This document shows, piece by piece, positions 1-64,000 of a stretch of 64,000 nt of DNA (position 1 is the first letter of the stretch; each line of letters begins with the position of its first letter). The notes beneath the pieces were generated by a model. It searched no databases. It was given only the letters and a program-made list of their open reading frames with translations, and was not told where the DNA came from. A program made the position numbers and the translations under genes. The stretch spans positions 1 through 64,000 of the forward strand of contig CAIUWA010000048.1 of assembly GCA_903902745.1 (NCBI GenBank). The letters are read 5' to 3'. The stretch comes from an uncultured Opitutia bacterium. GTDB taxonomy: Bacteria > Verrucomicrobiota > Verrucomicrobiia > Opitutales > Opitutaceae.

Positions 1-110
1 ATCATTCGCCTGATTTCAGCCGTGCTTTCAAACAGCATTTCCGACTCACAGCGAGTCGCTCCAGACTACAAACTTTGCCCGAATCGAGTGCATCATCGGG
101 CGTCGTATAG
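1..110 (+). CDS. AraC-family transcriptional regulator, C-terminal fragment (5' end outside window)
   Basis: The frame starting at base 3 is open from the window edge to TAG at 108-110 and reads about 35 residues containing PDFSRAFKQHFRLTASRSR. This matches the end of the second helix-turn-helix of AraC/XylS regulators, where the pattern is xxFSRxFKxxFGxTPSxYR. Only the last part of the DNA-binding domain and a short tail are in view, so effector and target cannot be told. It points toward the cytochrome/PQQ pair but is separated from it by about 550 bases, so regulation of that pair is only a possibility. It could also be a decayed remnant. Confidence 0.6.
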   Translation, partial: HSPDFSRAFKQHFRLTASRSRLQTLPESSASSGVV

Positions 111-663
111 CGGTTGATGGTTGGCGGCATGGTGCGAAGCTCGTCTTGAATTCCGAAGCTGAAAAGAAATTGGTCGAGGCATGATGGCTTCGCCAGGCGT
201 GGGCGAACCCCCGTGGAATGGGGCACAGCCGGATTGCTTCCCTTTGCGTCCCCGCGATCGCTGGCATGTTCGCCGCCAACAACGACCGCGATCTCGCCTA
301 CCGGACTGGCGGTGCCAATCTGGGATTTCTTGCGACGATTTCGTATGAGCCGGCCCGTTGGGCTCAATCCCAAGCTTCGTCGCTTGACGGCAAACCAGTG
401 GGAGCCTTACTTCGCGCAACGCAGGTTTCCCGCGAAAACTGCTTCCGGTGCCAGTTGCAGACCCACCCCTTCCGATTTTTGCCAGCAAGCCCCTGTTGTT
501 CACACCCCCGTGTCGTATCCGCTGCGCTTCCTAAAGCTTCTTTACCCCTGCAGGCCGAAGGAGGCCTCGGGTTTGGCTTTCTCCCGCCGCCGATAGTCCC
601 TGCCAGATCCCGAACCCCGCGAATATCCGGTCTCCTTTCAGTTTCGCAAAGCAAGATGGCCAA
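111..663. other. Spacer with no recognised gene
   Basis: This 553-base stretch lies between the AraC fragment and the cytochrome gene. It carries several overlapping open frames on both strands, but none begins with a convincing signal peptide or domain and none shows a family motif I recognise. No strong hairpin or tRNA was seen. It may be a long regulatory region or a decayed gene. Confidence 0.5.
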
Positions 664-1443
664 ATGAGGATTTACGTAGCGCTTGCCTTCATCACGTCCT
701 TTGTCTCCCCCTGCGGGTTGTTCGCCCAGCACAGCTACCTCCCGTCGGATATCGACGACGGCCGGCGCATTTACGAGACGAGTTGCGGAATCTGCCATGG
801 CGCTTTTGGCGACGCGGTCCCGGGCATCGATCTCGGGCGCGGACAGTTCCGGAGGGCGAAGAGCGACGAGGATCTGGTGCGCATCATCCGCAGCGGCATC
901 CGCGATACAACAATGCCGCCATTCAACTTCACCGAGGGCCAGACCACCATGGTCGTAGCCTACCTTCGCAACATGACCGCGATGCCCTTGGATCGCAACG
1001 CGCCGATCGAGGCGCTCGGCCCACCCGGCGACGCCACGCGGGGCAAGGTCATTTTCGAAGGAAAGGGGCAATGCCTGATCTGTCACTGGACCAACGGTGC
1101 CGGCAACATCACCGGACCCGACCTGAGCACCCTCAACGGAGGCCGTGGCCGGCGCTCGCCGGCCGAACTGCGCCGCTCGCTGCTGGAGCCCAACGCAGAG
1201 GTTCGCGCGGAAAATCGCACGATTCGCGTCGTCACCAAGTCGGGCGCAACCAGCACCGGGAATCTCCTGAACCAGGACACCGACACGATCCAGTTGCTCG
1301 ACCCCAAACTCGGCCTGGCTTCGTTCATGAAAGCCGACCTTAAAGAGTTTGCGCTGGTTCCCTCTCCGATGCCCTCGTTCAAAGGGCTGCTGACCGATCA
1401 GGAATTAGCCGATGTCATCAGCTATCTACTTTCCCTGAAATGA
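664..1443 (+). CDS. Secreted diheme c-type cytochrome
   Basis: This 259-residue protein has an N-terminal signal peptide (about residues 1-21, cleavage near LFAQ) and two heme c attachment motifs, CGICH at 41-45 and CLICH at 137-141, so it should carry two covalent hemes in the periplasm. Candidate axial methionines are in TTMPPF (about 84) and SPMPSF near the C-terminus. Its stop overlaps the start of the PQQ dehydrogenase by four bases (ATGA at 1440-1443), so the two are co-translated. By analogy with quinoprotein dehydrogenase systems it probably accepts electrons from the PQQ enzyme; that partnership is inferred from gene order. Confidence 0.85.
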   Translation: MRIYVALAFITSFVSPCGLFAQHSYLPSDIDDGRRIYETSCGICHGAFGDAVPGIDLGRGQFRRAKSDEDLVRIIRSGIRDTTMPPFNFTEGQTTMVVAYLRNMTAMPLDRNAPIEALGPPGDATRGKVIFEGKGQCLICHWTNGAGNITGPDLSTLNGGRGRRSPAELRRSLLEPNAEVRAENRTIRVVTKSGATSTGNLLNQDTDTIQLLDPKLGLASFMKADLKEFALVPSPMPSFKGLLTDQELADVISYLLSLK

Positions 1444-3095
1444 ACCGCCCAATGAAATGCTTCCGCGCACTGATCCTGATCCTGGTTGGAGTGACTTCAC
1501 TTCACGCCGACGTAACTTTTGACCGCATCGTCAAGGCCGGCCAAGAGCCGCAAAACTGGCTGACGTACTCCGGGAATCTGAACAGCCAGCGCTACAGCCT
1601 GCTGGATCAGATCACTCCGGCGAACGTCAAGGGCCTGGAGCTGCAATGGGTCCTCCAAGTGCGGACGCTGACCGGCGCCGACAAGTGGGAGGCCACGCCT
1701 CTGGTCGTCGACGGAGTGATGTACACGACCCGTCCCCCGAATGAGGTTGTCGCCTTGGACGCGGCGACCGGCCGCATCTTCTGGACGTATACCCACACCC
1801 CATCGCAAGCGACCCGGGTGTGCTGTGGGCGGGTGAATCGAGGACTGGCCATAGTCGGCGAGACGTTATTCCTGGCTACCCTGGACGCCCGCTTGATCGC
1901 GCTAGATGCCAGGACCGGGCGGGAGCTCTGGAACATTCAACCCGATGGTGTCGCTCCGGAGTTGGGCTATTCCTTCACCTCGGCGCCGCTGGTGGTAAAG
2001 GACAAGGTCCTCATCGGACCGGCGGGCGGGGAATACGGGATCCGCGGATTTATCGCAGCCTTCGACGTGAAGACCGGAAAGGAAGCATGGCGTTTCAATA
2101 CCATACCCGGGCCCGGCGAACCCGGTCACGAAACATGGACCGAGACGACATGGCAGCACGGTGGGGCCCCAATCTGGCTGACGGGCTCGTATGATCCCGA
2201 TCTGAATCTCACCTACTGGGGCGTGGGAAATCCCGGTCCCGACTGGAACGGACAAGACCGTCCGGGCGACAACCTGTATTCTGATTCGGTGGTCGCACTC
2301 GATGCGGACACGGGAAAAATCAAATGGCATTATCAGTTCACACCCCACGACGAATTCGATTTCGATTCGGTTCAGATTCCGGTGCTCGCGGATATCCGTT
2401 GGCAGGGCGCGGTGCGCAAAGTCATGCTCTGGGCCAACCGTAACGGGTTGTGGTACGTGCTCGACCGTGCCACCGGGGAGTTCCTGAGCGGAAAGCCGCT
2501 TACCCAGGTGAACTGGATGACCGGATTCGATGCCAAAGGCAGACCCAACAAGATTCTCGGTCCGACCGTGGAAGGCACCCGGGTCTATCCGAACAATCAG
2601 GGCGCAACGAACTGGTATTCGCCGTCGTACAGCCCCAACACAGGGCTGTTCTATGTCCCTTGCTGGATGGACACATTTTCGGTCTATCGCAAGGACCCCA
2701 AGGGGGTTGAGTACCGTGAGGGCCAGCAGTACACGGGCATCACTCCCCAATTGCAGATCCCCTCGATGGTCCCGCGCGCGACCAATACCCGACTGCCCGA
2801 GGAGGGGTATGGCGCCATTCAGGCGGTTGATCCGACAACCGGTGAAAGGAAATGGCTGTTCAAGATGACCGACGTCACCGACAGCGGTGTCCTTACAACC
2901 GCCACGGATCTGGTCTTCGCCGGTGGCCGCGAGGGATATTTCTATGCGCTCGACGCGAAGAACGGGAACTTGCTCTGGAAGGCCATGGTCGGCGGACAGG
3001 TGGCATCCGGTCCGATCACCTATGCGGTCGGTGGTCGCCAGTATGTCGCTTTCAACGCGGGCAACGCCATGTTCGTCTACGCACTGCATCAGTAA
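1440..3095 (+). CDS. PQQ-dependent (quinoprotein) alcohol/sugar dehydrogenase
   Basis: This 551-residue exported protein belongs to the eight-bladed propeller quinoprotein family. A signal peptide covers about residues 1-23. Tryptophan-docking repeats of the form AxDxxTGxxxW recur (ALDAATGRIFW, ALDARTGRELW, AFDVKTGKEAW, ALDADTGKIKW, AVDPTTGERKW). A vicinal cysteine pair, C128-C129, matches the disulfide ring over PQQ in methanol/ethanol dehydrogenases. TPHDEFDFD resembles the catalytic-Asp region and GVGNPGPDWNG the Ca/PQQ-binding region. Substrate cannot be told. No heme domain is fused; the overlapping upstream cytochrome probably supplies that function. No PQQ biosynthesis genes are in the window. 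A second possible start is Met5. Confidence 0.88.
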   Translation: MNRPMKCFRALILILVGVTSLHADVTFDRIVKAGQEPQNWLTYSGNLNSQRYSLLDQITPANVKGLELQWVLQVRTLTGADKWEATPLVVDGVMYTTRPPNEVVALDAATGRIFWTYTHTPSQATRVCCGRVNRGLAIVGETLFLATLDARLIALDARTGRELWNIQPDGVAPELGYSFTSAPLVVKDKVLIGPAGGEYGIRGFIAAFDVKTGKEAWRFNTIPGPGEPGHETWTETTWQHGGAPIWLTGSYDPDLNLTYWGVGNPGPDWNGQDRPGDNLYSDSVVALDADTGKIKWHYQFTPHDEFDFDSVQIPVLADIRWQGAVRKVMLWANRNGLWYVLDRATGEFLSGKPLTQVNWMTGFDAKGRPNKILGPTVEGTRVYPNNQGATNWYSPSYSPNTGLFYVPCWMDTFSVYRKDPKGVEYREGQQYTGITPQLQIPSMVPRATNTRLPEEGYGAIQAVDPTTGERKWLFKMTDVTDSGVLTTATDLVFAGGREGYFYALDAKNGNLLWKAMVGGQVASGPITYAVGGRQYVAFNAGNAMFVYALHQ

Positions 3096-3783
3096 GGCTG
3101 TGGCGCCCCAATACCATTTGAGCGCGCTTCAAACTTGGCCCATTGGCTGACCAGTTGATTTCACCCGAACACTCTGGCCCTTCACGAAATTTCCGTTCAA
3201 TCGATCGCAGCAGTTCCACGGGGAAAAAGGCAGTCCGTGGAGATCACGCCGCATATCGATTGATTCGGCGCTCTGCCAAATTCAACCCACCGGACAGTCG
3301 GTGATCCTGGAGTGGACCGCCATTGGGTCCGGGGCCCGGCGGGATTTCGTGCTGGCCCTCGTGGATGATGATAGACCTCGCGCGGTCGCTCCTCAGCGGC
3401 AAAACGAGGGCTCACGCACTGACCGCCCGATCAGTGCGCACCCGGTGAGGCCCAGTGATGGAGGCGAGGAAGCGGCAGCGTAAAATCCGGGTGCCAGTCG
3501 ACTGTCAGGCAACCGGCTGTCTGCCGTGAAATAGCGCTTCCGGAGCTGGGGAAATCGTGCAGGATCGCCGGAATGTTTCAGAAACCAGCACCTGGACTAT
3601 CGGCACAGTTTTTGGCCTTTTTTTGTGGCCAAAAGAGTTATGCAACCGCGGCTCGTTTTATAAATTTCTATTCTACCACTGTGCCCCACAAATGGGTCAA
3701 AATCGACCGTTTAGGCCGAAACCGCCCGGGGTTTCACAGGAGTACTTCAGAGGTGAAAGCGTTTGGTGAGAAATGAGTCGAAC
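3096..3783. other. Long intergenic region before mpl
   Basis: No supported gene is seen in these 688 bases. Short frames exist (for example 3301-3483) but show no family similarity and no start signal. A hairpin with arms TTTTGGCC (3610-3617) and GGCCAAAA (3627-3634) and a T-rich loop lies near the downstream end. The region around 3640-3680 is notably AT-rich and is a plausible place for the mpl promoter, although I could not define hexamers. Confidence 0.5.
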
Positions 3784-5205
<1,422 letters not shown>

Positions 5206-5217
5206 GCAGTGGGAGGA

Positions 5218-5284
5218 GTGGCCACAAAGCCACCGAGGATTGTTTTGGATCGAACTCAGTGTCTCCAGCTTTCGTGGCTATCTT
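5218..5284. repeat. Degenerate palindromic repeat (GTGGCC/CGTGGC type)
   Basis: The left arm reads GTGGCCACAAAGCCACCGAG near 5219 and the right arm ends CTTTCGTGGCTA near 5270-5281. The arms resemble the better-preserved element at 55667-55782. The copy is degenerate, so the assignment is tentative. Confidence 0.35.
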
Positions 5285-5349
5285 CGGGCAGGTTTTGCCG
5301 CTTGCCTCGCACCGAGGCTTGAGGGGAGGATTTCACTCTTATTTACCCT

Positions 5350-7422
5350 ATGAAACGGCGATGTGCTGGAATACGAGGCGGATGGATCGGGAGCCTGCTG
5401 GTGATGATTTTGGCCACCGGATTAATCCCGGCCCGGGCTTCCGCGGCCGCCGCACCCGCCGGGGAATATACCGGCGTGCTGGCCAAGGTGTTTCCGTCGA
5501 TTGTCCGCATCGAGGCCATCCGGCTGCAGCCGAGCGAGGGCCGGCTGACCAAGGCCTGGGTGGGTGGCAGCGGGGTCATCATCTCGGCCCAGGGCTTTGT
5601 GCTGACCAACTGCCATGTAGCGGAAGACGGCGATTTTTACCGCTGCTATCTTTACGACGGTGAACTCATCGAGGCGAAGCGCATTGGAGTGGACGCCATG
5701 ACTGACCTCGCCGTGCTGCAGCTCGATCTGTCGCAGCGCCGCAAGGGAGCCGCGCCTCTCCCGGTGGCGGGATTTGGCGACTCCGATCGCCTGGTAGCGG
5801 GCAATGCGGTGTTCGCGCTGGGCAGTCCGGGGTTTTTGTCCCAGTCGAGCACGCGGGGCATCGTGGCCAATCCCTCGCTCGTGCTGCCTGAGCAGACGGC
5901 GGGAAAGATGATTCTTAAGGGCGAGGATGTCGGCATGCTCGTGCGCTGGATCCTGCACGACGCGACGATTTTCGGCGGCAATAGCGGCGGTCCGCTGGTC
6001 AACACTCTGGGCGAGGTCGTTGGCATCAATGAAATCGGCGTCTTTAACCTGAGTGGCGCCATTCCCTCCAACCTGGCCCGCGGTGTAGCGGACCAGTTGA
6101 TCAAGCAGGGGCATGTGACCCGCGGCTGGTCGGGCCTGACCGTGCAGGAACGCCTGGAGTCGGCGGGCAAGGGCGCCGGGGTTTTCGTGGCCGACGTCGA
6201 GCCGGACTCGCCGGCGGACAAGGCCGGCCTCAAGCCGGGTGACGTGGTGCTGGCCGCCGACGGCCACGCGATCGAGGAGGAAAAGGAAAAGGCCGTGGCG
6301 CATTTCTACCGCCTTGAGACGGGGCGGTTGCCGGGCAATGAATTTTCCGTCGATGGCGAGCGCGCAGGGAAGAAACTATCCGTCCATTTCAAGCTCGCGC
6401 AACGCGAGCCCGCCGAGGGCGATGATGTCGAGCTGCGCGCCTGGGGCGCCGTGGTGCGGGATCTCACGCGCGGCCTGGCACGGGAGGAGCGGCTGCCGGA
6501 CCAGCGCGGCGTCTGGCTGGAAAATATCCGTCCCGGCGGCCCGAGCGGACAAGCGGAACCCGATTTGCGCCGGCAGGATGTGCTGGTGGCCGTGGACGGC
6601 CAGCCCGTGGGCAGCGTCGCGGAGCTCAAGGCCCTGACGGAAAAACTTATTCCCGATGATTCGACCGGGATTCGGCCGGTCCTGGCGAGCGTGCGGCGCG
6701 ACGGCGCGGTGCTGAGCGCGGTGGTCGAACTGCGCCTGACCAACCCGCGGAGCCGGACGCCGCAGGCGCCCAAGGCCTGGCTGGGCCTCTCCTCGCAACC
6801 GCTGACGCCCAAGCTCGCGACGCGGCTCGGCATCAAGTCTGATGGTGGGGCGCGGGTGACCCGCATTTATTCCGGCTCGAAGGCCGAGACCTCGGGCCTG
6901 CTCGTGGGGGACGTGATCCTCGCGATCGACGGCACCGATGTGACCGCGCGCCGGCAGGAAGACGCGGACGTTCTGGCGCGGATGATCCGCCAGTATCGTA
7001 TTGGCACGAAGGCCACCTTCGCCCTTTGGCGCGAGGGCAAGAAAATGGAACTACCGGTCACGCTCGAGGCCCAGCCGACCCCGGCGGGCGAGCTGCCCTA
7101 TTGGGAGGATGACAAGCTGGAGTATGAAGTGCGCGAGCTGGCGTTTGATGACCGCGTTCGCCTGCAGCTTCCGCCGTCCGCGACCGGAGTGCTGGTAGCC
7201 TCGGTGGTGCGGGCGGGCTGGGCTTTCCTCGCCGGCCTCCATGCAGACGACCTCGTGCTTAAGGTGGGCGAAACCCCGGTGTCTAACCTGTCGGAATTGC
7301 GGCAGGCACGGGAGGCGGCCGTCAGTCACGGCGCCGAATGGCTTGTGCTGCTCGTGCAACGCCGGGGCGAAACCCAATTTGTCGAAATCAGTCTCAAACC
7401 GCTCAAGCCAATCAAACCATGA
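5350..7422 (+). CDS. HtrA/DegP-like trypsin-fold serine protease with multiple PDZ domains
   Basis: The protein is 690 residues, longer than typical DegP (about 450-480). A signal peptide covers about residues 1-33. The protease domain (about 40-245) has an intact triad: His89 in LTNCHV, Asp119 in DAMTDLAVL and Ser212 in GGNSGGPLVN. Several PDZ-like segments follow: about 250-320 (DSPADKAGLKPGDVVLAADG), about 385-440 (RRQDVLVAVDGQPV), about 490-570 (SKAETSGLLVGDVILAIDG) and a C-terminal one near 620-685 (WAFLAGLHADDLVLKVG). It is probably periplasmic and handles misfolded proteins. The stop overlaps the next start by four bases, tying it to a catalytically defective partner. Confidence 0.85.
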   Translation: MKRRCAGIRGGWIGSLLVMILATGLIPARASAAAAPAGEYTGVLAKVFPSIVRIEAIRLQPSEGRLTKAWVGGSGVIISAQGFVLTNCHVAEDGDFYRCYLYDGELIEAKRIGVDAMTDLAVLQLDLSQRRKGAAPLPVAGFGDSDRLVAGNAVFALGSPGFLSQSSTRGIVANPSLVLPEQTAGKMILKGEDVGMLVRWILHDATIFGGNSGGPLVNTLGEVVGINEIGVFNLSGAIPSNLARGVADQLIKQGHVTRGWSGLTVQERLESAGKGAGVFVADVEPDSPADKAGLKPGDVVLAADGHAIEEEKEKAVAHFYRLETGRLPGNEFSVDGERAGKKLSVHFKLAQREPAEGDDVELRAWGAVVRDLTRGLAREERLPDQRGVWLENIRPGGPSGQAEPDLRRQDVLVAVDGQPVGSVAELKALTEKLIPDDSTGIRPVLASVRRDGAVLSAVVELRLTNPRSRTPQAPKAWLGLSSQPLTPKLATRLGIKSDGGARVTRIYSGSKAETSGLLVGDVILAIDGTDVTARRQEDADVLARMIRQYRIGTKATFALWREGKKMELPVTLEAQPTPAGELPYWEDDKLEYEVRELAFDDRVRLQLPPSATGVLVASVVRAGWAFLAGLHADDLVLKVGETPVSNLSELRQAREAAVSHGAEWLVLLVQRRGETQFVEISLKPLKPIKP

Positions 7423-8249
7423 AATCATCCTGCCGTATTCTTTCTGCCGCCGTGGCGCTGCTGTTCGCCGCGGAATCGCTCCATGCCGCGGTGGAGATCC
7501 CGACGCCGGCGGAGGCCGTGGCGGGCCGCGATCTCGTGAAGCGCTACGCCGACACGATTGTGTCGGTGGAGATGGTGGTGCTGGTGAAGGCCGGAGGCGC
7601 ACGCGGCGGGCAGTCGCGCGAGGTGAAGCGCGAGGTCAATGGCACGGTGATTTCGCCCACGGGCCTGACCGTCACATCGCTGGCCCTGATCGATCCCAGC
7701 GCCGCAGCGGGCGGTGGGCGCGGCGGCGCGGATGTGCCCGAGACGGAATTCAAGGAAGTGAAGCTGCGGCTGGCCGACAACAGCGAGGTGCTGGCCCGCG
7801 TGGTCTTGAAGGACGCGGATCTCGACCTGGCGTTCATCGTGCCAGAGAGTGCGGAAGCCGCCGCCGGACGCCCATTCCCCTATGTGAAGTTGGACGACGC
7901 CGCTGAGGCTGCGGTGCTGGGTTCCTATGCCGAGATCACGCGGGTGCCCAAGACGCTGCAACGGGTGCCGATCGTCCAGATGAGCACGATTGTCGGGATC
8001 ATCGAGAAACCCCGACGCTACTTCCTGGTTTCGCAGCAAAGTTTCGGCTGTCCCGTGTTCGACCTGCAGGGCCGGGTGCTGGGCATCAGCCTGGTCTATT
8101 CCTCCGGCGGGCGCCAGGTCGGCGCGGTCGTCCTGCCGGCAGCGGATGTGGCCGAAATGGCCAAGCAGGCTGCGGCGGTGAAGCTGGAGCCGCTGGAAAA
8201 AGCGCCGGCCGGTGACGCGAAGCCGGCGGAAGAGCCGAAGACGCCGTAG
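7419..8249 (+). CDS. Trypsin-fold pseudoprotease paired with the upstream HtrA-like protease
   Basis: This 276-residue exported protein (signal peptide about 1-23) follows the layout of the HtrA protease domain but lacks key residues. The segment matching LTNCHV reads VTSLAL, placing Ala89 at the catalytic His position. DADLDLAF keeps the Asp (136). The segment matching GNSGGP reads QSFGCP, placing Phe209 at the catalytic Ser position. The fold markers FDLQGRVLGISLVYSS remain. There is no PDZ domain, and the tail is rich in Ala, Lys and Pro. The ATG at 7419 overlaps the protease stop (ATGA), so stoichiometric co-translation is likely. Inferred role: regulatory or scaffold partner, or peptide-binding decoy. 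Confidence 0.7.
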   Translation: MKSSCRILSAAVALLFAAESLHAAVEIPTPAEAVAGRDLVKRYADTIVSVEMVVLVKAGGARGGQSREVKREVNGTVISPTGLTVTSLALIDPSAAAGGGRGGADVPETEFKEVKLRLADNSEVLARVVLKDADLDLAFIVPESAEAAAGRPFPYVKLDDAAEAAVLGSYAEITRVPKTLQRVPIVQMSTIVGIIEKPRRYFLVSQQSFGCPVFDLQGRVLGISLVYSSGGRQVGAVVLPAADVAEMAKQAAAVKLEPLEKAPAGDAKPAEEPKTP

Positions 8250-8326
8250 CCTGCTTCATTAACTTGGAGATGCCGCCTTTGCGTTGCATCTGAGAGTGAA
8301 CAAGAGGTTACCGCTGTCGTGTCGTG

Positions 8327-8380
8327 GGTAGGGCGAGGCGTCTCGCCGAGCCGCGGCTCACCCGGAGGGTTCGCCCTACC
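8327..8380. repeat. Palindromic repeat between convergent genes
   Basis: Perfect 10-base arms GGTAGGGCGA (8327-8336) and TCGCCCTACC (8371-8380) enclose a second palindrome, GAGCCGCGGCTC (8348-8359). It sits between the ends of the pseudoprotease gene and rimO, where it could act as a two-way terminator. A sequence like its right arm recurs in the composite element at 27286-27424. Confidence 0.75.
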
Positions 8381-8404
8381 TAATGATGCGGCGGACCACA
8401 GCGC

Positions 8405-9820
8405 TCACTGCGCCTGTTTCGCGACCTTGAACTCGGCGGGGCGCTGGCCCTCGGGCAATGCGAGCAGATCGTAATCCTGGTAGCCGGTGATTTTCACCTC
8501 GACGAATTCTCCGACGGGGAGCTCGCGGGGCACGTAGACGCGGCCATCGATGTCAGGGGCATCGGCCTCGCCGCGGGCGACACCGGGTTCCTCGACCAGC
8601 ACCTTCAGGGTTTGGCCGACGTAGCCCTTGCTGACGTCCGCAGCGATTTCCTGCTGGAGCGCCATGAGGCGGTGCCAACGGGCTTGCTTCACCTTCGGGG
8701 GAATCTGGCCATCCATCTTCGCGCCGCGCGTGCCTTCCTCCTGCGAGTAGCGGAAGACGCCCAGGCGTTCAAATTTTGCCTCGCGGATGAACTCGCAGAG
8801 CTCGTCCACGTCGGCCTCGGTCTCGCCGGGAAAGCCGACGATAAAGGTCGTGCGCACGGCGATGCCGGGGATGCCGGCGCGGATGCGCTTGATCAGGTCG
8901 CGAATATAGGCGGACGAGGTCTCTCGCTGCATCACGGTCAGCATGTGGTCGCTGATGTGCTGGAGGGGGATGTCGATATAGCGGGCGACCTTGGGGCACT
9001 CGGCGATGGTGCGGATGAGTTCATCGCTCCAGTGCGCGGGATGCGTATAAAGCAGGCGGATCCAGAAGTCGCCCTCGATGGCGTTGAGCTGGCGCAGCAG
9101 GGTGGTGAGGGCGGTGCCGCGGGAGGAATCGACCGGGGTGCGCGGGTTCGGGCGCTGCTCCCAGGTGTCCATGCCAAAGAAAGTCGTGTCCTGGGAAATC
9201 AGGTTGAGCTCGCGGACGCCCTCCCGGACGAGCTGGCGTGCCTCCGCGACGACGCTCTCCACCGTGCGGCTGCGGTGACGGCCGCGGATCTGCGGGATAA
9301 TGCAGAAGGTGCACGGGTGATTGCAGCCCTCGGCGATCTTCACATAGGCAAAATGCCGCGGTGTGAGCCGGAAACGCGGGGTGTCGTAATCCGGGATGAA
9401 CGTCGAGCGGGGCGTGACAAAGCTGGCAGGTGCATCCTTCTTTCCCCGTTCCTTTTCGTACAACCCGGCGATGATCGGGGCGACCGCCGTGATTTGGTCG
9501 AGGCCGATGAACGCGTCGACCTCATGGGTCAGCGAGGACGAGAGATCCTTGGAGAAGCGCTGCGACATGCAGCCGGCGACGATGATCTTCTGGTTCTTGT
9601 GCCGCTTCCGCAGGCCGCGGTTCTGGTGGACCTCGAGGATGTGGCCGATCGATTCCTCCTTGGAGGAGTCGATAAACGAGCAGGTGTTGACGATGACGAC
9701 GTCGGCCTTCTCGGCCTCGGGGATGACCTGCATGCCGGCTTGGTGCAGGTGGCCGACCATGATCTCGCTATCGACGAGATTCTTGGCGCATCCGAGGGAG
9801 ATGAGGCTGACCTTGATCAT
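8405..9820 (-). CDS. rimO: Ribosomal protein uS12 methylthiotransferase RimO
   Basis: At 471 residues this is a radical-SAM methylthiotransferase that thiomethylates an Asp of ribosomal protein S12. The N-terminal UPF0004 domain has the three auxiliary-cluster cysteines C11 (SLGCAKN), C47 (VNTCSF) and C84 (AGCMSQRF). The radical-SAM motif CNHPCTFC gives C166, C170 and C173. A TRAM-type domain occupies the C-terminus (about 380-450). SLGCAKNLVDSE and IPQIRGRHRSR are typical of RimO rather than MiaB. It lies downstream of a short basic gene but is separated from it by a strong terminator, so it probably has its own promoter near 9830-9890. Confidence 0.93.
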   Translation of the reverse strand: MIKVSLISLGCAKNLVDSEIMVGHLHQAGMQVIPEAEKADVVIVNTCSFIDSSKEESIGHILEVHQNRGLRKRHKNQKIIVAGCMSQRFSKDLSSSLTHEVDAFIGLDQITAVAPIIAGLYEKERGKKDAPASFVTPRSTFIPDYDTPRFRLTPRHFAYVKIAEGCNHPCTFCIIPQIRGRHRSRTVESVVAEARQLVREGVRELNLISQDTTFFGMDTWEQRPNPRTPVDSSRGTALTTLLRQLNAIEGDFWIRLLYTHPAHWSDELIRTIAECPKVARYIDIPLQHISDHMLTVMQRETSSAYIRDLIKRIRAGIPGIAVRTTFIVGFPGETEADVDELCEFIREAKFERLGVFRYSQEEGTRGAKMDGQIPPKVKQARWHRLMALQQEIAADVSKGYVGQTLKVLVEEPGVARGEADAPDIDGRVYVPRELPVGEFVEVKITGYQDYDLLALPEGQRPAEFKVAKQAQ

Positions 9821-9891
9821 AAAAGGCGGAAAAAGCTGAAAACTGAGCTAAGGATATATGTCAGCGTGAGGTGGGAGACCGGGAGAATAAA

Positions 9892-9915
9892 AAACCGCGG
9901 CGCGGGCCGCGGTTT
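9892..9915 (-). terminator. Intrinsic terminator of the 31-codon gene
   Basis: Arms of nine bases, AAACCGCGG (9892-9900) and CCGCGGTTT (9907-9915), pair around a six-base loop. Read on the minus strand, the stem is followed by a T-rich run (TTTTTTATT). It lies 28 bases past the stop of the small basic gene and upstream of rimO. Confidence 0.8.
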
Positions 9916-9943
9916 CAATCGGTGAGGCGGTGCGCGGAGAGAG

Positions 9944-10039
9944 CTACTTCTTCTTTGCAGCCTTGGCGGCGGCCTTCTTGCGCTTGAGATAGGCGACGCG
10001 ACGTTTCTTTTTGATGATCTTGTTCAGTTGTTGGCCCAT
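9944..10039 (-). CDS. 31-residue, very basic small protein
   Basis: The frame starts ATG at 10039 and reads MGQQLNKIIKKKRRVAYLKR, then a Lys/Ala-rich tail ending AAKKK. About 14 of 31 residues are Lys or Arg. It is too short for ordinary gene calling but is followed directly by a strong intrinsic terminator, evidence of its own transcription unit. The composition resembles ribosome-associated or nucleic-acid-binding peptides. I recall similar short basic proteins in Verrucomicrobia but cannot verify this here. Function is unknown. No strong Shine-Dalgarno is visible. Confidence 0.6.
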   Translation of the reverse strand: MGQQLNKIIKKKRRVAYLKRKKAAAKAAKKK

Positions 10040-10067
10040 GGATTTGGTTGGATGAAGAACCAATAAC

Positions 10068-11087
10068 TCAGAGCGACACGGGTGAGTCAAGCGCCCCGCC
10101 GCCGGTCACCTTGTCGCCTTCCCGCTGCCAGCGGTAAACAAGGGGTGCCTTGGTCCGGTCGAGTTGCTTGTACAGCGCAGGGTCGGCGCGCTTGGCGAGG
10201 GTGAGCTCGGTGAGGCCGGTGGCATCGCAATTGAGCCAGCGGGCATAGGGCTTGAAGTGCTCTGGCCGCCCAATGATTCGGGAAAGCCCCGTTTGTAGCG
10301 GCGGTCCATGACCGCCGTCCGATGTCGAGCGATCCAGTGCGAGAAAGCAGTAGGGCAGGCTGCGCAAATCGATGCCGGCGCGCTGGCCGAATTTCACCCA
10401 ATCGGGATTCGCGAAGATCTCCGAGGGTGGCGGCGCGAAGTGATGACACCAATCGCGCTCCTGGCCGGCGGCGAGGATGGGGCAGGCGTTTTGGTGCGTG
10501 CAGGGTGCGACCACGCGGAAGCGATCACGCAAGGCTTCGCGCAGGGCGCCCAGCTGGCGGCTGACCTGATGCGTGCCCGGCTCGACCCAGAGGACGGCAT
10601 CGGCCCGCGCGATGAGGGCGCGCAGTTCGGCCAGGGACTCGGGGGCAAGTTCGTTCAGCACGTGGCTGATGAGGAGCAGCCCGATGGGTTCGTCCGACCG
10701 CAGGAATCCCGGCGTGGCGTGGCTGACCGCAAGTCCGGGGAAGGCCCGGGTGGCCGCGCTGGCGGCGAAATCCGCGGCGAGCGGCGAGTGATCCCAGACG
10801 TACAGGGCTTCGAACCGCTCCGCACCGAAGAAGGAAATGACCCGCCGGGCCGCAATGCCGCTGCCGCAGCCCCAGTCGCAAACCGTGCGGGCTTCCGGCT
10901 GCCAGCCGCGCAGCCTCAGCTCGCGCAGCACCTGATCCCACTTCCAGCCGATGCGCTCCCCATAGGTCAGGTCGTAGCTCGCCAGACCAGAAACCGACTG
11001 CCAGTAGGGGCCATGGGCCGCGGAGCCGCTGAGAAATCCGTCGCGCAGCCGGTCGAGCGCGGGCCAGTCGAGTTCGGTCCAGGTCAT
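10068..11087 (-). CDS. Rsm22-like SAM-dependent methyltransferase
   Basis: The 339-residue protein has a class I methyltransferase core with motif I VCDWGCGSGIAARR (about 69-82), HVLNELAPESL in the region typical of motif IV, and a Cys-rich segment PCTHQNACPIL followed by RDWCHHF. This pattern is known from Rsm22/COG5459 proteins, which act on or help assemble the small ribosomal subunit. The cysteines probably hold an Fe-S cluster. An odd segment, STSDGGHGPPLQTGLSR, lies between conserved blocks and is encoded by a palindromic repeat (10293-10320), so the gene seems to have tolerated an in-frame insertion. Substrate is inferred from the family only. Confidence 0.72.
   Translation of the reverse strand: MTWTELDWPALDRLRDGFLSGSAAHGPYWQSVSGLASYDLTYGERIGWKWDQVLRELRLRGWQPEARTVCDWGCGSGIAARRVISFFGAERFEALYVWDHSPLAADFAASAATRAFPGLAVSHATPGFLRSDEPIGLLLISHVLNELAPESLAELRALIARADAVLWVEPGTHQVSRQLGALREALRDRFRVVAPCTHQNACPILAAGQERDWCHHFAPPPSEIFANPDWVKFGQRAGIDLRSLPYCFLALDRSTSDGGHGPPLQTGLSRIIGRPEHFKPYARWLNCDATGLTELTLAKRADPALYKQLDRTKAPLVYRWQREGDKVTGGGALDSPVSL
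10293..10320. repeat. Palindromic repeat embedded in a coding region
   Basis: GGCGGT (10300-10305) and ACCGCC (10311-10316) form a hairpin inside TTGTAGCGGCGGTCCATGAC. The same TTGTAGCGGC start is seen in the intergenic element at 33106-33197. Here the element is translated as part of the Rsm22-like protein. Confidence 0.6.
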
Positions 11088-11097
11088 GGACGCGGAC

Positions 11098-11982
11098 TCA
11101 AGGTGTGGGGAGGCTTAGCCACGGGCGGTTCTCCGTGCTGACAGCGTGCAGCGTGAGCGAAATGGGCTTGTCGGAACCGGCCGGCAGGATTTCCAGCTTC
11201 ACTTCGTCGCCGGGATCCCGGTTGAGAAAAATCCGGCCGAGTTCGCTGCCCTTGCCCACGCCCACGGTGAAATCCTGGGCTTTCCGGCCATCGATGGAGA
11301 TGATTGCATCGCCGACTTTCACCCCAGCCCGATCAGTGGCCGATCTCTCCGGTACCTCGGTGACGATAATGCGCCGCACCCGGTCGCTGCCGACGCCATG
11401 GATGGCTTCAAAGCTGAGGGGAAAGCCGGAGATCGGGATGTCTTTGACGCGGAAGGGCTCCATGGCAACGACCCCGGAGGGCAGGGCCGCAACCTTGCTC
11501 AGGAGCCGAAACGCCGAGACCAAAGGAACCGGTCCATTATTCGGCCGGGAATACAGTACGCCCCATTGGGTCAGGCCTTCGGCAAAGACAAACAGTTCGC
11601 AATCCAGCGTGCCCTTTTCGCTGGTCAGGTCGAATTGCAGTTTGCGCCCGCTGTAATCCATCTCCGTGGTGGCTTCCTCCCTGAGATTGGCGCTGCGATA
11701 GCTCGTAAAGGAATCAATGAGTCGGTGGGCGAACAAGCCCAGGGCCTCGGGCGATCCGCCGGCGCCAGCGGAACTGAGGACGATCATGCGATCCGTCGCG
11801 CCAACGTGAGTGACTACGGCCTCGAAGTTGATACCTGGCGCCACGACTTGCTGAACCGTGGCCGGCTTCCATTGCCCGTCCTGGGTATCGATGGTAAATG
11901 GCAGCGGCCGGGCATGCAGGCCGGTCGCCGCCACCCAAAGGGCGGCGCCAGCCAGCAACGGGCGGATCCAGGGCCTGTTCAT
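11098..11982 (-). CDS. Exported protein with C-terminal PDZ domain
   Basis: A 294-residue protein with an N-terminal signal peptide (MNRPWIRPLLAGAALWVAAT, cleavage near LHARP). The middle (about 30-190) has no motif I recognise. Residues about 195-290 look like a PDZ domain (ERSATDRAGVKVGDAIISID, then GSELGRIFLNRDPGDEVKLEI). No catalytic motif is visible, so it is probably a periplasmic binding or adaptor protein. The ATG at 11982 is chosen because it begins the signal peptide; the open frame extends upstream to 12129 without one. It lies between two methyltransferase genes on the same strand. Confidence 0.7.
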   Translation of the reverse strand: MNRPWIRPLLAGAALWVAATGLHARPLPFTIDTQDGQWKPATVQQVVAPGINFEAVVTHVGATDRMIVLSSAGAGGSPEALGLFAHRLIDSFTSYRSANLREEATTEMDYSGRKLQFDLTSEKGTLDCELFVFAEGLTQWGVLYSRPNNGPVPLVSAFRLLSKVAALPSGVVAMEPFRVKDIPISGFPLSFEAIHGVGSDRVRRIIVTEVPERSATDRAGVKVGDAIISIDGRKAQDFTVGVGKGSELGRIFLNRDPGDEVKLEILPAGSDKPISLTLHAVSTENRPWLSLPTP

Positions 11983-12037
11983 CAGGGAAGCGAAATAAAT
12001 GTCCCGTGACGCTTCAACCTTGTTTATCCCAGCGGGC

Positions 12038-13255
12038 CTAAAGGGAAAACTCCAGTTGGCGGGCGAGCGCCTGGGATTTGATGCCGTAGAAGCGGGCGAA
12101 GGCGCGGAGCTGCTCCGCGGTGGAATCATCCACCGTGCCGCGTGGCCGTATCTTGATGGCAGCGATCATCAGATTCTTGGCGGTGTGCTCGGTCGAGATG
12201 AACTCGAACACCTTGGTCCGGTAACCGGCCCATTCGAGGAGTTCGGCCCGCAACGCATCGGTGACGAACTCGGCCTGGCGTTCCTGGAAGATGCCGTGCC
12301 GCAGCGGCGCCGCGAGTACGGGTGGAGCAGTGAGTTGCGGGCGAAGCTCCTTCTGGCAGCAGGGGGCGACCACGATGAGCTTCGCCCCGGCGGCGATGCC
12401 GAGGGCGAGCGCATCATCGGTCGCGGTATCGCAGGCATGCAGCGCGATCAGCACATCGACGCCATCCAGCGGGGTTTCGGCGATGGTGCCGGCGGTGAAG
12501 GCGAGGCGAGGGGCGAAAGCCTGTTTGACGGCAACCTCGTTGCAAAGGGCGACGAGGTCCTGGCGCGCCTCGATTCCGCGGACGGCGGCGCGATCGCCCA
12601 GCAGCGCGCTAACGGCGAAGGTGAGGTAACCCTTGCCGGAGCCGGCGTCGATGACCTTGAGGGGACTCGTGGTCACTGAGGCTATGGCGGTCAAGGGAGG
12701 CAGAAGATCCAAGCCAGCTTCGTTGAGCAGGTGGGAAAGCAGTTCGGCAAATTTTTGGATCTGGCGGAACTTGTCGGCCATGCCTTCGCGGGGCTGGCCG
12801 CGGTCGTTGGTGACGCCGAGGGCCCGGAGCCACGGGGCGTCCGGGGGGATGAGGTAGTTTTTTCCGCTATCATGTGCGCCAACAGGCGAAGGGGACATCG
12901 TCTCCCCAGCGGGTAGTTTCTTTACCTTGAGGCGCGCGCTACCGTCGGACTGACACTCGAGCTGGGCGGTTTGTGCCGGAGTGAAAAGATGGGCGTCGAG
13001 GAAGCTGGCACCAATGAGTGCCGCAAGTTCCGTGAGCGCGGCGGCGGGCGCATGGTTCTTGGTAATGTCGCGGGTGGCATGGCGCCAGACGAAGGCAAAG
13101 TGCGGACCGCTTTTCAGGGTGACAGGGCGGACGAACAGGTTCTGGAGCGTGTCGTCGGCGCCGCGGTGCTTGCCGAGCGTGAGCTTCACGAGCGTGCCCT
13201 CGCCGATGGCGGCGCTGAGCAGGGCGAGAAAGCGGTCGCGGGCGGAGGCAGTCAT
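12038..13255 (-). CDS. METTL25-like class I methyltransferase
   Basis: A protein of about 405 residues. Its C-terminal half holds a SAM-binding motif, VIDAGSGKGYLTFAV, then ALHACDTATDDAL and VVAPCCQKEL. The paired cysteines after a hydrophobic strand and the 'GKGY' form match the Methyltransf_32 (METTL25) family. The N-terminal part (about 1-190) is family-specific and unassigned. The substrate is unknown; RNA or protein are both possible. The start at 13255 (MTASARDRF) is preferred, but an in-frame start at 13288 adding 11 residues cannot be excluded. Confidence 0.65.
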   Translation of the reverse strand: MTASARDRFLALLSAAIGEGTLVKLTLGKHRGADDTLQNLFVRPVTLKSGPHFAFVWRHATRDITKNHAPAAALTELAALIGASFLDAHLFTPAQTAQLECQSDGSARLKVKKLPAGETMSPSPVGAHDSGKNYLIPPDAPWLRALGVTNDRGQPREGMADKFRQIQKFAELLSHLLNEAGLDLLPPLTAIASVTTSPLKVIDAGSGKGYLTFAVSALLGDRAAVRGIEARQDLVALCNEVAVKQAFAPRLAFTAGTIAETPLDGVDVLIALHACDTATDDALALGIAAGAKLIVVAPCCQKELRPQLTAPPVLAAPLRHGIFQERQAEFVTDALRAELLEWAGYRTKVFEFISTEHTAKNLMIAAIKIRPRGTVDDSTAEQLRAFARFYGIKSQALARQLEFSL

Positions 13256-13535
13256 CAATATTTCTGCAGAAACTTGAGGAAGGATCATCGTAGTGGCCGA
13301 TGCAAGAGCTTGGTGCGGCCTCCCAAGCCGATGCCCCCCGACGCTGCCGTCATCGCTCCGCTTCGGTGCGGCAAGTCGCGCCAGACTTCCTTTTAGAGGG
13401 GAGCAGAACTTGCGCGCCTGGCATCTCCTCGATCAGGAGGAATGCCCAAAGGGCGGGTGTGTTGGCTCGGTTTCGCGAGGTGCCCTAATTAAACCCAGGC
13501 TCGTCGCCTTGTCTGCTGCGAGCGGATGAAGTGGG

Positions 13536-14396
13536 TCATTTCACCTTCGCGAAGGCGTCGGCGGCCTGCTTGTTGCCGGCGTCGAGCTGGAGGGCAGTTT
13601 CGTAGGCGGCGCGAGCGTCCGGGACATGGCCAAGTTTTTCCTGGATGACCCCGATGCGCTGCCAGACATGGGTTGGCTGCGGCGAAGAGGGGCCGGGCGG
13701 GGAAAGCGTCAGGCATTTTTGCAGGCAGGCGAGACCGCGCTCCAGATTCTGCCCGGCAATCGAGGCGGTGCGGCCGTATTGATAGAGCGCCACGTAGCTG
13801 TCGGGTTTTTGGGCGAGCACCACGTCACAGATCCTGAAGGCGGCGGCATAGTCCTTCGCATCGGCTTTGAGGATAACACCGAGCACGGTGCCACGATCAG
13901 GATCCCGCCGGCTGATTTCGGCGAGTTGTACGGCGGCCTTGGTGCTGCTGCCCAGCGGCCAGGGCGCGCGTTCATAAAATTGCATCAGGCCCTCGCGGGC
14001 ATCGAGATTGGCGGGATCGAGCTTGATGGCCTGCTCCATCGCATCGCGGCCCTTGATGGCGGCGCCAAAGGAAGTGTTCTTGCCGGCCAGCAGCAGCGAG
14101 GTGCCGCCGAACGCGGCGAGATAGGTGGAGTTTTGGGGTTCGAGCGTGGCGGCCTTTTCCAGCCACTTGGCGGCGTCATCAAGAGCCGTGCTGTCACCAC
14201 GGAGGCGCAGGGTCTGGCCCAGATAATAGCAGGCGGCGGCGTTGCCCGGCTCGGCCAGAGTAATTTTTTCCAACGCGGCCCGGGCGGCGGGATACTGCTT
14301 CGCGTTGAACAGGGCGATGGCGGTGTCGAGCGGGGCTTCGGCCGCGGCGGTAGTGGCGGCAAGCAAAAGAAAGACAACGAGAAGGCGGCGGGCCAT
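13536..14396 (-). CDS. Exported tetratricopeptide-repeat protein
   Basis: A 286-residue protein with a signal peptide (MARRLLVVFLLLAATTAAAE) followed by TPR units, for example AIALFNAKQYPAARAALEKI (about 25-45), NAAACYYLGQTLRLRGD (about 50-70), and a C-terminal pair near 235-280. It has the look of a periplasmic scaffold that holds other proteins. No enzyme motif is seen. The start at 14396 begins the signal peptide; an upstream ATG at 14432 would bury it. It is alone on the minus strand, downstream of the MacAB genes but about 230 bases away from them. Confidence 0.72.
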   Translation of the reverse strand: MARRLLVVFLLLAATTAAAEAPLDTAIALFNAKQYPAARAALEKITLAEPGNAAACYYLGQTLRLRGDSTALDDAAKWLEKAATLEPQNSTYLAAFGGTSLLLAGKNTSFGAAIKGRDAMEQAIKLDPANLDAREGLMQFYERAPWPLGSSTKAAVQLAEISRRDPDRGTVLGVILKADAKDYAAAFRICDVVLAQKPDSYVALYQYGRTASIAGQNLERGLACLQKCLTLSPPGPSSPQPTHVWQRIGVIQEKLGHVPDARAAYETALQLDAGNKQAADAFAKVK

Positions 14397-14622
14397 GGGG
14401 TGTGAGAACACTGGCCGGGACGAATGTTTCAAGCTTCGGGCCGCGATGGCCGTGTCGCATGAGTGGGGCCAGTTTTAACCTGCTCCTCTGCATTGAGCGA
14501 TCAACCTGGCCCCGACTACGCGGCGGACGTCGGTCCCAACCAGTGTAATCTCTGGCCGAATAGGGACTGGGCTCCAATGGGCAGGTTGGAGACCGGGCCC
14601 TACGCGAAAGCCGGCCTGTCGC

Positions 14623-15948
14623 TCACTCGTAGCGGAGAGCCTCAATCGGATCGAGCATGGCCGCCTTGCGGGCGGGATAGTAGCCGAAGAATACACCGAC
14701 AGCGGCGCTGAAGCCCACGGCGATGACCATGGCGGCAGTGGAAGGCTCGACCGGCCATCCCTTGTAATTGCCCAGGGCGATGGATCCGCCGATGCCGAGG
14801 GCCACGCCCACCATGCCCCCGAGGGAGCTGAGGACGATAGCCTCGATCAAAAATTGGGTCAGCACGTCGCTGCCGTGGGCGCCGAGGGCAAGGCGGATGC
14901 CGATCTCGCGGGTGCGCTCCGTCACCGAGACGAGCATGATGTTCATGATCCCGATGCCACCGACCAGCAGAGAGACACCGGCGATGGCGCCGAGCAGGTA
15001 GGTCATCGCATCCGTCGAGGCGGTCCGGGCCGCGGTAATGTCCGCTTGGTCCGCCACCGTGAAGTCGACGGTGCCGCTGTGGCGCTGGGTCAGCAGGTCG
15101 TTCACATCGGACTTCACCTTGACGACCGAATCCTCGTCCTTCGCCTGGACATAGATCTGAGAAATATTAATGCGGCGCGAGATGCGCTTCATGTGGCTGG
15201 TGTAGGGGATGTAGATGACATCATCCTGGTCCTGGCTGGAGTTGAATCCCTTGGAGGCCATCACGCCGATGATGCGGAATGGAGTTCCGCCGCCGGTGCC
15301 ACCGCCGCCACTATTGTTGCCACCACCACCACCACCACCACCACCACCGCCGCCGCCACCCCCGCCACCCTGGCCATAGATGCGGATGCTTTGGCCGATC
15401 ACTTGGGACGCATCCTTGTCCGGGAAAAGGTTATCAACGATCGTCTTGCCGATCACGGCGACCTTGGCGGATCCCGACACCTCGGGTTCATCGAAAAACA
15501 CGCCTTCGGCCACGCGCCAGCTACGGATGGCGGGGAAATCAGGGCCAACACCATAGATGCTGGTGGACCAATTCAAACCGTTGGCCAGGATCTGGCCGCG
15601 GCCCGTGACATAGGGACTGACGGCAATCACGCTGTTATCCTCCGGCGTGGCGGAATTCTGGAAACTGGCAACGACCGCATCGGCGTCGGCCGGCGTCAGC
15701 GTGGTCGCAGCACCGGCGCCGCCACGGACGCCACCGCCCTGGCTTTGATTGCCGGGGCCAACGAGCACGAGGTTGTCACCCATGCTGGCAATTGCGGCCT
15801 GGACCTGGGCCTTCGCTCCGTTGCCGATGCTGACCATTGCGATCACCGCGGCCACGCCGATGATAATGCCGAGGGCGGTCAGGATGGAACGCATGGTATT
15901 GCGACGCAGCGCCCGCAAGGCCATCCGGAGTGTGGTGAAGAAGCGCAT
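14623..15948 (-). CDS. MacB-type ABC transporter permease
   Basis: A 441-residue permease of the FtsX/MacB class. It has one N-terminal membrane helix (about 20-42, ALGIIIGVAAVIAMV), a large periplasmic MacB core domain, then three C-terminal helices with the signature ERTREIGIRLALGA. Together with the adjacent ATPase and adaptor it forms a tripartite-style efflux or lipoprotein/peptide exporter. A run of about 17 glycines followed by further Gly-rich sequence lies in the periplasmic domain, encoded by an almost pure triplet array (15320-15369); this is abnormal for the family. Transcription order is adaptor, ATPase, permease. Confidence 0.88.
   Translation of the reverse strand: MRFFTTLRMALRALRRNTMRSILTALGIIIGVAAVIAMVSIGNGAKAQVQAAIASMGDNLVLVGPGNQSQGGGVRGGAGAATTLTPADADAVVASFQNSATPEDNSVIAVSPYVTGRGQILANGLNWSTSIYGVGPDFPAIRSWRVAEGVFFDEPEVSGSAKVAVIGKTIVDNLFPDKDASQVIGQSIRIYGQGGGGGGGGGGGGGGGGGNNSGGGGTGGGTPFRIIGVMASKGFNSSQDQDDVIYIPYTSHMKRISRRINISQIYVQAKDEDSVVKVKSDVNDLLTQRHSGTVDFTVADQADITAARTASTDAMTYLLGAIAGVSLLVGGIGIMNIMLVSVTERTREIGIRLALGAHGSDVLTQFLIEAIVLSSLGGMVGVALGIGGSIALGNYKGWPVEPSTAAMVIAVGFSAAVGVFFGYYPARKAAMLDPIEALRYE
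15320..15369. repeat. Trinucleotide (CCA/CCG) array encoding polyglycine in the permease
   Basis: Near-uninterrupted CCA units pass into CCG units (minus-strand GGT/GGC codons). Such arrays are prone to slippage in steps of three, which would change the tract length without breaking the frame. Confidence 0.8.
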
Positions 15949-15975
15949 GAAGATGGATCGAAAATCGGGAAATAC

Positions 15976-16755
15976 TCAGTGCGCGGGCGAGCCGACCGCG
16001 AGGAGCTTGGCGGCGGTTTCGGCCTCCTTGAGCTTGGCGAGCTCGACCTCGGCGATGGAGCGGTTGGGGACCGCCTCGTCGCGCACGATGACGCCATCCC
16101 GCAGGATCAGGTTGCGTTTGCAGTAATGGGCGACGTCCAGCTCGTGGGTGACCATCACGATGGTAATGCCCTGCTCGTTGAGCTTTTGGAACACGCCCAT
16201 GACCTCAATGGAAGTCTTGCTATCGAGATTGCCGGTGGGCTCGTCCGCGAGGAGCAACTGGGGTTCGTTCATCAGGGCGCGGGCGATAGCGACGCGCTGC
16301 TGCTGTCCACCGGAAAGCTGGTTGGGCATGTGATCGGCCCGGTTGGAGAGGCCGACGATGTCGAGGCAGTGCATGGCGCGCTCCCGCATTTTCTTCGCCG
16401 GCATGCGGGTCTGCCCGTAGAGGCGGGGGAGTTCGACATTTTCCAGGGCGGTGGTCCGCGCCAGGAGATTGAAACCCTGAAAGACAAAGCCGAGCTTTTG
16501 ATTGCGAATGTCGGCAAGCTCGTCTTTTTCGAGCCGCGAGACATCGACGCCATCCAGCAGGTAGCGTCCGCGGGTGGGCCGGTCGAGGCAGCCCAGCATG
16601 TTCATCAGGGTGGATTTACCGGAGCCGCTTGCGCCCATCAGGGCGAGAAATTCCTTGTGATGGATCTCCAGCGAAACCCCGCGCACGGCGTGCACCGGGA
16701 TTTCACCGGAATCGTAAATCTTGTGGAGTTCCTCGATTTTGACAACGGGAGGCAT
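15976..16755 (-). CDS. MacB-type ABC transporter ATP-binding protein
   Basis: A 259-residue ATPase with Walker A GASGSGKSTLMN (about 42-53), signature LSGGQQQRVAIARAL (about 144-158), Walker B LLLADEPTGNLDS and the H-loop VTHELDVAHY. GQTRMPAKKMRERA and the LolD/MacB-like layout fit the o228 subclass that pairs with FtsX-type permeases. The C-terminus has an extra 30-residue tail (NRSIAEVELAKLKEAETAAK). It couples ATP hydrolysis to the permease encoded 28 bases downstream, and the adaptor gene ends about 32 bases upstream of its start region, so the three form one operon. Confidence 0.9.
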   Translation of the reverse strand: MPPVVKIEELHKIYDSGEIPVHAVRGVSLEIHHKEFLALMGASGSGKSTLMNMLGCLDRPTRGRYLLDGVDVSRLEKDELADIRNQKLGFVFQGFNLLARTTALENVELPRLYGQTRMPAKKMRERAMHCLDIVGLSNRADHMPNQLSGGQQQRVAIARALMNEPQLLLADEPTGNLDSKTSIEVMGVFQKLNEQGITIVMVTHELDVAHYCKRNLILRDGVIVRDEAVPNRSIAEVELAKLKEAETAAKLLAVGSPAH

Positions 16756-16787
16756 GAATAAGGGGAGGGTACGCCGGAAACGGCCGA

Positions 16788-18260
16788 TTAGAATCCACCG
16801 CGTCCGCCACCGAAGCCGCCGCCACCGGGACCGCCAAAACCGCCGCCGCCGCGCTGCTGCTGCTGGAAGGGATTGCCGCTTTGGCCCGGCGGACCACTGA
16901 CCGCCGCCGCCGCTCCGGGCATAGTGACGTAAGTGATCAGGGTGTCGCCCTCGGCGACGCCATCGACGATCTGGGTCAGGGTACCGTCGGAAATTCCCAG
17001 GTGTACCATTACCCGCTCGGGCAATTTCTTGCCCGCGGCGTCGGTCACCAGCTTGTAAACGGGGCGGGGGACATTGCTCACGTTCAAACCGACGCCAGTG
17101 TTGGAACCAGTGCCGCCCGCGCCATTGCGGCGTCCGCCACCGCCACCGCCACCGCCACCGCCGCCGCCGCCGTTGCGACCACCGCCACCGTTACGGCCGC
17201 GCCGTCCGCCCTGGGCATTGGGATCGGTTGCCGCCGCATCGTCCTGGGCCACGGCCACCGGCGCCGGTGCGGCAACGGTCGCCGCCGGGCTGTTCGCCGC
17301 CGGGGCAAGCTTGTCCATTTTATCCTGAAGCTCGGAAGGGATCCGCACCCGGAGGGCATTGTTGGCCACCATCAGGACGTCGGTCCGTTCGGTGATGATG
17401 ATGTTTGCCGTGGCGGTCATGCCGGGCTTGAGCAGAAGATTGGAGTTATCGACATCGATGATGACCGAGAACGTGACGACGCCGCTGGTGTTTTTGGCGT
17501 AATTGCGCACTTGAGTGACCGAGCCCTGGAAGGGCCGGTTGAGGTAGGCATCCACCGAAAAACGCACAACCTGGCCTTCCTGCACGCTGCCGATGTCCGC
17601 CTCGGACACATCCGCGCTGATTTGCAGCTTGGTGAGATCGTTGATCAGGGTGTAGAGGGCCACCGCGGACTGGTTCACGTTGACGGTCGCACCCACGTCA
17701 ATCGTCCGGTTGAGGACCACGCCGTCGATGGGCGAATAGATGATGCAGCGATTGAGATCGGTCTGGGCGTTCTCCAGCGCCGCCTGCCGGCTGATCAGAT
17801 TGGACTCGGCTTGGGCGAGGGCGGCGGTGGTCGCGTCAAGGTCCGCCTGGGAGATCAGATTCTTCGTGAAGAGATCCTTGCTGCGGACCGCATCCTCGCG
17901 GGTCTTGACGGTATTCGCCTTGGTGGCCTCGAGATCCGCCTTCGCTTGGGTCAGCTTTTGCACGTAGGTGGAGGGATCGATCTTGAGGAGCCACTGGCCC
18001 TTCGTGACCTTGTCATTGAAGTCCGCATTGATCGCGATGACGTTGCCCGAGACCTGGCTGCTGATCGTGACGGAGGAGGTGGTCTGGAGGTTGCCCGTCG
18101 CGCTGATGGTCTGGACGAGGTTGCCCCGCTGCACCTTGACGGTGGAATATTCGGGCTCCTTGCTGTTTTTCTTGTCCCAGTAGTACCAGCCGGCGTAGCC
18201 GAGGGCTGCAACAACCACCAGGGTGAGAATGGGACCGACGAAGCTGCGGGATTTAGCCAT
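16788..18260 (-). CDS. MacA/HlyD-type periplasmic adaptor protein
   Basis: A 490-residue adaptor with an N-terminal anchor helix (about 6-24), a lipoyl-like half motif around residues 55-75, an alpha-hairpin of about 90-150 (LTQAKADLEATKANTVKTRE and LAQAESNLISRQAALENAQT), the second lipoyl half (IIYSPIDGVVLNRTIDVGATV) and beta-barrel domains. This is the membrane-fusion subunit for the downstream ATPase and permease. Two features are unusual: a Gly/Asn/Arg-rich insert near residues 355-395 encoded by a triplet array (17133-17172), and a C-terminal tail of Gly-Gly-Phe repeats. Both may be flexible or adhesive linkers. The ATG at 18260 is chosen to start MAKSRSFVGP. Confidence 0.85.
   Translation of the reverse strand: MAKSRSFVGPILTLVVVAALGYAGWYYWDKKNSKEPEYSTVKVQRGNLVQTISATGNLQTTSSVTISSQVSGNVIAINADFNDKVTKGQWLLKIDPSTYVQKLTQAKADLEATKANTVKTREDAVRSKDLFTKNLISQADLDATTAALAQAESNLISRQAALENAQTDLNRCIIYSPIDGVVLNRTIDVGATVNVNQSAVALYTLINDLTKLQISADVSEADIGSVQEGQVVRFSVDAYLNRPFQGSVTQVRNYAKNTSGVVTFSVIIDVDNSNLLLKPGMTATANIIITERTDVLMVANNALRVRIPSELQDKMDKLAPAANSPAATVAAPAPVAVAQDDAAATDPNAQGGRRGRNGGGGRNGGGGGGGGGGGGGRRNGAGGTGSNTGVGLNVSNVPRPVYKLVTDAAGKKLPERVMVHLGISDGTLTQIVDGVAEGDTLITYVTMPGAAAAVSGPPGQSGNPFQQQQRGGGGFGGPGGGGFGGGRGGF
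17133..17172. repeat. Trinucleotide (CCG/CCA) array encoding polyglycine in the adaptor
   Basis: A mostly CCG/CCA array on the plus strand gives glycine codons on the minus strand. It parallels the array in the permease gene of the same operon. Confidence 0.75.
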
Positions 18261-18467
18261 AAAAGGGAAAGGGGAAAATGCGGGGTTTGGCGGAGGGCGC
18301 AATCCAAACTCTCAATAACCTGCGAGTACGCCCGGAAGCGCTCCTGCCAGCCCGAAAGACGACGCCACTGTCGAAAGGTGACATAAAAGTTTGGACCGCA
18401 GGAATCGGAAAAGTCCCGCGAAGAAACCAATGACAGCGGTGTAATCCGACGGCCACGGGCCCGCCGT

Positions 18468-18977
18468 TCAGGGGAAGGATACCGGGGCAGTCGCGCCCGG
18501 CCCGGTGAGCGCCCGCTTGAGGGCCGCGCCGACATCGGGAGGCACGAAATGGGACACATCGCCGCCGAACTTCGCGACCTGCTTGACGAGGGACGAGCTG
18601 GTATAGCTGAACTGCTCGTTGGGCATCACGAAGATGGTTTCAATGGCCGGCTGCAGGTGGCGGTTCATCAGCGCCATGTTGAACTCAAACTCGAAGTCCG
18701 ACAGCGCGCGCAGGCCGCGGATGATGGCGTCCGCCTTCTGCGCCAGGGCAAAATCCACGAGCAATCCGCCAAAGGCGGTCACGGTGACATTGGGGAACGG
18801 GACGACGCTGGCGCGCACCTGCGCGAGCCTTTGTTCCGTGGTGAAAAGCGGTCCCTTGCCGGCGTTGTGCGCAATGGCGACGGTCACGCGATCAAAGAGC
18901 TTCGCCGCGCGTGCGAGCACGTCGAGGTGCCCATAGGTGATCGGATCAAAGGTGCCGGGATAGATGCAGTGGCGCAT
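18468..18977 (-). CDS. coaD: Phosphopantetheine adenylyltransferase
   Basis: A 169-residue cytoplasmic enzyme that transfers AMP from ATP to 4'-phosphopantetheine, the fourth step of coenzyme A synthesis. It shows the nucleotidyltransferase motif YPGTFDPITYGH at 5-16 (with the T/HxGH form), RGLRALSDFEFEFNMALMNR in the middle and the second motif SYTSSSLVK. The length is typical of bacterial CoaD. The ATG at 18977 gives the usual MRHCIYPGTFDP start; an upstream in-frame start at 19022 is less likely. It is divergent from pgsA across a palindrome-bearing spacer. Confidence 0.93.
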   Translation of the reverse strand: MRHCIYPGTFDPITYGHLDVLARAAKLFDRVTVAIAHNAGKGPLFTTEQRLAQVRASVVPFPNVTVTAFGGLLVDFALAQKADAIIRGLRALSDFEFEFNMALMNRHLQPAIETIFVMPNEQFSYTSSSLVKQVAKFGGDVSHFVPPDVGAALKRALTGPGATAPVSFP

Positions 18978-19072
18978 GGAGAAAAGTGGGGAAAAGTGAG
19001 CAAGACCGGGAAGCGCCGGCATGGCGAATCACTTTTTCCGGGACATGGAATGGAATGACAGCATGACGGGTC

Positions 19073-19142
19073 GTAGCCGCGGAGGTAACGAGGCTGGGTT
19101 TGCGGTGATCGGCCAAACCCAGCCTCGCTGCCTCGGCTGCTA
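19073..19142. repeat. Palindromic repeat between divergent coaD and pgsA
   Basis: The left arm begins GTAGCCGCGGAGGTAACGAG (from 19073) and continues to 19101. The right arm runs 19115-19142, starting AAACCCAGCCTCG. The arms pair over most of about 28 bases around a 13-base loop. A loosely similar right-arm sequence is near 13491. Confidence 0.7.
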
Positions 19143-19217
19143 TCTTACTTTGTCCGGCCCCATGCTCCGCTATTGCCTTCGGACCACCGGCCGGTGTTTT
19201 CTCGCAGCTCCGGTGCG

Positions 19218-19829
19218 ATGAATCTCCCCAACCAGATCACCCTTTCACGCATCCCGTTGATGTTCGTGATCGTGTGGCTCATGTATCAATCCAGACTGGG
19301 CGCGGCCTCGCTCGCCTTCTGGCTGTTTATCATTGGCGCGGTGAGCGATTGGTACGACGGTTATCTGGCGCGACGGCTGGGCATCGTGTCGGTCTTCGGC
19401 AAGATCATGGATGCGTTGGCGGACAAGATCATGGTGCTCGGCATCATGGTGGCGATGGTGGACCGGCCGTATCATCCCATTCCGCTGGCCTTTGTGCTCA
19501 TCACGCTCTGTCGCGAGTTCCTGGTTTCTGGCATGCGCATGGTGGCGGCGTCCAAGGGCGTGGTGGTCCCGGCCGACCGCGGGGGTAAGACCAAGACCGT
19601 CACCCAGTTGATCGCGATCGGCTGCCTGCTGGCGACCCCGATGGTCGAGACGGACTGGGCGTATTTCCTTTCCCGTTGGGGATTCCAATGCGACCTGAGC
19701 ACGTTCACCGCGGCGCTGCACCGGATCGGCCTGGTGGGCTTCATCCTCGGGACCTTTCTCGCGGTCTGGTCGGGCTGGCGCTACATTCTGCAATACAAGG
19801 ATGTGGTCTTCAGTGACGTGGACAAATGA
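19218..19829 (+). CDS. pgsA: CDP-diacylglycerol-glycerol-3-phosphate 3-phosphatidyltransferase
   Basis: A 203-residue membrane enzyme making phosphatidylglycerophosphate, the committed step to phosphatidylglycerol and cardiolipin. The CDP-alcohol phosphotransferase signature D(x)2DG(x)2AR(x)8G(x)3D(x)3D is complete: D44, D47, G48, A51, R52, G61, D65 and D69. NQITLSRIP at the N-terminus is typical. About five or six membrane helices are visible. Its stop overlaps the start of pgpA by four bases, so the two successive steps are co-translated. The ATG at 19218 is chosen for the family-typical MNLPNQITLSR start. Confidence 0.93.
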   Translation: MNLPNQITLSRIPLMFVIVWLMYQSRLGAASLAFWLFIIGAVSDWYDGYLARRLGIVSVFGKIMDALADKIMVLGIMVAMVDRPYHPIPLAFVLITLCREFLVSGMRMVAASKGVVVPADRGGKTKTVTQLIAIGCLLATPMVETDWAYFLSRWGFQCDLSTFTAALHRIGLVGFILGTFLAVWSGWRYILQYKDVVFSDVDK

Positions 19830-20344
19830 AGCTGTTCCGCCCGCTCTGGCCGCGCGCGCTTTCCACCAAAGTGGTGCTGGGTTGCGCCCGCCTTGGTCCG
19901 ATCGGCCGCAAGCTGCCGGCGCCGGGCACGTGGGGCTCGGTGGCGGGCCTGCTTTATTTCACGGTTTTCTTTGCCCACGGGCTCACCCCGGGCGGGGTGT
20001 TGTTGCTCAATGCCGCGGGCATCTATCTCGCGATCGCGCTGTGCGGCGAAGCGGAGGTGCGCCTTGGCCGCAAGGATCCGGGCGAGGTGATCCTCGATGA
20101 ATTCGTGGCAATGCCCCTGTGCTATCTCGGCTGGCTGCAGCTGGCCGGCATGTGGCCGCGCTGGATCTTGCTGCTGGCCGGACTCGCGCTGTTCCGGCTG
20201 TTCGACATCCTGAAGCCCTTCGGCATCCGCCGGCTGCAGGAACTGCCCGGCGGCTGGGGCGTGGTGATTGATGATGTGGCCGCGGCGCTGGCGACCTGTG
20301 TGACGCTGCATGTTGCGCAGTGGGTATGGCCTCATTGGGGTTGA
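19826..20344 (+). CDS. pgpA: Phosphatidylglycerophosphatase A
   Basis: A 172-residue membrane phosphatase that removes the phosphate from phosphatidylglycerophosphate to give phosphatidylglycerol. Family landmarks are GPIGRKLPAPGTWGS at the N-terminus, KDPGEVILDEFVAMPLCY in the middle and FRLFDILKPFGIRRLQELPGGWGVVIDD, which holds the acidic residues. It follows pgsA with an ATGA overlap. The gene ends before a palindromic repeat that separates it from a convergent NusG-like gene. Confidence 0.93.
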   Translation: MKLFRPLWPRALSTKVVLGCARLGPIGRKLPAPGTWGSVAGLLYFTVFFAHGLTPGGVLLLNAAGIYLAIALCGEAEVRLGRKDPGEVILDEFVAMPLCYLGWLQLAGMWPRWILLLAGLALFRLFDILKPFGIRRLQELPGGWGVVIDDVAAALATCVTLHVAQWVWPHWG

Positions 20345-20378
20345 AGCGGCCCGTGAGGCGCGGCCGCGAGTGCGCGTG

Positions 20379-20428
20379 TTGTAGGCCAGGTCGCTGACCT
20401 GGCAGCCACCTCAACGAGGTGGCCTACA
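20379..20428. repeat. Two-hairpin palindromic repeat, copy 1
   Basis: The outer arms GTAGGCC (20381-20387) and GGCCTAC (20421-20427) enclose two internal hairpins, CCAGGTCGCTGACCTGG and CCACCTCAACGAGGTGG. The reverse complement of this element is nearly identical to 51317-51366. It sits between convergent pgpA and the NusG-like gene. Confidence 0.8.
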
Positions 20429-20464
20429 GTCGATCCAGCGGTGACGCCGCTCGGGTGCCGCGTG

Positions 20465-21007
20465 TCACGGCAGCGGCTGCAAATACTCGATCGGCAGCTT
20501 CACCAGCAAGCCCTGCTGCAGCACGTCCATCGCGACGACAATGCCGTGGGGATTGGACGGATCGTCGACAAAGCCCTCGACGCCGTGCAGCGGGCCGCCG
20601 GTGACCTTCACGCGCCGGCCGCGGGTGAGGAGTGGGTGCAGGCTGAGCTCGAAGCCGGAGGCGACAATGGCCTTCACGTCCGCCAGCTGACGGAGGAAAA
20701 GCGCCTCGCTTTCCACGACGATGGCGCGGGCGAGCAGATCCTGCTGGTAAATGCGACGGCGGCTTTCCACCGGGACCCGGGTGAAGACGTAGCCGGGAAA
20801 AAGCGGCTTAGTGAAACGCTTCGTCTGATGCTGGTAGCGGCGGACACTCTGGACGAGGGGCAGATAATACTCGAACCGCTCGGCCGCCATCAGCGCGGCA
20901 AATTTTTTTTCACAGCGCGGCTTCGTGTGACAGACCAACCAGCCTTCACCGGCCGGGCCGGCGGATGAGGCCGGCGAAGGTGCGGAGGGCAAAAGGACGG
21001 ACGCCAT
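20465..21007 (-). CDS. Specialised NusG paralogue (RfaH/UpxY-like antiterminator)
   Basis: A 180-residue protein with an NGN domain (WLVCHTKPRCEKKFAALMAA at about 23-42, then LFPGYVFTRV) and a C-terminal KOW motif (RGRRVKVTGGPLHGVEGFV at about 128-146). This domain order is that of NusG, but the sequence resembles RfaH/UpxY-type paralogues that suppress pausing in long operons such as polysaccharide clusters. It is not in the usual secE-nusG-rplK context, which supports a specialised role. The target operon is not in the window as far as I can see. The gene is two bases downstream of aroQ. Confidence 0.78.
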   Translation of the reverse strand: MASVLLPSAPSPASSAGPAGEGWLVCHTKPRCEKKFAALMAAERFEYYLPLVQSVRRYQHQTKRFTKPLFPGYVFTRVPVESRRRIYQQDLLARAIVVESEALFLRQLADVKAIVASGFELSLHPLLTRGRRVKVTGGPLHGVEGFVDDPSNPHGIVVAMDVLQQGLLVKLPIEYLQPLP

Positions 21008-21009
21008 CG

Positions 21010-21438
21010 TCAGCGCTTCAGGAGAAAACGGACGGCAGCGTGGTAGCCTTCGAGGCCGAGCCCGCTGATGATGGCGACGCAGGCCGGCGCGGTCAGTGAG
21101 AGATGGCGGAATTCCTCGCGCTTGTAGATGTTGGAGATGTGCACCTCGACGGCGGGCAGATGGGCGCTGAGCAGCGCATCGCGGAGGGCGACGCTGGTGT
21201 GGGTAAGGGCGCCGGCATTGAGCACGAGGCCATCGAACTTCGCGTCGGCCAGGGTGGCGATCTTGTCGATTAGCGCGCCCTCATGGTTCGATTGGAAAAA
21301 ATCCAGCGTAACGCCGGCGCCAAACTCCGCGCGCAATGCCGTTTCGAGGTCGGCCAGGCTCGCGCGACCATAGATCTCGGGTTCGCGCAGGCCGAGCCGG
21401 TCCAGGTTGGGGCCGTTGAGGATGGCGATCTTCTTCAT
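21010..21438 (-). CDS. aroQ: Type II 3-dehydroquinate dehydratase
   Basis: A 142-residue enzyme that dehydrates 3-dehydroquinate in the shikimate pathway. The start MKKIAILNGPNLDRLGLREP and the later EVHISNIYKREEFRH (with the catalytic His region) are characteristic of the small dodecameric type II family. LNAGALTHTSVALRDAL is the substrate-binding segment. The ATG at 21438 is chosen for the family-typical start. The downstream NusG-like gene starts after a two-base gap, suggesting co-transcription. Confidence 0.93.
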   Translation of the reverse strand: MKKIAILNGPNLDRLGLREPEIYGRASLADLETALRAEFGAGVTLDFFQSNHEGALIDKIATLADAKFDGLVLNAGALTHTSVALRDALLSAHLPAVEVHISNIYKREEFRHLSLTAPACVAIISGLGLEGYHAAVRFLLKR

Positions 21439-21511
21439 GCGGAGTATCCGCCCACGGAACACACGGAACACACAGAAGTGAAGACTCAACTTTCCGGGCG
21501 CCCTGTTTGAG

Positions 21512-21605
21512 GGTGGAGCGTGTTGACCTCAACACGCTGTTTGGCTCCGTCGGATCTTCAGCGTGGATTCGGCGCTCCAACGCGTTGAGGTCAACGCGTT
21601 CCACC
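21512..21605. repeat. Palindromic repeat between the Nif3 gene and aroQ
   Basis: Outer arms GGTGGAGCGTG (from 21512) and AACGCGTTCCACC (to 21605) pair imperfectly. Inner palindromes GTGTTGACCTCAACAC and GCGTTGAGGTCAACGC lie next to each arm. Confidence 0.7.
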
Positions 21606-21608
21606 CCC

Positions 21609-22361
21609 TCAGAGCGGATTGCCCGTGGGGATGAACTCCCACGGGAGCTTGAATTTTTTCGCGAGCTCGGCGGCGAGCGCCTGCACGGCGTGGACCTCGG
21701 TGGCGTAGTGGCCGCAGAGGTAGAGGTTGAGGCGCTGCTCCTGGGCGGTGTTGAACCATTCCTCGCGCAGTTCACCGGTGACGAGCGTGTCAACGCCGGC
21801 GGCCGCGAGCTCTGGCACGGCGCTGTTTCCAGCGCCACTGCAAAAGGCCACGGCCGCGGGCGAGGCGGAGCCGTACTCGATCGCGACCACGCGCGGGTAG
21901 AGTGATTCCAACTTCTTGCGCAATGCGGCCCGACTGGATTTTGCCCGGGCGATGCAGCCGATGGCCTCGCCGTCGCGCACGAGGAAAGGTCGCGTGCCCT
22001 TGAGGCCAAGCTGGCGGGCGAGCAGGGCGTTGTTGCCCAGCTCGGGATGGCCGTCCAGGGGCAGATGATTGGAATAGAGCGCGCAGTTGCCCTGCACGAG
22101 CGTGGCCACGCGCTCGTAAACCGGGCCGGTCAGGGGCCGGGGCATGTCCCAATACATGCCGTGGTGCACAATGAGGAAGTCCACGCCGGCGGCGACGGCC
22201 TCCTGGAAGGGCACGAGGCCCGCGTCAACGGCCGCGCCGATCTTCGTCACCCGGCCGTTGTTGGCGACCTGCAGGCCGTTGAAGGCGCCGGGGGCGTCCT
22301 TGTACGCGGCGCGGCGCGTGCGGCGGTCACAGTAGGAGACAAGGTCTGAAAGGGTGGGCAT
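21609..22361 (-). CDS. Nif3-like dinuclear metal-centre protein
   Basis: A 250-residue member of the Nif3/YbgI/DUF34 family, toroidal hexamers with a di-metal site and debated biochemical role (GTP cyclohydrolase I type 2-like or metal chaperone). Visible landmarks are GLQVANNGRVTKIGAAVDAG (about 29-48), FLIVHHGMYW with the metal-binding histidines (about 62-71), NHLPLDGHPELGNNA and VTGELREEWFNTA near the C-terminus. The last residues lie just before a palindromic repeat. Confidence 0.88.
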   Translation of the reverse strand: MPTLSDLVSYCDRRTRRAAYKDAPGAFNGLQVANNGRVTKIGAAVDAGLVPFQEAVAAGVDFLIVHHGMYWDMPRPLTGPVYERVATLVQGNCALYSNHLPLDGHPELGNNALLARQLGLKGTRPFLVRDGEAIGCIARAKSSRAALRKKLESLYPRVVAIEYGSASPAAVAFCSGAGNSAVPELAAAGVDTLVTGELREEWFNTAQEQRLNLYLCGHYATEVHAVQALAAELAKKFKLPWEFIPTGNPL

Positions 22362-22368
22362 GGATCTG

Positions 22369-22432
22369 AATCGTTCTCTTGCTCGAACCGCCGGAATCGA
22401 GAACGAGAACGAGAGAGAGAACGAGAACGATT
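22369..22432. repeat. Palindrome with GAGAAC simple repeats
   Basis: Arms AATCGTTCTC (22369-22378) and GAGAACGATT (22423-22432) are perfect complements. The right half is a run of GAGAACGA units with GAGAGAGA inside. It lies in the spacer between the Nif3 gene and the polyketide synthase gene, and T-rich sequence follows on the plus strand. Confidence 0.7.
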
Positions 22433-22433
22433 T

Positions 22434-23471
22434 TTAAATCCCCGCTCCAATCCGGCAGCTGTGGGCGCTGAAGCCCGCGCCGAAACTCACCAGCCAGAAA
22501 TCACCTTCGGCATCAGGGGTTGCCGACTTCAAGGTTTCCTCCAGCGCGAACAACACCGAGGGACTGCTCATGTTGCCGCAGTCGCGCAGCACGCGCGCGC
22601 TGGCTTCAAGCGAGTGGGGGGCGACGACGGGGGCGAGCGCCTCGAGCACATCGCGGCCACCGGGATGGGCGACGACGCGGGTCACGGGGCGGGGACCCTT
22701 TTCGTTCCAGAGCCGGCCGACGGCGGCGGCGGCGAGTTCCGGTACGGAGCGATCGAGCAGGTTGCGCAGTTTGCCGTCGCGGGTTTCGAACCGCAGCTTG
22801 TCGCGGTCGGCGGGCAGATGCAGGGTGTTGAAATCAAAGCAGCGCAGCGCGCCCGGGCGGGCGGTGGAGCGAAAAATCGTGGCCGCCGCGCCGTCGCTGA
22901 AGAGGCAGGCGCTGATGATCACCCCGGGATCGTCGTCGAGATAGAAGGCCGCTGAGCAAATTTCCACCGCCACGCACGCGACGGTCGCGCCGGGCTGGGC
23001 CGCCAGGACGTGACTGGCGGCGCGCAGGGTCGGAATCGCCGCGCCACAACCGAGGCCCACGAGGTCCTGCAAAAAAACGTTGGGCCGCAGGCCGAGCTGC
23101 TCGGCGACGTAGCTGGTCAGGCCCGGGCAAAGATAACCCGTGCACGTGCAGATGAGCAGGGCGTCGAGCTCGGCCGGCCGCACCCCGGCGCGATCCAGCG
23201 CCGCGGTGAGCGCCGCACTGGCCAGACGCCGGCCCTCCGTGCGGAAGGCGGCGTTGAGCTGGTCGGGCGTGAGATCAAACACGTGGTCGATGTCGGGCAC
23301 GGCAAAATGCCGGGTGGCGATGCCGTGGCTGCCATTCAGGATGCTGTGGAGAATGAGGCGCGAACGCTTCTGCAACCGCGCGCGCGCGTTGGAGCGCTGG
23401 ATGATGTCCCAGCATTGGGGTTGCGTGTAAGTGGCCTCCGGAACGGCGGTGGCAAGGGCGTGGAGATACAT
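22434..23471 (-). CDS. Type III polyketide synthase (chalcone/stilbene synthase family)
   Basis: A 345-residue protein of the thiolase fold. The complete type III PKS triad is present: Cys142 in GLGCGAAIP, His269 in VVAHPGG and Asn300 in RDCGNMSSPS. The C-terminal block FGAGFSAHSCRIG matches the family GPGL region. It probably extends an acyl-CoA starter with malonyl-CoA and cyclises the product. It is the last gene of a three-gene minus-strand operon with a flavoprotein oxidoreductase and a methyltransferase, an arrangement like the Streptomyces srs alkylresorcinol/phenolic-lipid genes. The exact product (alkylresorcinol, pyrone or quinone) cannot be told. Confidence 0.88.
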   Translation of the reverse strand: MYLHALATAVPEATYTQPQCWDIIQRSNARARLQKRSRLILHSILNGSHGIATRHFAVPDIDHVFDLTPDQLNAAFRTEGRRLASAALTAALDRAGVRPAELDALLICTCTGYLCPGLTSYVAEQLGLRPNVFLQDLVGLGCGAAIPTLRAASHVLAAQPGATVACVAVEICSAAFYLDDDPGVIISACLFSDGAAATIFRSTARPGALRCFDFNTLHLPADRDKLRFETRDGKLRNLLDRSVPELAAAAVGRLWNEKGPRPVTRVVAHPGGRDVLEALAPVVAPHSLEASARVLRDCGNMSSPSVLFALEETLKSATPDAEGDFWLVSFGAGFSAHSCRIGAGI

Positions 23472-23499
23472 GAAAACCGGAGGGACGGGTCGAGGTTAC

Positions 23500-24522
23500 T
23501 TAGTGGAGCAGGGCGTAGAGCGGGCGCAGGGGAAGGAGGCGGGCGCGGGTGAGCGCGGACAGCCAGCGCAGCCGGGGCGGTTGGAGGAGAAAGGGATGCA
23601 GCACACCTGCTGACGCGAGACGCAGGCGAAAGTTCCGGCACAATTCGTGGTGGATGAGCCGGCACGTTTCCGGCCACGAGGAAGTCCCGTGGGCGTAGGC
23701 GAGCAACGGATCGAGCGCGAGTTCGGCGCCCTGAAAGGCCATCGCCATGCCGTTGCCGGTAAAGGGAGGAATCATGGCGCACGCATCGCCGAGCCGGGCG
23801 CGCTCCGGCGGAGCGACCCGGTGGTCGAAGGCCACGCCGGCGACGGCGCAAAACGAAGCAGCGTCAAGTTCCGCTGCGGCGAGACGCGCCGCGAGGGCGC
23901 CGAGACCGGCGGCCTGCAGGTAGCCCAGCAACAGATCGTGACCCTTGGCGCAGAGTTCACGGCGACGGAAGAGACCGCAGATGTTCACCTGGTTTCCCTC
24001 GATCTGCGACAGACCGACATAGGCGTACGCGCCCAGATGCAGTTCGAGACCGCGCGCGAGCCGCAGGCCGCGGGCATGGATCTTCAACCCGAGCCACGGT
24101 GAGCGGGCACGACGGCGGCCGGTCGTGAAAATTCGGCCGGGCCGGGCGGCCAGGTCGATTACGCGGGTACGGGTGCGTAATTCGCCACCGGCGGCGACGA
24201 AGGCCTCGGCCAGTCGCGCGTCCAGGGCATGACGGCTGAGCCCGAGCGCCGGCGAGGGCAGGCGCTGGATGTGCGCCGCGCGGTCGCCGATGAACCATGC
24301 GACCTGGCGATGTTCCAAGGCGTCTGCGAGCAGCGGGCCGAGGCCGAGCCGCGCGATGGTGGCGGGCGAGAGCCCCGTGATGAACTCGCCGCACACGCGG
24401 TGCCGCGGGTAGGAGCCCGCCTCGCTAAGTGTGACGGGCACGCCGGCGCGCTGCAGGGCTAGTCCAAGCGAAAGCCCAGCGAGGCCGCCGCCGATGATCT
24501 CAATCGGTCGGGGCGAGCTCAT
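23500..24522 (-). CDS. FAD-dependent oxidoreductase / hydroxylase of the PKS operon
   Basis: A 340-residue flavoprotein. The dinucleotide-binding motif IIGGGLAGLSLGLAL lies at about 9-23, followed by a family-typical PRHRVCGEF (about 39-47) as in the geranylgeranyl reductase/flavin hydroxylase group. GDACAMIPPFTGNGMAMA near residue 240-260 is the second FAD-binding motif (GDAxxxxPPFxGxG). It could hydroxylate or reduce the product of the adjacent type III PKS. Its start overlaps the methyltransferase stop by four bases, and the PKS start is 28 bases past its own stop. Confidence 0.82.
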   Translation of the reverse strand: MSSPRPIEIIGGGLAGLSLGLALQRAGVPVTLSEAGSYPRHRVCGEFITGLSPATIARLGLGPLLADALEHRQVAWFIGDRAAHIQRLPSPALGLSRHALDARLAEAFVAAGGELRTRTRVIDLAARPGRIFTTGRRRARSPWLGLKIHARGLRLARGLELHLGAYAYVGLSQIEGNQVNICGLFRRRELCAKGHDLLLGYLQAAGLGALAARLAAAELDAASFCAVAGVAFDHRVAPPERARLGDACAMIPPFTGNGMAMAFQGAELALDPLLAYAHGTSSWPETCRLIHHELCRNFRLRLASAGVLHPFLLQPPRLRWLSALTRARLLPLRPLYALLH

Positions 24523-25163
24523 GGGCGGCGGATCGCGACCATGCGATAGGCTCCGAGCGCCGTGGTATGGCAGCGGAAATCCCAGTGGCCGTCGTCAAGC
24601 CCGAGTGCAGTGGGGAGTTCACCGTCACGAAAGCCGGCGGCGATACTAACGCGGGCATCGTGCAACGTGACCGGGTTGGCGCCGAACAAGGGGGCAAGCA
24701 GGGCAAAGAGGGTTTGGAAACCGCGCAGACGGAGCGGTTCGCAGGCGACAATCAAGCGCGCGGACCCCCGCAGCTTTCGGCCCAGGCCAGCCAAGTCGTC
24801 CGGGGAAAACTGGTGGAAAATCAAGTTGCCGATGATCACGGGGTAACGGTCAAAGTCTTCAAATTGGAGCAGGTCGTGCTGGTGCCATTCGGCGGCGGCC
24901 GGCCAGTCTCCGGGCCGCGGGCTGAGATCGAGTCCGGCCTCCTGCACTCCGGCGGCGGCGAGACGGATTCCCAGTTCGCCCGTGCCGGCCCCGAGTTCCA
25001 ACGCGCGTTCGCCGGCGCGCTGCAGGGATGGCAGCGTGCGCGCGAACCAGCGGTGATTGCCCATGATGCGGTTGATCAAACGCAAATCGCGCCGGCTGTG
25101 CCGCGCATCCGGATGGTCCGGAGGCAGGGAGTCGAGAAGCTCGGGTTGGAGCGTGCGCTGCAT
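24519..25163 (-). CDS. Class I SAM-dependent methyltransferase of the PKS operon
   Basis: A 214-residue methyltransferase with motif I LELGAGTGELGIRLA, acidic LDLSPRP after strand 2 and VIIGNLIFHQFSPDDL around motif IV. It is the first gene of the operon and overlaps the flavoprotein gene by four bases (24519-24522). By analogy with srsB it may O-methylate a phenolic product; this is inference. The start at 25163 (MQRTLQPELLDSL) is preferred because it avoids overlap with the divergent dCMP deaminase gene; in-frame starts farther upstream exist. Confidence 0.78.
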   Translation of the reverse strand: MQRTLQPELLDSLPPDHPDARHSRRDLRLINRIMGNHRWFARTLPSLQRAGERALELGAGTGELGIRLAAAGVQEAGLDLSPRPGDWPAAAEWHQHDLLQFEDFDRYPVIIGNLIFHQFSPDDLAGLGRKLRGSARLIVACEPLRLRGFQTLFALLAPLFGANPVTLHDARVSIAAGFRDGELPTALGLDDGHWDFRCHTTALGAYRMVAIRRP

Positions 25164-25221
25164 AAAAACGAGACGAAGGTTGCCCGCGCGGGGCGAGGTG
25201 TCCAGAGTGACCCTCAGATTC

Positions 25222-25698
25222 ATGAGTTCGCCCGCCAACCCCGTCGACCTGATTGCCCAAGCCGCGGAGGCTTTTCCGCACCGTCCGTCGTGGGACGAAT
25301 ATTTCATGGCGACCGCCGTGCTGATCGCCTCGCGCTCGGACTGCGAGCGGTTGCATGTCGGCTGCGTGATCGTGACCGGAGGCAACCGCAAGAACCGGCT
25401 CGTAGCGGCTGGCTACAACGGATTTCTGCCCGGCGCGCGGCATACCTCCTACGTCCGCGACGGCCACGAACAGGCCACCGTGCACGCCGAGCAGAATGCC
25501 GTGGCCGACGCTGCGCGCCGCGGCAGCTCGGTCGAGGGCTGCGTGGCCTACGTGACCCATTATCCGTGCGTCAACTGCGCGAAGATCCTCGCCGCCGCGG
25601 GCATCGCCGAGCTGCGATACCGGCAGGATTACACCAATGACCCGCTGGTCGCGACGCTGCTGGCGGACGCGGGGGTCAAGATCCTCAAGCTCGAATAG
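25222..25698 (+). CDS. Deoxycytidylate (dCMP) deaminase / ComEB family
   Basis: A 158-residue zinc hydrolase. It has the deaminase zinc-site motifs HAEQNAV (about 94-100) and PCVNCAK (about 117-123), with an extra N-terminal cysteine region (SDCERLHVGCVIV) typical of dCMP deaminases. It converts dCMP to dUMP, feeding dTMP synthesis. The ATG at 25222 gives MSSPANPVDLI; the frame is open upstream but overlaps the divergent methyltransferase. AlgH follows after six bases. Confidence 0.85.
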   Translation: MSSPANPVDLIAQAAEAFPHRPSWDEYFMATAVLIASRSDCERLHVGCVIVTGGNRKNRLVAAGYNGFLPGARHTSYVRDGHEQATVHAEQNAVADAARRGSSVEGCVAYVTHYPCVNCAKILAAAGIAELRYRQDYTNDPLVATLLADAGVKILKLE

Positions 25699-25704
25699 CC
25701 ACCC

Positions 25705-26262
25705 ATGCGCGAAAGGGTCAAACGGACCGGTTCCAAGAGTCTCGCCGGCTCGCTCCTGCTCGCACATCCCGCACTGAAAGATCCGAACTTCCGCCACACG
25801 GTGATCCTGATGTCGGCCCACAACGGCGAGGGCGCCATGGGTGTCGTGCTCAACCGCCCGCTCGGCAAGCGGCTGGGCGAGTTCAACGGCGAGTTCTCGC
25901 TCGGCCCGCTGGCCTCGGTGCCCGTTTTCCGCGGCGGCCCGGTCCAGACGGAGCAGATCGTGCTGGCGGCCTGGCAAACCCACGACGAAGGCTTCAAGCT
26001 CCACTTTGGCCTGGAGCCGGACAAGGCGGCCCAGTTGGCCGCCGAGGAGGGGATGCACTTGCGGGCGTTTCTCGGGTACTCCGGCTGGTCGGGCGGGCAG
26101 CTCGAAAAGGAGCTCAAGCAGGACACCTGGGTGGTCGCCTCCGTGCCGGGTGACCTGATGAGCCATCCGCAGGACGACGGACTCTGGCGCGCCGTGCTCG
26201 GCGGCATCAGCCTCGACTGGCGCCTCCTCGCCGACGAGCCGGAGGACACGGGACTGAATTGA
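25705..26262 (+). CDS. YqgE/AlgH family protein
   Basis: A 185-residue protein of the UPF0301/AlgH family. Characteristic segments are SLAGSLLLAHPALKDPNFRHTV (about 12-33), GAMGVVLNRPLG (about 44-55), FRGGPVQTEQI and FLGYSGWSGGQLEKEL (about 122-137). The biochemical role is not established; the name comes from an alginate regulatory phenotype in Pseudomonas. It is probably co-transcribed with the dCMP deaminase gene, six bases upstream. Confidence 0.9.
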   Translation: MRERVKRTGSKSLAGSLLLAHPALKDPNFRHTVILMSAHNGEGAMGVVLNRPLGKRLGEFNGEFSLGPLASVPVFRGGPVQTEQIVLAAWQTHDEGFKLHFGLEPDKAAQLAAEEGMHLRAFLGYSGWSGGQLEKELKQDTWVVASVPGDLMSHPQDDGLWRAVLGGISLDWRLLADEPEDTGLN

Positions 26263-26373
26263 ATTCCCTGGGGGTCGACCGGGCATCACCCGGGCGCCGC
26301 GTTCAAAAATAATACCCGATCCCATGAACGGGCGATGGTTGATCCGGCTGGCTGGAAAGGTCTTCTTTCGACT

Positions 26374-26700
26374 ATGAAAATCATACTGGCACTGGTCTGT
26401 TTTTCCCTGCTTTTGGCGGGTTGTACGAGCGCCGGATCCCATGCGCATCGCTTACGGGATGCCTTGGAGGATTACCGGTCGATTGAAAAGGGAATGACCA
26501 GGAAAGAGGTCGTGGCGCTCTTGGGTCAGCCGGATAAAGGAAGCCGTACGGAGAACATTTACTGGAAAGAAGGAGGTAACAGCCCGTATTACACCGATTT
26601 TGTAGAGATGACCGTGAGATACGATGACGATGACCGGGTAGTGGAGACCGATGGGCGCAAGGGAATTGATCGCTACCAGCCCTTGGCTGGGTTACCCTAA
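26374..26700 (+). CDS. Small BamE/SmpA-like lipoprotein
   Basis: A 108-residue protein with a lipoprotein signal [17 protein letters not shown]; the lipobox LLAGC puts the lipidated Cys at 17. The mature part contains [20 protein letters not shown], the usual helix pair of the SmpA/OmlA/BamE fold, followed by a short beta segment. It may act at the outer membrane, in assembly or as a general binding lipoprotein. Base composition is lower in GC than its neighbours, so recent acquisition is possible. The ATG at 26374 starts the signal peptide. Confidence 0.7.
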
Positions 26701-26786
26701 CAAGATCCCGTGAGGGAGCCCGCGCAGCTTCGGAAGTGCTGTCGCGACAACTTCCAATTCAGGCCACTACCGCTGGGACAATTCAG

Positions 26787-26792
26787 TTGACA
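26787..26792 (+). promoter_or_regulatory. Possible -35 element upstream of rpmJ
   Basis: A perfect TTGACA lies about 34 bases before the rpmJ start. The matching -10 (TGTTTT near 26810) is weak. No Shine-Dalgarno precedes the ATG, so the mRNA may have a very short leader. Confidence 0.3.
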
Positions 26793-26825
26793 GGGGTGGG
26801 GCTGCGCTCTGTTTTCAGACCTTTT

Positions 26826-26951
26826 ATGAAAGTCGTATCCTCCATCAAATCAGCCAAGAAGCGCCACCCGGCCTGCCAGGTCGTGCGTCGGAAGGGCAAG
26901 ATTTACGTCATCAACAAAGTCGAGCCGCGCTACAAGGCGCGCCAGGGCTGA
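26826..26951 (+). CDS. rpmJ: Ribosomal protein bL36, zinc-free type
   Basis: A 41-residue protein, [20 protein letters not shown] and on to ...[12 protein letters not shown]. It matches the bL36 form that keeps only one cysteine (Cys17) and so lacks the CxxC...CxxxxH zinc site. It is a component of the large ribosomal subunit. The length, basic composition and end PRYKARQG are typical of this paralogue. It is followed 17 bases later by the likewise zinc-free bL31B gene. The frame continues upstream to 26736 but without family similarity. Confidence 0.95.
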
Positions 26952-26968
26952 TTAACCATTTTACCACT

Positions 26969-27226
26969 GTGAAAGCCGAAGGCCATCCCACCCTCAACAA
27001 CGTTTGCTTCCTCGATGTCGCAACGGGCAAACGTTTCCTCACCCGCTCCACGATGAAGTCCGCCCGCACGGAGAAGATCGACGGTGAAGATTATTTCATC
27101 GTCATCCGCGATGTGACGATGGACTCGCATCCCGCCTACACCGGCGAGAAGCGCCTTGTCGACACCGCGGGCCGCGTCGAGAAGTTCACCTCGAAGTTCA
27201 AGCGCAACGCGCCCGCCAAGAAGTAA
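26969..27226 (+). CDS. rpmE2: Ribosomal protein bL31 type B, zinc-free
   Basis: An 85-residue large-subunit protein with a GTG start, MKAEGHPTLNNVCFLDVATG. It lacks the CxxC pair of zinc-binding bL31 and has the extra length of type B (SKFKRNAPAKK at the end). In many bacteria type B bL31 and C-minus bL36 are induced by zinc limitation through Zur; no obvious Zur box is seen here. It ends just before a strong intrinsic terminator. Confidence 0.92.
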   Translation: MKAEGHPTLNNVCFLDVATGKRFLTRSTMKSARTEKIDGEDYFIVIRDVTMDSHPAYTGEKRLVDTAGRVEKFTSKFKRNAPAKK

Positions 27227-27251
27227 GCGGCGGGTTTGCTCCCCAGTTTCC

Positions 27252-27277
27252 AGCCCTCCTGCGTGGAGGGCTTTTTT
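27252..27277 (+). terminator. Intrinsic terminator after the rpmJ-rpmE2 pair
   Basis: Arms AGCCCTCC (27252-27259) and GGAGGGCT (27265-27272) form an eight-base stem with a five-base loop, followed by a T-run (27272-27277). Confidence 0.85.
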
Positions 27278-27285
27278 ATGGGTGG

Positions 27286-27424
27286 GTGGCCGGGGTGGAT
27301 TGGGACAAGGTGGGCGTCCCCGCCGACTGGTCTCGCCGAAGCCTTGGCGAAGGTGAAGCCGCGGTCTGGGATCGTGAGCTTGTCGAACGGCGCACCGGGA
27401 CGGTTCGCCCTATCTTTGGCTGCC
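27286..27424. repeat. Composite degenerate repeat between rpmE2 and the DUF1015 gene
   Basis: The stretch contains CGCCGAAGCCTTGGCGAAG (27334-27352), the exact reverse complement of the motif inside glmM at 47546-47564. It also ends with a copy of GGTTCGCCCTA, seen in the repeat at 8327-8380. It is a patchwork of at least two repeat families. Confidence 0.6.
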
Positions 27425-27465
27425 CGCTTGACGCAAAGCAGCGCTGGCTTCTGCATGGCGCCTTT

Positions 27466-28680
27466 ATGCGAATCCGCGCCTTTCAAGGTCTTGTCCCTCA
27501 GCCTGCACACGTCGCCGAAGTGGCGTGCGTGCCTTACGATGTCGTCAATGCGGCCGAGGCGACCGTACTCGCCGCCGGGAAGCCGCGCAGCCTGCTGCAC
27601 GTCGATCGCGCCGAAATCGACCTGCCGCCGAAAACGGATCCGTATGGCGACGTAGTTTATGCCAAGGCCCGGGAAAACTTTCTGGCACTGCAGCGCGACG
27701 GCGTGCTGGTGCGCGAGAGCGGTCCGTGTCTCTACGTTTACCAGCAGCAGATGGGTTCGCACCGCCAGCGCGGCCTCGTGGCCGTCTGCCATGTGGAGGA
27801 CTATGACGCCGAGCTCATCAAGAAGCATGAGAAGACGCGCAAGGACAAGGAGGACGATCGCACGCGCCTGATCGACACGCTCGGGGCAAACACGGGTCCG
27901 GTGTTCCTCACGTACCGCGACGAGACCGCGGTCACCGCGCTGGTTGATGCCAAGGTCAAGGAAGCGCCGCTCCATGATTTCACCGCGCCCGACGGCATCC
28001 GGCACACGGTCTGGCGCATTGCCGGCGGCGCCGACTGGGTGCGCGCCTTTGGTCGCGTGCCATTGACCTACATTGCCGACGGTCATCACCGGGCGGCGAG
28101 TGCCGCGCGGGTGGCGCGTCTTCGCCGCGAAAAGAATCCGCAGCACACGGGCGCGGAGGATTACAACTGGTTCCTGTGCGTGCTTTTTCCCGCAAGTGAA
28201 CTGAAGATTTTGCCGTACAACCGCATCGTGCTCGACCTCAATGGCCGCGCCCCTGCGACTTTCCTCGCCGAGGTGAAGGCGAAGTTCGGCCTGGAGGAAA
28301 ATGCACCCCCGGCGCCGACCGCGATCGGGCAGGTGAGCATGTATCTCGGCGGGAAATGGTACGGGCTGCGCTGCCCGGCCGATCCGAAGGCGGATCCCGT
28401 GGCGCGACTGGACGTGAGCGTGCTGCAGGACAAGCTGCTGGCCCCGCTGCTCGGCATCGACGATCCCCGCACGAGCAAGCGCGTCGACTTTGTCGGCGGC
28501 ATCCGCGGACCCGGCGAGTTGGTGAAGCGGGTCGATGCCGAAGGCGGCGTGGCGTTTTCCCTTTTTCCCGTGACGATCGCGCAGCTCATGGACATCGCCG
28601 ACGCGGGGCAGATCATGCCGCCGAAAAGCACTTGGTTTGAGCCGAAGCTGCGCTCGGGATTCTTCATCCACACTTTCTGA
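27466..28680 (+). CDS. DUF1015 family protein
   Basis: A 404-residue protein beginning MRIRAFQGLVPQPAHVAEVA, which is the characteristic start of DUF1015 proteins (COG4198). Other family landmarks are CVPYDVVNAAE, RSLLHVDR, YIADGHHRAASAARV with the conserved GHHR (about 204-207), and FVGGIRGPGEL. The family has no assigned activity; the GHHR motif suggests catalysis or metal/phosphate binding. The start at 27466 is chosen for the conserved N-terminus; the open frame runs back into repeat DNA. Confidence 0.88.
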   Translation: MRIRAFQGLVPQPAHVAEVACVPYDVVNAAEATVLAAGKPRSLLHVDRAEIDLPPKTDPYGDVVYAKARENFLALQRDGVLVRESGPCLYVYQQQMGSHRQRGLVAVCHVEDYDAELIKKHEKTRKDKEDDRTRLIDTLGANTGPVFLTYRDETAVTALVDAKVKEAPLHDFTAPDGIRHTVWRIAGGADWVRAFGRVPLTYIADGHHRAASAARVARLRREKNPQHTGAEDYNWFLCVLFPASELKILPYNRIVLDLNGRAPATFLAEVKAKFGLEENAPPAPTAIGQVSMYLGGKWYGLRCPADPKADPVARLDVSVLQDKLLAPLLGIDDPRTSKRVDFVGGIRGPGELVKRVDAEGGVAFSLFPVTIAQLMDIADAGQIMPPKSTWFEPKLRSGFFIHTF

Positions 28681-28694
28681 AGGTGGGAGCAGGG

Positions 28695-28795
28695 AGTTGG
28701 TATTTGGTAATGGGGACGGAATCGGAGGGTGCGCGCGTCATCCGGGATCTGTTTCCGACCCAATTCCCAATTCCAAATTCCTATTTCCCCATTCC
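28695..28795. repeat. AT-richer inverted repeat between convergent genes
   Basis: The left arm AGTTGGTATTTGGTAATGGG (from 28695) pairs loosely with a right arm containing CAATTCCAAATTCC and CCCCATTCC (28761-28795). It separates the DUF1015 gene from the convergent membrane methyltransferase-like gene and is a likely two-way terminator. Confidence 0.55.
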
Positions 28796-28801
28796 TCGCG
28801 C

Positions 28802-30874
28802 CTACGCGCGTCCCGAACGTAGCGCCGGGCCGGCGCGGACGCCGAGCCAGAGCGCCAGCAGGTAGAGCAGGGCGGCGAGCAGGAACAGCGCCCGCAGGCC
28901 GAACAGCATGGAAGAGAGCTCGAGGATTCCGCCCGCGACGGCCCCAACGATGTTCCAGCCGAAGGCGACGGCCACGTTGGTGCGCACCGCGAAGCGCGCG
29001 GCAAAGGCCAGCCCGGCGCAGGCCACCGGCGTACCGCAGACGACGAGGGCAAACAGCACGCGAGCGGCCTCGCCAGTTGGCGCCAGGGTCCGCAAGGGCA
29101 GGAAGGCGAAAACGGTGAGCGCTACGATTACCCCGGTCAGTGCGAGGCGGGCATCGATCCTGCGGCGCGCCGCGGCGAGCGTGGCCAGGAGCAGGGCGAA
29201 CAGCAGTGCGGCGAACACGATCGCACTCGTCCGCCAGGTTGCGCCGAAGAGAAGATTCATCTCGGTGACAAAACTCGTTTCGACGAGCAGGAACGCCGCG
29301 CCAAAGAGCATCATCTCCACATCGATCCGGCCGGCGAAGACCGCGTGACGCAGCGAGGTCGAGACGGAGAGCAGCAGGACGGCGGAGATGCCCAGCACGA
29401 CCCCGGCAATGCCGAAGTAAAACGAGGGCACGCCCGCCCGCTCGAGGTAGAGGTAGGGCCAGTCATCGCCGGGCGCCGTGAGCCGGCCGGCGACGGGTTC
29501 CTTCAGCGGGTCATGGAGCTGCGGGTTCGCGGCCAGGTGCGCGAAGCCCGGCCCGGCCAGATAGAGGTGGTTGAACATCCCGTAGTAATGTTTCCAGACG
29601 AGCGGCGGGGTGCCGAAGGCCTGGGTCAGGATCGCAAAGAGGTGCGCGTCGATGTAGTCCTCGTTCACCATGAACATCAGCGCGAGGCCGCCCTCGGGGC
29701 TGAGGTGGGCGCGGGCGGCGCGCACGCTTTCCACGGTGTAGACAAAATTGTCGAGGCGCACGTTGGCCAGCGCCGACAGGCGGGTCATGGAATCGAGCGT
29801 GCCGAAAATGATGAGGTCAAACTTGAGGTCGGTGCTTTCCAGGAACGCGCGCGCATCCGTGTTGTGAACGATCACCCGCGGGTCGTCGTAGGGCCGCGCG
29901 GGATGGCGGGTCCGGCCAATCTCGACAATGACGGGGTCAATCTCCACCGCGTGCACCTCGGGCACGCCGGCGTCGAGCAGGACCGACACATCGTTGCCCG
30001 TGCCGGCGCCGAGCACCAGGGCGCGGGCCGGCTTCCGCAGGAGGCTCCTCACGGGGAGCTGATAACCCAGGCGCATCAACTCCCGCGTCGGGTTGGGGGG
30101 ACCGGGCCGGTTTTCGCGCAGGTCCATCATGTTCTGATGGAGCGATCCATTGGTCAGGACGCTAATGCCACCGTTGGGATCCTCCGGGGCCAGCCGCACG
30201 GCATAATAGGGGCTGTACCACTGCGCACGATCGGTCAGGTGGATCGCGGCCAGCACGGCGAGGGCGGGCAAGGCATAGCCCAGGCGCGACCACCATTTTG
30301 CCGGCACGACCACCGCCGCCGCTCCCAGCCCGAGGGCGAACCACCAGACCGGCCGGGTGCCGCCGGCGGAGAGCAGCAGGAAGGTCAGGACTCCGGTGAG
30401 CGAACCGAGAAGATCCAGTGCATAGCCCGCCAGGGGCCGGCCGCGTTCCTGGAACTGCTGGATGCGTCCCGCGATCGTCCCACCGAGCGGCACGAAGGCG
30501 AGAGCCACCAGCGCAAACACGAGGGCGAGGGGCAGGGTGACGCCGTGGACCACCGGGGCGTCGTGCGGGAGGTCGAAATACAGGAGCCAGAGATGCTCGC
30601 TGGGGCTGCTGGAGGTGAAGGCGATGCGGCCGAGGCCGAGAGCCAGTGCGACCACGGCTAGCACGCCGGTGCCGAGCAGGGCGCTGCGCCCGAAGCGAGC
30701 GAGCGCGCCCACGCCGAGCCCGAGAAAGGCGGCGATCAGCACGAGGTTCGGAAAATACGCGATGACGCGAACCTGGCCCGGCAGCCAGCGGATCAACGCC
30801 AGCTCCAGGAGCAGCGCGGCAAAGGAGGCGGCCAGCAACTCAATCCCGGTCCGTCGTAAAGTCGTGGTCGTCAA
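28802..30874 (-). CDS. Membrane protein with spermidine-synthase-like domain
   Basis: A 690-residue protein with about seven N-terminal membrane helices (residues about 8-245), a cytosolic Rossmann domain (about 285-440) with VLGAGTGNDVSVLLDAG and EIDPVIVEIGRTRHP, and about six C-terminal helices. This is the layout of 'fused MFS/spermidine synthase' proteins common in environmental bacteria. Whether it really makes polyamines is doubtful, because the usual D of the spermidine synthase gatekeeper segment reads FGTLDSMTRL. Substrate is unknown. It is convergent with the DUF1015 gene and upstream of mscL on the same strand. Confidence 0.78.
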   Translation of the reverse strand: MTTTTLRRTGIELLAASFAALLLELALIRWLPGQVRVIAYFPNLVLIAAFLGLGVGALARFGRSALLGTGVLAVVALALGLGRIAFTSSSPSEHLWLLYFDLPHDAPVVHGVTLPLALVFALVALAFVPLGGTIAGRIQQFQERGRPLAGYALDLLGSLTGVLTFLLLSAGGTRPVWWFALGLGAAAVVVPAKWWSRLGYALPALAVLAAIHLTDRAQWYSPYYAVRLAPEDPNGGISVLTNGSLHQNMMDLRENRPGPPNPTRELMRLGYQLPVRSLLRKPARALVLGAGTGNDVSVLLDAGVPEVHAVEIDPVIVEIGRTRHPARPYDDPRVIVHNTDARAFLESTDLKFDLIIFGTLDSMTRLSALANVRLDNFVYTVESVRAARAHLSPEGGLALMFMVNEDYIDAHLFAILTQAFGTPPLVWKHYYGMFNHLYLAGPGFAHLAANPQLHDPLKEPVAGRLTAPGDDWPYLYLERAGVPSFYFGIAGVVLGISAVLLLSVSTSLRHAVFAGRIDVEMMLFGAAFLLVETSFVTEMNLLFGATWRTSAIVFAALLFALLLATLAAARRRIDARLALTGVIVALTVFAFLPLRTLAPTGEAARVLFALVVCGTPVACAGLAFAARFAVRTNVAVAFGWNIVGAVAGGILELSSMLFGLRALFLLAALLYLLALWLGVRAGPALRSGRA

Positions 30875-30936
30875 GCCACGCGCCGGGTTTGCTCGAATTC
30901 ACCTGTGGTCATGCGGGTCAGGGAATCTGGCGCGGA

Positions 30937-31371
30937 TCAGCGCTTAAGCAGGTCGCGAATCTCGGTGAGGAGAACTTCCTCGCGGGACGGGCCGGGGGGC
31001 GGTGGCGGTGGAGCAGGGGTTTCCTGCTGACGGCGCAGACGGTTGATGACCTTGACCACGGCAAACATGGAAACACCGACAATGAGAAAATTAATGAGCG
31101 TGTTGATGAACAGGCCGAAGTTCAGCGTGACCGCGCCGGCCTCCGTCGCCAGGGCGAGGGTGGCATAAGGCGGTGCGACCTTGGCCCCGGCCTTCAGCAC
31201 GACGAAGAGGTTGCTGAAATCAACGCCGCCGATCAGCAGCCCGATGGGCGGCATGATGACGTCCTTGACCACGGAATTGACGATGCCGCCGAACGCCCCG
31301 CCAAGAATCACGCCGACCGCGAGATCGACGACATTGCCCTTGATGGCGAATTCCTTGAATTCCTTCAACAT
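30937..31371 (-). CDS. mscL: Large-conductance mechanosensitive channel
   Basis: A 144-residue homopentameric channel that opens on membrane tension to release osmolytes. It starts [21 protein letters not shown], with the first helix continuing [20 protein letters not shown], and has the second helix [22 protein letters not shown] and the cytoplasmic bundle RLRRQQE...[14 protein letters not shown] proline-rich linker ([10 protein letters not shown]) precedes the last helix, longer than in E. coli. It stands alone between genes of unrelated function. Confidence 0.95.
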
Positions 31372-31503
31372 GGCCGGCTCCTTGAATGATAGGTTGGCAT
31401 AGATGGCTGGGGACGCAGGCCAAACTTACCGGGGGCAGCGCGGATGGGAAGGGATTATTTCCAGCGCAGCGCGCGTTACATGCCAGCTTCCACCGAGAGG
31501 CGG

Positions 31504-32280
31504 CTATTCCAGCTTGGCCTTCGCCTCCGGCGGTACAGCCAGCTTGGTGGACCCAATGTCCTTCAGTTCAGTCGTGATCGTTTGGGTGGTCTTGACCGCG
31601 CGCCGATTCTGGCCGGCGGTGACCGCCACGATGCCGGTGAGTTGTACCTCGTATCTGGCGAGCATGCCCTCATTGATCCACAGCTTGAAGGTGCCGGAGG
31701 CCGCGACCGGTGCGACATTCTCCTGCCCGGGAGGGAGGAGCAGCAGTTTGGCCCCGGTGTCGGAGAGGCGACCGCTGACTATGCCCCCCTCGACCTTGAG
31801 GTCGGTGCCACCGCCGATGATAATCCCGATGTCCTCGTGTGGCAGGCTGATGGCGAAGGACAGGGGCAAATCATTCACGAGGCCCCGGCGCCGGCCCGAC
31901 CCCGAACGCGGTGCAGGGGGCAGGCTGGCCAGCTCCAGCGGAGTCATCCAGCCCTCGGCGGTTTCGACCACATGGGTTTCACTCCCCTTGAAGATGGCCG
32001 CGACATTGCTGTCGCTGCTGCCGCGGCCCACACGGCCGCGCATCTCCGGATTGGCGGGCATGGCCACGCTGGCGGGCACGATCACCTGGGTAAAGCCGCC
32101 CACGATGGTCTTGCCCTCAACCGTGTACGAACGGGCATCCCGCACGACGTTGGCGGTCCAACTGTAGTTGGGCTGATCCGCCAGCTTCATGGCGGCCACG
32201 ATGGCGTCGTCGACCGGGGTGCCGTGGGCCAGGCTGGCGAAAATGGCGGCCGTGAGGCAGGAAATGACGCAGTGCTTCAT
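31504..32280 (-). CDS. Exported protein of unknown function
   Basis: A 258-residue protein with a signal peptide (MKHCVISCLTAAIFASLAHG). The mature part contains QPNYSWTANVVRDARSYTVE and WINEGMLARYEVQLTGIV, a pattern seen in LolA/DUF-type 'outer membrane carrier-like' exported proteins, but I cannot assign a family with confidence. No catalytic motif is visible. The start at 32280 begins the signal peptide; the open frame to 32433 upstream does not add conserved sequence. It is divergent from the coiled-coil membrane protein gene. Confidence 0.6.
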   Translation of the reverse strand: MKHCVISCLTAAIFASLAHGTPVDDAIVAAMKLADQPNYSWTANVVRDARSYTVEGKTIVGGFTQVIVPASVAMPANPEMRGRVGRGSSDSNVAAIFKGSETHVVETAEGWMTPLELASLPPAPRSGSGRRRGLVNDLPLSFAISLPHEDIGIIIGGGTDLKVEGGIVSGRLSDTGAKLLLLPPGQENVAPVAASGTFKLWINEGMLARYEVQLTGIVAVTAGQNRRAVKTTQTITTELKDIGSTKLAVPPEAKAKLE

Positions 32281-32463
32281 GATGACTGACGGTACCGAAG
32301 TGGGGGTGGGAAACGGTGTGAATGTGGCACAGCGCAGCGAGATCCAGCAATGCGGAAAGTCCCGGAGCTGGCCCGGGGATCCCACCGCGGGAATAACGAT
32401 TGGCTTCCGGCGGCCGCCCCAGCTGAATGTCACTGATTGATTTTACGCGTCCTAACCTGATTC

Positions 32464-33084
32464 ATGACAACACTGATTCAACTTTTCCGCTGGGTGCTGT
32501 TGAAATTCATCCTCGCCGGGCTGATTGCCTGCCTGGGGCTGGGGGCGTACGCCCTGTGGCTGTTTCAGCGCGACAGCGCCGATTTCGATCTGCGGCGCAA
32601 CGAGCGGATGACGAGCCTCGCCGGCAAGCGGCATGAACTCCAGCGGGCGCTGGAAGGTGTGAACCGGCGCCGCGAGGAGACGGCCACCGAACTCACGGCA
32701 GAGGACGCGCAGGCGCTTCAGGCGAGCAAGGTCATCGCCACGCTCCATGACTTGGAAAGCACTTGGGACCGCTTCATTGGCAACCCGGCGCAGCAGAAGG
32801 CGAATGCCGAGCAGATCAAACGCATGGAGGAGGTGCGGGACCTCGCCCAAGCGAAGCAGGCCGCGTTGAAGGAGGGGGCCACCCGCCTGGTCTGGGAACG
32901 CGATGGGCTGGAACTGGAACTCCGCCGGGTCGAAGAGCAGATCGCCTTTGCGGAGGAGCACAAATCCGCAGTCGGGTATTATCTGACTCTGGCATGGGAG
33001 CGGACGGGGTGGGCGGTGACGGCGTTGCTCGCTGTCTATGCCATGGGCCTGTTGATGTTCGCCCCGCGCCCGCGGTCGGAGTGA
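32464..33084 (+). CDS. Membrane-anchored coiled-coil protein of unknown function
   Basis: A 206-residue protein with one helix near each end (about 12-34, LLKFILAGLIACLGLGAYAL, and about 177-198, GWAVTALLAVYAMGLLMFA). The section between them is rich in Glu, Arg and Lys with heptad-like spacing (about 45-160, for example KRHELQRALEGVNRRREETA), so it is probably a coiled coil lying outside or inside the membrane. No domain is recognised. The length and hairpin design recall small envelope spacer proteins. Confidence 0.6.
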   Translation: MTTLIQLFRWVLLKFILAGLIACLGLGAYALWLFQRDSADFDLRRNERMTSLAGKRHELQRALEGVNRRREETATELTAEDAQALQASKVIATLHDLESTWDRFIGNPAQQKANAEQIKRMEEVRDLAQAKQAALKEGATRLVWERDGLELELRRVEEQIAFAEEHKSAVGYYLTLAWERTGWAVTALLAVYAMGLLMFAPRPRSE

Positions 33085-33105
33085 AAGGTGTGGATTTTCG
33101 GTTTG

Positions 33106-33197
33106 TTGTAGCGGCGCTCTAAGAGCGCCGATCTTCCCAGGCCGGCGGTCATCCGCCGTCGCCAGAGCTATGGCGGACAAGTAGACCGCCGCTACAA
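33106..33197. repeat. Palindromic repeat with several internal hairpins
   Basis: Outer arms TTGTAGCGGC (33106-33115) and GCCGCTACAA (33188-33197) are perfect. Inside are GGCGCTCT/AGAGCGCC (33114-33129) and the motif ATCCGCCGTCGCC...GGCGGACAAGT (33151-33182), which is shared with 48829-48866 and, in altered form, with glmM. Confidence 0.75.
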
Positions 33198-33265
33198 CTT
33201 CCCAAAATTGCTCGTGTCGATTCTTCGCTTCGCCCGGCCGGGCAAATCTGCTCCAGTGCACGTTC

Positions 33266-33943
33266 ATGCCAACATCCGACTTTTCCGACCTTGGCGCCAT
33301 TTTTGACTGGGACGGCGTCATCATCGATTCCTCGCGCCAGCATGAGGAAAGCTGGGAACGCCTCGCGGTAGAGGAGCGGCGGGCCCTGCCGGAGAATCAT
33401 TTCAAGCAGGGCTTCGGAAAAAAGAACGAGTGGATCATTCCCAACCTGCTCGGATGGACGGCAGAACCGCGCGAGATCCACCGTCTATCGCTGCGCAAGG
33501 AGGCGCTCTATCGCGCGATTGTCCTCGAGCGCGGGCTCGAGGCCCTGCCGGGAGTGCACAAATTTCTCGCCGCCCTGCAGACCGCCGGGGTGCCGTGCTG
33601 CATCGGCTCCTCCACCCACCGCGAGAACATCGCCACCATCAGCCACGTGCTCGGCTTCGGGGATTTCTTCGCCGGGATGGTCACGGCGGAGGACGTCACG
33701 CACGGGAAGCCGCATCCGGATGTCTTTTTGAAGGCTGCGGCGAAAATCGGGCGCCGGCCGGAGCAATGCGTGGTGTTCGAGGATGCCTTTGCCGGCATGG
33801 AGGCGGCACAGGCGGGTGGCATGAAGGTGGTGGGGGTGGCCACGACCCATTTGGCGGAGCTGCTCGCGGGGAAAGCCGATCGGGTGGTCCACCGGCTCGA
33901 TGAGCTCACGGTTGCTGATTTACAGACATTGGTTTCCGGTTAG
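33266..33943 (+). CDS. HAD-superfamily hydrolase, beta-phosphoglucomutase-like
   Basis: A 225-residue HAD subfamily IA protein. Motif I IFDWDGVIIDSS (about 11-22) gives the nucleophile Asp and the acid/base Asp. Motif II is GSSTHREN (about 115-122), motif III the Lys in GKPHPDVF (about 146-153) and motif IV VFEDAFAGMEAA. It most likely dephosphorylates a sugar phosphate or moves phosphate on it. The uvrB start lies four bases past its stop, so the two are co-transcribed. Confidence 0.85.
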   Translation: MPTSDFSDLGAIFDWDGVIIDSSRQHEESWERLAVEERRALPENHFKQGFGKKNEWIIPNLLGWTAEPREIHRLSLRKEALYRAIVLERGLEALPGVHKFLAALQTAGVPCCIGSSTHRENIATISHVLGFGDFFAGMVTAEDVTHGKPHPDVFLKAAAKIGRRPEQCVVFEDAFAGMEAAQAGGMKVVGVATTHLAELLAGKADRVVHRLDELTVADLQTLVSG

Positions 33944-33946
33944 CCC

Positions 33947-35971
33947 ATGCTCTTCCAGCTCGCTTCCGACTACCAGCCGACGGGAGACCAACCGCAGGCG
34001 ATCGACCAGCTGGTCACGTCGCTCCGGGCGGGGCACCGGTACCAGACGCTGCTGGGCGTCACGGGATCGGGGAAGACTTTCACGATGGCCAACGTCATCG
34101 CGAAGTGCGAGCGGCCGACCCTGATCATCTCGCACAACAAGACGCTCGCGGCGCAGCTTTACTCAGAGTTCAAGAATTTCTTCCCGGAGAACGCCGTCGA
34201 ATACTTCGTCAGCTACTACGACTACTACCAGCCGGAGGCGTACGTGCCGTCGAGCGACACCTACATCGAGAAGGATTCCTCAATCAACGAGGAGATCGAG
34301 CGGATGCGCATCGCCACAACCAGTTCGCTGGTCTCGCGGCGGGACGTGATCGTCATTGCGAGCGTGTCGTGCATCTACGGCCTGGGTTCGCCCGAGGATT
34401 TCACATCAATGCGCATCGAGCTCCGCCGGGGCCTGCCGCTCGGCCGCAACGTCCTCCTCGAGCGCCTGGTCGACAACCTTTACGAGCGCAATGACTACGA
34501 CCTGAAGCGCGGCTGCTTCCGCGTGCGCGGCGACGTGGTCGACATCATGCCGGCCTACTCGGAGCAGGGTCTCCGCGTGGAATTTTTTGGCGACACCGTG
34601 GAGGGCATCAGCGAATTTGACCCCCTCACGGGTGAAGTCCTGCGGGTGCTCGAGCAGTTCGACCTCTATCCGGCGAACCAATACGTGACCACGCGGGGCA
34701 AACTCGAGCCGGCGATCAAGGCGATCAAGGCGGAGCTCGAGGAGCGCGTGGCGTTTTTCGAGAAGAACAACCAGTACCTCGAGGCGCAGCGCATCCGCAT
34801 GCGCACCAACTACGACCTCGAGATGCTGCAGGAGATGGGTTTTTGCAGCGGCATTGAGAACTACTCGCGCCATCTCACGGGCCGCCAGCCCGGCGACCGG
34901 CCGTTCTGCCTCATCGATTTCTTCCCGAAGGATTTCCTGCTGATGATCGACGAGAGCCACGTGACCGTGCCGCAGATCGGCGGCATGTACAACGGTGACC
35001 TGGCGCGGAAGCAGACGCTCGTGAACTTCGGTTTCCGCCTGCCCTCCGCCCTGGACAACCGTCCGCAGAGCTTTGCGGAATTTGAGCGGGTGACCGGGCA
35101 GACCTTGTACGTGTCGGCGACCCCCGCGGAGTTCGAACTGAAGCAGTCGGCGGTCATCGCCGAGCAGCTCGTGCGGCCGACTGGCCTGCTCGATCCCGAA
35201 ATCACCCTCCGTCCGACGAAAGGGCAGGTGGAGGATCTGATCAGTGAAGCCAGAAAAGCCGCTGCCGCGGGCGAGCGGGTCTTGGTGACGACGCTGACCA
35301 AGCGCCTCTCCGAGGATCTCACGACCTATTTGCGTGAGGCGAAGGTGCGGGTCGAGTACCTGCATTCCGACATTGATGCGATCGAGCGCGTGGAAATCCT
35401 CCGCAATCTCCGGCTGGGCAACTTTGACGTGCTCATCGGCATCAATCTGCTGCGTGAGGGGCTGGATCTGCCGGAGGTGGCGCTGGTGGCCATCCTCGAT
35501 GCCGACAAAGAGGGCTTTTTACGGAGTTACACCAGCCTCATCCAGACCGCGGGCCGGGCCGCTCGCCACGAAAAGGGCCGCGTGATTTTCTATGCGGACA
35601 ACATCACGAATTCGATCCGCCGGACCATGGACATGGTGACCTACCGTCGGGAAAAGCAGCTCGCCTACAACACGGCGCACGGTATCACGCCCCGCAGCGT
35701 GAAACGGTCGGCGCAGAGCAGCCTGCAGACCTATGACGGCTCGGGTAACCGGCCGGAGGCCACGGTCGCCGAATCGGTGGATGATGTGGCCGCAGTCATC
35801 GCCGAGTTGGAGGAGGAGATGCAGGAGGCCTCGGGCCGCCTGGAGTTCGAGCGGGCCGCGGTGCTGCGAGATCAGATTAACTCGTTGAAATCAGGGGATT
35901 TCAAGAAGGCGGCAAAGGCTGCCGCCGGTAGCTATCCCGCCCGGCGCCGTAATCGGAACGGAGGCGGCTGA
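33947..35971 (+). CDS. uvrB: UvrABC excinuclease subunit B
   Basis: A 674-residue DNA-repair helicase that holds damaged DNA for UvrC. Walker A is [13 protein letters not shown] (about 38-50), the beta-hairpin [27 protein letters not shown] (about 91-117) is intact, the DEAH-type box is MIDESHVT, and helicase motifs [13 protein letters not shown] and [28 protein letters not shown] follow. The UVR domain is at the C-terminus ([20 protein letters not shown]). The length is typical. It follows the HAD gene after three bases. Confidence 0.97.
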
Positions 35972-36055
35972 GGACGAAGCTTAAAACTGCAGTTAGGTGA
36001 TGATTTCCATAAGAATCGGCTCGCATAAAGGCCCATATCGTTAGATATATGCATT

Positions 36056-36796
36056 ATGCCGGTTAGTGGAAAAGGCCTCGTCACTACACTTATCATCGCC
36101 TCGGGTATGATGGTAGGAGCGTTTCAGGCCAGAGGCCAGACGATCATTAATGGTTCGTTCCAGCAAGGAGGAGGCAGCTTTACCGGGTGGACAACAATTG
36201 GTGGTGTTTCCATTGCCAACTCCAGTGTGACCACTCCGACAAACGGTTCAGCCCAAGCTTTTATCGACAACGTTTCGGGTACAGCGGTGGCCGCCGCCGA
36301 CCTGTCCGCCTTTTTCAACAATGCTGTTTTGCCGAAGGACAATTTCACCACGCCCCGTTCTGCGACCAATGGTTCTGCAATTAAGCAAACCTTTGTTGCC
36401 GCAGCGCCGGAGACTCTTTCCTTCGATTTCAAATCCGTTACCGCTGAGTCTCTCAACTCTGAGTGGGACATGTCGGTCTTCTACCTGGATGGTAATTTTA
36501 TCGTCCTCCCCAATCCCGACCGGAATGGCGCGGCGCTTAACAATAGCTTCGGTGTGACGGTGAACAGTAGCACCTACAGCTTCGGGTTTCCCTATCAAAC
36601 GATCAGTGTCTCGCTGGCCGCCGGCTCCCACACCTTCGGGTTCGCCGTCTATAACACCGGTGACACCGCGGTTCTCACCGGGCTTTTCATTGATAATGTG
36701 GTCGCGGTTCCCGAGCCGGGAGTGCTGGAATTAATTTCCGGTGGCCTCGTCGCCTTGGCCATTGCCGGCTGGCGCCGGCGCGCAGCGGTCCGCTGA
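36056..36796 (+). CDS. PEP-CTERM sorting-domain exported protein
   Basis: A 246-residue protein with a signal peptide (about 1-28) and a C-terminal VPEPGVLELISGGLVALAIA followed by WRRR: the PEP-CTERM signal of a Pro-Glu-Pro motif, a hydrophobic helix and a basic tail. Such proteins are processed by an exosortase and displayed with exopolysaccharide. The body (GSFQQGGGSFTGWTTIGGV and SFDFKSVTAESLNSEWDMSV) looks like a beta-sandwich 'choice-of-anchor'-type domain. Base composition is more AT-rich than its neighbours. No exosortase gene is in the window. Confidence 0.85.
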   Translation: MPVSGKGLVTTLIIASGMMVGAFQARGQTIINGSFQQGGGSFTGWTTIGGVSIANSSVTTPTNGSAQAFIDNVSGTAVAAADLSAFFNNAVLPKDNFTTPRSATNGSAIKQTFVAAAPETLSFDFKSVTAESLNSEWDMSVFYLDGNFIVLPNPDRNGAALNNSFGVTVNSSTYSFGFPYQTISVSLAAGSHTFGFAVYNTGDTAVLTGLFIDNVVAVPEPGVLELISGGLVALAIAGWRRRAAVR

Positions 36797-36812
36797 ACGG
36801 GCCGCGCCCCTC

Positions 36813-37391
<579 letters not shown>

Positions 37392-37517
37392 GGGGAGGGG
37401 CAGTACCAAAGCAAAGCCGGGCCGCGCCGCGCAACTGCATCCGGCGCCGCGGCGCGGTTAATTATTTTGACTTCACCCGGGGCGGCCGGTTGCGTCCGCA
37501 CGGTTTTTGCCACCGGG

Positions 37518-38588
<1,071 letters not shown>

Positions 38589-38626
38589 TCGCACCGGTTC
38601 GGGGCGCCACGCGTGACAATTCCAAG

Positions 38627-40246
38627 ATGATCAAACGCCTTTCCATCATCCTGGCCCTGGTGGCGACGGTCGCCCTGCCGTTCATCATGCGGCCCCGGCA
38701 GGCCGCGCCGGAGCAGGCGGATGTCACCGTCATCATCATCACGCCGCACAACGAGGCCATCCGGCAGGAATACACCCGCGGCTTCAAGGAGTGGTATCAC
38801 GCCCGCACGGGCAAGACCGTGGCAATTGACTGGCGCGTGATCGGCGGCACGAGCGAGATCGCCCGGTTCCTCGAGGGGGAATATGTGGCGTCCTTCCAGA
38901 ACTTCTGGACGAACAAACTCGGCAAGCCCTGGAGCGCCGAGGTGCAGGCCGGATTCCAGAGCAGCACGGTGTCCGCCAGTTCGCCTCCGCTGGTGCAGGA
39001 GGCGCGCGCGGCGTTCCTAGGCTCGGAAGCGAGCAGCGGGATTGATGTCTTCTTTGGCGGTGGTGCGCCCGATTTTTCCACCCAAGCGCTGGCCGGGCGT
39101 TTGGTCGACGCGGGCCTGTTGAAAAGCCATCCGGACTGGTTCACCGATGCGGTGATTCCCCAGCACTACACCGGGCAGGAATATTGGGACAAGGAGGGCC
39201 GCTGGTATGGCTCCGTGCTCAGCTCCTATGGCATTATCTATAACCGCGACTCCATGCGGCGGTTGGGTTTCACCCGCGAGCCCGAGCAATGGGCCGACCT
39301 GATTGATCCCCGTCTGCTGGGCGAAGTGGCGCTGTGTGATCCGCGCAAAAGCGGCTCGATCGCCCAGGCGTTTGAAAATGTCATCCAGCAGCAGATGCAG
39401 CAGCGCTGGCAGGCGCTGCGGGCCGCCAACCCGGCCGGCGAGCCCAAGGCCCTCGAGGCGCAGGCGGTGCGCGAGGGCTGGATCAAGGGGCTGCAGATGA
39501 TGCAGCTCATTGGAGCGAATTCCCGCTATTTCACCGACACGTCGCAAAAGCCGCCGATTGACGTGGCCGCCGGCAATTGCGCGGCGGGCATGTGCATTGA
39601 TTTCTACGGCCGGCAGCAGGCGGAGGCGGTCCAGCGCCGCGACAACTCCCAGCGGCTCGGCTACGTTTCTCCGCCGGGAGGCACGGCCTACTCGGTCGAC
39701 CCGATTGCGCTGTTGCGGGGCGCGCCGCACCGCGAGGCGGCCATCGCTTTCATGGAGTACGTGCTTTCACCCGAAGGGCAGAAATTGTGGAATTTCAAAC
39801 CCGGCACGCCGGGTGGCCCGACGCGTTTCGCCCTCCGCCGCCTGCCGGTCCGCCGGGATTTCTATGCTCGCGAAGACTGGAAGGCGCTGCGCAGCGATCC
39901 GGAGGCAGAGCCCTTCACCGAGAAGGACCAGCTCATCTATCAGGACGCCTGGACCGGCCGGTTGTTTAAGGACATGGCGGTCATCATCAGCGTGATGTGC
40001 CAAGACACGCACAGCGAACTGGTGCAAGCCTGGCGGGCCATCATTGCGGCCCCCGAGCCGGAGAAAGCGCGCGCGCTCGCCGCCCTGCAGGATATGTCGG
40101 CGGTGAACTACGACCGGGTCGCCGGCGAAATCCACAAGGCGCTCGGTTCGAAAAACAAGGTCGATGGCATTAACATGGCCAACGAACTCGGTGCGGCCTT
40201 CCGCCGCAATTATGCCCGCGCCGAGGAGCTGGCCGCGGGTCGCTGA
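38627..40246 (+). CDS. ABC transporter extracellular solute-binding protein
   Basis: A 539-residue exported protein with an N-terminal hydrophobic stretch (MIKRLSIILALVATVALPFI) and no lipobox. The two-lobed binding fold is recognisable from VTVIIITPHNEAIRQEYTRG, FFGGGAPDFSTQALA, SSYGIIYNRDSMRRLGFT and PLSDP-like LIDPRLLGEVALCDPRKSGS, typical of Fe(III)/putrescine-type binding proteins. AAGNCAAGMCIDFYGR has two cysteines that may form a disulfide. It is longer than usual (about 340) and has a C-terminal helical extension. Ligand is unknown. Confidence 0.82.
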   Translation: MIKRLSIILALVATVALPFIMRPRQAAPEQADVTVIIITPHNEAIRQEYTRGFKEWYHARTGKTVAIDWRVIGGTSEIARFLEGEYVASFQNFWTNKLGKPWSAEVQAGFQSSTVSASSPPLVQEARAAFLGSEASSGIDVFFGGGAPDFSTQALAGRLVDAGLLKSHPDWFTDAVIPQHYTGQEYWDKEGRWYGSVLSSYGIIYNRDSMRRLGFTREPEQWADLIDPRLLGEVALCDPRKSGSIAQAFENVIQQQMQQRWQALRAANPAGEPKALEAQAVREGWIKGLQMMQLIGANSRYFTDTSQKPPIDVAAGNCAAGMCIDFYGRQQAEAVQRRDNSQRLGYVSPPGGTAYSVDPIALLRGAPHREAAIAFMEYVLSPEGQKLWNFKPGTPGGPTRFALRRLPVRRDFYAREDWKALRSDPEAEPFTEKDQLIYQDAWTGRLFKDMAVIISVMCQDTHSELVQAWRAIIAAPEPEKARALAALQDMSAVNYDRVAGEIHKALGSKNKVDGINMANELGAAFRRNYARAEELAAGR

Positions 40247-40292
40247 GCGGGAGTGGCAGCCAAGTTAACGAGGCTGGATCGAAGCATCGAAC

Positions 40293-40358
40293 GGCCCGAG
40301 CGAGCTCGGGCCCTACATACACGAGCCTGCCCTTGTAGGGCCCGACCTTGGTCGGGCC
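40293..40358. repeat. Palindromic repeat between convergent genes
   Basis: Two hairpins, GGCCCGAG/CTCGGGCC (40293-40300 and 40305-40312) and GCCCGACC/GGTCGGGC (40340-40347 and 40350-40357), flank TACA/TGTA sequences so that the whole unit is also an inverted repeat. It lies between the binding-protein gene and rpe. Confidence 0.7.
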
Positions 40359-40365
40359 TTCCGTA

Positions 40366-41022
40366 CTACAGCTTCGCGAACGCGGCAGCGAAGGCCGCCT
40401 GGTCCGGGGCCTTGAAGAACGAGGTGCCGGCCACAAAGGTGTCGGTCCCGGCGGCGCGGCACTCGGCCGCGGTTACGGGATCGATGCCGCCGTCCACTTC
40501 CAGCCGGAAATTCAGGCCGCGCGCCTTTCGCCAGGTGGAGAGCTGGGTGAGCTTGGGCAGCATATCGCGGCGGAAGCTCTGGCCGCCAAAGCCCGGCTGC
40601 ACGGTCATCACGAGCACGAGGTCGACCAGCGGCAGCAAGTGCTCGATAGCGCGGGCGGGCGTGCCGGGATTGATCACGATGCCGCATTGGCAGCGCACGT
40701 CGCGGATCCGGGACAGCGCGGCGGCATGGTCATAGTCCGGCTCGATGTGGATGCTGATGTTGCTGGCCCCGGCCTTGGCGAACGCCTCGATGTAGCGCTC
40801 CGGCTCGTCGAGCATCAGGTGGGTGTCGAAATAGAGCGTCGAACCCGCCCGGCGCAGGGCGGCCAGCACTTCCGGCCCAAAGGTGAAATTCGGCACAAAG
40901 TGGCCGTCCATGATGTCGAGATGGAGCCACTTCAGGCCGAGCTGCTCGACCTTGCTGGCGCTGGCCGCCAGATTGGCGTGGTCGCCGGCGAGAAGGGAGG
41001 GAACGAGGATGGGAGTGTGCAC
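40366..41022 (-). CDS. rpe: Ribulose-phosphate 3-epimerase
   Basis: A 218-residue TIM-barrel enzyme interconverting ribulose-5-P and xylulose-5-P in the pentose phosphate pathway. Landmarks are the start PILVPSLLAGDHANL, LHLDIMDGHFVPNFTFGPEV with the metal-binding HLDIMDGHFV, THLMLDEPERY, LVLVMTVQPGFGGQSF and LEVDGGIDP. The start is taken as GTG at 41022; no ATG fits. It begins ten bases after the lptE stop and so is probably the last gene of the envelope operon. Confidence 0.93.
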   Translation of the reverse strand: MHTPILVPSLLAGDHANLAASASKVEQLGLKWLHLDIMDGHFVPNFTFGPEVLAALRRAGSTLYFDTHLMLDEPERYIEAFAKAGASNISIHIEPDYDHAAALSRIRDVRCQCGIVINPGTPARAIEHLLPLVDLVLVMTVQPGFGGQSFRRDMLPKLTQLSTWRKARGLNFRLEVDGGIDPVTAAECRAAGTDTFVAGTSFFKAPDQAAFAAAFAKL

Positions 41023-41032
41023 GGCGCTTGTT

Positions 41033-41557
41033 TCACCACACGGCAAGGGCGGTGTGGGCAACCTTTTTCGCCAAGGCTCCGGCGAGGAGCGGCAGAGTCT
41101 GGTACTCCGACTGGAGCTGGCCGCTGTCGGTGAAGGCGTCCCGGGCGGTGTCCACCGGCCGCGCCGTCACGAGGTCTTTGCCCGCGCGATTGTCATGCAG
41201 CGTGACGGTGGCGCTGAGGGTGAGGGCAAAGGTGCGCGCGAGGCCGGTGTCGCCGGGCCGCACGGTGGCGACCTCGCGGCTGTAACCCGTGAGGATCACG
41301 GCGAGCGTGACGTCGGCCTGCTCCGGGGAATTGACCACGGTGACGCGGCCATCGCGCAGGAATTCCTCACGCAGTGTGCTGCTGGTCAAGGCAACGGCCT
41401 GCGGCAGGAGCGTCTTGTTCTGAATCGGGGCGAGGTAGATGGTCCGGAAAGCGAGGGTGCCCCCGGTGCCGAGGCGGTAGTGCGAGCAGCCCGTGAGGAC
41501 GAGGGCCAGGCCCAGGCCGGAGAACAGACGACGGAGGACGGAGGAGCGGATGGTCAT
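41033..41557 (-). CDS. LPS-assembly lipoprotein LptE-like
   Basis: A 174-residue lipoprotein with signal MTIRSSVLRRLFSGLGLALV and lipobox LTGC (Cys23). The mature sequence HYRLGTGGTLAFRTIYLAPIQNK with the later SSTLREEFLRDGRVTVV fits the LptE family (DUF4136/COG2980-like), which plugs the LptD barrel that inserts lipopolysaccharide in the outer membrane. The bamD-like gene lies upstream on the same strand. The start at 41557 is chosen because it begins the lipoprotein signal. Identity with LptE is likely but sequence conservation in this family is low. Confidence 0.7.
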   Translation of the reverse strand: MTIRSSVLRRLFSGLGLALVLTGCSHYRLGTGGTLAFRTIYLAPIQNKTLLPQAVALTSSTLREEFLRDGRVTVVNSPEQADVTLAVILTGYSREVATVRPGDTGLARTFALTLSATVTLHDNRAGKDLVTARPVDTARDAFTDSGQLQSEYQTLPLLAGALAKKVAHTALAVW

Positions 41558-41627
41558 TCTAAGCGAAAGGAAGAATCCATCGGAAGCCGGCATCCTGTCC
41601 ACAAGGAACGCCCGGCGTTCGACCGCC

Positions 41628-42689
41628 TCAAAACAGCCAGAAACGCTTTTTCTTCTTCTCGCCCACGGGGGTGGACGCCGGAACGGGCTTGCCCGCTGCC
41701 TTGGCTTCGACCTGCTCAAGCCGCTGCCGCGCCACGGCGGCGATCGGGGAGTCGGGATAGGCGGTGATGGCCTCGTTGTAGAAGACCCGGGCGGCGGTAT
41801 AGTTGTCCCGTTTGTAGAAATAAAAGTCGGCCATCTTCATTTTGCTGTCGGCAAGCACTGTCTTCATGTCGGCCAGGCCCTTCTCCGCGACGGGAATATT
41901 GGGGTCGCCCGGAAACAGGATCATGAAGTCCTCAAAATAGGTGATGGCATCGCGCGTCGAGGTCTGGTCGTAAGCGGGGCCGTCCACCAGCGAGACGTTG
42001 GTCTGACCCAGCTTCAGGTAGGCGTCGGGGGTGAGGAGGCTCTGCGGATAGAAATTGATCATCCGGTCGAGCGCGTTGATGGCTTCGGGGATGTTGTCGA
42101 ACTTCTGGTGACCGTTGGCGATGTTCATCAGCGCGAGCGGGGCGTAGTCGCTGTAGGGCGCGTTCGAAAGGATGACCTCGAAATAGCCGAGCGCCCGTTC
42201 GCGACTCTGAAAACCGGGGATCATGCCAAATAAGAAGCGGTTGCGGGCGCCGCCGAGCAGTGCGCTGGCGATGTGGTATTGCTCGCCGATGATCTCGTTG
42301 AAGCGCTTCGTGTTCGGGTAATTGTTCAGGACGTTCTGGAAATCCTCGAAGGATCGGAAGAATTCCTTGTGGGCGAGAAAGGCCTGGCCCGCGCGGTACA
42401 GGGCCTCGGGGGAGTAGATGGAATTCGGGTATTTCTTCACCACCTGCTCGTACGTCTTGCCGGCGCGGCGCAGGCTGCCGTTTTCCTCGGAGGTGCGCGC
42501 CTTGTTCATCAGGTCCAGGGCGTTGCGACCTTCCTCGCCGGACAGGCCGGACAAGGCACCGCCCTCGATGGTCCAGCCGGTTTGCGGCGACCAGACCAGG
42601 TCGGCCCGGGCGGAATCCACGGTGAGTAAAAGCAGGCCGGCGGCCAGAACACCAAGTGCCACGGGGGGACGGACGGAGGAAAAACGCAT
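41628..42689 (-). CDS. BamD-like outer-membrane assembly TPR protein
   Basis: A 353-residue exported TPR protein (signal MRFSSVRPPVALGVLAAGLL, cleavage near SARA). It has five or so TPR units typical of BamD/YfiO: EENGSLRRAGKTYEQVVKKYPNSIYSPEA (about 73-101), FRSFEDFQNVLNNYPNTKRF and FYNEAITAYPDSPIAAVARQ. It is longer than BamD (about 245) and lacks a lipobox, so it may be a periplasmic relative. The Bam complex inserts outer-membrane barrels. Its place beside lptE, fabH and plsX supports an envelope role. Confidence 0.78.
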   Translation of the reverse strand: MRFSSVRPPVALGVLAAGLLLLTVDSARADLVWSPQTGWTIEGGALSGLSGEEGRNALDLMNKARTSEENGSLRRAGKTYEQVVKKYPNSIYSPEALYRAGQAFLAHKEFFRSFEDFQNVLNNYPNTKRFNEIIGEQYHIASALLGGARNRFLFGMIPGFQSRERALGYFEVILSNAPYSDYAPLALMNIANGHQKFDNIPEAINALDRMINFYPQSLLTPDAYLKLGQTNVSLVDGPAYDQTSTRDAITYFEDFMILFPGDPNIPVAEKGLADMKTVLADSKMKMADFYFYKRDNYTAARVFYNEAITAYPDSPIAAVARQRLEQVEAKAAGKPVPASTPVGEKKKKRFWLF

Positions 42690-42701
42690 CGGGAAAAAGT
42701 T

Positions 42702-43739
42702 TTACCAGCGAATCAGCGCGCTTCCGTAGGTCAAGCCCGCCCCAAAGGCGACGAGCAGGGTAAGGTCGCCGGCCTTGATCCGGCCGGCGCGGCGGGCCTC
42801 GTCAAGGGCGAGGGGGATGGAGGCGGCGGAGGTGTTGCCATAGCGGTCGACATTGATGAAGAACCGGTCGAGCGGCAGCTCAAGGTACTGGGCGATCGCC
42901 TCAATGATGCGGAGGTTGGCCTGATGGGGAATCACGCAGGCAATCTGATCAGCCTGCAGGCCGTGTTGTTCCAAAATATCCCGGGCCGACTCCTCCATCA
43001 CCCGGACCGCCAGCTTGAAGACTTCCTTGCCCTTCATCTTGATGGTGTGGTCGCCGGCGGCGATCGAGGCGGGCGTGGCCGGGGCGTTGCTGCCGCCGCC
43101 GGGAATATGGAGCAGGTCGACGCTCTCCCCGAACGCGCCGAGCCGGGTGCCGATCAGGCCGATGCCGGGCCGGGGGGAGCCGCCGACCACCACGGCGCCC
43201 GCGCCGTCGCCGAACAGCACGCAGGTCGTGCGGTCCTTCCAGTCCACGATCGTCGAAAGTTTTTCCACGCCGATGACCAGCGCATGGCGGTAGCGGCCCG
43301 AGGAGATCATCGCGCAGGCCGTGTCGAGGCCGTACAGGAAACCGGAGCAGGCGGCGTTGAGGTCGAAGCACGCGGCGGTGGTGGGGATGCCGAGCTTGGC
43401 CTGGATGATGCAGGCCGTGGCGGGCATCGTCAGGTCGGGAGTGATCGTGGCCACCACTAGCAGGTCAATGTCCGCCGGCGTTAGTTTGGCGTCGGCCAGC
43501 GCCGCGGCGGCCGCCTTGACGGCCATGTCCGACGTGTTCTCGCCGGGGCCGGCGATGCGGCGTTCGCGGATGCCGGTGCGGGTGACAATCCACTCGTCCG
43601 AGGTATCCATCCGCTTGGAAAGCTCGGCATTGGTCAGAATGCCGGCGGGGGCAAAGGAACCGGTGCCGAGAATGACCGTGGAAACGGGCGCGAGGGCGGG
43701 CGGACGAAGGGGGGAGGGCACGGGCGGAAGTGCGGTCAA
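42702..43739 (-). CDS. fabH: 3-oxoacyl-ACP synthase III
   Basis: A 345-residue condensing enzyme that starts fatty-acid synthesis by joining acetyl-CoA with malonyl-ACP. The Cys-His-Asn triad is present: Cys131 in NAACSGF, His272 in IPHQANLRI and Asn302 in RYGNTSAASIP. The N-terminus has about 18 extra residues rich in Pro before STVILGTGSFAP. The start overlaps the end of plsX by four bases (43736-43739), so the two are translationally coupled, as is common. Confidence 0.95.
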   Translation of the reverse strand: MTALPPVPSPLRPPALAPVSTVILGTGSFAPAGILTNAELSKRMDTSDEWIVTRTGIRERRIAGPGENTSDMAVKAAAAALADAKLTPADIDLLVVATITPDLTMPATACIIQAKLGIPTTAACFDLNAACSGFLYGLDTACAMISSGRYRHALVIGVEKLSTIVDWKDRTTCVLFGDGAGAVVVGGSPRPGIGLIGTRLGAFGESVDLLHIPGGGSNAPATPASIAAGDHTIKMKGKEVFKLAVRVMEESARDILEQHGLQADQIACVIPHQANLRIIEAIAQYLELPLDRFFINVDRYGNTSAASIPLALDEARRAGRIKAGDLTLLVAFGAGLTYGSALIRW

Positions 43740-44791
43740 ACGCCCGGCGGCCGGAGCAACTCGTTCGCCCGGGCCACGTCGGCCTCGATGCGGTGGTTCA
43801 TGTCGTTCTTGATGATCTCACTGGCCGCGCGGATGGCGCTCTTGATCGCCTGGCGGTTGCTCGAGCCATGCGCCTTCAGGATGTTGCCGCGCAGGCCCAG
43901 CAGGGGCGCACCGCCGTAACGCTCGGGATTGATGCGGCGCTTGAGCGCGTCGAACGCCCCTTGGGACAGCAGGGCGCCGGCCATGCGGAGCGGGTTGGTG
44001 CTCAGCTCGTCCTTGAGCAGCGTGGAGAAAAAGCGCGAAAGCGATTCCCAGCTCTTCAACAGCACGTTGCCCACAAACCCGTCGCACACGAGCACGTCGA
44101 CATGGTCCTCAAACACGTGGAAGCCCTCGGCCGGCCCGGTGTAATTCAGCACGCTGCCGACGCGCTTGAGCAGCTCGTGGGTCTCGGCGACGAGGGCGTT
44201 GCCCTTGCCCTCCTCGGTGCCGATGGTCATCAGGCCGACGCGCGGGTTGGCCACGCCGAGCACGACATGGCAATAGTGGCTGCCAAGGATGGCGTTGTGC
44301 ACGAGGTGGTCGGCCTTGGCCTCGGGGTTCGCGCCGGCGTCGATGAGGATGAAATGGCCGCCTTCGCGCGGGACGACGGCGGCGAGCGCCGGGCGGTCGA
44401 CGCCTTCCATGGTGCGCAGGCGGAGGGTCCCGCAGGCCATCAGGGCGCCGGTGTTGCCACAGCTCACCACGACGCTGGCGTCGCCGGTTTTCACCAGCTC
44501 GATGGCGCGGACCATCGAGGAATCTTTCTTCCGTTTCAGCGCCATGAGCGGCTTGTCATCCATCGTGATGACATCCGGCGCGTGAAACACATTCAGCCGG
44601 GGCTGGCCGCTGAGGCCGGCCGAGGCAACCAGCGGGCCGAGGAGGGACTCCTCCCCGACGAGGGTGATGGGGTTCAGCTCCGGAAACTCGTCGAAGGCGA
44701 GCTTGACGGCCGCGACCACCTCGGCCGGACCGAGGTCGCCGCCCATGGCATCGACGGCGATGCGTCCGGATGCGCCCGAGGGATTGACCAT
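43736..44791 (-). CDS. plsX: Phosphate acyltransferase
   Basis: A 351-residue enzyme that turns acyl-ACP into acyl-phosphate, the first step of the PlsX/PlsY phospholipid route. Typical blocks are RIAVDAMGGDLGPAEVVAAV (about 10-29), SCGNTGALMACGTLRL, VLGVANPRVGLMTIGTEEGKGNAL and VCDGFVGNVLLKSWE. It lies between rpmF upstream and fabH downstream, the conserved bacterial order rpmF-plsX-fabH. Confidence 0.96.
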   Translation of the reverse strand: MVNPSGASGRIAVDAMGGDLGPAEVVAAVKLAFDEFPELNPITLVGEESLLGPLVASAGLSGQPRLNVFHAPDVITMDDKPLMALKRKKDSSMVRAIELVKTGDASVVVSCGNTGALMACGTLRLRTMEGVDRPALAAVVPREGGHFILIDAGANPEAKADHLVHNAILGSHYCHVVLGVANPRVGLMTIGTEEGKGNALVAETHELLKRVGSVLNYTGPAEGFHVFEDHVDVLVCDGFVGNVLLKSWESLSRFFSTLLKDELSTNPLRMAGALLSQGAFDALKRRINPERYGGAPLLGLRGNILKAHGSSNRQAIKSAIRAASEIIKNDMNHRIEADVARANELLRPPGV

Positions 44792-44824
44792 CGCAGGGAT
44801 GGTGGGAAGGGTCGGACGCGAGGG

Positions 44825-45004
44825 TTAGACCTCGACGTTGAGCACCTGGCGTCCGCGATACATGCCATTCTTGGGATTCACGCGATGCGGCCGGAAGAGG
44901 CTGCCATCGGCGGGGTCCTTGGCGAACTCAGGTGCCTTGAAAGCGTTGGCGGCGCGGCGGTTGGCGCTGCGGCGTTTGGACTGCTTGCGTTTCGGATTGG
45001 CCAT
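44825..45004 (-). CDS. rpmF: Ribosomal protein bL32
   Basis: A 59-residue large-subunit protein, MANPKRKQSKRRSANRRAAN at the start and NPKNGMYRGRQVLNVEV at the end. There is no CxxC pair, so it is a zinc-free form; the usual C-terminal half is recognisable in RPHRVNPKNGMYRGR. It is the first gene of the plsX-fabH block. The DUF177/YceD gene that often precedes rpmF is absent; a palindromic repeat and uppP are found instead. Confidence 0.93.
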   Translation of the reverse strand: MANPKRKQSKRRSANRRAANAFKAPEFAKDPADGSLFRPHRVNPKNGMYRGRQVLNVEV

Positions 45005-45120
45005 GGGAGGAGGGAGTTTTGCGTGGACGGTGGCGTTCTTGAAAAACGCCCGCGACACGCGCGAAAAACGAGGGAGTAAAGGGCTGTGTTTTCGGGCGTC
45101 AAGCGCCATATCCGGTGGGT

Positions 45121-45222
45121 TTTCGCGCAAAGGCGCAGAGGCGCGAAGGAAAGGCCTCGGCCGGTGAGCTCAGGGGCGTTCCGCCCGTTAGCGCTCTGCG
45201 ACTTTGCGCCTCTGCGTGAAAT
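45121..45222. repeat. GCGCAGAGGCGCAGAG-type palindromic repeat
   Basis: The left arm TTTCGCGCAAAGGCGCAGAG starts at 45121. The right arm ends TTTGCGCCTCTGCGTGAAAT near 45222. It belongs to the commonest repeat family of this window (also 53040, 54364, 56695 and 58551). Confidence 0.8.
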
Positions 45223-45273
45223 TGGTTGGTCGGAAGAGGCTGACCACAAGCGGTGACGCGCAAGGCCCCGGTT

Positions 45274-46278
45274 TCAAAAGAAAAACCATGCCGCGATGGC
45301 CGCGGCCGTGACCAGGCGGTAAACGGCGAAGACCGCCAGACCGTGCCGGGTCAGCCAGCCGACCAGGAAGCGCACGGCCGCGGCCGCCGAGAGGGCCGCC
45401 ACGGCGGCCCCGAGCAGCACGTGCGGCAAGCCGAAGACCGCGATCATCGACGCCCCGCTCTGGTAGCTTTTCAGCACCGATGCACCGGTGAGGGTGACGA
45501 AGCCGAGCAGGAAGCTGAATTCCGCGGCGCGTCGCGGATCAAGCCCGGCAAAATAGCCGCCGACGATCGTCATCATCGAGCGGCTCGTGCCCGGCCACAT
45601 CGCGACGCATTGGAGCAGGCCGATTTTGGCGGCGGAGGCCACGCCGAGGTCGGCGGGTTCGCGTGAGCCGAGGACATACATTGCCCGCCGCCGCCGCCAG
45701 CGCTCGGCGTAGAGCATAAGGAAAGCGCCGGCGACCTGCGCGGTGACCACGGCGCCGACGGAAAACAGCCGGTCGCTGATCCAGTCGTGGGCGAGAAAAC
45801 CGATCACGCCGGCGGGAATGAAGGCGACGAGGAGATTGACCAGCAGGCGCAGGCCCGCGATGTCGCGGCCGAGCAAGCCGCGGAAAAGGGAGATGAGCTG
45901 GCGCCAGTAGAGCAGGGCGACGGCGGCGATCGCGCCAAACTGGATGACGACCGTGTAGGTGTCGGCCGCGAGCTTGGGCGTGAGTGGCACGCCTGCGGGG
46001 TGCTTGGCCGAGGGTTTCTTGTGCCAGAGAACCTGGCCATCGGCACCGGTGAGCGGCTTCTCCGACTCGAGCCCGAGAACGTTGGTGGCGATGATGAGGT
46101 GGCCGGTGGAGGAAATCGGCAGAAACTCCGTCACGCCCTCGATCAAGCCGAGGATGATGGCGTCGCCGGTGCTGAGCTCGGCGGCGGGCCGGGGCGCGAC
46201 CGGCGCAGCGGGGGCGCCAATGCCGGTGGGGGCCAGGGCGAGGCTGAGTCCGCCAAGGAACAGCAGGGTTTTTCGCAC
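45274..46278 (-). CDS. uppP: Undecaprenyl-diphosphatase
   Basis: A 334-residue membrane enzyme (BacA family) that releases undecaprenyl phosphate for peptidoglycan and O-antigen synthesis. The two conserved loops are LIEGVTEFLPISSTGHLIIA (about 50-69) and MWPGTSRSMMTIVGGYFAGL (about 219-238). An unusual N-terminal extension reads like a signal peptide (MRKTLLFLGGLSLALAPTGI) with a Pro/Ala-rich linker, and an extra loop (about 75-105) separates two of the helices. About eight to nine helices are seen. Confidence 0.93.
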   Translation of the reverse strand: MRKTLLFLGGLSLALAPTGIGAPAAPVAPRPAAELSTGDAIILGLIEGVTEFLPISSTGHLIIATNVLGLESEKPLTGADGQVLWHKKPSAKHPAGVPLTPKLAADTYTVVIQFGAIAAVALLYWRQLISLFRGLLGRDIAGLRLLVNLLVAFIPAGVIGFLAHDWISDRLFSVGAVVTAQVAGAFLMLYAERWRRRRAMYVLGSREPADLGVASAAKIGLLQCVAMWPGTSRSMMTIVGGYFAGLDPRRAAEFSFLLGFVTLTGASVLKSYQSGASMIAVFGLPHVLLGAAVAALSAAAAVRFLVGWLTRHGLAVFAVYRLVTAAAIAAWFFF

Positions 46279-46356
46279 GCGGCTTGTTTTCAGCTTTCAC
46301 GCCCCGGCGCAAATTTATTTGCGGCCCGCGCCGCCGTGCCAACGCTGCCGGCTCGC

Positions 46357-47403
46357 ATGACGGATCTCGCCTCCCTTACCGCCCGGCTGGCTGCCCGCCA
46401 GGATCTCCGCGCCGACGAGGTGGCCGCGGCGGCGGCGGCGCTCGCGTCGGCCGACGTCAGCGACGAGGCCAAGGCCGGCTTTCTCACCGCACTGGCGGAC
46501 AAGGGCGAGAGCGTCGCCGAGGTGGCGGCGTTTGCGCGGGCGTTTCGCGGCATGGCCGTGAATCCCGGGGTCGAGGCCTGGGCGCCGTCGGCCATCGACA
46601 TCGTCGGCACGGGCGGCGACCACGCAGGCGGATTCAATATTTCCAGCCTCGTCGTGCTGACCCTCGCGAGCGCGGGCGTCACGGTGATGAAGCACGGCAA
46701 CCGCGGCATCACCTCGAAATGCGGCAGTGCGGACTTGCTCGCGGCCCTCGGCGTCGACCTGCAGGCGCCGCCCGAAAAACTTCGCCGCGCGCTGACCGAG
46801 CTGGGCTACGTTTTTTTCTTCGCCCCCGCCTATCATCCGGCGTTCAAGCACATCCTTCCCGTCCGCAAGGCGCTGGCCGCGCAGGGCCGGCGCACGGTTT
46901 TCAACATTCTCGGGCCACTCATCAATCCCGGCCGCCCGGCGCATGTGCTGCTCGGCGTGTTTGCCGAGTCCTGGGTACCGAAGCTCGCCGGTGCGCTTGA
47001 CGCCCTCGGGGCGCAGGCCGGGCTGGCGGCGCATGGCATCATCGCACCGGAGCGCGGCATCGACGAACTCACCACCGCGACGGTGAACCGCGTCCGTGGT
47101 TTCGGCCGCCTCGCCAGTCTTGATGCGCAGTGGAGCGCGAAGGACTTTGGCCTGCCGCTTTCGCCCTTCGACGACCTCAAGGGCGGGGACCTCGCGGCCA
47201 ATCTCGTGATCGTGGAAGACATCCTGGCCGGGCGCGGTCCCACGGGACTCGTGGACACCATCGTGCTGAACGCCGCCGTGGCGCTGTGGATTACCGGCAA
47301 GACCGCCGCCGTGCAGGACGGCCTCGGCCTCGCGCGCGAGCGCCTGCTCGGCGGGGCAGTGAAACAGAAAATCGCGGCAACGCGGGAGTTTTACCGCTCA
47401 TGA
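46357..47403 (+). CDS. trpD: Anthranilate phosphoribosyltransferase
   Basis: A 348-residue enzyme that transfers the phosphoribosyl group of PRPP to anthranilate, the second step of tryptophan synthesis. Key motifs are IDIVGTGGDHAGGFNISS (about 84-101) with the PRPP loop GTGGD, KHGNRGITSKCGSADLLAALG (about 110-130) and NILGPLINPGRPAHVLLGV. The start at 46357 (MTDLASL) is chosen; the frame is open farther upstream only as a shadow of uppP. Its stop overlaps the glmM start by four bases, an unexpected pairing of tryptophan and cell-wall genes. Confidence 0.93.
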   Translation: MTDLASLTARLAARQDLRADEVAAAAAALASADVSDEAKAGFLTALADKGESVAEVAAFARAFRGMAVNPGVEAWAPSAIDIVGTGGDHAGGFNISSLVVLTLASAGVTVMKHGNRGITSKCGSADLLAALGVDLQAPPEKLRRALTELGYVFFFAPAYHPAFKHILPVRKALAAQGRRTVFNILGPLINPGRPAHVLLGVFAESWVPKLAGALDALGAQAGLAAHGIIAPERGIDELTTATVNRVRGFGRLASLDAQWSAKDFGLPLSPFDDLKGGDLAANLVIVEDILAGRGPTGLVDTIVLNAAVALWITGKTAAVQDGLGLARERLLGGAVKQKIAATREFYRS

Positions 47404-48797
47404 AGCGCCAGTACTTTGGCACCGATGGCATTCGCGGGACCTATGGCGGACCGGTGATCAACGAGGAATTTGCGGCGCGACTCGGCGTGGCGGTGGCGAA
47501 GTGGTTGGCGGAAAACGCTCAGGGGACAGGGGACAGGAGATCCTCCTTCGCCAAGGCTTCGGCGGACACGCGGGAGACGGGGGGGCGGAAGGTTTTTATT
47601 GGGCGTGATACGCGGGCTTCGGGGGCGGCGCTGGAAGCGGCGCTGGCGGCGGGATTGCAGGTGGGAGGACTTGAGCCGGTTTCGCTGGGGGTGTTGCCCA
47701 CGCCGGCGGTAGCGCGGGCAGTGCGCACGGCGCATGCGGTGCTGGGCGTGGTCATCACGGCGTCCCACAATCCGGCGGCGGACAATGGCATCAAATTTTT
47801 CGGCCCGGGCGGAGTGAAGCTCTCGGATGAAGAGGAACTCGGCATCGAGCGGCTGCTGCCGGCAAAGGCCGACGGCGGGCCGCGTCTGGAACTTGCGACC
47901 GAACTGAATGCCGTCGCTGACTACATCGCCACGGCTTCGCGGCTGCTGCCGGCGGGGGCGCTGGCGGGCTGGCGCGTCGTGCTCGACACGGCGAATGGGG
48001 CGACCTGCGCCACCAGCCCGGTCGTGTTGCGGGCGCAGGGCGCCGAGGTCATCGGCTTGGGCGATGCACCCGACGGCAACAACATCAATGCGGGAGTGGG
48101 CAGCGAACATCCGGGACCATTCGCGGCCCGGACCCGCGAAAGCGGGGCCCGGCTAGGGATTGCACACGATGGCGACGGCGACCGTTGCATCCTGTGCGAT
48201 GAACGGGGTGAGATCCTCGATGGCGACGAGATTTTGACGATCCTCGCCACGTACGCGCTCACGCGCGGCGCGCTGCCGGGGAAGACTCTGGTCGTCACGG
48301 TGCAAAGCAATCTCGGGGTCGACGCGGCGATCGCCGCCGCCGGCGGACGAGTGTTGCGCACCGCGGTTGGCGACCGCTACGTGAGCGAGCGCATGCTGGC
48401 CGAGGGCGCCACGCTCGGCGGCGAGTCGTCGGGGCACATCATCTGCGCGGGGGTTTCACCAACGGGTGACGGGCTGGTGGCGGCGCTCAAGGTGATCGAG
48501 GTGATGCTTGCGACCGGCCGGCCGCTTTCGGAATTGCGCCGTGTCCTGAAGAAATTTCCGCAGCGGTCGTCGGCTCTGAAGGTGCGGGACAAAAAACCGC
48601 TTGAGTCATTGCCGGCGATCACCGCCGCGATTGCTGCGCTCGAAAAGGAACTGGGCTCCCAGGGCCGGGTGCTGGTGCGTTATTCCGGCACGGAGGCGAA
48701 ACTCCGCCTGCTGGTCGAGGGGCCGACTGATGCGGCCGTCAACGCCGGCATTGCGCGCTTGGAGGCGGCGGTGCGGAGCGAGCTCGAAGTGATTTGA
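47400..48797 (+). CDS. glmM: Phosphoglucosamine mutase with in-frame repeat insertion
   Basis: A 465-residue enzyme converting glucosamine-6-P to glucosamine-1-P for UDP-GlcNAc. Catalytic Ser122 lies in VVITASHNPAADNG, the metal motif is DGDGD (257-261), and the C-terminal phosphate-binding RYSGTEAKLRLLVEG is intact. FGTDGIRGTYG at the N-terminus marks GlmM. Residues about 41-63 (GTGDRRSSFAKASADTRET) interrupt the usual short loop before VFIGRDTRASG and are encoded by the repeat at 47541-47573. The frame and all motifs survive, so it is probably functional. Confidence 0.93.
   Translation: MKRQYFGTDGIRGTYGGPVINEEFAARLGVAVAKWLAENAQGTGDRRSSFAKASADTRETGGRKVFIGRDTRASGAALEAALAAGLQVGGLEPVSLGVLPTPAVARAVRTAHAVLGVVITASHNPAADNGIKFFGPGGVKLSDEEELGIERLLPAKADGGPRLELATELNAVADYIATASRLLPAGALAGWRVVLDTANGATCATSPVVLRAQGAEVIGLGDAPDGNNINAGVGSEHPGPFAARTRESGARLGIAHDGDGDRCILCDERGEILDGDEILTILATYALTRGALPGKTLVVTVQSNLGVDAAIAAAGGRVLRTAVGDRYVSERMLAEGATLGGESSGHIICAGVSPTGDGLVAALKVIEVMLATGRPLSELRRVLKKFPQRSSALKVRDKKPLESLPAITAAIAALEKELGSQGRVLVRYSGTEAKLRLLVEGPTDAAVNAGIARLEAAVRSELEVI
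47541..47573. repeat. Short palindromic repeat inserted in frame in glmM
   Basis: CTTCGCCAAGGCTTCGGCG (47546-47564) followed by GACACG is translated as SFAKASADT. The 19 bases recur in reverse at 27334-27352. Looser relatives are in 33151-33182 and 48829-48866. Confidence 0.75.
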
Positions 48798-48828
48798 AGT
48801 GCGAGCGCAGCGCCCGGATTTTTCCCGC

Positions 48829-48965
48829 GGATCCGCCGTCGCCCTTTGGGCTTTGGCGAGACAAGTGGCCACGGATAAAACTTGGGCGAACTGTAGGAGC
48901 GGCTTTACGCCGCGATGGTTCGCTCGGCCGGCCTAAGCATCGCGGCGTAAAGCCGCTCCTACAGT
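48829..48965. repeat. Two adjacent palindromic repeats between glmM and a convergent TPR gene
   Basis: The first (48829-48866) is a copy of the ATCCGCCGTCGCC...ACAAGT motif with the core GCCCTTTGGGC. The second is a perfect 28-base inverted repeat: left arm 48890-48917, beginning ACTGTAGGAGCGGC, and right arm 48938-48965, ending GCCGCTCCTACAGT, with a 20-base loop. A half copy is at 55321-55348. Confidence 0.85.
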
Positions 48966-48971
48966 CGATCC

Positions 48972-51251
48972 TTATTTTTTCTGCGCTCCGCCCTGCAGTT
49001 CCGCTTGGGCGTGGACGAGGTAGTCACGCGCCTCCTGGTTATTGGGATCGATCCGGAGCGAGGTCGCAAACTGCGTCGCGGCTTCCTGCATCCGGCCCAG
49101 TCGGGCGAGGGTGAGGCCGAGATTGTTGCTGATGGCGACATTGTCGGGCCGGAGCCGGAAGGATGCCTGGTAATGGGGGAGGGCCTCTGCATTCCGGCCC
49201 AGCATGATGAAGGTATTGCCCAGGTTGTTCAGGGCCTCCGGATATTCCGGCCGCAGCCGGACGGCTTCGGTGTAGTGTACGAGCGCGTCCGGCAATCGAC
49301 CCGCCGCAGCCAGCGCGGTGCCATAATCGTAATGTGTCACCGGATCGTCCGGCTTCAGCTGGAGCGAAAGCTCAAACTCGGGGAAGGCCTCGGCAAAGCG
49401 GCCGGCGTTGGTCAGGGCAGTGCCCCAGCCGTGGCGGGCGGCGGCGTCGTCGGGCTTCAGGCGCCGCCCCGTGGCAAACTCGGCCTCCGCCTCGGGCATG
49501 CGGCCCGCCTTCGCCAGTGCAACGGCCAGGTTGTAGTGCGCCCCAGCGTAATCGGGCCGGAGTCGGATCGCCTCGCCGAGCTGCGCGATCGCGGCGTCTG
49601 GTTGGCCGAGGCGCAGCAGCACATCGCCGAGGTTGTTGTGCGCATCGGCCAGCTCCGGCTTGATTTGCAGGGCTTGCTCATAGTGCTGTCTGGCCTCCTC
49701 CGTCCGGCCGAGGCGGTCGAGGGCCGCGCCGAGGTTGAGATGCGACTCCGCGATGTTCGGCGCCCGTTGCATGGCCTTCAACAGGTGCGGCATGGCTTCC
49801 GCCGCCTGCCCGGCCTTGGACAGCGCCTCCCCGAGATTGATATGGGCCTCGGGATTTTCGGGATCCAGCTTTAGCGTAATTTCGAATTCCGCGAGCGCCT
49901 CCGGCAGGCGGCCGGCCGCCGACAGGGCGGCGCCGAGATTGCAGTGCGCGATCGCGTTGCCGGGCCGCTTGGCCACCGTGTCCTGCCAGAGCGCGAGGTT
50001 GCTCCGGTAGTCCAGATTGCGCCGGAAGGTCAGTCCGCCGAGGACCGCCGCCATCACGAGCAGTGCGGCCAGGCTGCGGCGCCCGCCGGCTTGCCAAATT
50101 CCCGCGACCAGCAGCGCGAGGACCGCCGCGAGCGAAAGGTACATGCGGTGCTCAACGATCATCTGGGTGGGGCCGGGCAGTAGCGAGGTCGGCGCCAGAA
50201 TCACGAGAAACCACGCGCCGAGGAATCCCAGGACCGGCCGGCGCCGGAGCGCGAAAGCCGTTCCGACTACCAGCGCGCCGACGATGACCAGGTACGGCAG
50301 GATCCCCGCGGCGCCACGCGCCCACGTTGCGCCGTAATCAAAGGCCAGCGGATGCGGCCAGACCGACAGCTGCAGATAGCGCGTGATCGCCTCGAACTGC
50401 GTGAGCGTGTGGTCCCACCAGGAAACGCCGATGCCGAAACCGAGCGACCCGCCGCGGTTGCCGCCGTTGCCGGCGACGAGCAGGCCGAGCGGAATCCAGG
50501 TGGCCGCCAGCGCGAGATAGTAGGCGCGGCGCAGCCGCCATGCGGCGCCAAACGTGCCGGCGGCAAAGGTGCGGTCGTAAAGAAGAACCATCAGCGGGGC
50601 GGACGCCATGACCTCCTTCGTGCCCATGCCCAGCAGGCAGGCGGCGACGGACAGGACATAGAAAAGCCCCGGTTTCCCCGACTGCACGGCGCGGATGAAG
50701 CCGTACAAGGTCAGCAGGTAAAACAAACCCATGAGCGACTCGGCCCGCTGGACCAGGTAGGTCACCGACTCGGTTTGCAACGGATGCAGCGTCCACAGTG
50801 CCGCCACCGTGAGCGCGAGCGGCAGCGCGTCTTCGCCGAAGCGGCCCCGCAGAGTCGGCTGGACCAGCGTGCGGCGCACGAGGCCGAACAACGCGAGCCC
50901 GGCGAGGGCATGGATAAGCAGGTTTGCCAGGTGGAAACCCTGCACGCGAACGCCGCCCAGCGCATAGTTCAGCGCGAACGAATAATTCAGCACCGGCCGT
51001 CCGCCGACCGTGAGCCCTCCGGCCGGAGGCGACAGCGCGTCCCTGGGCGGCCAGAGATGCCGGATGGTTGTATTCTCCGGAATCGACGGCAGGTCGTCAT
51101 AAACGAACGGCCCCGAAAAGCTGTTGGAGTAGGCCGCCAGCGCTGCGAGGGCGAGGAGGGTGCCGGCCAGCATCACGGTACGGCGCGGCGTCGCCGGGGC
51201 CGGTTGATCAGTCGTGGTGGGTGTATCCGTCGCCTTGCGCCTTAAACTCAT
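48972..51251 (-). CDS. TMTC-like polytopic membrane protein with TPR tail
   Basis: A 759-residue protein. A GT-C-like membrane half (residues about 25-425) has about 10-11 helices and an acidic pair in the first external loop (FVYDDLPSIPENTTIRHL, about 53-70), as in TMTC/dolichyl-mannosyltransferase-like proteins. The second half (about 440-750) has about nine TPR units (NAIAHCNLGAALSAAGRLPE, YPEALNNLGNTFIMLGRNAE and so on). This order matches TMTC proteins, which glycosylate or bind exported proteins. Activity here is unproven. It is divergent from another TPR gene. Confidence 0.75.
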   Translation of the reverse strand: MSLRRKATDTPTTTDQPAPATPRRTVMLAGTLLALAALAAYSNSFSGPFVYDDLPSIPENTTIRHLWPPRDALSPPAGGLTVGGRPVLNYSFALNYALGGVRVQGFHLANLLIHALAGLALFGLVRRTLVQPTLRGRFGEDALPLALTVAALWTLHPLQTESVTYLVQRAESLMGLFYLLTLYGFIRAVQSGKPGLFYVLSVAACLLGMGTKEVMASAPLMVLLYDRTFAAGTFGAAWRLRRAYYLALAATWIPLGLLVAGNGGNRGGSLGFGIGVSWWDHTLTQFEAITRYLQLSVWPHPLAFDYGATWARGAAGILPYLVIVGALVVGTAFALRRRPVLGFLGAWFLVILAPTSLLPGPTQMIVEHRMYLSLAAVLALLVAGIWQAGGRRSLAALLVMAAVLGGLTFRRNLDYRSNLALWQDTVAKRPGNAIAHCNLGAALSAAGRLPEALAEFEITLKLDPENPEAHINLGEALSKAGQAAEAMPHLLKAMQRAPNIAESHLNLGAALDRLGRTEEARQHYEQALQIKPELADAHNNLGDVLLRLGQPDAAIAQLGEAIRLRPDYAGAHYNLAVALAKAGRMPEAEAEFATGRRLKPDDAAARHGWGTALTNAGRFAEAFPEFELSLQLKPDDPVTHYDYGTALAAAGRLPDALVHYTEAVRLRPEYPEALNNLGNTFIMLGRNAEALPHYQASFRLRPDNVAISNNLGLTLARLGRMQEAATQFATSLRIDPNNQEARDYLVHAQAELQGGAQKK

Positions 51252-51316
51252 GCGGGAAGGGCGGTGATACTGCTTGCGCCCCGGGCCCGGCGAAAGACTG
51301 AAAATCAGGACATTAG

Positions 51317-51366
51317 TTGTAGGCCACCTCGCTGAGGTAGCGCCAGGTCAGCGACCTGGCCTACAG
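51317..51366. repeat. Two-hairpin palindromic repeat, copy 2 (inverted)
   Basis: It starts TTGTAGGCCACCTCGCTGAG and ends GACCTGGCCTACAG, matching the reverse complement of 20379-20428 at nearly every position. It lies 65 bases upstream of the TMTC-like gene start. Confidence 0.8.
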
Positions 51367-51388
51367 CTCGGCCATTCTGTAGAAAACC

Positions 51389-51459
51389 GGCCACAGATTA
51401 CACAGCTGGTCACAGATATTGCATGCCCCGATCTGTGCTCATCCGTGTAATCTGTGGCC
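51389..51459. repeat. CCACAGATTACAC-type inverted repeat
   Basis: The left arm GGCCACAGATTACACAGC starts at 51389 and the right arm ends GTGTAATCTGTGGCC at 51459. The pairing extends over about 29 bases per arm with a few mismatches. From 51460 to the next gene start at 51622 I see only unassigned spacer. Confidence 0.75.
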
Positions 51460-51621
51460 AAAAATCAGTGATCGAGTTCGTGCAAACCATCCACATCGCT
51501 GCAAAACTGGAACCGCGCTTGAGTAAGATACTACAGCGTGAATAGGTGGCTCAAGCCGGCCGAGTAGGCATTAGACTCTAGCGTTGACCTGCCTTCCGTG
51601 GGCGCTTCGCTGGCCTCATCC

Positions 51622-53013
51622 ATGCCCGACGTTCCGGTTTCCGCCCTTGATTCGCGGCAGCAAAAATTGGTCGAAAACGCGCGTGTGGCGCTGGCAAACG
51701 GCAATTTTAACTACGCGACCGAGGCCTGCGGCCACGTGCTGAAGGCCGTGCCGGGCTGCGTGGAGGCGCGCCGACTGCAGCGCAAGGCGCAGCTGGGGCA
51801 GTTCGAGAACAAAAACCGGCTGCTCGCGAAGGTGATGAGCGGACTTTCCTCCACGCCGTTCATCTTCAGCAGCGTGACGAAGGATCCGGCCAAGGCGCTC
51901 GGCAGCGCCGAAAAAATCCTCGCGACCGATCCGACGAGCGCGTCGGCGCTCAAGCTCTTGGCCGAGGCGGCCATGGCCATGGACATGCCGGAAACGGCGG
52001 CGTTCGCGCGCGAGGCGGCGCACGTGCACGAGCCGGACGACCACGGAAACCTGCTCCAGCTTGGCGAAGCCTGGCTCGCGGCTGGCAACCCGCAGGAGGC
52101 GCTGCGCACGGCGGACACCCTGTTGAAATTAAAGCCGCTGGACTCCGCCGGGCAGAATCTCATGCGCAAGGCCGCCATCGCGAAGACGACGCGCGAGAGC
52201 GGCTGGGACGGCTGGACAACCGCACGCGCAAAACCCGAGGGCGAAGCCAACGAGGGTGCCGGCGGACTCAAACTTAAGACTCCTGTGCCGGAGGAGGAGA
52301 TGCGCCGGGAACTCGTGGAGGCGGTCGCGCTGGTGGCCCGCGAGCCGGAACATCTCGATCACTACCGCGCGATTGTCGACCGCTACCGCAAGCTCGCGGA
52401 GCCGGCCGAGGCCCTCGCTTGGCTGCGCAAGGCCCGCAAGCTCCCAGCGGGCGCCGTGGACATGGCGCTGGAGAAGCAGGAGTCGGAGCTCAGTGTCACA
52501 CTGCTCGAACTCCAGGTGAAGGCGGCCCAGTCGGAGCTCATGGCGTCGCCGGGCGATCCGGACGTTGAAACCCGGATGGCGGCGGCGAAGCGCGAGCTGG
52601 CTTCCTTCCGCCTGTTTGAGGCGCGGGGCAATGTCGAGCGGCGCCCGAACGATCTCGCCGCCCGCCAGGCGCTCGAGGCGCTTTACCTCGAGCGCGGGCA
52701 GTGGGACGACGCGATCGCGCAGTTTCAGGAGGCGCAGAAAAATCCGGCCGTGCGCCCCGCGGCGCTGCTTGGGCTCGCCCGGGCGTACAAGGCGAAGAAG
52801 CTCTACGAGCTGGCCGTGACCCAGTTTGTCCTGGTGAAGACCGGACTCGGCCCGCTGGACGAGCAGAAGAAAGACATCATCTACCAGCTCGGCGAGTGCT
52901 ACGAGAAGCTGGGCCAGCGCGAGTTGGCGATCGCCGAGTTCAAGCTGATCTATGCCGACGACGTGATCTACCGCGACATCGCGGCGCGGATTAACGCCTA
53001 CTATACGAAGTAG
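51622..53013 (+). CDS. TPR-rich protein of unknown function
   Basis: A protein of about 463 residues made largely of TPR-like helices: NFNYATEACGHVLKAVPGCV (about 28-47), LLQLGEAWLAAGNPQEALRT, DDAIAQFQEAQKNPAVR and QLGECYEKLGQRELAIAEFK at the end. A linker of about 45 residues near 190-235 is rich in Lys, Glu and Gly. There is no signal peptide, so it is probably cytoplasmic. The start at 51622 (MPDVPVSALD) is preferred; a GTG at 51598 would add eight residues. It is likely a scaffold; no enzyme domain is seen. Confidence 0.72.
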   Translation: MPDVPVSALDSRQQKLVENARVALANGNFNYATEACGHVLKAVPGCVEARRLQRKAQLGQFENKNRLLAKVMSGLSSTPFIFSSVTKDPAKALGSAEKILATDPTSASALKLLAEAAMAMDMPETAAFAREAAHVHEPDDHGNLLQLGEAWLAAGNPQEALRTADTLLKLKPLDSAGQNLMRKAAIAKTTRESGWDGWTTARAKPEGEANEGAGGLKLKTPVPEEEMRRELVEAVALVAREPEHLDHYRAIVDRYRKLAEPAEALAWLRKARKLPAGAVDMALEKQESELSVTLLELQVKAAQSELMASPGDPDVETRMAAAKRELASFRLFEARGNVERRPNDLAARQALEALYLERGQWDDAIAQFQEAQKNPAVRPAALLGLARAYKAKKLYELAVTQFVLVKTGLGPLDEQKKDIIYQLGECYEKLGQRELAIAEFKLIYADDVIYRDIAARINAYYTK

Positions 53014-53039
53014 GGCAGGGAGAGGAACGCCCGGAATAT

Positions 53040-53127
53040 TTTCACGCTGAGGCGCAGAGATCGCAGAGTGATAATCAAAGGACTTGAAATGGATTTCTCT
53101 GCGCTCTCTGCGCCTCTGGGTGAGAAT
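53040..53127. repeat. GCGCAGAGGCGCAGAG-type palindromic repeat
   Basis: The left arm TTTCACGCTGAGGCGCAGAG starts at 53040 and the right arm CTCTGCGCCTCTGGGTGAGA ends near 53125. It lies between the TPR gene and the metallo-beta-lactamase-fold gene. Confidence 0.8.
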
Positions 53128-53197
53128 GGATGTTTCCGCGCCGCCAAAAAAACGGCTGGTCGAAAGAGCGGCGGCCCGCCATGGTTCCGGCTTCCCC

Positions 53198-54280
53198 ATG
53201 AAAACACCCCGACTCCTCCTGATTTCCCTGCTGGCCGCTGGCTGGCTGCTGGCCCCGAACGCCTTTGCCGGCGCGAAGGACAAGACCCTCGACGTGTATT
53301 GGATCGATTCCGAGGGCGGCGGCTCGACCCTCATCGTCACGCCGAGTGACGAATCGGTGCTCATCGACACCGGCAGCCCCGGCGCGCGCGATTCCGTCCG
53401 CATCGTCGCGGCGGCGAAGGCCGCCGGACTGACGCACATCGACAACATGATGATCACCCATTTCCACGGTGATCATTTCGGCGGCGCGGCGGAAGTCGCG
53501 GATGCGATTCCGGTCGGGACCGTCTGGGACAAAGGCATCCCGGAGCAGGATCCGGACAACAAAGTCCCCTCGAATTTTCCCATCCGGATCAAACCCTACC
53601 GCGAGATGAAGGTCGGCAAGCGCGAGCTGCTCGAGCCCGGCAAGGTGATACCACTCAAGAAGACGGCCGGCACGGCGGACCTGCTGCTGCGCTGCGTGGC
53701 CGTGAGCCAGAAGTTCATCGAGCCGACCGCGGCGCAGCGCGCGGCCAAGCAGCCGTCGCTGGGCGAGGTGCCGGCCGAGAAGCCGCACGACCAGGATGTC
53801 GACAATGAGAACAGCGCGGTCTTTCTCCTCTCCTTCGGTCAATTCCGCTTCTTTGACGGCGGCGATCTGACCTGGAACCACGAGCCGAAGCTCGTCTCGC
53901 CGATCAATCTCGTCGGCCCGGTCGACGTCTACCAGACCGACCACCACGGCCTCGACCGCAGCAACAACCCGCTACTCATCCGCGGGCTGGCGCCGACGGT
54001 GGCGGTGATGAACAACGGCCCGCGCAAGGGCAACGAGGCCGGCGCGCATGCCACCCTTAAGGCCCAGACCACGCTCCAGGCGTTCTACCAGATGCACGAG
54101 ACCCTCATGGTCGACTCCGATCGCAATACCGATCCGGCCCTGATCGCGAACACGGATGTCACCGGCGGCCCGAAGGACGGCAACATCATCAAGATGTCCG
54201 TGGCGGCCGACGGCAAGAGCTACACGATCACCGTGCCATCGACCGGATCCTCCAGGACCTACAAGACCACGGCGAAATAA
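53198..54280 (+). CDS. Secreted metallo-beta-lactamase-fold hydrolase
   Basis: A 360-residue exported protein (signal peptide about 1-24, cleavage near NAFA). The metal-binding motif THFHGDHFGG (about 88-97) is intact, with DTGSPGARDS before it, GGDLTWNHEPKL and YQTDHHGLDRSNN later, the last two carrying the further Asp and His ligands. The pattern resembles the MBL domain of ComEC and related secreted hydrolases, without the membrane part. The substrate is unknown; phosphodiesters are a possibility. The start at 53198 begins the signal peptide; the frame extends into repeat DNA upstream. It is followed by a strong terminator. Confidence 0.82.
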   Translation: MKTPRLLLISLLAAGWLLAPNAFAGAKDKTLDVYWIDSEGGGSTLIVTPSDESVLIDTGSPGARDSVRIVAAAKAAGLTHIDNMMITHFHGDHFGGAAEVADAIPVGTVWDKGIPEQDPDNKVPSNFPIRIKPYREMKVGKRELLEPGKVIPLKKTAGTADLLLRCVAVSQKFIEPTAAQRAAKQPSLGEVPAEKPHDQDVDNENSAVFLLSFGQFRFFDGGDLTWNHEPKLVSPINLVGPVDVYQTDHHGLDRSNNPLLIRGLAPTVAVMNNGPRKGNEAGAHATLKAQTTLQAFYQMHETLMVDSDRNTDPALIANTDVTGGPKDGNIIKMSVAADGKSYTITVPSTGSSRTYKTTAK

Positions 54281-54302
54281 GCCTTGGCTCTCCGCATCTT
54301 CC

Positions 54303-54333
54303 AGGGGCGTCCTTCGCGGACGCCCCTTTTTTT
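54303..54333 (+). terminator. Strong intrinsic terminator
   Basis: A perfect ten-base stem, AGGGGCGTCC (54303-54312) and GGACGCCCCT (54318-54327), with loop TTCGC, is followed by seven T residues (54327-54333). It ends the metallo-beta-lactamase-fold gene. Confidence 0.92.
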
Positions 54334-54363
54334 ATCCCCGTTGAAGGCACCGGAATAAAACCG

Positions 54364-54446
54364 CTTCACGCAGAGGCGCAGAGGCCGCAGGGAATTTCCC
54401 TTTAGCGCGTTTCTGAACTCTGCGATCACTGCGCCTCTGCGTGAAA
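54364..54446. repeat. GCGCAGAGGCGCAGAG-type palindromic repeat
   Basis: The left arm CTTCACGCAGAGGCGCAGAG starts at 54364 and the right arm CACTGCGCCTCTGCGTGAAA ends at 54446. It lies between the terminator and the convergent NIPSNAP gene. Confidence 0.85.
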
Positions 54447-54493
54447 CCGGATCGAGTATGGTCGAAAATTCCGGGATCGAATTCGCTTAGGCC

Positions 54494-55273
54494 TCACTTC
54501 GTCGGCGAAAAATCCACGGGCGTGAGGAAGACTGACTCGGTCTTCGTGGTGAGGCTGCCGTCCTTCTCCGTCTCGGCCTTCAGGGCGATCCACTCGGGGT
54601 CGGCGCGGAATTTTTTCCATGATTCGGTCGCGGCATCACGGTTGGCGTGCACGAGCACGTAAACGAGCGTGTGGCCGGCACCCTTGTCGGCGTCGAGCGG
54701 ATGGAAGTAGCCAAAGTGTCCCATGCCGGCGTTGGTGAACAGCGCCCGCTCGCGGCCGCGGAAGCGCGCATCCAGCGCGGCGAGTTTTCCCTCGGGCGTG
54801 GTGTAGGTGCGCAACTCGAAGACTCGCGGCGCGCCCGGGGCGACGCCAGCGCGGGGCATGGGCGAAAAGTCCGTGGCCGCGATGAACACCGACTCGGTCT
54901 TCGCGACGATCTTGCCGTTGGCCTCGCTGGCGGCGCTCACGGCCTTCCATTCGGGGTCGGCCCGGAATGCGGCCCAGTTGGCGGTCGCGGCGTCGCGGCT
55001 CTTGTGGGCGATGAGATAGACGAGTTTCTCACCGGCGCCGTCCTTGGCGTCCGCCGGCACCCAGTAGGCGATGTTCTCCATGCCGTGCCGCGCAAAGATT
55101 TCCAGGGTATGGTCGCGAAAGCGCGCGAGGACCTTGTCGAGATTGCCGGGCGTGGCGGTGTAGGTGCGCAGCTCGAAGACACGGGTGTCAGCCGCGGGCT
55201 CCGCCGCGCTCAGACCGGAGGCGAAGCCAAGGACGGCGGTGAAACAGGCCAGAAGGAAGGGAAATGTTTTCAT
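54494..55273 (-). CDS. Exported double NIPSNAP-domain protein
   Basis: A 259-residue protein with a signal peptide (about 1-26, near GLSAAEP). Two copies of the NIPSNAP domain follow: RVFELRTYTATPGNLDKVLA (about 32-51) and RVFELRTYTTPEGKLAALDA (about 146-165). Each ends with RDAAT.NW..FRADPEW and the stretch KTESVFI/LTP.DFSP. NIPSNAP domains are ferredoxin-like and often bind other proteins or vesicles; the function in bacteria is not known. The start at 55273 (MKTFPFLLAC) is chosen because it begins the signal peptide. Confidence 0.87.
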   Translation of the reverse strand: MKTFPFLLACFTAVLGFASGLSAAEPAADTRVFELRTYTATPGNLDKVLARFRDHTLEIFARHGMENIAYWVPADAKDGAGEKLVYLIAHKSRDAATANWAAFRADPEWKAVSAASEANGKIVAKTESVFIAATDFSPMPRAGVAPGAPRVFELRTYTTPEGKLAALDARFRGRERALFTNAGMGHFGYFHPLDADKGAGHTLVYVLVHANRDAATESWKKFRADPEWIALKAETEKDGSLTTKTESVFLTPVDFSPTK

Positions 55274-55320
55274 GGGGATGGGTGAAAGGATGGAATGTGT
55301 GGCGGTGGGCCGTGAGTCAA

Positions 55321-55348
55321 ACTGTAGGAGCGGCTTTATGCCGCGATG
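55321..55348. repeat. Half copy of the GTAGGAGCGGC repeat
   Basis: ACTGTAGGAGCGGCTTTATG continues CCGCGATG and matches the left arm at 48890-48917 with one difference. No right arm is seen nearby. Confidence 0.8.
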
Positions 55349-55401
55349 GTCTGCTTGCCGATCCTCACGGAATCTTTGTGGCCAGAAATTCCGGCTTCCT
55401 C

Positions 55402-55653
55402 CTATTCCTTCCCCCAATGCCAGCCCGGCTTTTCCCCCTTGAGCCAGCAGACCCAGGTCAGGGCGCCAGACAGGGCCAAAACGGCGATGATGAAAAAAGC
55501 GGGATGCCGGCCCGGGTTGAGCAGAAAGGCCGCGCAGCAGATCAGCGCGACATACACGGCCATGACCAACCAACCCTGCCAGCAATTGGGCAGCCCCCAG
55601 CCCCAGCCATAGGTTTTCACGGGGAACCAGAACTTATCTTTTTCGGTAGGCAT
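55402..55653 (-). CDS. Small membrane protein of unknown function
   Basis: An 83-residue protein starting MPTEKDKFWFPVKTYGWGWG. It has two hydrophobic segments (about 28-46, LVMAVYVALICCAAFLL, and about 52-70, FFIIAVLALSGALTWVC) and ends KGEKPGWHWGKE. The motif KTYGWGWGLPxxWQGW is one I have seen in short conserved hypothetical membrane proteins of other bacteria. No function is known to me. The start at 55653 is chosen for this conserved N-terminus. Confidence 0.7.
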   Translation of the reverse strand: MPTEKDKFWFPVKTYGWGWGLPNCWQGWLVMAVYVALICCAAFLLNPGRHPAFFIIAVLALSGALTWVCWLKGEKPGWHWGKE

Positions 55654-55666
55654 GGATGATTCGGAG

Positions 55667-55782
55667 TTTTGGCCACGAAAAGACACGAAATGACACAAAA
55701 AAATACATAGAATTGGAATCCGAACTCTTAATCCGTTCCGAGGTTTATTATCGTGTCATTTTGTGCCTCTTCGTGGCCTAAA
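55667..55782. repeat. GGCCACGAAAAGACACGAAA-type inverted repeat overlapping the EamA gene end
   Basis: The left arm TTTTGGCCACGAAAAGACAC starts at 55667. The right arm TCGTGTCATTTTGTGCCTCT starts at 55751 and ends GTGGCCTAAA near 55782. The right arm encodes the last residues and stop codon of the EamA-family gene. Confidence 0.75.
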
Positions 55783-56625
55783 CATTCTGCGGTCCCCGGC
55801 GAGCCAGACGGCCAGGACCATCAGGCCGCCGCCGAGGAAGAGGCGGGGGAGGTTGGCGCTTTCGCCGAAGATGAGGAGCGAGCAGGCGACCATCAGGGGG
55901 ATCTTGGCGTTGTTCATCACGGCGAGGGTGCCGCTGGCCACTCGCGTGGCGCCGACGTTCCAGAGGAAGAAGCCGAGGCCCGAGGCAATCACCCCGAGGT
56001 AAAGCAATGTCCGGGTCTGGCGGGGATTGAGCGCGAACGTCGCGAAGTCGAGGTGAGCGAGGGCGAATGGGACCGTCACGGCGAAGGCGCCGGCATAGAG
56101 CAGGGCGAAGACCTGTTGGTCGGCCAGCCCCGGGTTTTGCGCGCGCACGCGGCGGTAGCAGACCTGGCCGAGAGCAAACGCGGCGTTGGAGAGCTGAACG
56201 AGCACGATGCCGATGATGGTGCTGTCGATTGCGATGTTTCTGACCGTGACCACACCCGCCCCGACGACCGCGAGCAGCGCGGCGAGCAGCGCGCGCATCC
56301 GCAGGGTGCCGTCGAAGGCATCCGCGAGCAGCGTGACCAGGATGGGCGTGGTGAGCGTGAAGAGCGCCACCTCGTAGGACTGCAGGTGGCGGAGCGCCTC
56401 ATTGTAGGCTAGGTACATGAGCCCGAACTGCACCGCGCCGATCCCCGCGAGGGCGAAGCCGGTGCGGGCCGTGACGCCGCGCAGACGCAGGAACGGCAGG
56501 AAGACGAGGCAGGCGAGACCGACCCGCGCCGCCGCGGTGAATCCGCTGTCCACCCCGATGAGCAGCCCCTTTGTCAGCCCGGGCGAAAACGCCCAGATAA
56601 AGGAGACGAGGAGTAGCAATGGCAT
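55756..56625 (-). CDS. EamA-family (DMT) membrane transporter
   Basis: A 289-residue protein with ten hydrophobic segments in two five-helix repeats, the layout of the drug/metabolite transporter superfamily. Typical segments are VSFIWAFSPGLTKGLLIG at the start, LYAYNEAL-like MYLAYNEALRHLQSYEVALF (about 92-111), and LGVIASGLGFFLWNVGATRVASGTLAVMNNAKIPL (about 210-245) in the second half. Substrate is unknown. The tail FRPRRGTK and the stop are encoded by a palindromic repeat, so the original C-terminus was probably replaced. The start at 56625 (MPLLLLVSF) is chosen. Confidence 0.85.
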   Translation of the reverse strand: MPLLLLVSFIWAFSPGLTKGLLIGVDSGFTAAARVGLACLVFLPFLRLRGVTARTGFALAGIGAVQFGLMYLAYNEALRHLQSYEVALFTLTTPILVTLLADAFDGTLRMRALLAALLAVVGAGVVTVRNIAIDSTIIGIVLVQLSNAAFALGQVCYRRVRAQNPGLADQQVFALLYAGAFAVTVPFALAHLDFATFALNPRQTRTLLYLGVIASGLGFFLWNVGATRVASGTLAVMNNAKIPLMVACSLLIFGESANLPRLFLGGGLMVLAVWLAGDRRMFRPRRGTK

Positions 56626-56694
56626 GGAGGGGGAGTTAGGCTTAACCGGCCTCAAGGCCGCAAGGATTGACCAAAGAATATGAAACGATCCGAG

Positions 56695-56776
56695 TTCGCG
56701 CAGAGGCGCAGTGGCGCAAAGAAAATCCCTGATCTCCCTGGCTTCGCTCTGCGTCCCGGCGCCTCTGGGCGAAAAA
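56695..56776. repeat. GCGCAGAGGCGCAGAG-type palindromic repeat
   Basis: The left arm TTCGCGCAGAGGCGCAGTGG starts at 56695 and the right arm GGCGCCTCTGGGCGAAAA ends at 56776. It lies just past the stop of the fused permease gene. Confidence 0.8.
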
Positions 56777-56791
56777 ATCCGACGCTTGGCC

Positions 56792-58486
56792 TCACACCCG
56801 GAAGATCGCGCCGAGCTTCTTGCCGAGGAGCAGGCTCATGCCGACGATCGTGACGCCGAGGAAGACCATGGCCCAGACGCCGAGGGCGCTGGCGATAAAC
56901 TTGCCGTCGCCGAGGAGCTGGAAGAGCTCCATGATCGCCTTGGTGATCGGATAATACGCCTGCTTCTGCGCGAGGATGAGCGAGTCGCTGACCTCGAGCA
57001 TGGCGAAGGCGAAGGCGAGCAGGCCGCCCGCGATAAGATTGGCGGCGATGAGCGGGAGCGTGATCTTGATGACGGACTTGAGGGGCGGGCAGCCAAGGTT
57101 CTGCGCGGCCTCCTCGAGTGTCTCGCTGGTCTGCAGGAAACCCGCCGACGCCGAGCGCACCACGTAGGGCAGGCGGCGCACCGAGTACGCGATGATCAGC
57201 AGGATGGTCGGGTTGCGGACGGGATTGAGGAAGGAGAAGAATTTTCCGTCCTGCGACATCGCGAGGTAGCCGAACGCCAGCACGAGGCCGGGCACGGCGA
57301 GCGGGAGCATCGCGAGGAAATCGAGCAGCTGGCGCCCGACGATCTTGGTGCGGACGACCACGTAGGCGATGGCGATGCCGAGGAAGACGTCGACGACCGT
57401 GGAGATGCTGGCGAACTTCAGGCTGTTCGCGATGGCCGGCACTGTGAGGTCGTTGCCGAGTGCGTAGCGGAAATTGTCGAGCGTGTAGTCATGCGGCAGC
57501 ACGGTGGCGTACCAGTCCCGGGAGAACGCGACGAAGATGACCCCGAGGTGCGGCAGCACGGCGACGAACGTGACGCCGGCGAACAGCGCGGTGCAGAGCC
57601 ACGCCTGAGCCGCGGGCAGCGCGCGCGGGCCGCCGAGGCTGGTGGCCTTGGCCATCATGTCATGGCTCGCCCGGCCGAAAAGCCCTTTGCTGATGGCATA
57701 GAGCGCGACGGAGCTGACCAGCATCACGGCGACGAGCGCGTAGGGGAACGGGTTGCCGCCAATATCCTTCAGCCCATAATAAATCTGCACGCTCGTGACC
57801 TGCGCGTAGTCGAACACGAGCGGCGTGCCCAGTTCGGTGAAGGACCAGATGAAGACGATGGTGCCGCCGGCGAAGAGGCCCGGGTTGATGAGCGGCAGCG
57901 TGATCTTCCAGAAGCGGCGGAAGCCGGTGCAGCCGAGGTTTTGCGCGGCTTCCTCCATCGCGGGGTCGATGTTGGCGAGGGCGGCGACGGCATTGAGGTA
58001 GATGATCGGGTAGAGCGAGAGCGCCTCGACGATGGCGACGCCCCAGAACTGGTTCGCCGCAAACCAGTCGAACGTCCAGCCGTGCGGCCGCAGCCCGAGC
58101 TGGATGATGAGGGCGTTGAGCGCGCCGTACTGCCCGAAGATCTGTTTGATGCCGATGGCGCCGACAAACGGCGGCAGGATCATCGGGATGAGCACGATCG
58201 AGCCGAGGAGTCCCTTGCCCGGGTAGTAGAAACGGTCGCTGATGAACGCGAGCGGCATCGCGATGAGCAGCGCGAGGGTGGTGGCGGCGCAGGCGAGCAG
58301 GAAAGAATTGCGCAGGCCGGCGAGATAGGTCGGGTCCGAGAGCAGCGCGGTCAGATACGCGAAAGTGAGGTGGCCGTCGGCGTCGATGAAGCCGCCCTTG
58401 AGAATCTGGAAGATGGGCCAGATGAAAAACGCGGCGAAAAACGCGGCGGTGAGGCCAAAGACAAGGCGCGCGAACGACTGCGACAT
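56792..58486 (-). CDS. Fused ABC importer permease, FbpB-like
   Basis: A 564-residue permease with about 12 membrane helices forming two fused transport domains. Each has the ATPase-coupling EAA loop, EEAAQNLGCTGFRRFWKITLP (about 195-215) and EEAAQNLGCPPLKSVIKITLP (about 470-490). This doubled arrangement is typical of Fe(III) and related importers (FbpB, ThiP, AfuB type). No binding protein or ATPase is nearby; both are found at 37518-40246, making the two loci a likely split system. The ATG at 58486 (MSQSFARLVF) is chosen; the open frame continues upstream without family similarity. Confidence 0.88.
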   Translation of the reverse strand: MSQSFARLVFGLTAAFFAAFFIWPIFQILKGGFIDADGHLTFAYLTALLSDPTYLAGLRNSFLLACAATTLALLIAMPLAFISDRFYYPGKGLLGSIVLIPMILPPFVGAIGIKQIFGQYGALNALIIQLGLRPHGWTFDWFAANQFWGVAIVEALSLYPIIYLNAVAALANIDPAMEEAAQNLGCTGFRRFWKITLPLINPGLFAGGTIVFIWSFTELGTPLVFDYAQVTSVQIYYGLKDIGGNPFPYALVAVMLVSSVALYAISKGLFGRASHDMMAKATSLGGPRALPAAQAWLCTALFAGVTFVAVLPHLGVIFVAFSRDWYATVLPHDYTLDNFRYALGNDLTVPAIANSLKFASISTVVDVFLGIAIAYVVVRTKIVGRQLLDFLAMLPLAVPGLVLAFGYLAMSQDGKFFSFLNPVRNPTILLIIAYSVRRLPYVVRSASAGFLQTSETLEEAAQNLGCPPLKSVIKITLPLIAANLIAGGLLAFAFAMLEVSDSLILAQKQAYYPITKAIMELFQLLGDGKFIASALGVWAMVFLGVTIVGMSLLLGKKLGAIFRV

Positions 58487-58550
58487 CGGCCGGCAGGATG
58501 CGCGTGGGCCGGAGGTGGCCGCAAGGCGGAAAATGGAATTCGATCCGGGC

Positions 58551-58644
58551 TTCGCGCAGAGGCACAGAGACGCGAAGGAAGATCCGAAATGGCAATTGTT
58601 GAAAGTAGGCTGCCGACTTTGCGCCTCTGAGGCTCTGCGTGAAA
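58551..58644. repeat. GCGCAGAGGCGCAGAG-type palindromic repeat
   Basis: The left arm TTCGCGCAGAGGCACAGAGA starts at 58551 and the right arm CCTCTGAGGCTCTGCGTGAA ends at 58643. It lies between the divergent permease and mntH genes. Confidence 0.8.
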
Positions 58645-58702
58645 TCTTTCGGGACCCACCCCGCGGCGAGGCCTGCCATGAGGTAGAGGAGAGGCGTTTC
58701 GC

Positions 58703-58724
58703 TATAATATTAGTCTTACCTAAT
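58703..58724 (+). promoter_or_regulatory. Probable mntH promoter -10 and metalloregulator operator
   Basis: A consensus -10 TATAAT (58703-58708) is directly followed by ATTAG (58709-58713), six bases, then CTAAT (58720-58724). The arms make a palindrome like the TTAGG...CCTAA boxes bound by DtxR/MntR/IdeR-type manganese or iron repressors. Its place just past the -10 fits repression. No clear -35 is seen. Confidence 0.55.
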
Positions 58725-58759
58725 TTAATTCGTTGATTAAAACTCAGGGGCTGTAATTC

Positions 58760-60193
58760 ATGGGTGTGCCGCCGGATTGGCGGCGGATTTTTTCCATGAA
58801 CGAACCGGTTGAATCCACTCCCAAGCCGCAGGAAGGCTGGCGCAAAGGCGCGGCCGACCCGAGCCTCCCGGAGTCGCATGGGACCATCAGCGTCCCGGCG
58901 GGCGCGGGGTTCTGGCGGAAGCTGCTGGCGTTTTCGGGGCCGGGTTACCTTGTCGCCGTCGGCTACATGGATCCGGGCAACTGGGCCACCGACCTCAAGG
59001 GTGGGGCGCAATTCGGCTATACGCTGCTCTCGGTCATCATGATTTCCAATCTGATGGCGATCCTGCTCCAGCATCTGTGCATCAAGCTGGGCGTCGCCAC
59101 CGGCCGCGACCTGGCGCAGGCCTGCCGCGACCACTATTCGAAGCCGACGGTGTGGTTCCTCTGGATCCTGTGCGAGGCGGCCATCGCCGCCTGCGATCTG
59201 GCGGAGGTGGTCGGCTCCGCGATCGGACTGCAGCTGCTCTTCGGCATTCCCTTGATCTGGGGCTGCTGCATCACGGCGCTCGACGTGCTGATCGTGCTGC
59301 TTTTGCAGCACCGCGGCTTCCGCTACCTGGAGTCGCTGGTTGTGACGCTGATCCTGACCATCGGCGGGTGCTTTGCCGTCGAGTTGTTCATTGCGAAGCC
59401 CGACGCGGCCGGTGTCTTCGCGGGTTTCATCCCGCGGCTCGAGGTCCTGCGGAACTCCGAGATGCTCTACGTGGCAATCGGCATCCTTGGCGCGACGGTC
59501 ATGCCGCACAACCTCTACCTGCACTCGTCGGTCATCCAGACGCGGAAGTTTGTGCAGAATGCGGCGGGCAAGGCCGAGGCGATCAAGTTCGGCACGATCG
59601 ACTCGACCTGCGCGCTCATGTTCGCGCTCTTCATCAACGCGGCGATCCTCATCCTCGCCGGCGCCGCCTTCCACGGCAGCGGCCACCAGCAGGTCGGGGA
59701 AATCCAGGAGGCCTTTCACCTGCTCGACGGCGTGCTGGGGGTGACCTTCGCCAGCACACTCTTCGCGCTCGCGCTGCTGGCGTCGGGGCAGAACTCGACG
59801 CTCACCGGCACGCTTGCGGGACAGATCGTGATGGAGGGTTTCCTCAACATCCGCCTGCGGCCCTGGCTGCGGCGGCTGATCACGCGCGGCATCGCGATCG
59901 TGCCCGCCGTGCTGGTCATCGGCCTGTTCGGCGAGAGCAAGAGCACGGAGCTGCTCGTCGCCAGCCAGGTGTGCCTGAGCATGCAGCTCGGTTTTGCCTG
60001 CTGGCCGCTGATGCGCTTCACGGGCGACCGGGCCAAGATGGGCGAGTTTGTGAACCCCTGGTGGATCAAGCTCCTCGGCTGGACGATCACGCTCGTGATC
60101 ATTCTCCTGAACCTGAAGCTGCTTGCCGACACCCTGCTGCCCGCGCCATGGATGGAGCGGTTCTACGGCCTGATCGGTTTGTCCGCCACCTGA
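58760..60193 (+). CDS. mntH: NRAMP-family divalent metal (Mn/Fe) importer
   Basis: A 477-residue proton-coupled metal transporter with about 11 helices. The metal-binding motif DPGNWATD in helix 1 and MPHNLYLHS in helix 6 are intact, defining NRAMP/MntH. The start at 58760 has a Shine-Dalgarno-like AGGGG nine bases upstream; a second ATG at 58796 (MNEPVES) is possible. It sits behind a probable metalloregulator box and is followed after 19 bases by a universal stress protein gene. Confidence 0.93.
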
Positions 60194-60212
60194 GGCCTGC
60201 CCTTACCCCGCC

Positions 60213-60659
60213 ATGTATCAAAAAATTCTTGTCGCTCTGGAGAACGGCCCGGCCGACGAAACCCTCGTGCCGCACATCAGCGACCTGGCGCGCCGGCTCG
60301 GCTCGGAACTCCTGCTCGTGCATGTGGCCGACGGCTGGGCGGCGCGAAATTTTGACCACCTGAAGCTCGCCGAGTCCGACGAGATGAAGGCGGACCAAAT
60401 TTACCTGGATGGCGTGGCCGCCCGCTTGCGCACCGCGGGGCTTGTCGTGGCGACGGTGCTGGTGCGGGGCAATCCGCCGGAGGGAATCCTGAAGACCGCG
60501 GATCAGCAAAGGTGCGACCTCATCGCCATGACCTCGCACGGGCACAAGCTGCTGGGCGATATTTTCCTCGGCAGCACGATCGAGAAAGTGCGGCACAACA
60601 CGGTGATTCCGATCCTCGTGGTGCGGGCCGGCAGCGGCGGCTCGCGCCCGCCGATGTAG
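60213..60659 (+). CDS. Universal stress protein (UspA family)
   Basis: A 148-residue cytoplasmic protein. The start MYQKILVALENGPADETLVP and the ATP-binding motif G-x2-G-x9-GS/T (MTSHGHKLLGDIFLGSTIEKVRHN, about 110-133) identify an ATP-binding USP of the UspFG/Nha-type. VLRG-like VRGNPPEGIL precedes it. Its place directly after mntH suggests that stress response and metal import are co-expressed. Confidence 0.92.
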   Translation: MYQKILVALENGPADETLVPHISDLARRLGSELLLVHVADGWAARNFDHLKLAESDEMKADQIYLDGVAARLRTAGLVVATVLVRGNPPEGILKTADQQRCDLIAMTSHGHKLLGDIFLGSTIEKVRHNTVIPILVVRAGSGGSRPPM

Positions 60660-60714
60660 ACTGCGCCATCGGTTTTTGACCGACCTCATTCCAGGGATAC
60701 CGGAGGACAGTGTA

Positions 60715-60795
60715 GCCGCAAAAAGGCGCAGAAGGCGCAAAAGGGAGATGGCGGGAAGCTGGACCATGTTTGCGCTTTCTGCGCTTTTTTGCGGC
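60715..60795. repeat. GCCGCAAAAAGGCGCAGAAG-type palindromic repeat
   Basis: The left arm GCCGCAAAAAGGCGCAGAAG starts at 60715; the right arm TTCTGCGCTTTTTTGCGGC ends at 60795. About 27 bases per arm pair. It may act as the mntH-uspA terminator. The rest of the spacer to 61038 shows no gene. Confidence 0.85.
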
Positions 60796-61038
60796 CAATC
60801 TTCCGATTATTTGAGGGCGCGGAACGGTGACACAAAGCATGGGTCGATATGCTTACGCCGCCGTCGCATTGGGGGATCTGTGGCCAATTCCGGATAACCA
60901 TTTTGTCATGGGCGCGGCAATAATCAGACTTGCCCAAAGCGCGGTGAAAGTGCGGGGTAACATTAACTAGGGGCGCACGTCATGCCCAGAGTTCCGCGGT
61001 CGCTTGCAATGCCCCCCATCCGCACTTACCCATACCCC

Positions 61039-63666
61039 ATGACAGCCAGCAGGAAGCTCCCCGCCGGGACAGGAATCAACCGGCGCGGCTTCTTCTCCAT
61101 GGTGCTCGGGCTGTTTGCCCTGAATGGCGGTCTGCTCCACGCCGCGCCGGCGGACGAGATTCTCCAAAAGTTCCAGACGGGGGATTATTCGGGGGCCGCC
61201 CGACAGGCGGAAAGCGAAGTGCGGGCCGCGCCGGACAATGAGGAGTTGAACCTGCTGCTGGTGAGGGGGCTCCTGGCCATCGGCCGCTATGCGGATGCCA
61301 ATGCTGCTCTGACCAGCGGCCTCGCGAGCGTGCCGCAGAGCATCCGGCTGCGCTGGCTCGGCCGCGAGACGGCTTTTGCGAACGGCCGGCCGGAAGCGGC
61401 CACCCGGCTGAGCGATGAAATCCGCCAGCTCGTGACCAGCCGCTCCTGGGCATATCGCGATCCGGTCAACCTCGTGGTCTTTGCCCGCGTGGCCCTGTTG
61501 CTCGGAGCCGACCCCAAGGATGTCATGGACAAGATCCTCGCGACCGCGCAGAAGGGCGACGCCAAGCTGCGCGACGTCTACCTGGCGAAAGGGGAGCTCG
61601 CGATGGAGAAGCACGACTTCTCCCTCGCGGCCAAGGCCTACCAGGAGGGATTGAAGCAGTTTGCCGACGATCCCGATTTTCACTTCGGCCTGGCGCAGGC
61701 GTTTGCGAGCGGTGAGCGGGCCACGATGCTCACCGAGCTGAACGCGGCGTTGAAAATCAATCCGAAGCATGTGCCCAGCCTGCTCCTGCTCGCGGACCAC
61801 AAGATTGATTCCGAGGATTATGACGGAGCTGGAAAACTTTTGGACGAGGTCAAGGCGGTGAACCCCTGGCGGCCCGAGGCCTGGGCATATCGCGCGGTCA
61901 TCGCCCACCTGAAGAATGAGCCCGCCACCGAGAAGGTTTTTCGCAGCAACGCACTGCACTTCTGGCCGGCGAACCCGCTTGTCGACTGGCTCATTGGGAA
62001 GAAGCTCGCCGAGAAATACCGGTTTGCCGAGGCGGAGGCCTACCAGCGCCAGGCGCTGCAGTTCGATCCGCTCTATCTGCCGGCCAAGGCCGAGCTCGCC
62101 AGTGATCTGCTCCGGCTCGGCCAGGAGGAGGAGGGCTGGGATCTCGCCCAGCAGGTGCATGCGAAGGACGATTACGATGTCGAGGCCTTCAATCTCGTCA
62201 CGCTGCACGACACGATGGCGAAATACACCACGCTGACGAACGAGGATTTTGTCCTGCGCATGACCGCCCACGAGGCGGAGGTCTACGGCCCGCAGGTGCT
62301 GGACCTCCTGGTCCGCGCGCGCGCGAAGCTGACCGTCAAGTACGGGATCGAGCTGGCGAAGCCGACGTACGTCGAGGTCTTTGGCGACCAGAAGGATTTT
62401 GCGGTGCGGACGTTCGGCATGCCGGACATTCCCGGTTTTCTTGGCGTGTGCTTCGGTCGCGTGGTCACGGCCAACGGTCCCGCGGCCAACGCCGCGTCTC
62501 CGGCCAACTGGCAGGCGGTGCTGTGGCACGAGTTCTGCCACGTCATCACGCTGCAACTCACCAAGAACAAGATGCCGCGCTGGTTGAGCGAGGGAATCTC
62601 TGTCTACGAGGAGAGTCAGTCCGATCCCTCGTGGGGCATGCGCATGACCCCGCGTTATCGGGAGATCATCATGAAGGGCGAGATGACGCCGGTCGCGAGC
62701 CTGAGCGCCGCCTTCCTGGCGCCGCCTAGCCCGGAGCATCTCCAATTTGCCTATTTCGAGTCCTCGCTCGTCGTGCAGTTCATCGTCGAGCACTACGGGG
62801 CGGACCGGCTCAAGGCCATCCTGCAGGATCTGGGTGAGGGCTCGGAAATCAACGAGGCGATCGCCGCGCACACGGCGCCGCTGCCGGCGATCGAGAAGGA
62901 ATTTTCGGCCTACGCGAAGACACAGGCCGAGCAACTGGCCCCCGGACTGGATTGGGAGAAACCGAAGGCGGACCTGATGGAGCCGGGGGCGGAGAAGGAC
63001 CTGCTGGACTGGGCGCACAAGCATCCGGACAACTACTGGGCCCTGACGATAAGTGCGCGCGATTTCATGGGGGCGAAGAAATGGCCCGAGGCGAAGGACG
63101 TGCTGCTACATTCGATCACCTTGTATCCGCGTCAGGCCGGGGGGGAGAGCGCCTACCGGCTGCTGGCCGAGGTGCATCGCGCGCTGGGGGAAGCCAAGGA
63201 GGAACGCTCCGTGCTCGCGCGCCTGACCGACCTCGATGACGACGCGATCGAATCCTACCTGCGGCTGATGGAGCTCGCCCAAGAGGCGAAGGACTGGCCG
63301 GCGGTGGCGCATGCGGCCGGACGCTATCTGGCAGTCAACCCACTGGTGGTTCCGCCTTACCGCTACCTGGCGCGGGCCAGCCTCGAGCTGGATGACACCA
63401 AGGCGGCGATCGCCGCGGACCGCACGCTCCTGAAACTGGATCCGCCGAATCCGGCGGACACGCATTTCCAACTGGCGCAACTGCTCCACCGCACCGGCGA
63501 TCCGGAGGCCCGGCGGCACGTGCTCGAGGCGCTGGAGGAAGCGCCGCGTTACCGCGAGGCGCTGGCGCTGCTCACCGAGATCAACCGGTCGCCGGCGCCT
63601 CCCGTGCCGGCGTCGCCGGGCGGGCCGGAAACCGTCCCGCCGTCCGCGCCGCTCCGTCTCCCGTAA
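61039..63666 (+). CDS. Large exported TPR protein with MA-type metallopeptidase domain
   Basis: An 875-residue protein. The N-terminus carries a twin-arginine-like NRRGFFSMVLGLF followed by a hydrophobic stretch, so it may be exported by Tat. TPR units cover about 35-330. A gluzincin (peptidase MA) domain follows: HEFCH at 497-501 with zinc ligands His497 and His501 and catalytic Glu498, and the third ligand Glu518 in RWLSEG. More TPRs occupy about 640-850. Peptidases of this type are found in many TPR proteins of unknown substrate. The start at 61039 (MTASRKLPAG) is chosen. The DUF4159 gene follows after one base. Confidence 0.8.
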   Translation: MTASRKLPAGTGINRRGFFSMVLGLFALNGGLLHAAPADEILQKFQTGDYSGAARQAESEVRAAPDNEELNLLLVRGLLAIGRYADANAALTSGLASVPQSIRLRWLGRETAFANGRPEAATRLSDEIRQLVTSRSWAYRDPVNLVVFARVALLLGADPKDVMDKILATAQKGDAKLRDVYLAKGELAMEKHDFSLAAKAYQEGLKQFADDPDFHFGLAQAFASGERATMLTELNAALKINPKHVPSLLLLADHKIDSEDYDGAGKLLDEVKAVNPWRPEAWAYRAVIAHLKNEPATEKVFRSNALHFWPANPLVDWLIGKKLAEKYRFAEAEAYQRQALQFDPLYLPAKAELASDLLRLGQEEEGWDLAQQVHAKDDYDVEAFNLVTLHDTMAKYTTLTNEDFVLRMTAHEAEVYGPQVLDLLVRARAKLTVKYGIELAKPTYVEVFGDQKDFAVRTFGMPDIPGFLGVCFGRVVTANGPAANAASPANWQAVLWHEFCHVITLQLTKNKMPRWLSEGISVYEESQSDPSWGMRMTPRYREIIMKGEMTPVASLSAAFLAPPSPEHLQFAYFESSLVVQFIVEHYGADRLKAILQDLGEGSEINEAIAAHTAPLPAIEKEFSAYAKTQAEQLAPGLDWEKPKADLMEPGAEKDLLDWAHKHPDNYWALTISARDFMGAKKWPEAKDVLLHSITLYPRQAGGESAYRLLAEVHRALGEAKEERSVLARLTDLDDDAIESYLRLMELAQEAKDWPAVAHAAGRYLAVNPLVVPPYRYLARASLELDDTKAAIAADRTLLKLDPPNPADTHFQLAQLLHRTGDPEARRHVLEALEEAPRYREALALLTEINRSPAPPVPASPGGPETVPPSAPLRLP

Positions 63667-63667
63667 A

Positions 63668-64000
63668 ATGAAAAAGGCGCGGATCATTCTTCCCGTGTTT
63701 CTGCTGCTGGCGGGGCTGGTCATGGCGCAGCGCTTTGGGGGGCGCCGCTTCGGCGGCTTTGGCGGCGGCGGTTATGGCGGAGGAGGGGAGGGCGGCAACA
63801 TTCCCGAGAATGTGCATACGGCGCGGGAGGTCCCGTCGCACAGCACGGACACGCCCGTGTGGACGAATCCGGCCGGCTTTGCCAAGGACGTGTTCACCTT
63901 CGTGCGGGTGCGCCGCCAGCGCGGGAACGGCCCCGGCGGCAGCTGGACGACGGACACGCCCGACAGCGACCTGAACCTTTCCTACCGGCTGCAGCAGATG
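63668..64000 (+). CDS. DUF4159-domain exported protein, 5' part only (runs off the window)
   Basis: The first 111 codons are in the window. A signal peptide (MKKARIILPVFLLLAGLVMA) is followed by a Gly/Arg/Phe-rich stretch (about 21-46) and then a region ending SDLNLSYRLQQM, which is how DUF4159 domains begin. DUF4159 proteins are often found with MoxR/DUF58 secretion or protein-assembly loci; the function is unknown. The ATG comes one base after the stop of the TPR metallopeptidase gene, so the two are probably co-transcribed. Confidence 0.72.
   Translation, partial: MKKARIILPVFLLLAGLVMAQRFGGRRFGGFGGGGYGGGGEGGNIPENVHTAREVPSHSTDTPVWTNPAGFAKDVFTFVRVRRQRGNGPGGSWTTDTPDSDLNLSYRLQQM

Follow-up and report, generated by a model that had tools for sequence, protein, structure and literature searches.

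Operons combining a type III polyketide synthase (PKS) with a flavin enzyme and a methyltransferase have been described in Streptomyces, picocyanobacteria and Planctomycetota. The srsABC operon of Streptomyces griseus contains all three, as does the locus described here, and the gene names place the PKS first. By the numbering in the available text of PMC6669644, srsA, srsB and srsC likewise encode the PKS, the methyltransferase and the flavin monooxygenase, and SrsB is an isoprenylcysteine carboxyl methyltransferase. The hierridin genes hidABC of picocyanobacteria (Cyanobium sp. LEGE 06113) encode a methyltransferase, an oxidoreductase and a type III PKS in this order, and a permuted order with the PKS first, followed by the methyltransferase and the flavoprotein, also occurs among hierridin clusters. 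The mtr-fdo-t3pks operon of Planctomycetota (Gimesia maris, Rhodopirellula baltica) has the order of hidABC (accessible part of PMC10896814), and members of the cyanobacterial and planctomycete operons share 48-55% protein identity.

The same part of PMC10896814 reports that C. glutamicum produces C15 and/or C17 alkylresorcinols when expressing the PKS of G. maris or R. baltica, both from full operons, and also with the PKS of S. maiorica, which is accompanied by no oxidoreductase gene. Two planctomycete PKSs from outside such operons gave no product in this host. In G. maris the methyltransferase looks to be of the C-methylating type, and the paper leaves open what the flavoprotein does. For Verrucomicrobiota, the available text of the relevant papers gives type III PKS regions without a product for an Opitutales strain (PMC12193912, PMC10927696) and for Oceaniferula (PMC9865893). 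Among the literature matches listed, we found neither a product nor a functional test of a comparable cassette for any member of Verrucomicrobiota, Opitutaceae included, in agreement with a sequence-only reading of this DNA that knew of no described product from Opitutaceae.

Locus structure and conservation

The window, a 64,000-nucleotide stretch of DNA from an uncultured Opitutia bacterium, contains three intact open reading frames on one strand, transcribed in the order methyltransferase, flavoprotein, PKS (Table 1). The three-gene operon, its coordinates and the four-base overlap between the first two genes are all as the sequence-only reading had described them. The flavoprotein and PKS genes are separated by 28 bp. 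A promoter scan of the locus found no promoter, and four terminator-like sites are present versus 2.4 expected.

Table 1. Features of the three-gene operon, in window positions
Feature	Position	Strand	Description
MT, class I SAM-dependent methyltransferase	24519-25163	minus	First gene of operon, 214 aa
FAD, FAD-dependent oxidoreductase	23500-24522	minus	Second gene, 340 aa
PKS, type III polyketide synthase	22434-23471	minus	Third gene, 345 aa
MT stop / FAD start overlap	24519-24522	minus	Sequence ATGA, 4 bp

The genes are conserved as a block in the window's class. The PKS has a match in 102 of 286 genomes and the flavoprotein in 103, with both present in 98 (Fisher p ~1e-64, ignoring relatedness). 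A flavoprotein gene lies on the same strand within 3 kb of the PKS at 96 of the 103 PKS places in the class, and together the co-occurrence and proximity point to an association beyond chance. The order seen in the window is found at 59 of these 103 places (the window and 58 others), and the order PKS, methyltransferase, flavoprotein occurs in other genomes of the class. Across the 32 clade-A loci with a complete trio, the pairwise distances between loci correlate from gene to gene (r 0.92, 0.84 and 0.85), and none of 2000 permutations, in which relatedness was ignored, gave correlations as high. Recurrent same-strand neighbours were found at no more than 7 of 31, 4 of 13 and 4 of 10 loci in the three groups compared. 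Since no neighbour recurs widely, the trio appears self-sufficient.

The association is looser in the more distant clades B and C than near the window. A methyltransferase gene is present at 7 of 10 clade B loci and 10 of 16 clade C loci, and a flavoprotein gene at 3 and 13 of these, respectively. Four genomes (G128, G228, G340 and G430) have the PKS without a flavoprotein match at E 1e-30. Three opened loci (L118-L120) have the flavoprotein and PKS without a recognisable methyltransferase, and at one (L033) the methyltransferase is followed by the PKS with no flavoprotein between them. Among the 73 relatives in the phylum with a match, 60 loci were opened and the 13 weakest left out; a scan of genome contigs with the single window protein gave 4 loci. 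The PKS also has a match in 176 plasmid records, and 12 of the 40 listed were opened. Plasmid searches with the methyltransferase and flavoprotein returned only Mesorhizobium, Caballeronia and four Novosphingobium records.

The polyketide synthase and its lineage

The PKS residues C142, H269 and N300 align with C164, H303 and N336 of alfalfa CHS2, in columns that are invariant across the 53-row PKS alignment; the complete Cys-His-Asn triad noted from the sequence alone is thus present. The protein scores above the Pfam cut-offs for FAE1_CUT1_RppA (63.9 bits), Chal_sti_synt_N (50.7 bits) and Chal_sti_synt_C (31.5 bits), and like the planctomycete operon PKSs it matches PF00195 and PF02797. Its predicted structure (pLDDT 96.1, pTM 0.94) is closest to the alkylpyrone synthase Pks11 (Z 47.0, rmsd 1.7, 337 aligned residues). 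CylI, whose structure has also been solved with a resorcinol product, is matched at Z 43.8. By triad and predicted fold, we assign the protein to the type III PKSs of the chalcone synthase (CHS) superfamily.

Two positions set the lineage apart. At CHS position 265 the window PKS has Asn237, and Asn occupies this position in all 50 rows of its lineage. The signature loop (GFGPG type; GPG at CHS 374-376) is GAG in the window and in the same 50 rows, whereas the proline is present in the other 29 rows, all of which read GPG. The loop varies elsewhere (SPG in 4b0n, APG in 7cb3), with the proline kept in both. The combination of Asn265 and a loop without proline was seen in no type III PKS aligned outside the lineage. 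Since it is unlike the characterised references aligned, neither ring type nor starter can be transferred from them.

The absence of the loop proline throughout the lineage might suggest that the enzyme has left polyketide synthesis for a single condensation like that of KAS III. The protein also exceeds the Pfam cut-off for ACP_syn_III_C (35.0 versus 26.6 bits) and matches PRK09352 at 1e-13, the KAS III models scoring below their cut-offs. However, the type III PKS models outscore these (the two best Pfam matches above, and 133 versus 51 bits), all 50 listed structural matches are type III PKSs, and Phe at CHS 215 is retained in 79 of 79 rows. We consider such a change of function very unlikely. 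Because the triad, fold and models hold, we read the GAG loop as a trait of the lineage and not as a loss of type III PKS membership.

In the PKS tree the window protein falls inside a well-supported lineage to which DpgA, the 3,5-dihydroxyphenylacetyl-CoA synthase, is sister (support 96/91), making DpgA probably, though not firmly, the nearest characterised enzyme. With groups chosen after the first tree had been seen, so that p-values are indicative, AU tests rejected a clade of the lineage with Pks11 alone (p-AU 0.0035), did not reject its union with a wider THNS/Pks11/Rhizobium group (p-AU 0.153), and marginally rejected its union with clade C (p-AU 0.045), the Met/Ile type at CHS 265 within Verrucomicrobiota. 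L070, in which the PKS is split into two reading frames, was left out of both trees, and L084, L103, L105 and nine thinned clade-A rows were also left out of the careful tree.

The position of DpgA raises the possibility of a synthase of DpgA or THNS type that uses a malonyl or short starter, with a small aromatic or quinone, both methylated and hydroxylated, as its end product. The DpgA model NF042429 is the only NCBIfam type III PKS model that scores on the window protein (1e-38). However, the score of 133.2 bits is far below the cut-off of 425. All 50 aligned homologues, among them those of clade C, also match this model, for which reason we set it aside as a sign of function. No gene of dpgB/C/D type (enoyl-CoA hydratase type) was found among the eleven neighbours scanned (18468-30874), and the two DpgA-type rows have Phe at CHS 265 and a GPG loop, in contrast to the Asn and GAG of the lineage. 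With the placement of DpgA itself not firm and the THNS/Pks11 grouping not rejected, we regard a small-molecule synthase as rather improbable.

The window operon could also be orthologous to hidABC or to its planctomycete counterpart, having been transferred from one phylum to another, and give a hierridin-like product. It has the same three functions in the same order, and the same alternative order occurs in its class. The likeness to the planctomycete operon is one of enzyme classes and order. However, CHS position 265 is Met in the HidC clade according to the available text of PMC8086630, and Asn in every row of the window lineage; we conclude that the window PKS is not HidC-like. The Verrucomicrobiota that do have the Met/Ile type are clade C, whose union with the window lineage was marginally rejected. 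A comparison by eye of planctomycete gene ends, which are primer-encoded, with those of clades A to C involved stretches too short for any placement. Orthology appears decidedly unlikely, and the lineage is probably separate from that of HidC, as judged from the published residue at CHS 265, and uncharacterised.

Outside Verrucomicrobiota, a plasmid of Caballeronia sp. SBC2 (NZ_CP049319) encodes a PKS that is 42.5% identical to the window protein and shares both lineage features, Asn265 and GAG in the signature loop. As in the window, methyltransferase and flavoprotein genes adjoin it (32% and 27% identical, respectively, to the window proteins). The order differs, with the PKS followed by the methyltransferase and flavoprotein and then by acyl carrier protein and ketosynthase genes, whose presence fits an acyl starter. 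As far as the record shows, this cassette is uncharacterised.

Partner enzymes and the comparison with srsABC

The second protein scores above the Pfam cut-off for FAD_binding_3 (25.1 versus 22 bits). Its predicted structure (pLDDT 91.0) matches halogenases and ring hydroxylases, the best being PltA (5dbj; Z 31.7, rmsd 3.1, 328 aligned residues), which suggests the fold of group A flavoprotein monooxygenases and phenolic halogenases. We infer a monooxygenase reaction. The first protein matches Methyltransf_23 and a PRK06202-like model, both below cut-off, and PRK06202 is matched by all 33 aligned homologues; from its sequence we assign it to the class I methyltransferases. The methyltransferase alignment leaves out L034, L067 and L070, and that of the flavoprotein L033 and L070.

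Profiles and predicted folds agree with the three enzyme classes given in the sequence-only reading. Its further statement that the operon resembles srsABC holds for gene content and only weakly for descent. The window methyltransferase belongs to class I, unlike SrsB, and the isoprenylcysteine carboxyl methyltransferase family is absent from its Pfam matches at E 0.01. The PKS phylogeny suggested as a check placed DpgA, not firmly, as sister, and rejected the clade with Pks11, our stand-in for SrsA, with which Larsen et al. group it in the available text of PMC8086630. Gene order is only a weak argument against srsABC because the srsA-B-C order also occurs in the class. Despite the shared enzyme classes and that order, it is extremely unlikely that the window operon truly belongs to the srsABC family. 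Kinship judged from these sequences appears weak; a similar way of working, with PKS action followed by oxygenation and methylation, is plausible.

Proposed product and implications

With little more than even confidence, we propose that this is a self-contained operon for a hierridin-type lipid, a phenol or quinol that is methylated and oxidised on the ring, most likely formed via a 5-alkylresorcinol. The PKS would be primed with an acyl group, most likely from a long-chain fatty acyl-CoA or acyl-ACP. After about three malonyl extensions it would close a phenolic ring, most likely that of the 5-alkylresorcinol. The flavoprotein would then hydroxylate the ring, and the methyltransferase would methylate it on oxygen or carbon. 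We infer the identity of the starter, how often the chain is extended, the type of ring, the sequence of tailoring steps and the lipid nature of the product. The alkylresorcinols made by planctomycete operons of the same order count in favour of a phenolic lipid. DpgA, the nearest enzyme in the tree, condenses four malonyl-CoA, which counts against a long-chain alkylresorcinol.

Alternatively, the PKS may release an alkylpyrone by lactonisation, with oxidation and methylation following. Pks11 is the top structural match, and the altered loop and polar residue at CHS 265 leave the choice of ring open. However, the clade with Pks11 alone was rejected, the planctomycete operons yield resorcinols, and a flavoprotein like a ring hydroxylase would seem better suited to a phenol. 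We consider a pyrone product unlikely, and the phenolic lipid remains our preferred reading.

At rather less than even confidence, we also suggest that the window PKS represents an uncharacterised subfamily in which the Asn gate and the proline-less loop determine cyclisation or starter choice, giving a phenolic metabolite as yet undescribed in bacteria. Its members occur across the window's class and, as outliers, in other Verrucomicrobiota and in Caballeronia. If this is correct, a hierridin-like partnership of methyltransferase and flavoprotein, and its two gene orders, would have been reached on a different PKS lineage. Cyanobacterial hierridin clusters show the same two orders, and whether convergence or exchange of partners is responsible could be tested; the fixed Asn and proline-less loop offer a ready test of the role of this loop in type III PKSs. 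Soils and waters contain abundant Verrucomicrobiota, whose small molecules are, to our knowledge, hardly known. The presence of the trio in about one third of the sampled genomes of the class, co-occurring as a block, suggests a common and unstudied phenolic metabolite, which the small size of three genes makes easy to reach.

A conserved three-gene operon

The cassette is a conserved specialised-metabolite operon consisting of genes for a class I SAM methyltransferase (MT), a flavoprotein (FAD) and a type III polyketide synthase (PKS). The sequence-only reading had placed all three intact reading frames correctly and had rightly credited the PKS with a complete catalytic triad (C142, H269 and N300 in the alignment). 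The MT and FAD genes overlap by four bases (ATGA) and 28 bases separate FAD from PKS, a spacing suggestive of a translationally coupled operon. The PKS exceeds the Pfam cut-offs for FAE1_CUT1_RppA, Chal_sti_synt_N, Chal_sti_synt_C and ACP_syn_III_C, and the flavoprotein that for FAD_binding_3. The MT matches class I models below cut-off and PRK06202 at 4e-10; this model, a 'hypothetical protein', is matched by all 33 aligned methyltransferases.

Coordinates of the cassette, its surroundings and selected loci in relatives
Feature	Sequence	Position	Strand	Remark
MT	window	25163-24519	-	first gene transcribed, ORF intact
FAD	window	24522-23500	-	second gene transcribed, ORF intact
PKS	window	23471-22434	-	third gene transcribed, ORF intact
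Flank, one side	window	18468-22361		cytidylyltransferase-like, NusG-like, dehydroquinase II, NIF3-like
Flank, other side	window	25222-25698		deaminase, divergent, upstream
Tandem repeat	window	22398-22430		unit CGAGAA (6 bases), 5.5 copies, 85% matches; between PKS stop and downstream NIF3-like gene
Split PKS	L070 (G152)	5271-6325		overlapping ORFs of 76 and 289 aa
Five-gene run	L096	2517-10708		Caballeronia plasmid, PKS-MT-FAD-ACP-ketosynthase
PKS and two ORFs	L101	3662-6529		Sphingobium plasmid, PKS labelled chalcone synthase

The same-strand neighbours in the window have Pfam matches of a housekeeping type, or none of known function. Outside the trio, no such neighbour is shared by more than 7 of 31 MT>FAD>PKS loci, 4 of 13 PKS>MT>FAD loci or 4 of 10 loci of clade B, a PKS clade more distant than the window's own clade A. 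The flanking genes, from cytidylyltransferase-like to deaminase, lie beside the cassette again in approximately 7 to 10 close relatives, and the cassette therefore occupies a fixed place in this close family. At four of the ten clade B loci (L071-L080) a peptidase U32-like ORF, scanned in one of the four, precedes the PKS in the same orientation.

Distribution and gene order

The PKS is matched in 74 of 288 genomes of the phylum sample (E 1e-15). Among the 286 genomes of the class sample, PKS is present in 102 (E 1e-40), FAD in 103 (E 1e-30) and MT in 89 (E 1e-15). PKS occurs with FAD in 98 genomes and with MT in 76 (Fisher p ~1e-64 and ~7e-33, both ignoring relatedness). In the family to which the window belongs, the PKS is present in 12 of 30 genomes. 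The metagenome-assembled relatives closest by PKS, where named, bear the labels Opitutae, Verrucomicrobia, Opitutaceae and Lacunisphaera, which agrees with the Opitutaceae of the sequence-only reading.

Gene order was counted at 103 PKS places across the 102 class genomes. MT>FAD>PKS is found at 59 and PKS>MT>FAD at 12, while PKS>FAD was scored at 19, FAD>PKS at six and a lone PKS at seven. All 12 of the PKS>FAD places that were opened hold an MT ORF between the two genes, unscored because these MTs are too diverged for the first search. No MT adjoins at three opened FAD>PKS places (L118-L120), and at one locus (L033) MT is followed by PKS with no FAD between. The MT-FAD pair lies away from the PKS, still adjacent, in three genomes (G131, G210, G447), and two others (G128, G228) match neither MT nor FAD at the thresholds applied.

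Five genomes match FAD and 13 match MT while lacking a PKS hit at the same thresholds, which counts against strict linkage; five of the 13 have a clade C PKS below cut-off. Linkage is looser in the distant clades B (MT in 7 of 10 loci, FAD in 3) and C (10 and 13 of 16). Where clade A loci carry the complete trio (32 loci), the pairwise distances of the three genes show correlations of 0.92, 0.84 and 0.85, values reached in none of 2000 permutations, which do not remove shared ancestry.

MT homologues without a PKS match at cut-off are found in f8 genomes of the same class (G265, G323, G329, G333, G343, G400), two each in G323, G333 and G343; the G400 copy has an internal stop. Perhaps this MT family serves other duties. 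The split PKS of L070 is a frameshift or assembly error.

Some relatives are plasmid-borne. A site-specific integrase gene lies about 1.5 kb upstream of the Caballeronia run, separated from it by a single ORF, and the ACP and ketosynthase of the run hint at an acyl starter. Next to the Sphingobium PKS are two ORFs annotated 'hypothetical'; one matches the FAD profile and the other, encoded on the opposite strand, the MT profile.

An uncharacterised PKS lineage

The most interesting part of the operon is its uncharacterised PKS lineage. The sequence-only reading had proposed a phylogeny against SrsA, the Ars enzymes and DpgA. Our trees (careful, 69 rows; quick, 79 rows) include DpgA and Pks11, a stand-in for SrsA, and leave out HidC, planctomycete, SrsA and Ars sequences. 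In the careful tree the window PKS falls inside a clade of same-class genomes that groups with Caballeronia (95/86) and ten other Verrucomicrobiota in a 41-row lineage (100/99); 50 rows of the quick tree belong to it. Its sister is DpgA (96/91). The THNS/Pks11/Rhizobium group stands apart (98/96), as does clade C (16 rows, Verrucomicrobiota and Deinococcus; 93/76). With groups chosen after the first tree was seen, AU tests rejected joining the lineage to Pks11 (p-AU 0.0035) and, marginally, to clade C (0.045), but not to the whole THNS/Pks11 group (0.153). This last result leaves the closeness to DpgA likely rather than firm.

Two residues mark the lineage (CHS numbering). Position 265 is Asn in all 50 rows, in none of the characterised references aligned, and Ile (10) or Met (6) in clade C. 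Larsen et al. (PMC8086630) report Met here for the HidC clade, which the window PKS lacks, and Asn or Gln for the CylI clade, so Asn alone is not unique. The GPG loop reads GAG in 50 of 50 lineage rows and GPG in 29 of 29 others; among further PDB alignments, two have SPG or APG, retaining Pro. Clade A is also fixed for Phe at 256 and Ser at 211 (39 of 39). Cys at 164 is absent from one row only, a metagenome-assembled copy with an odd 5' end (L034).

The PKS model (pLDDT 96.1, pTM 0.94) best matches Pks11 (4jat; Z 47.0, rmsd 1.7, 337 residues), with CylI at Z 43.8 (rmsd 2.0, 335 residues); all 50 structural matches listed are type III PKSs.

Related operons and a proposed product

The resemblance to srsABC, the Streptomyces phenolic-lipid operon, proposed in the sequence-only reading holds for the three enzyme classes. 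Judged by its methyltransferase family, the cassette is not an srs operon. The gene order also differs, a weak argument since PKS>MT>FAD occurs in the class as well.

The flavoprotein model (pLDDT 91.0) resembles PltA (Z 31.7, rmsd 3.1, 328 residues), ChlB4 (Z 31.4), TrlE (30.6), squalene epoxidase (30.4), indole monooxygenase (30.3) and 3-hydroxybenzoate 6-hydroxylase (29.6). Where group A monooxygenases usually have a glycine-aspartate motif, it has a conserved Gly-Arg, then W-x-G-L-K-x-H. Likeness of predicted fold to monooxygenases is no proof that it hydroxylates.

Among the described systems seen, the three functions recur in the window's order in the cyanobacterial hierridin operon hidABC and in an operon of planctomycetes (PMC8086630, PMC10896814). 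A second cyanobacterial order, hidC>hidA>hidB, corresponds to the PKS>MT>FAD order of the class (PMC8086630). In C. glutamicum, planctomycete PKSs (from G. maris, R. baltica and S. maiorica) are reported to yield alkylresorcinols with C15 and/or C17 chains, and the G. maris MT and FAD to add one methyl, probably on carbon (PMC10896814). Among the open-licence papers listed by our searches, none showed a product or functional test for a verrucomicrobial cassette, in agreement with the earlier statement that no described product was known from Opitutaceae. By analogy with the hidABC and planctomycete operons, we propose that the cassette product would be a long-chain phenol, oxidised on the ring and methylated.
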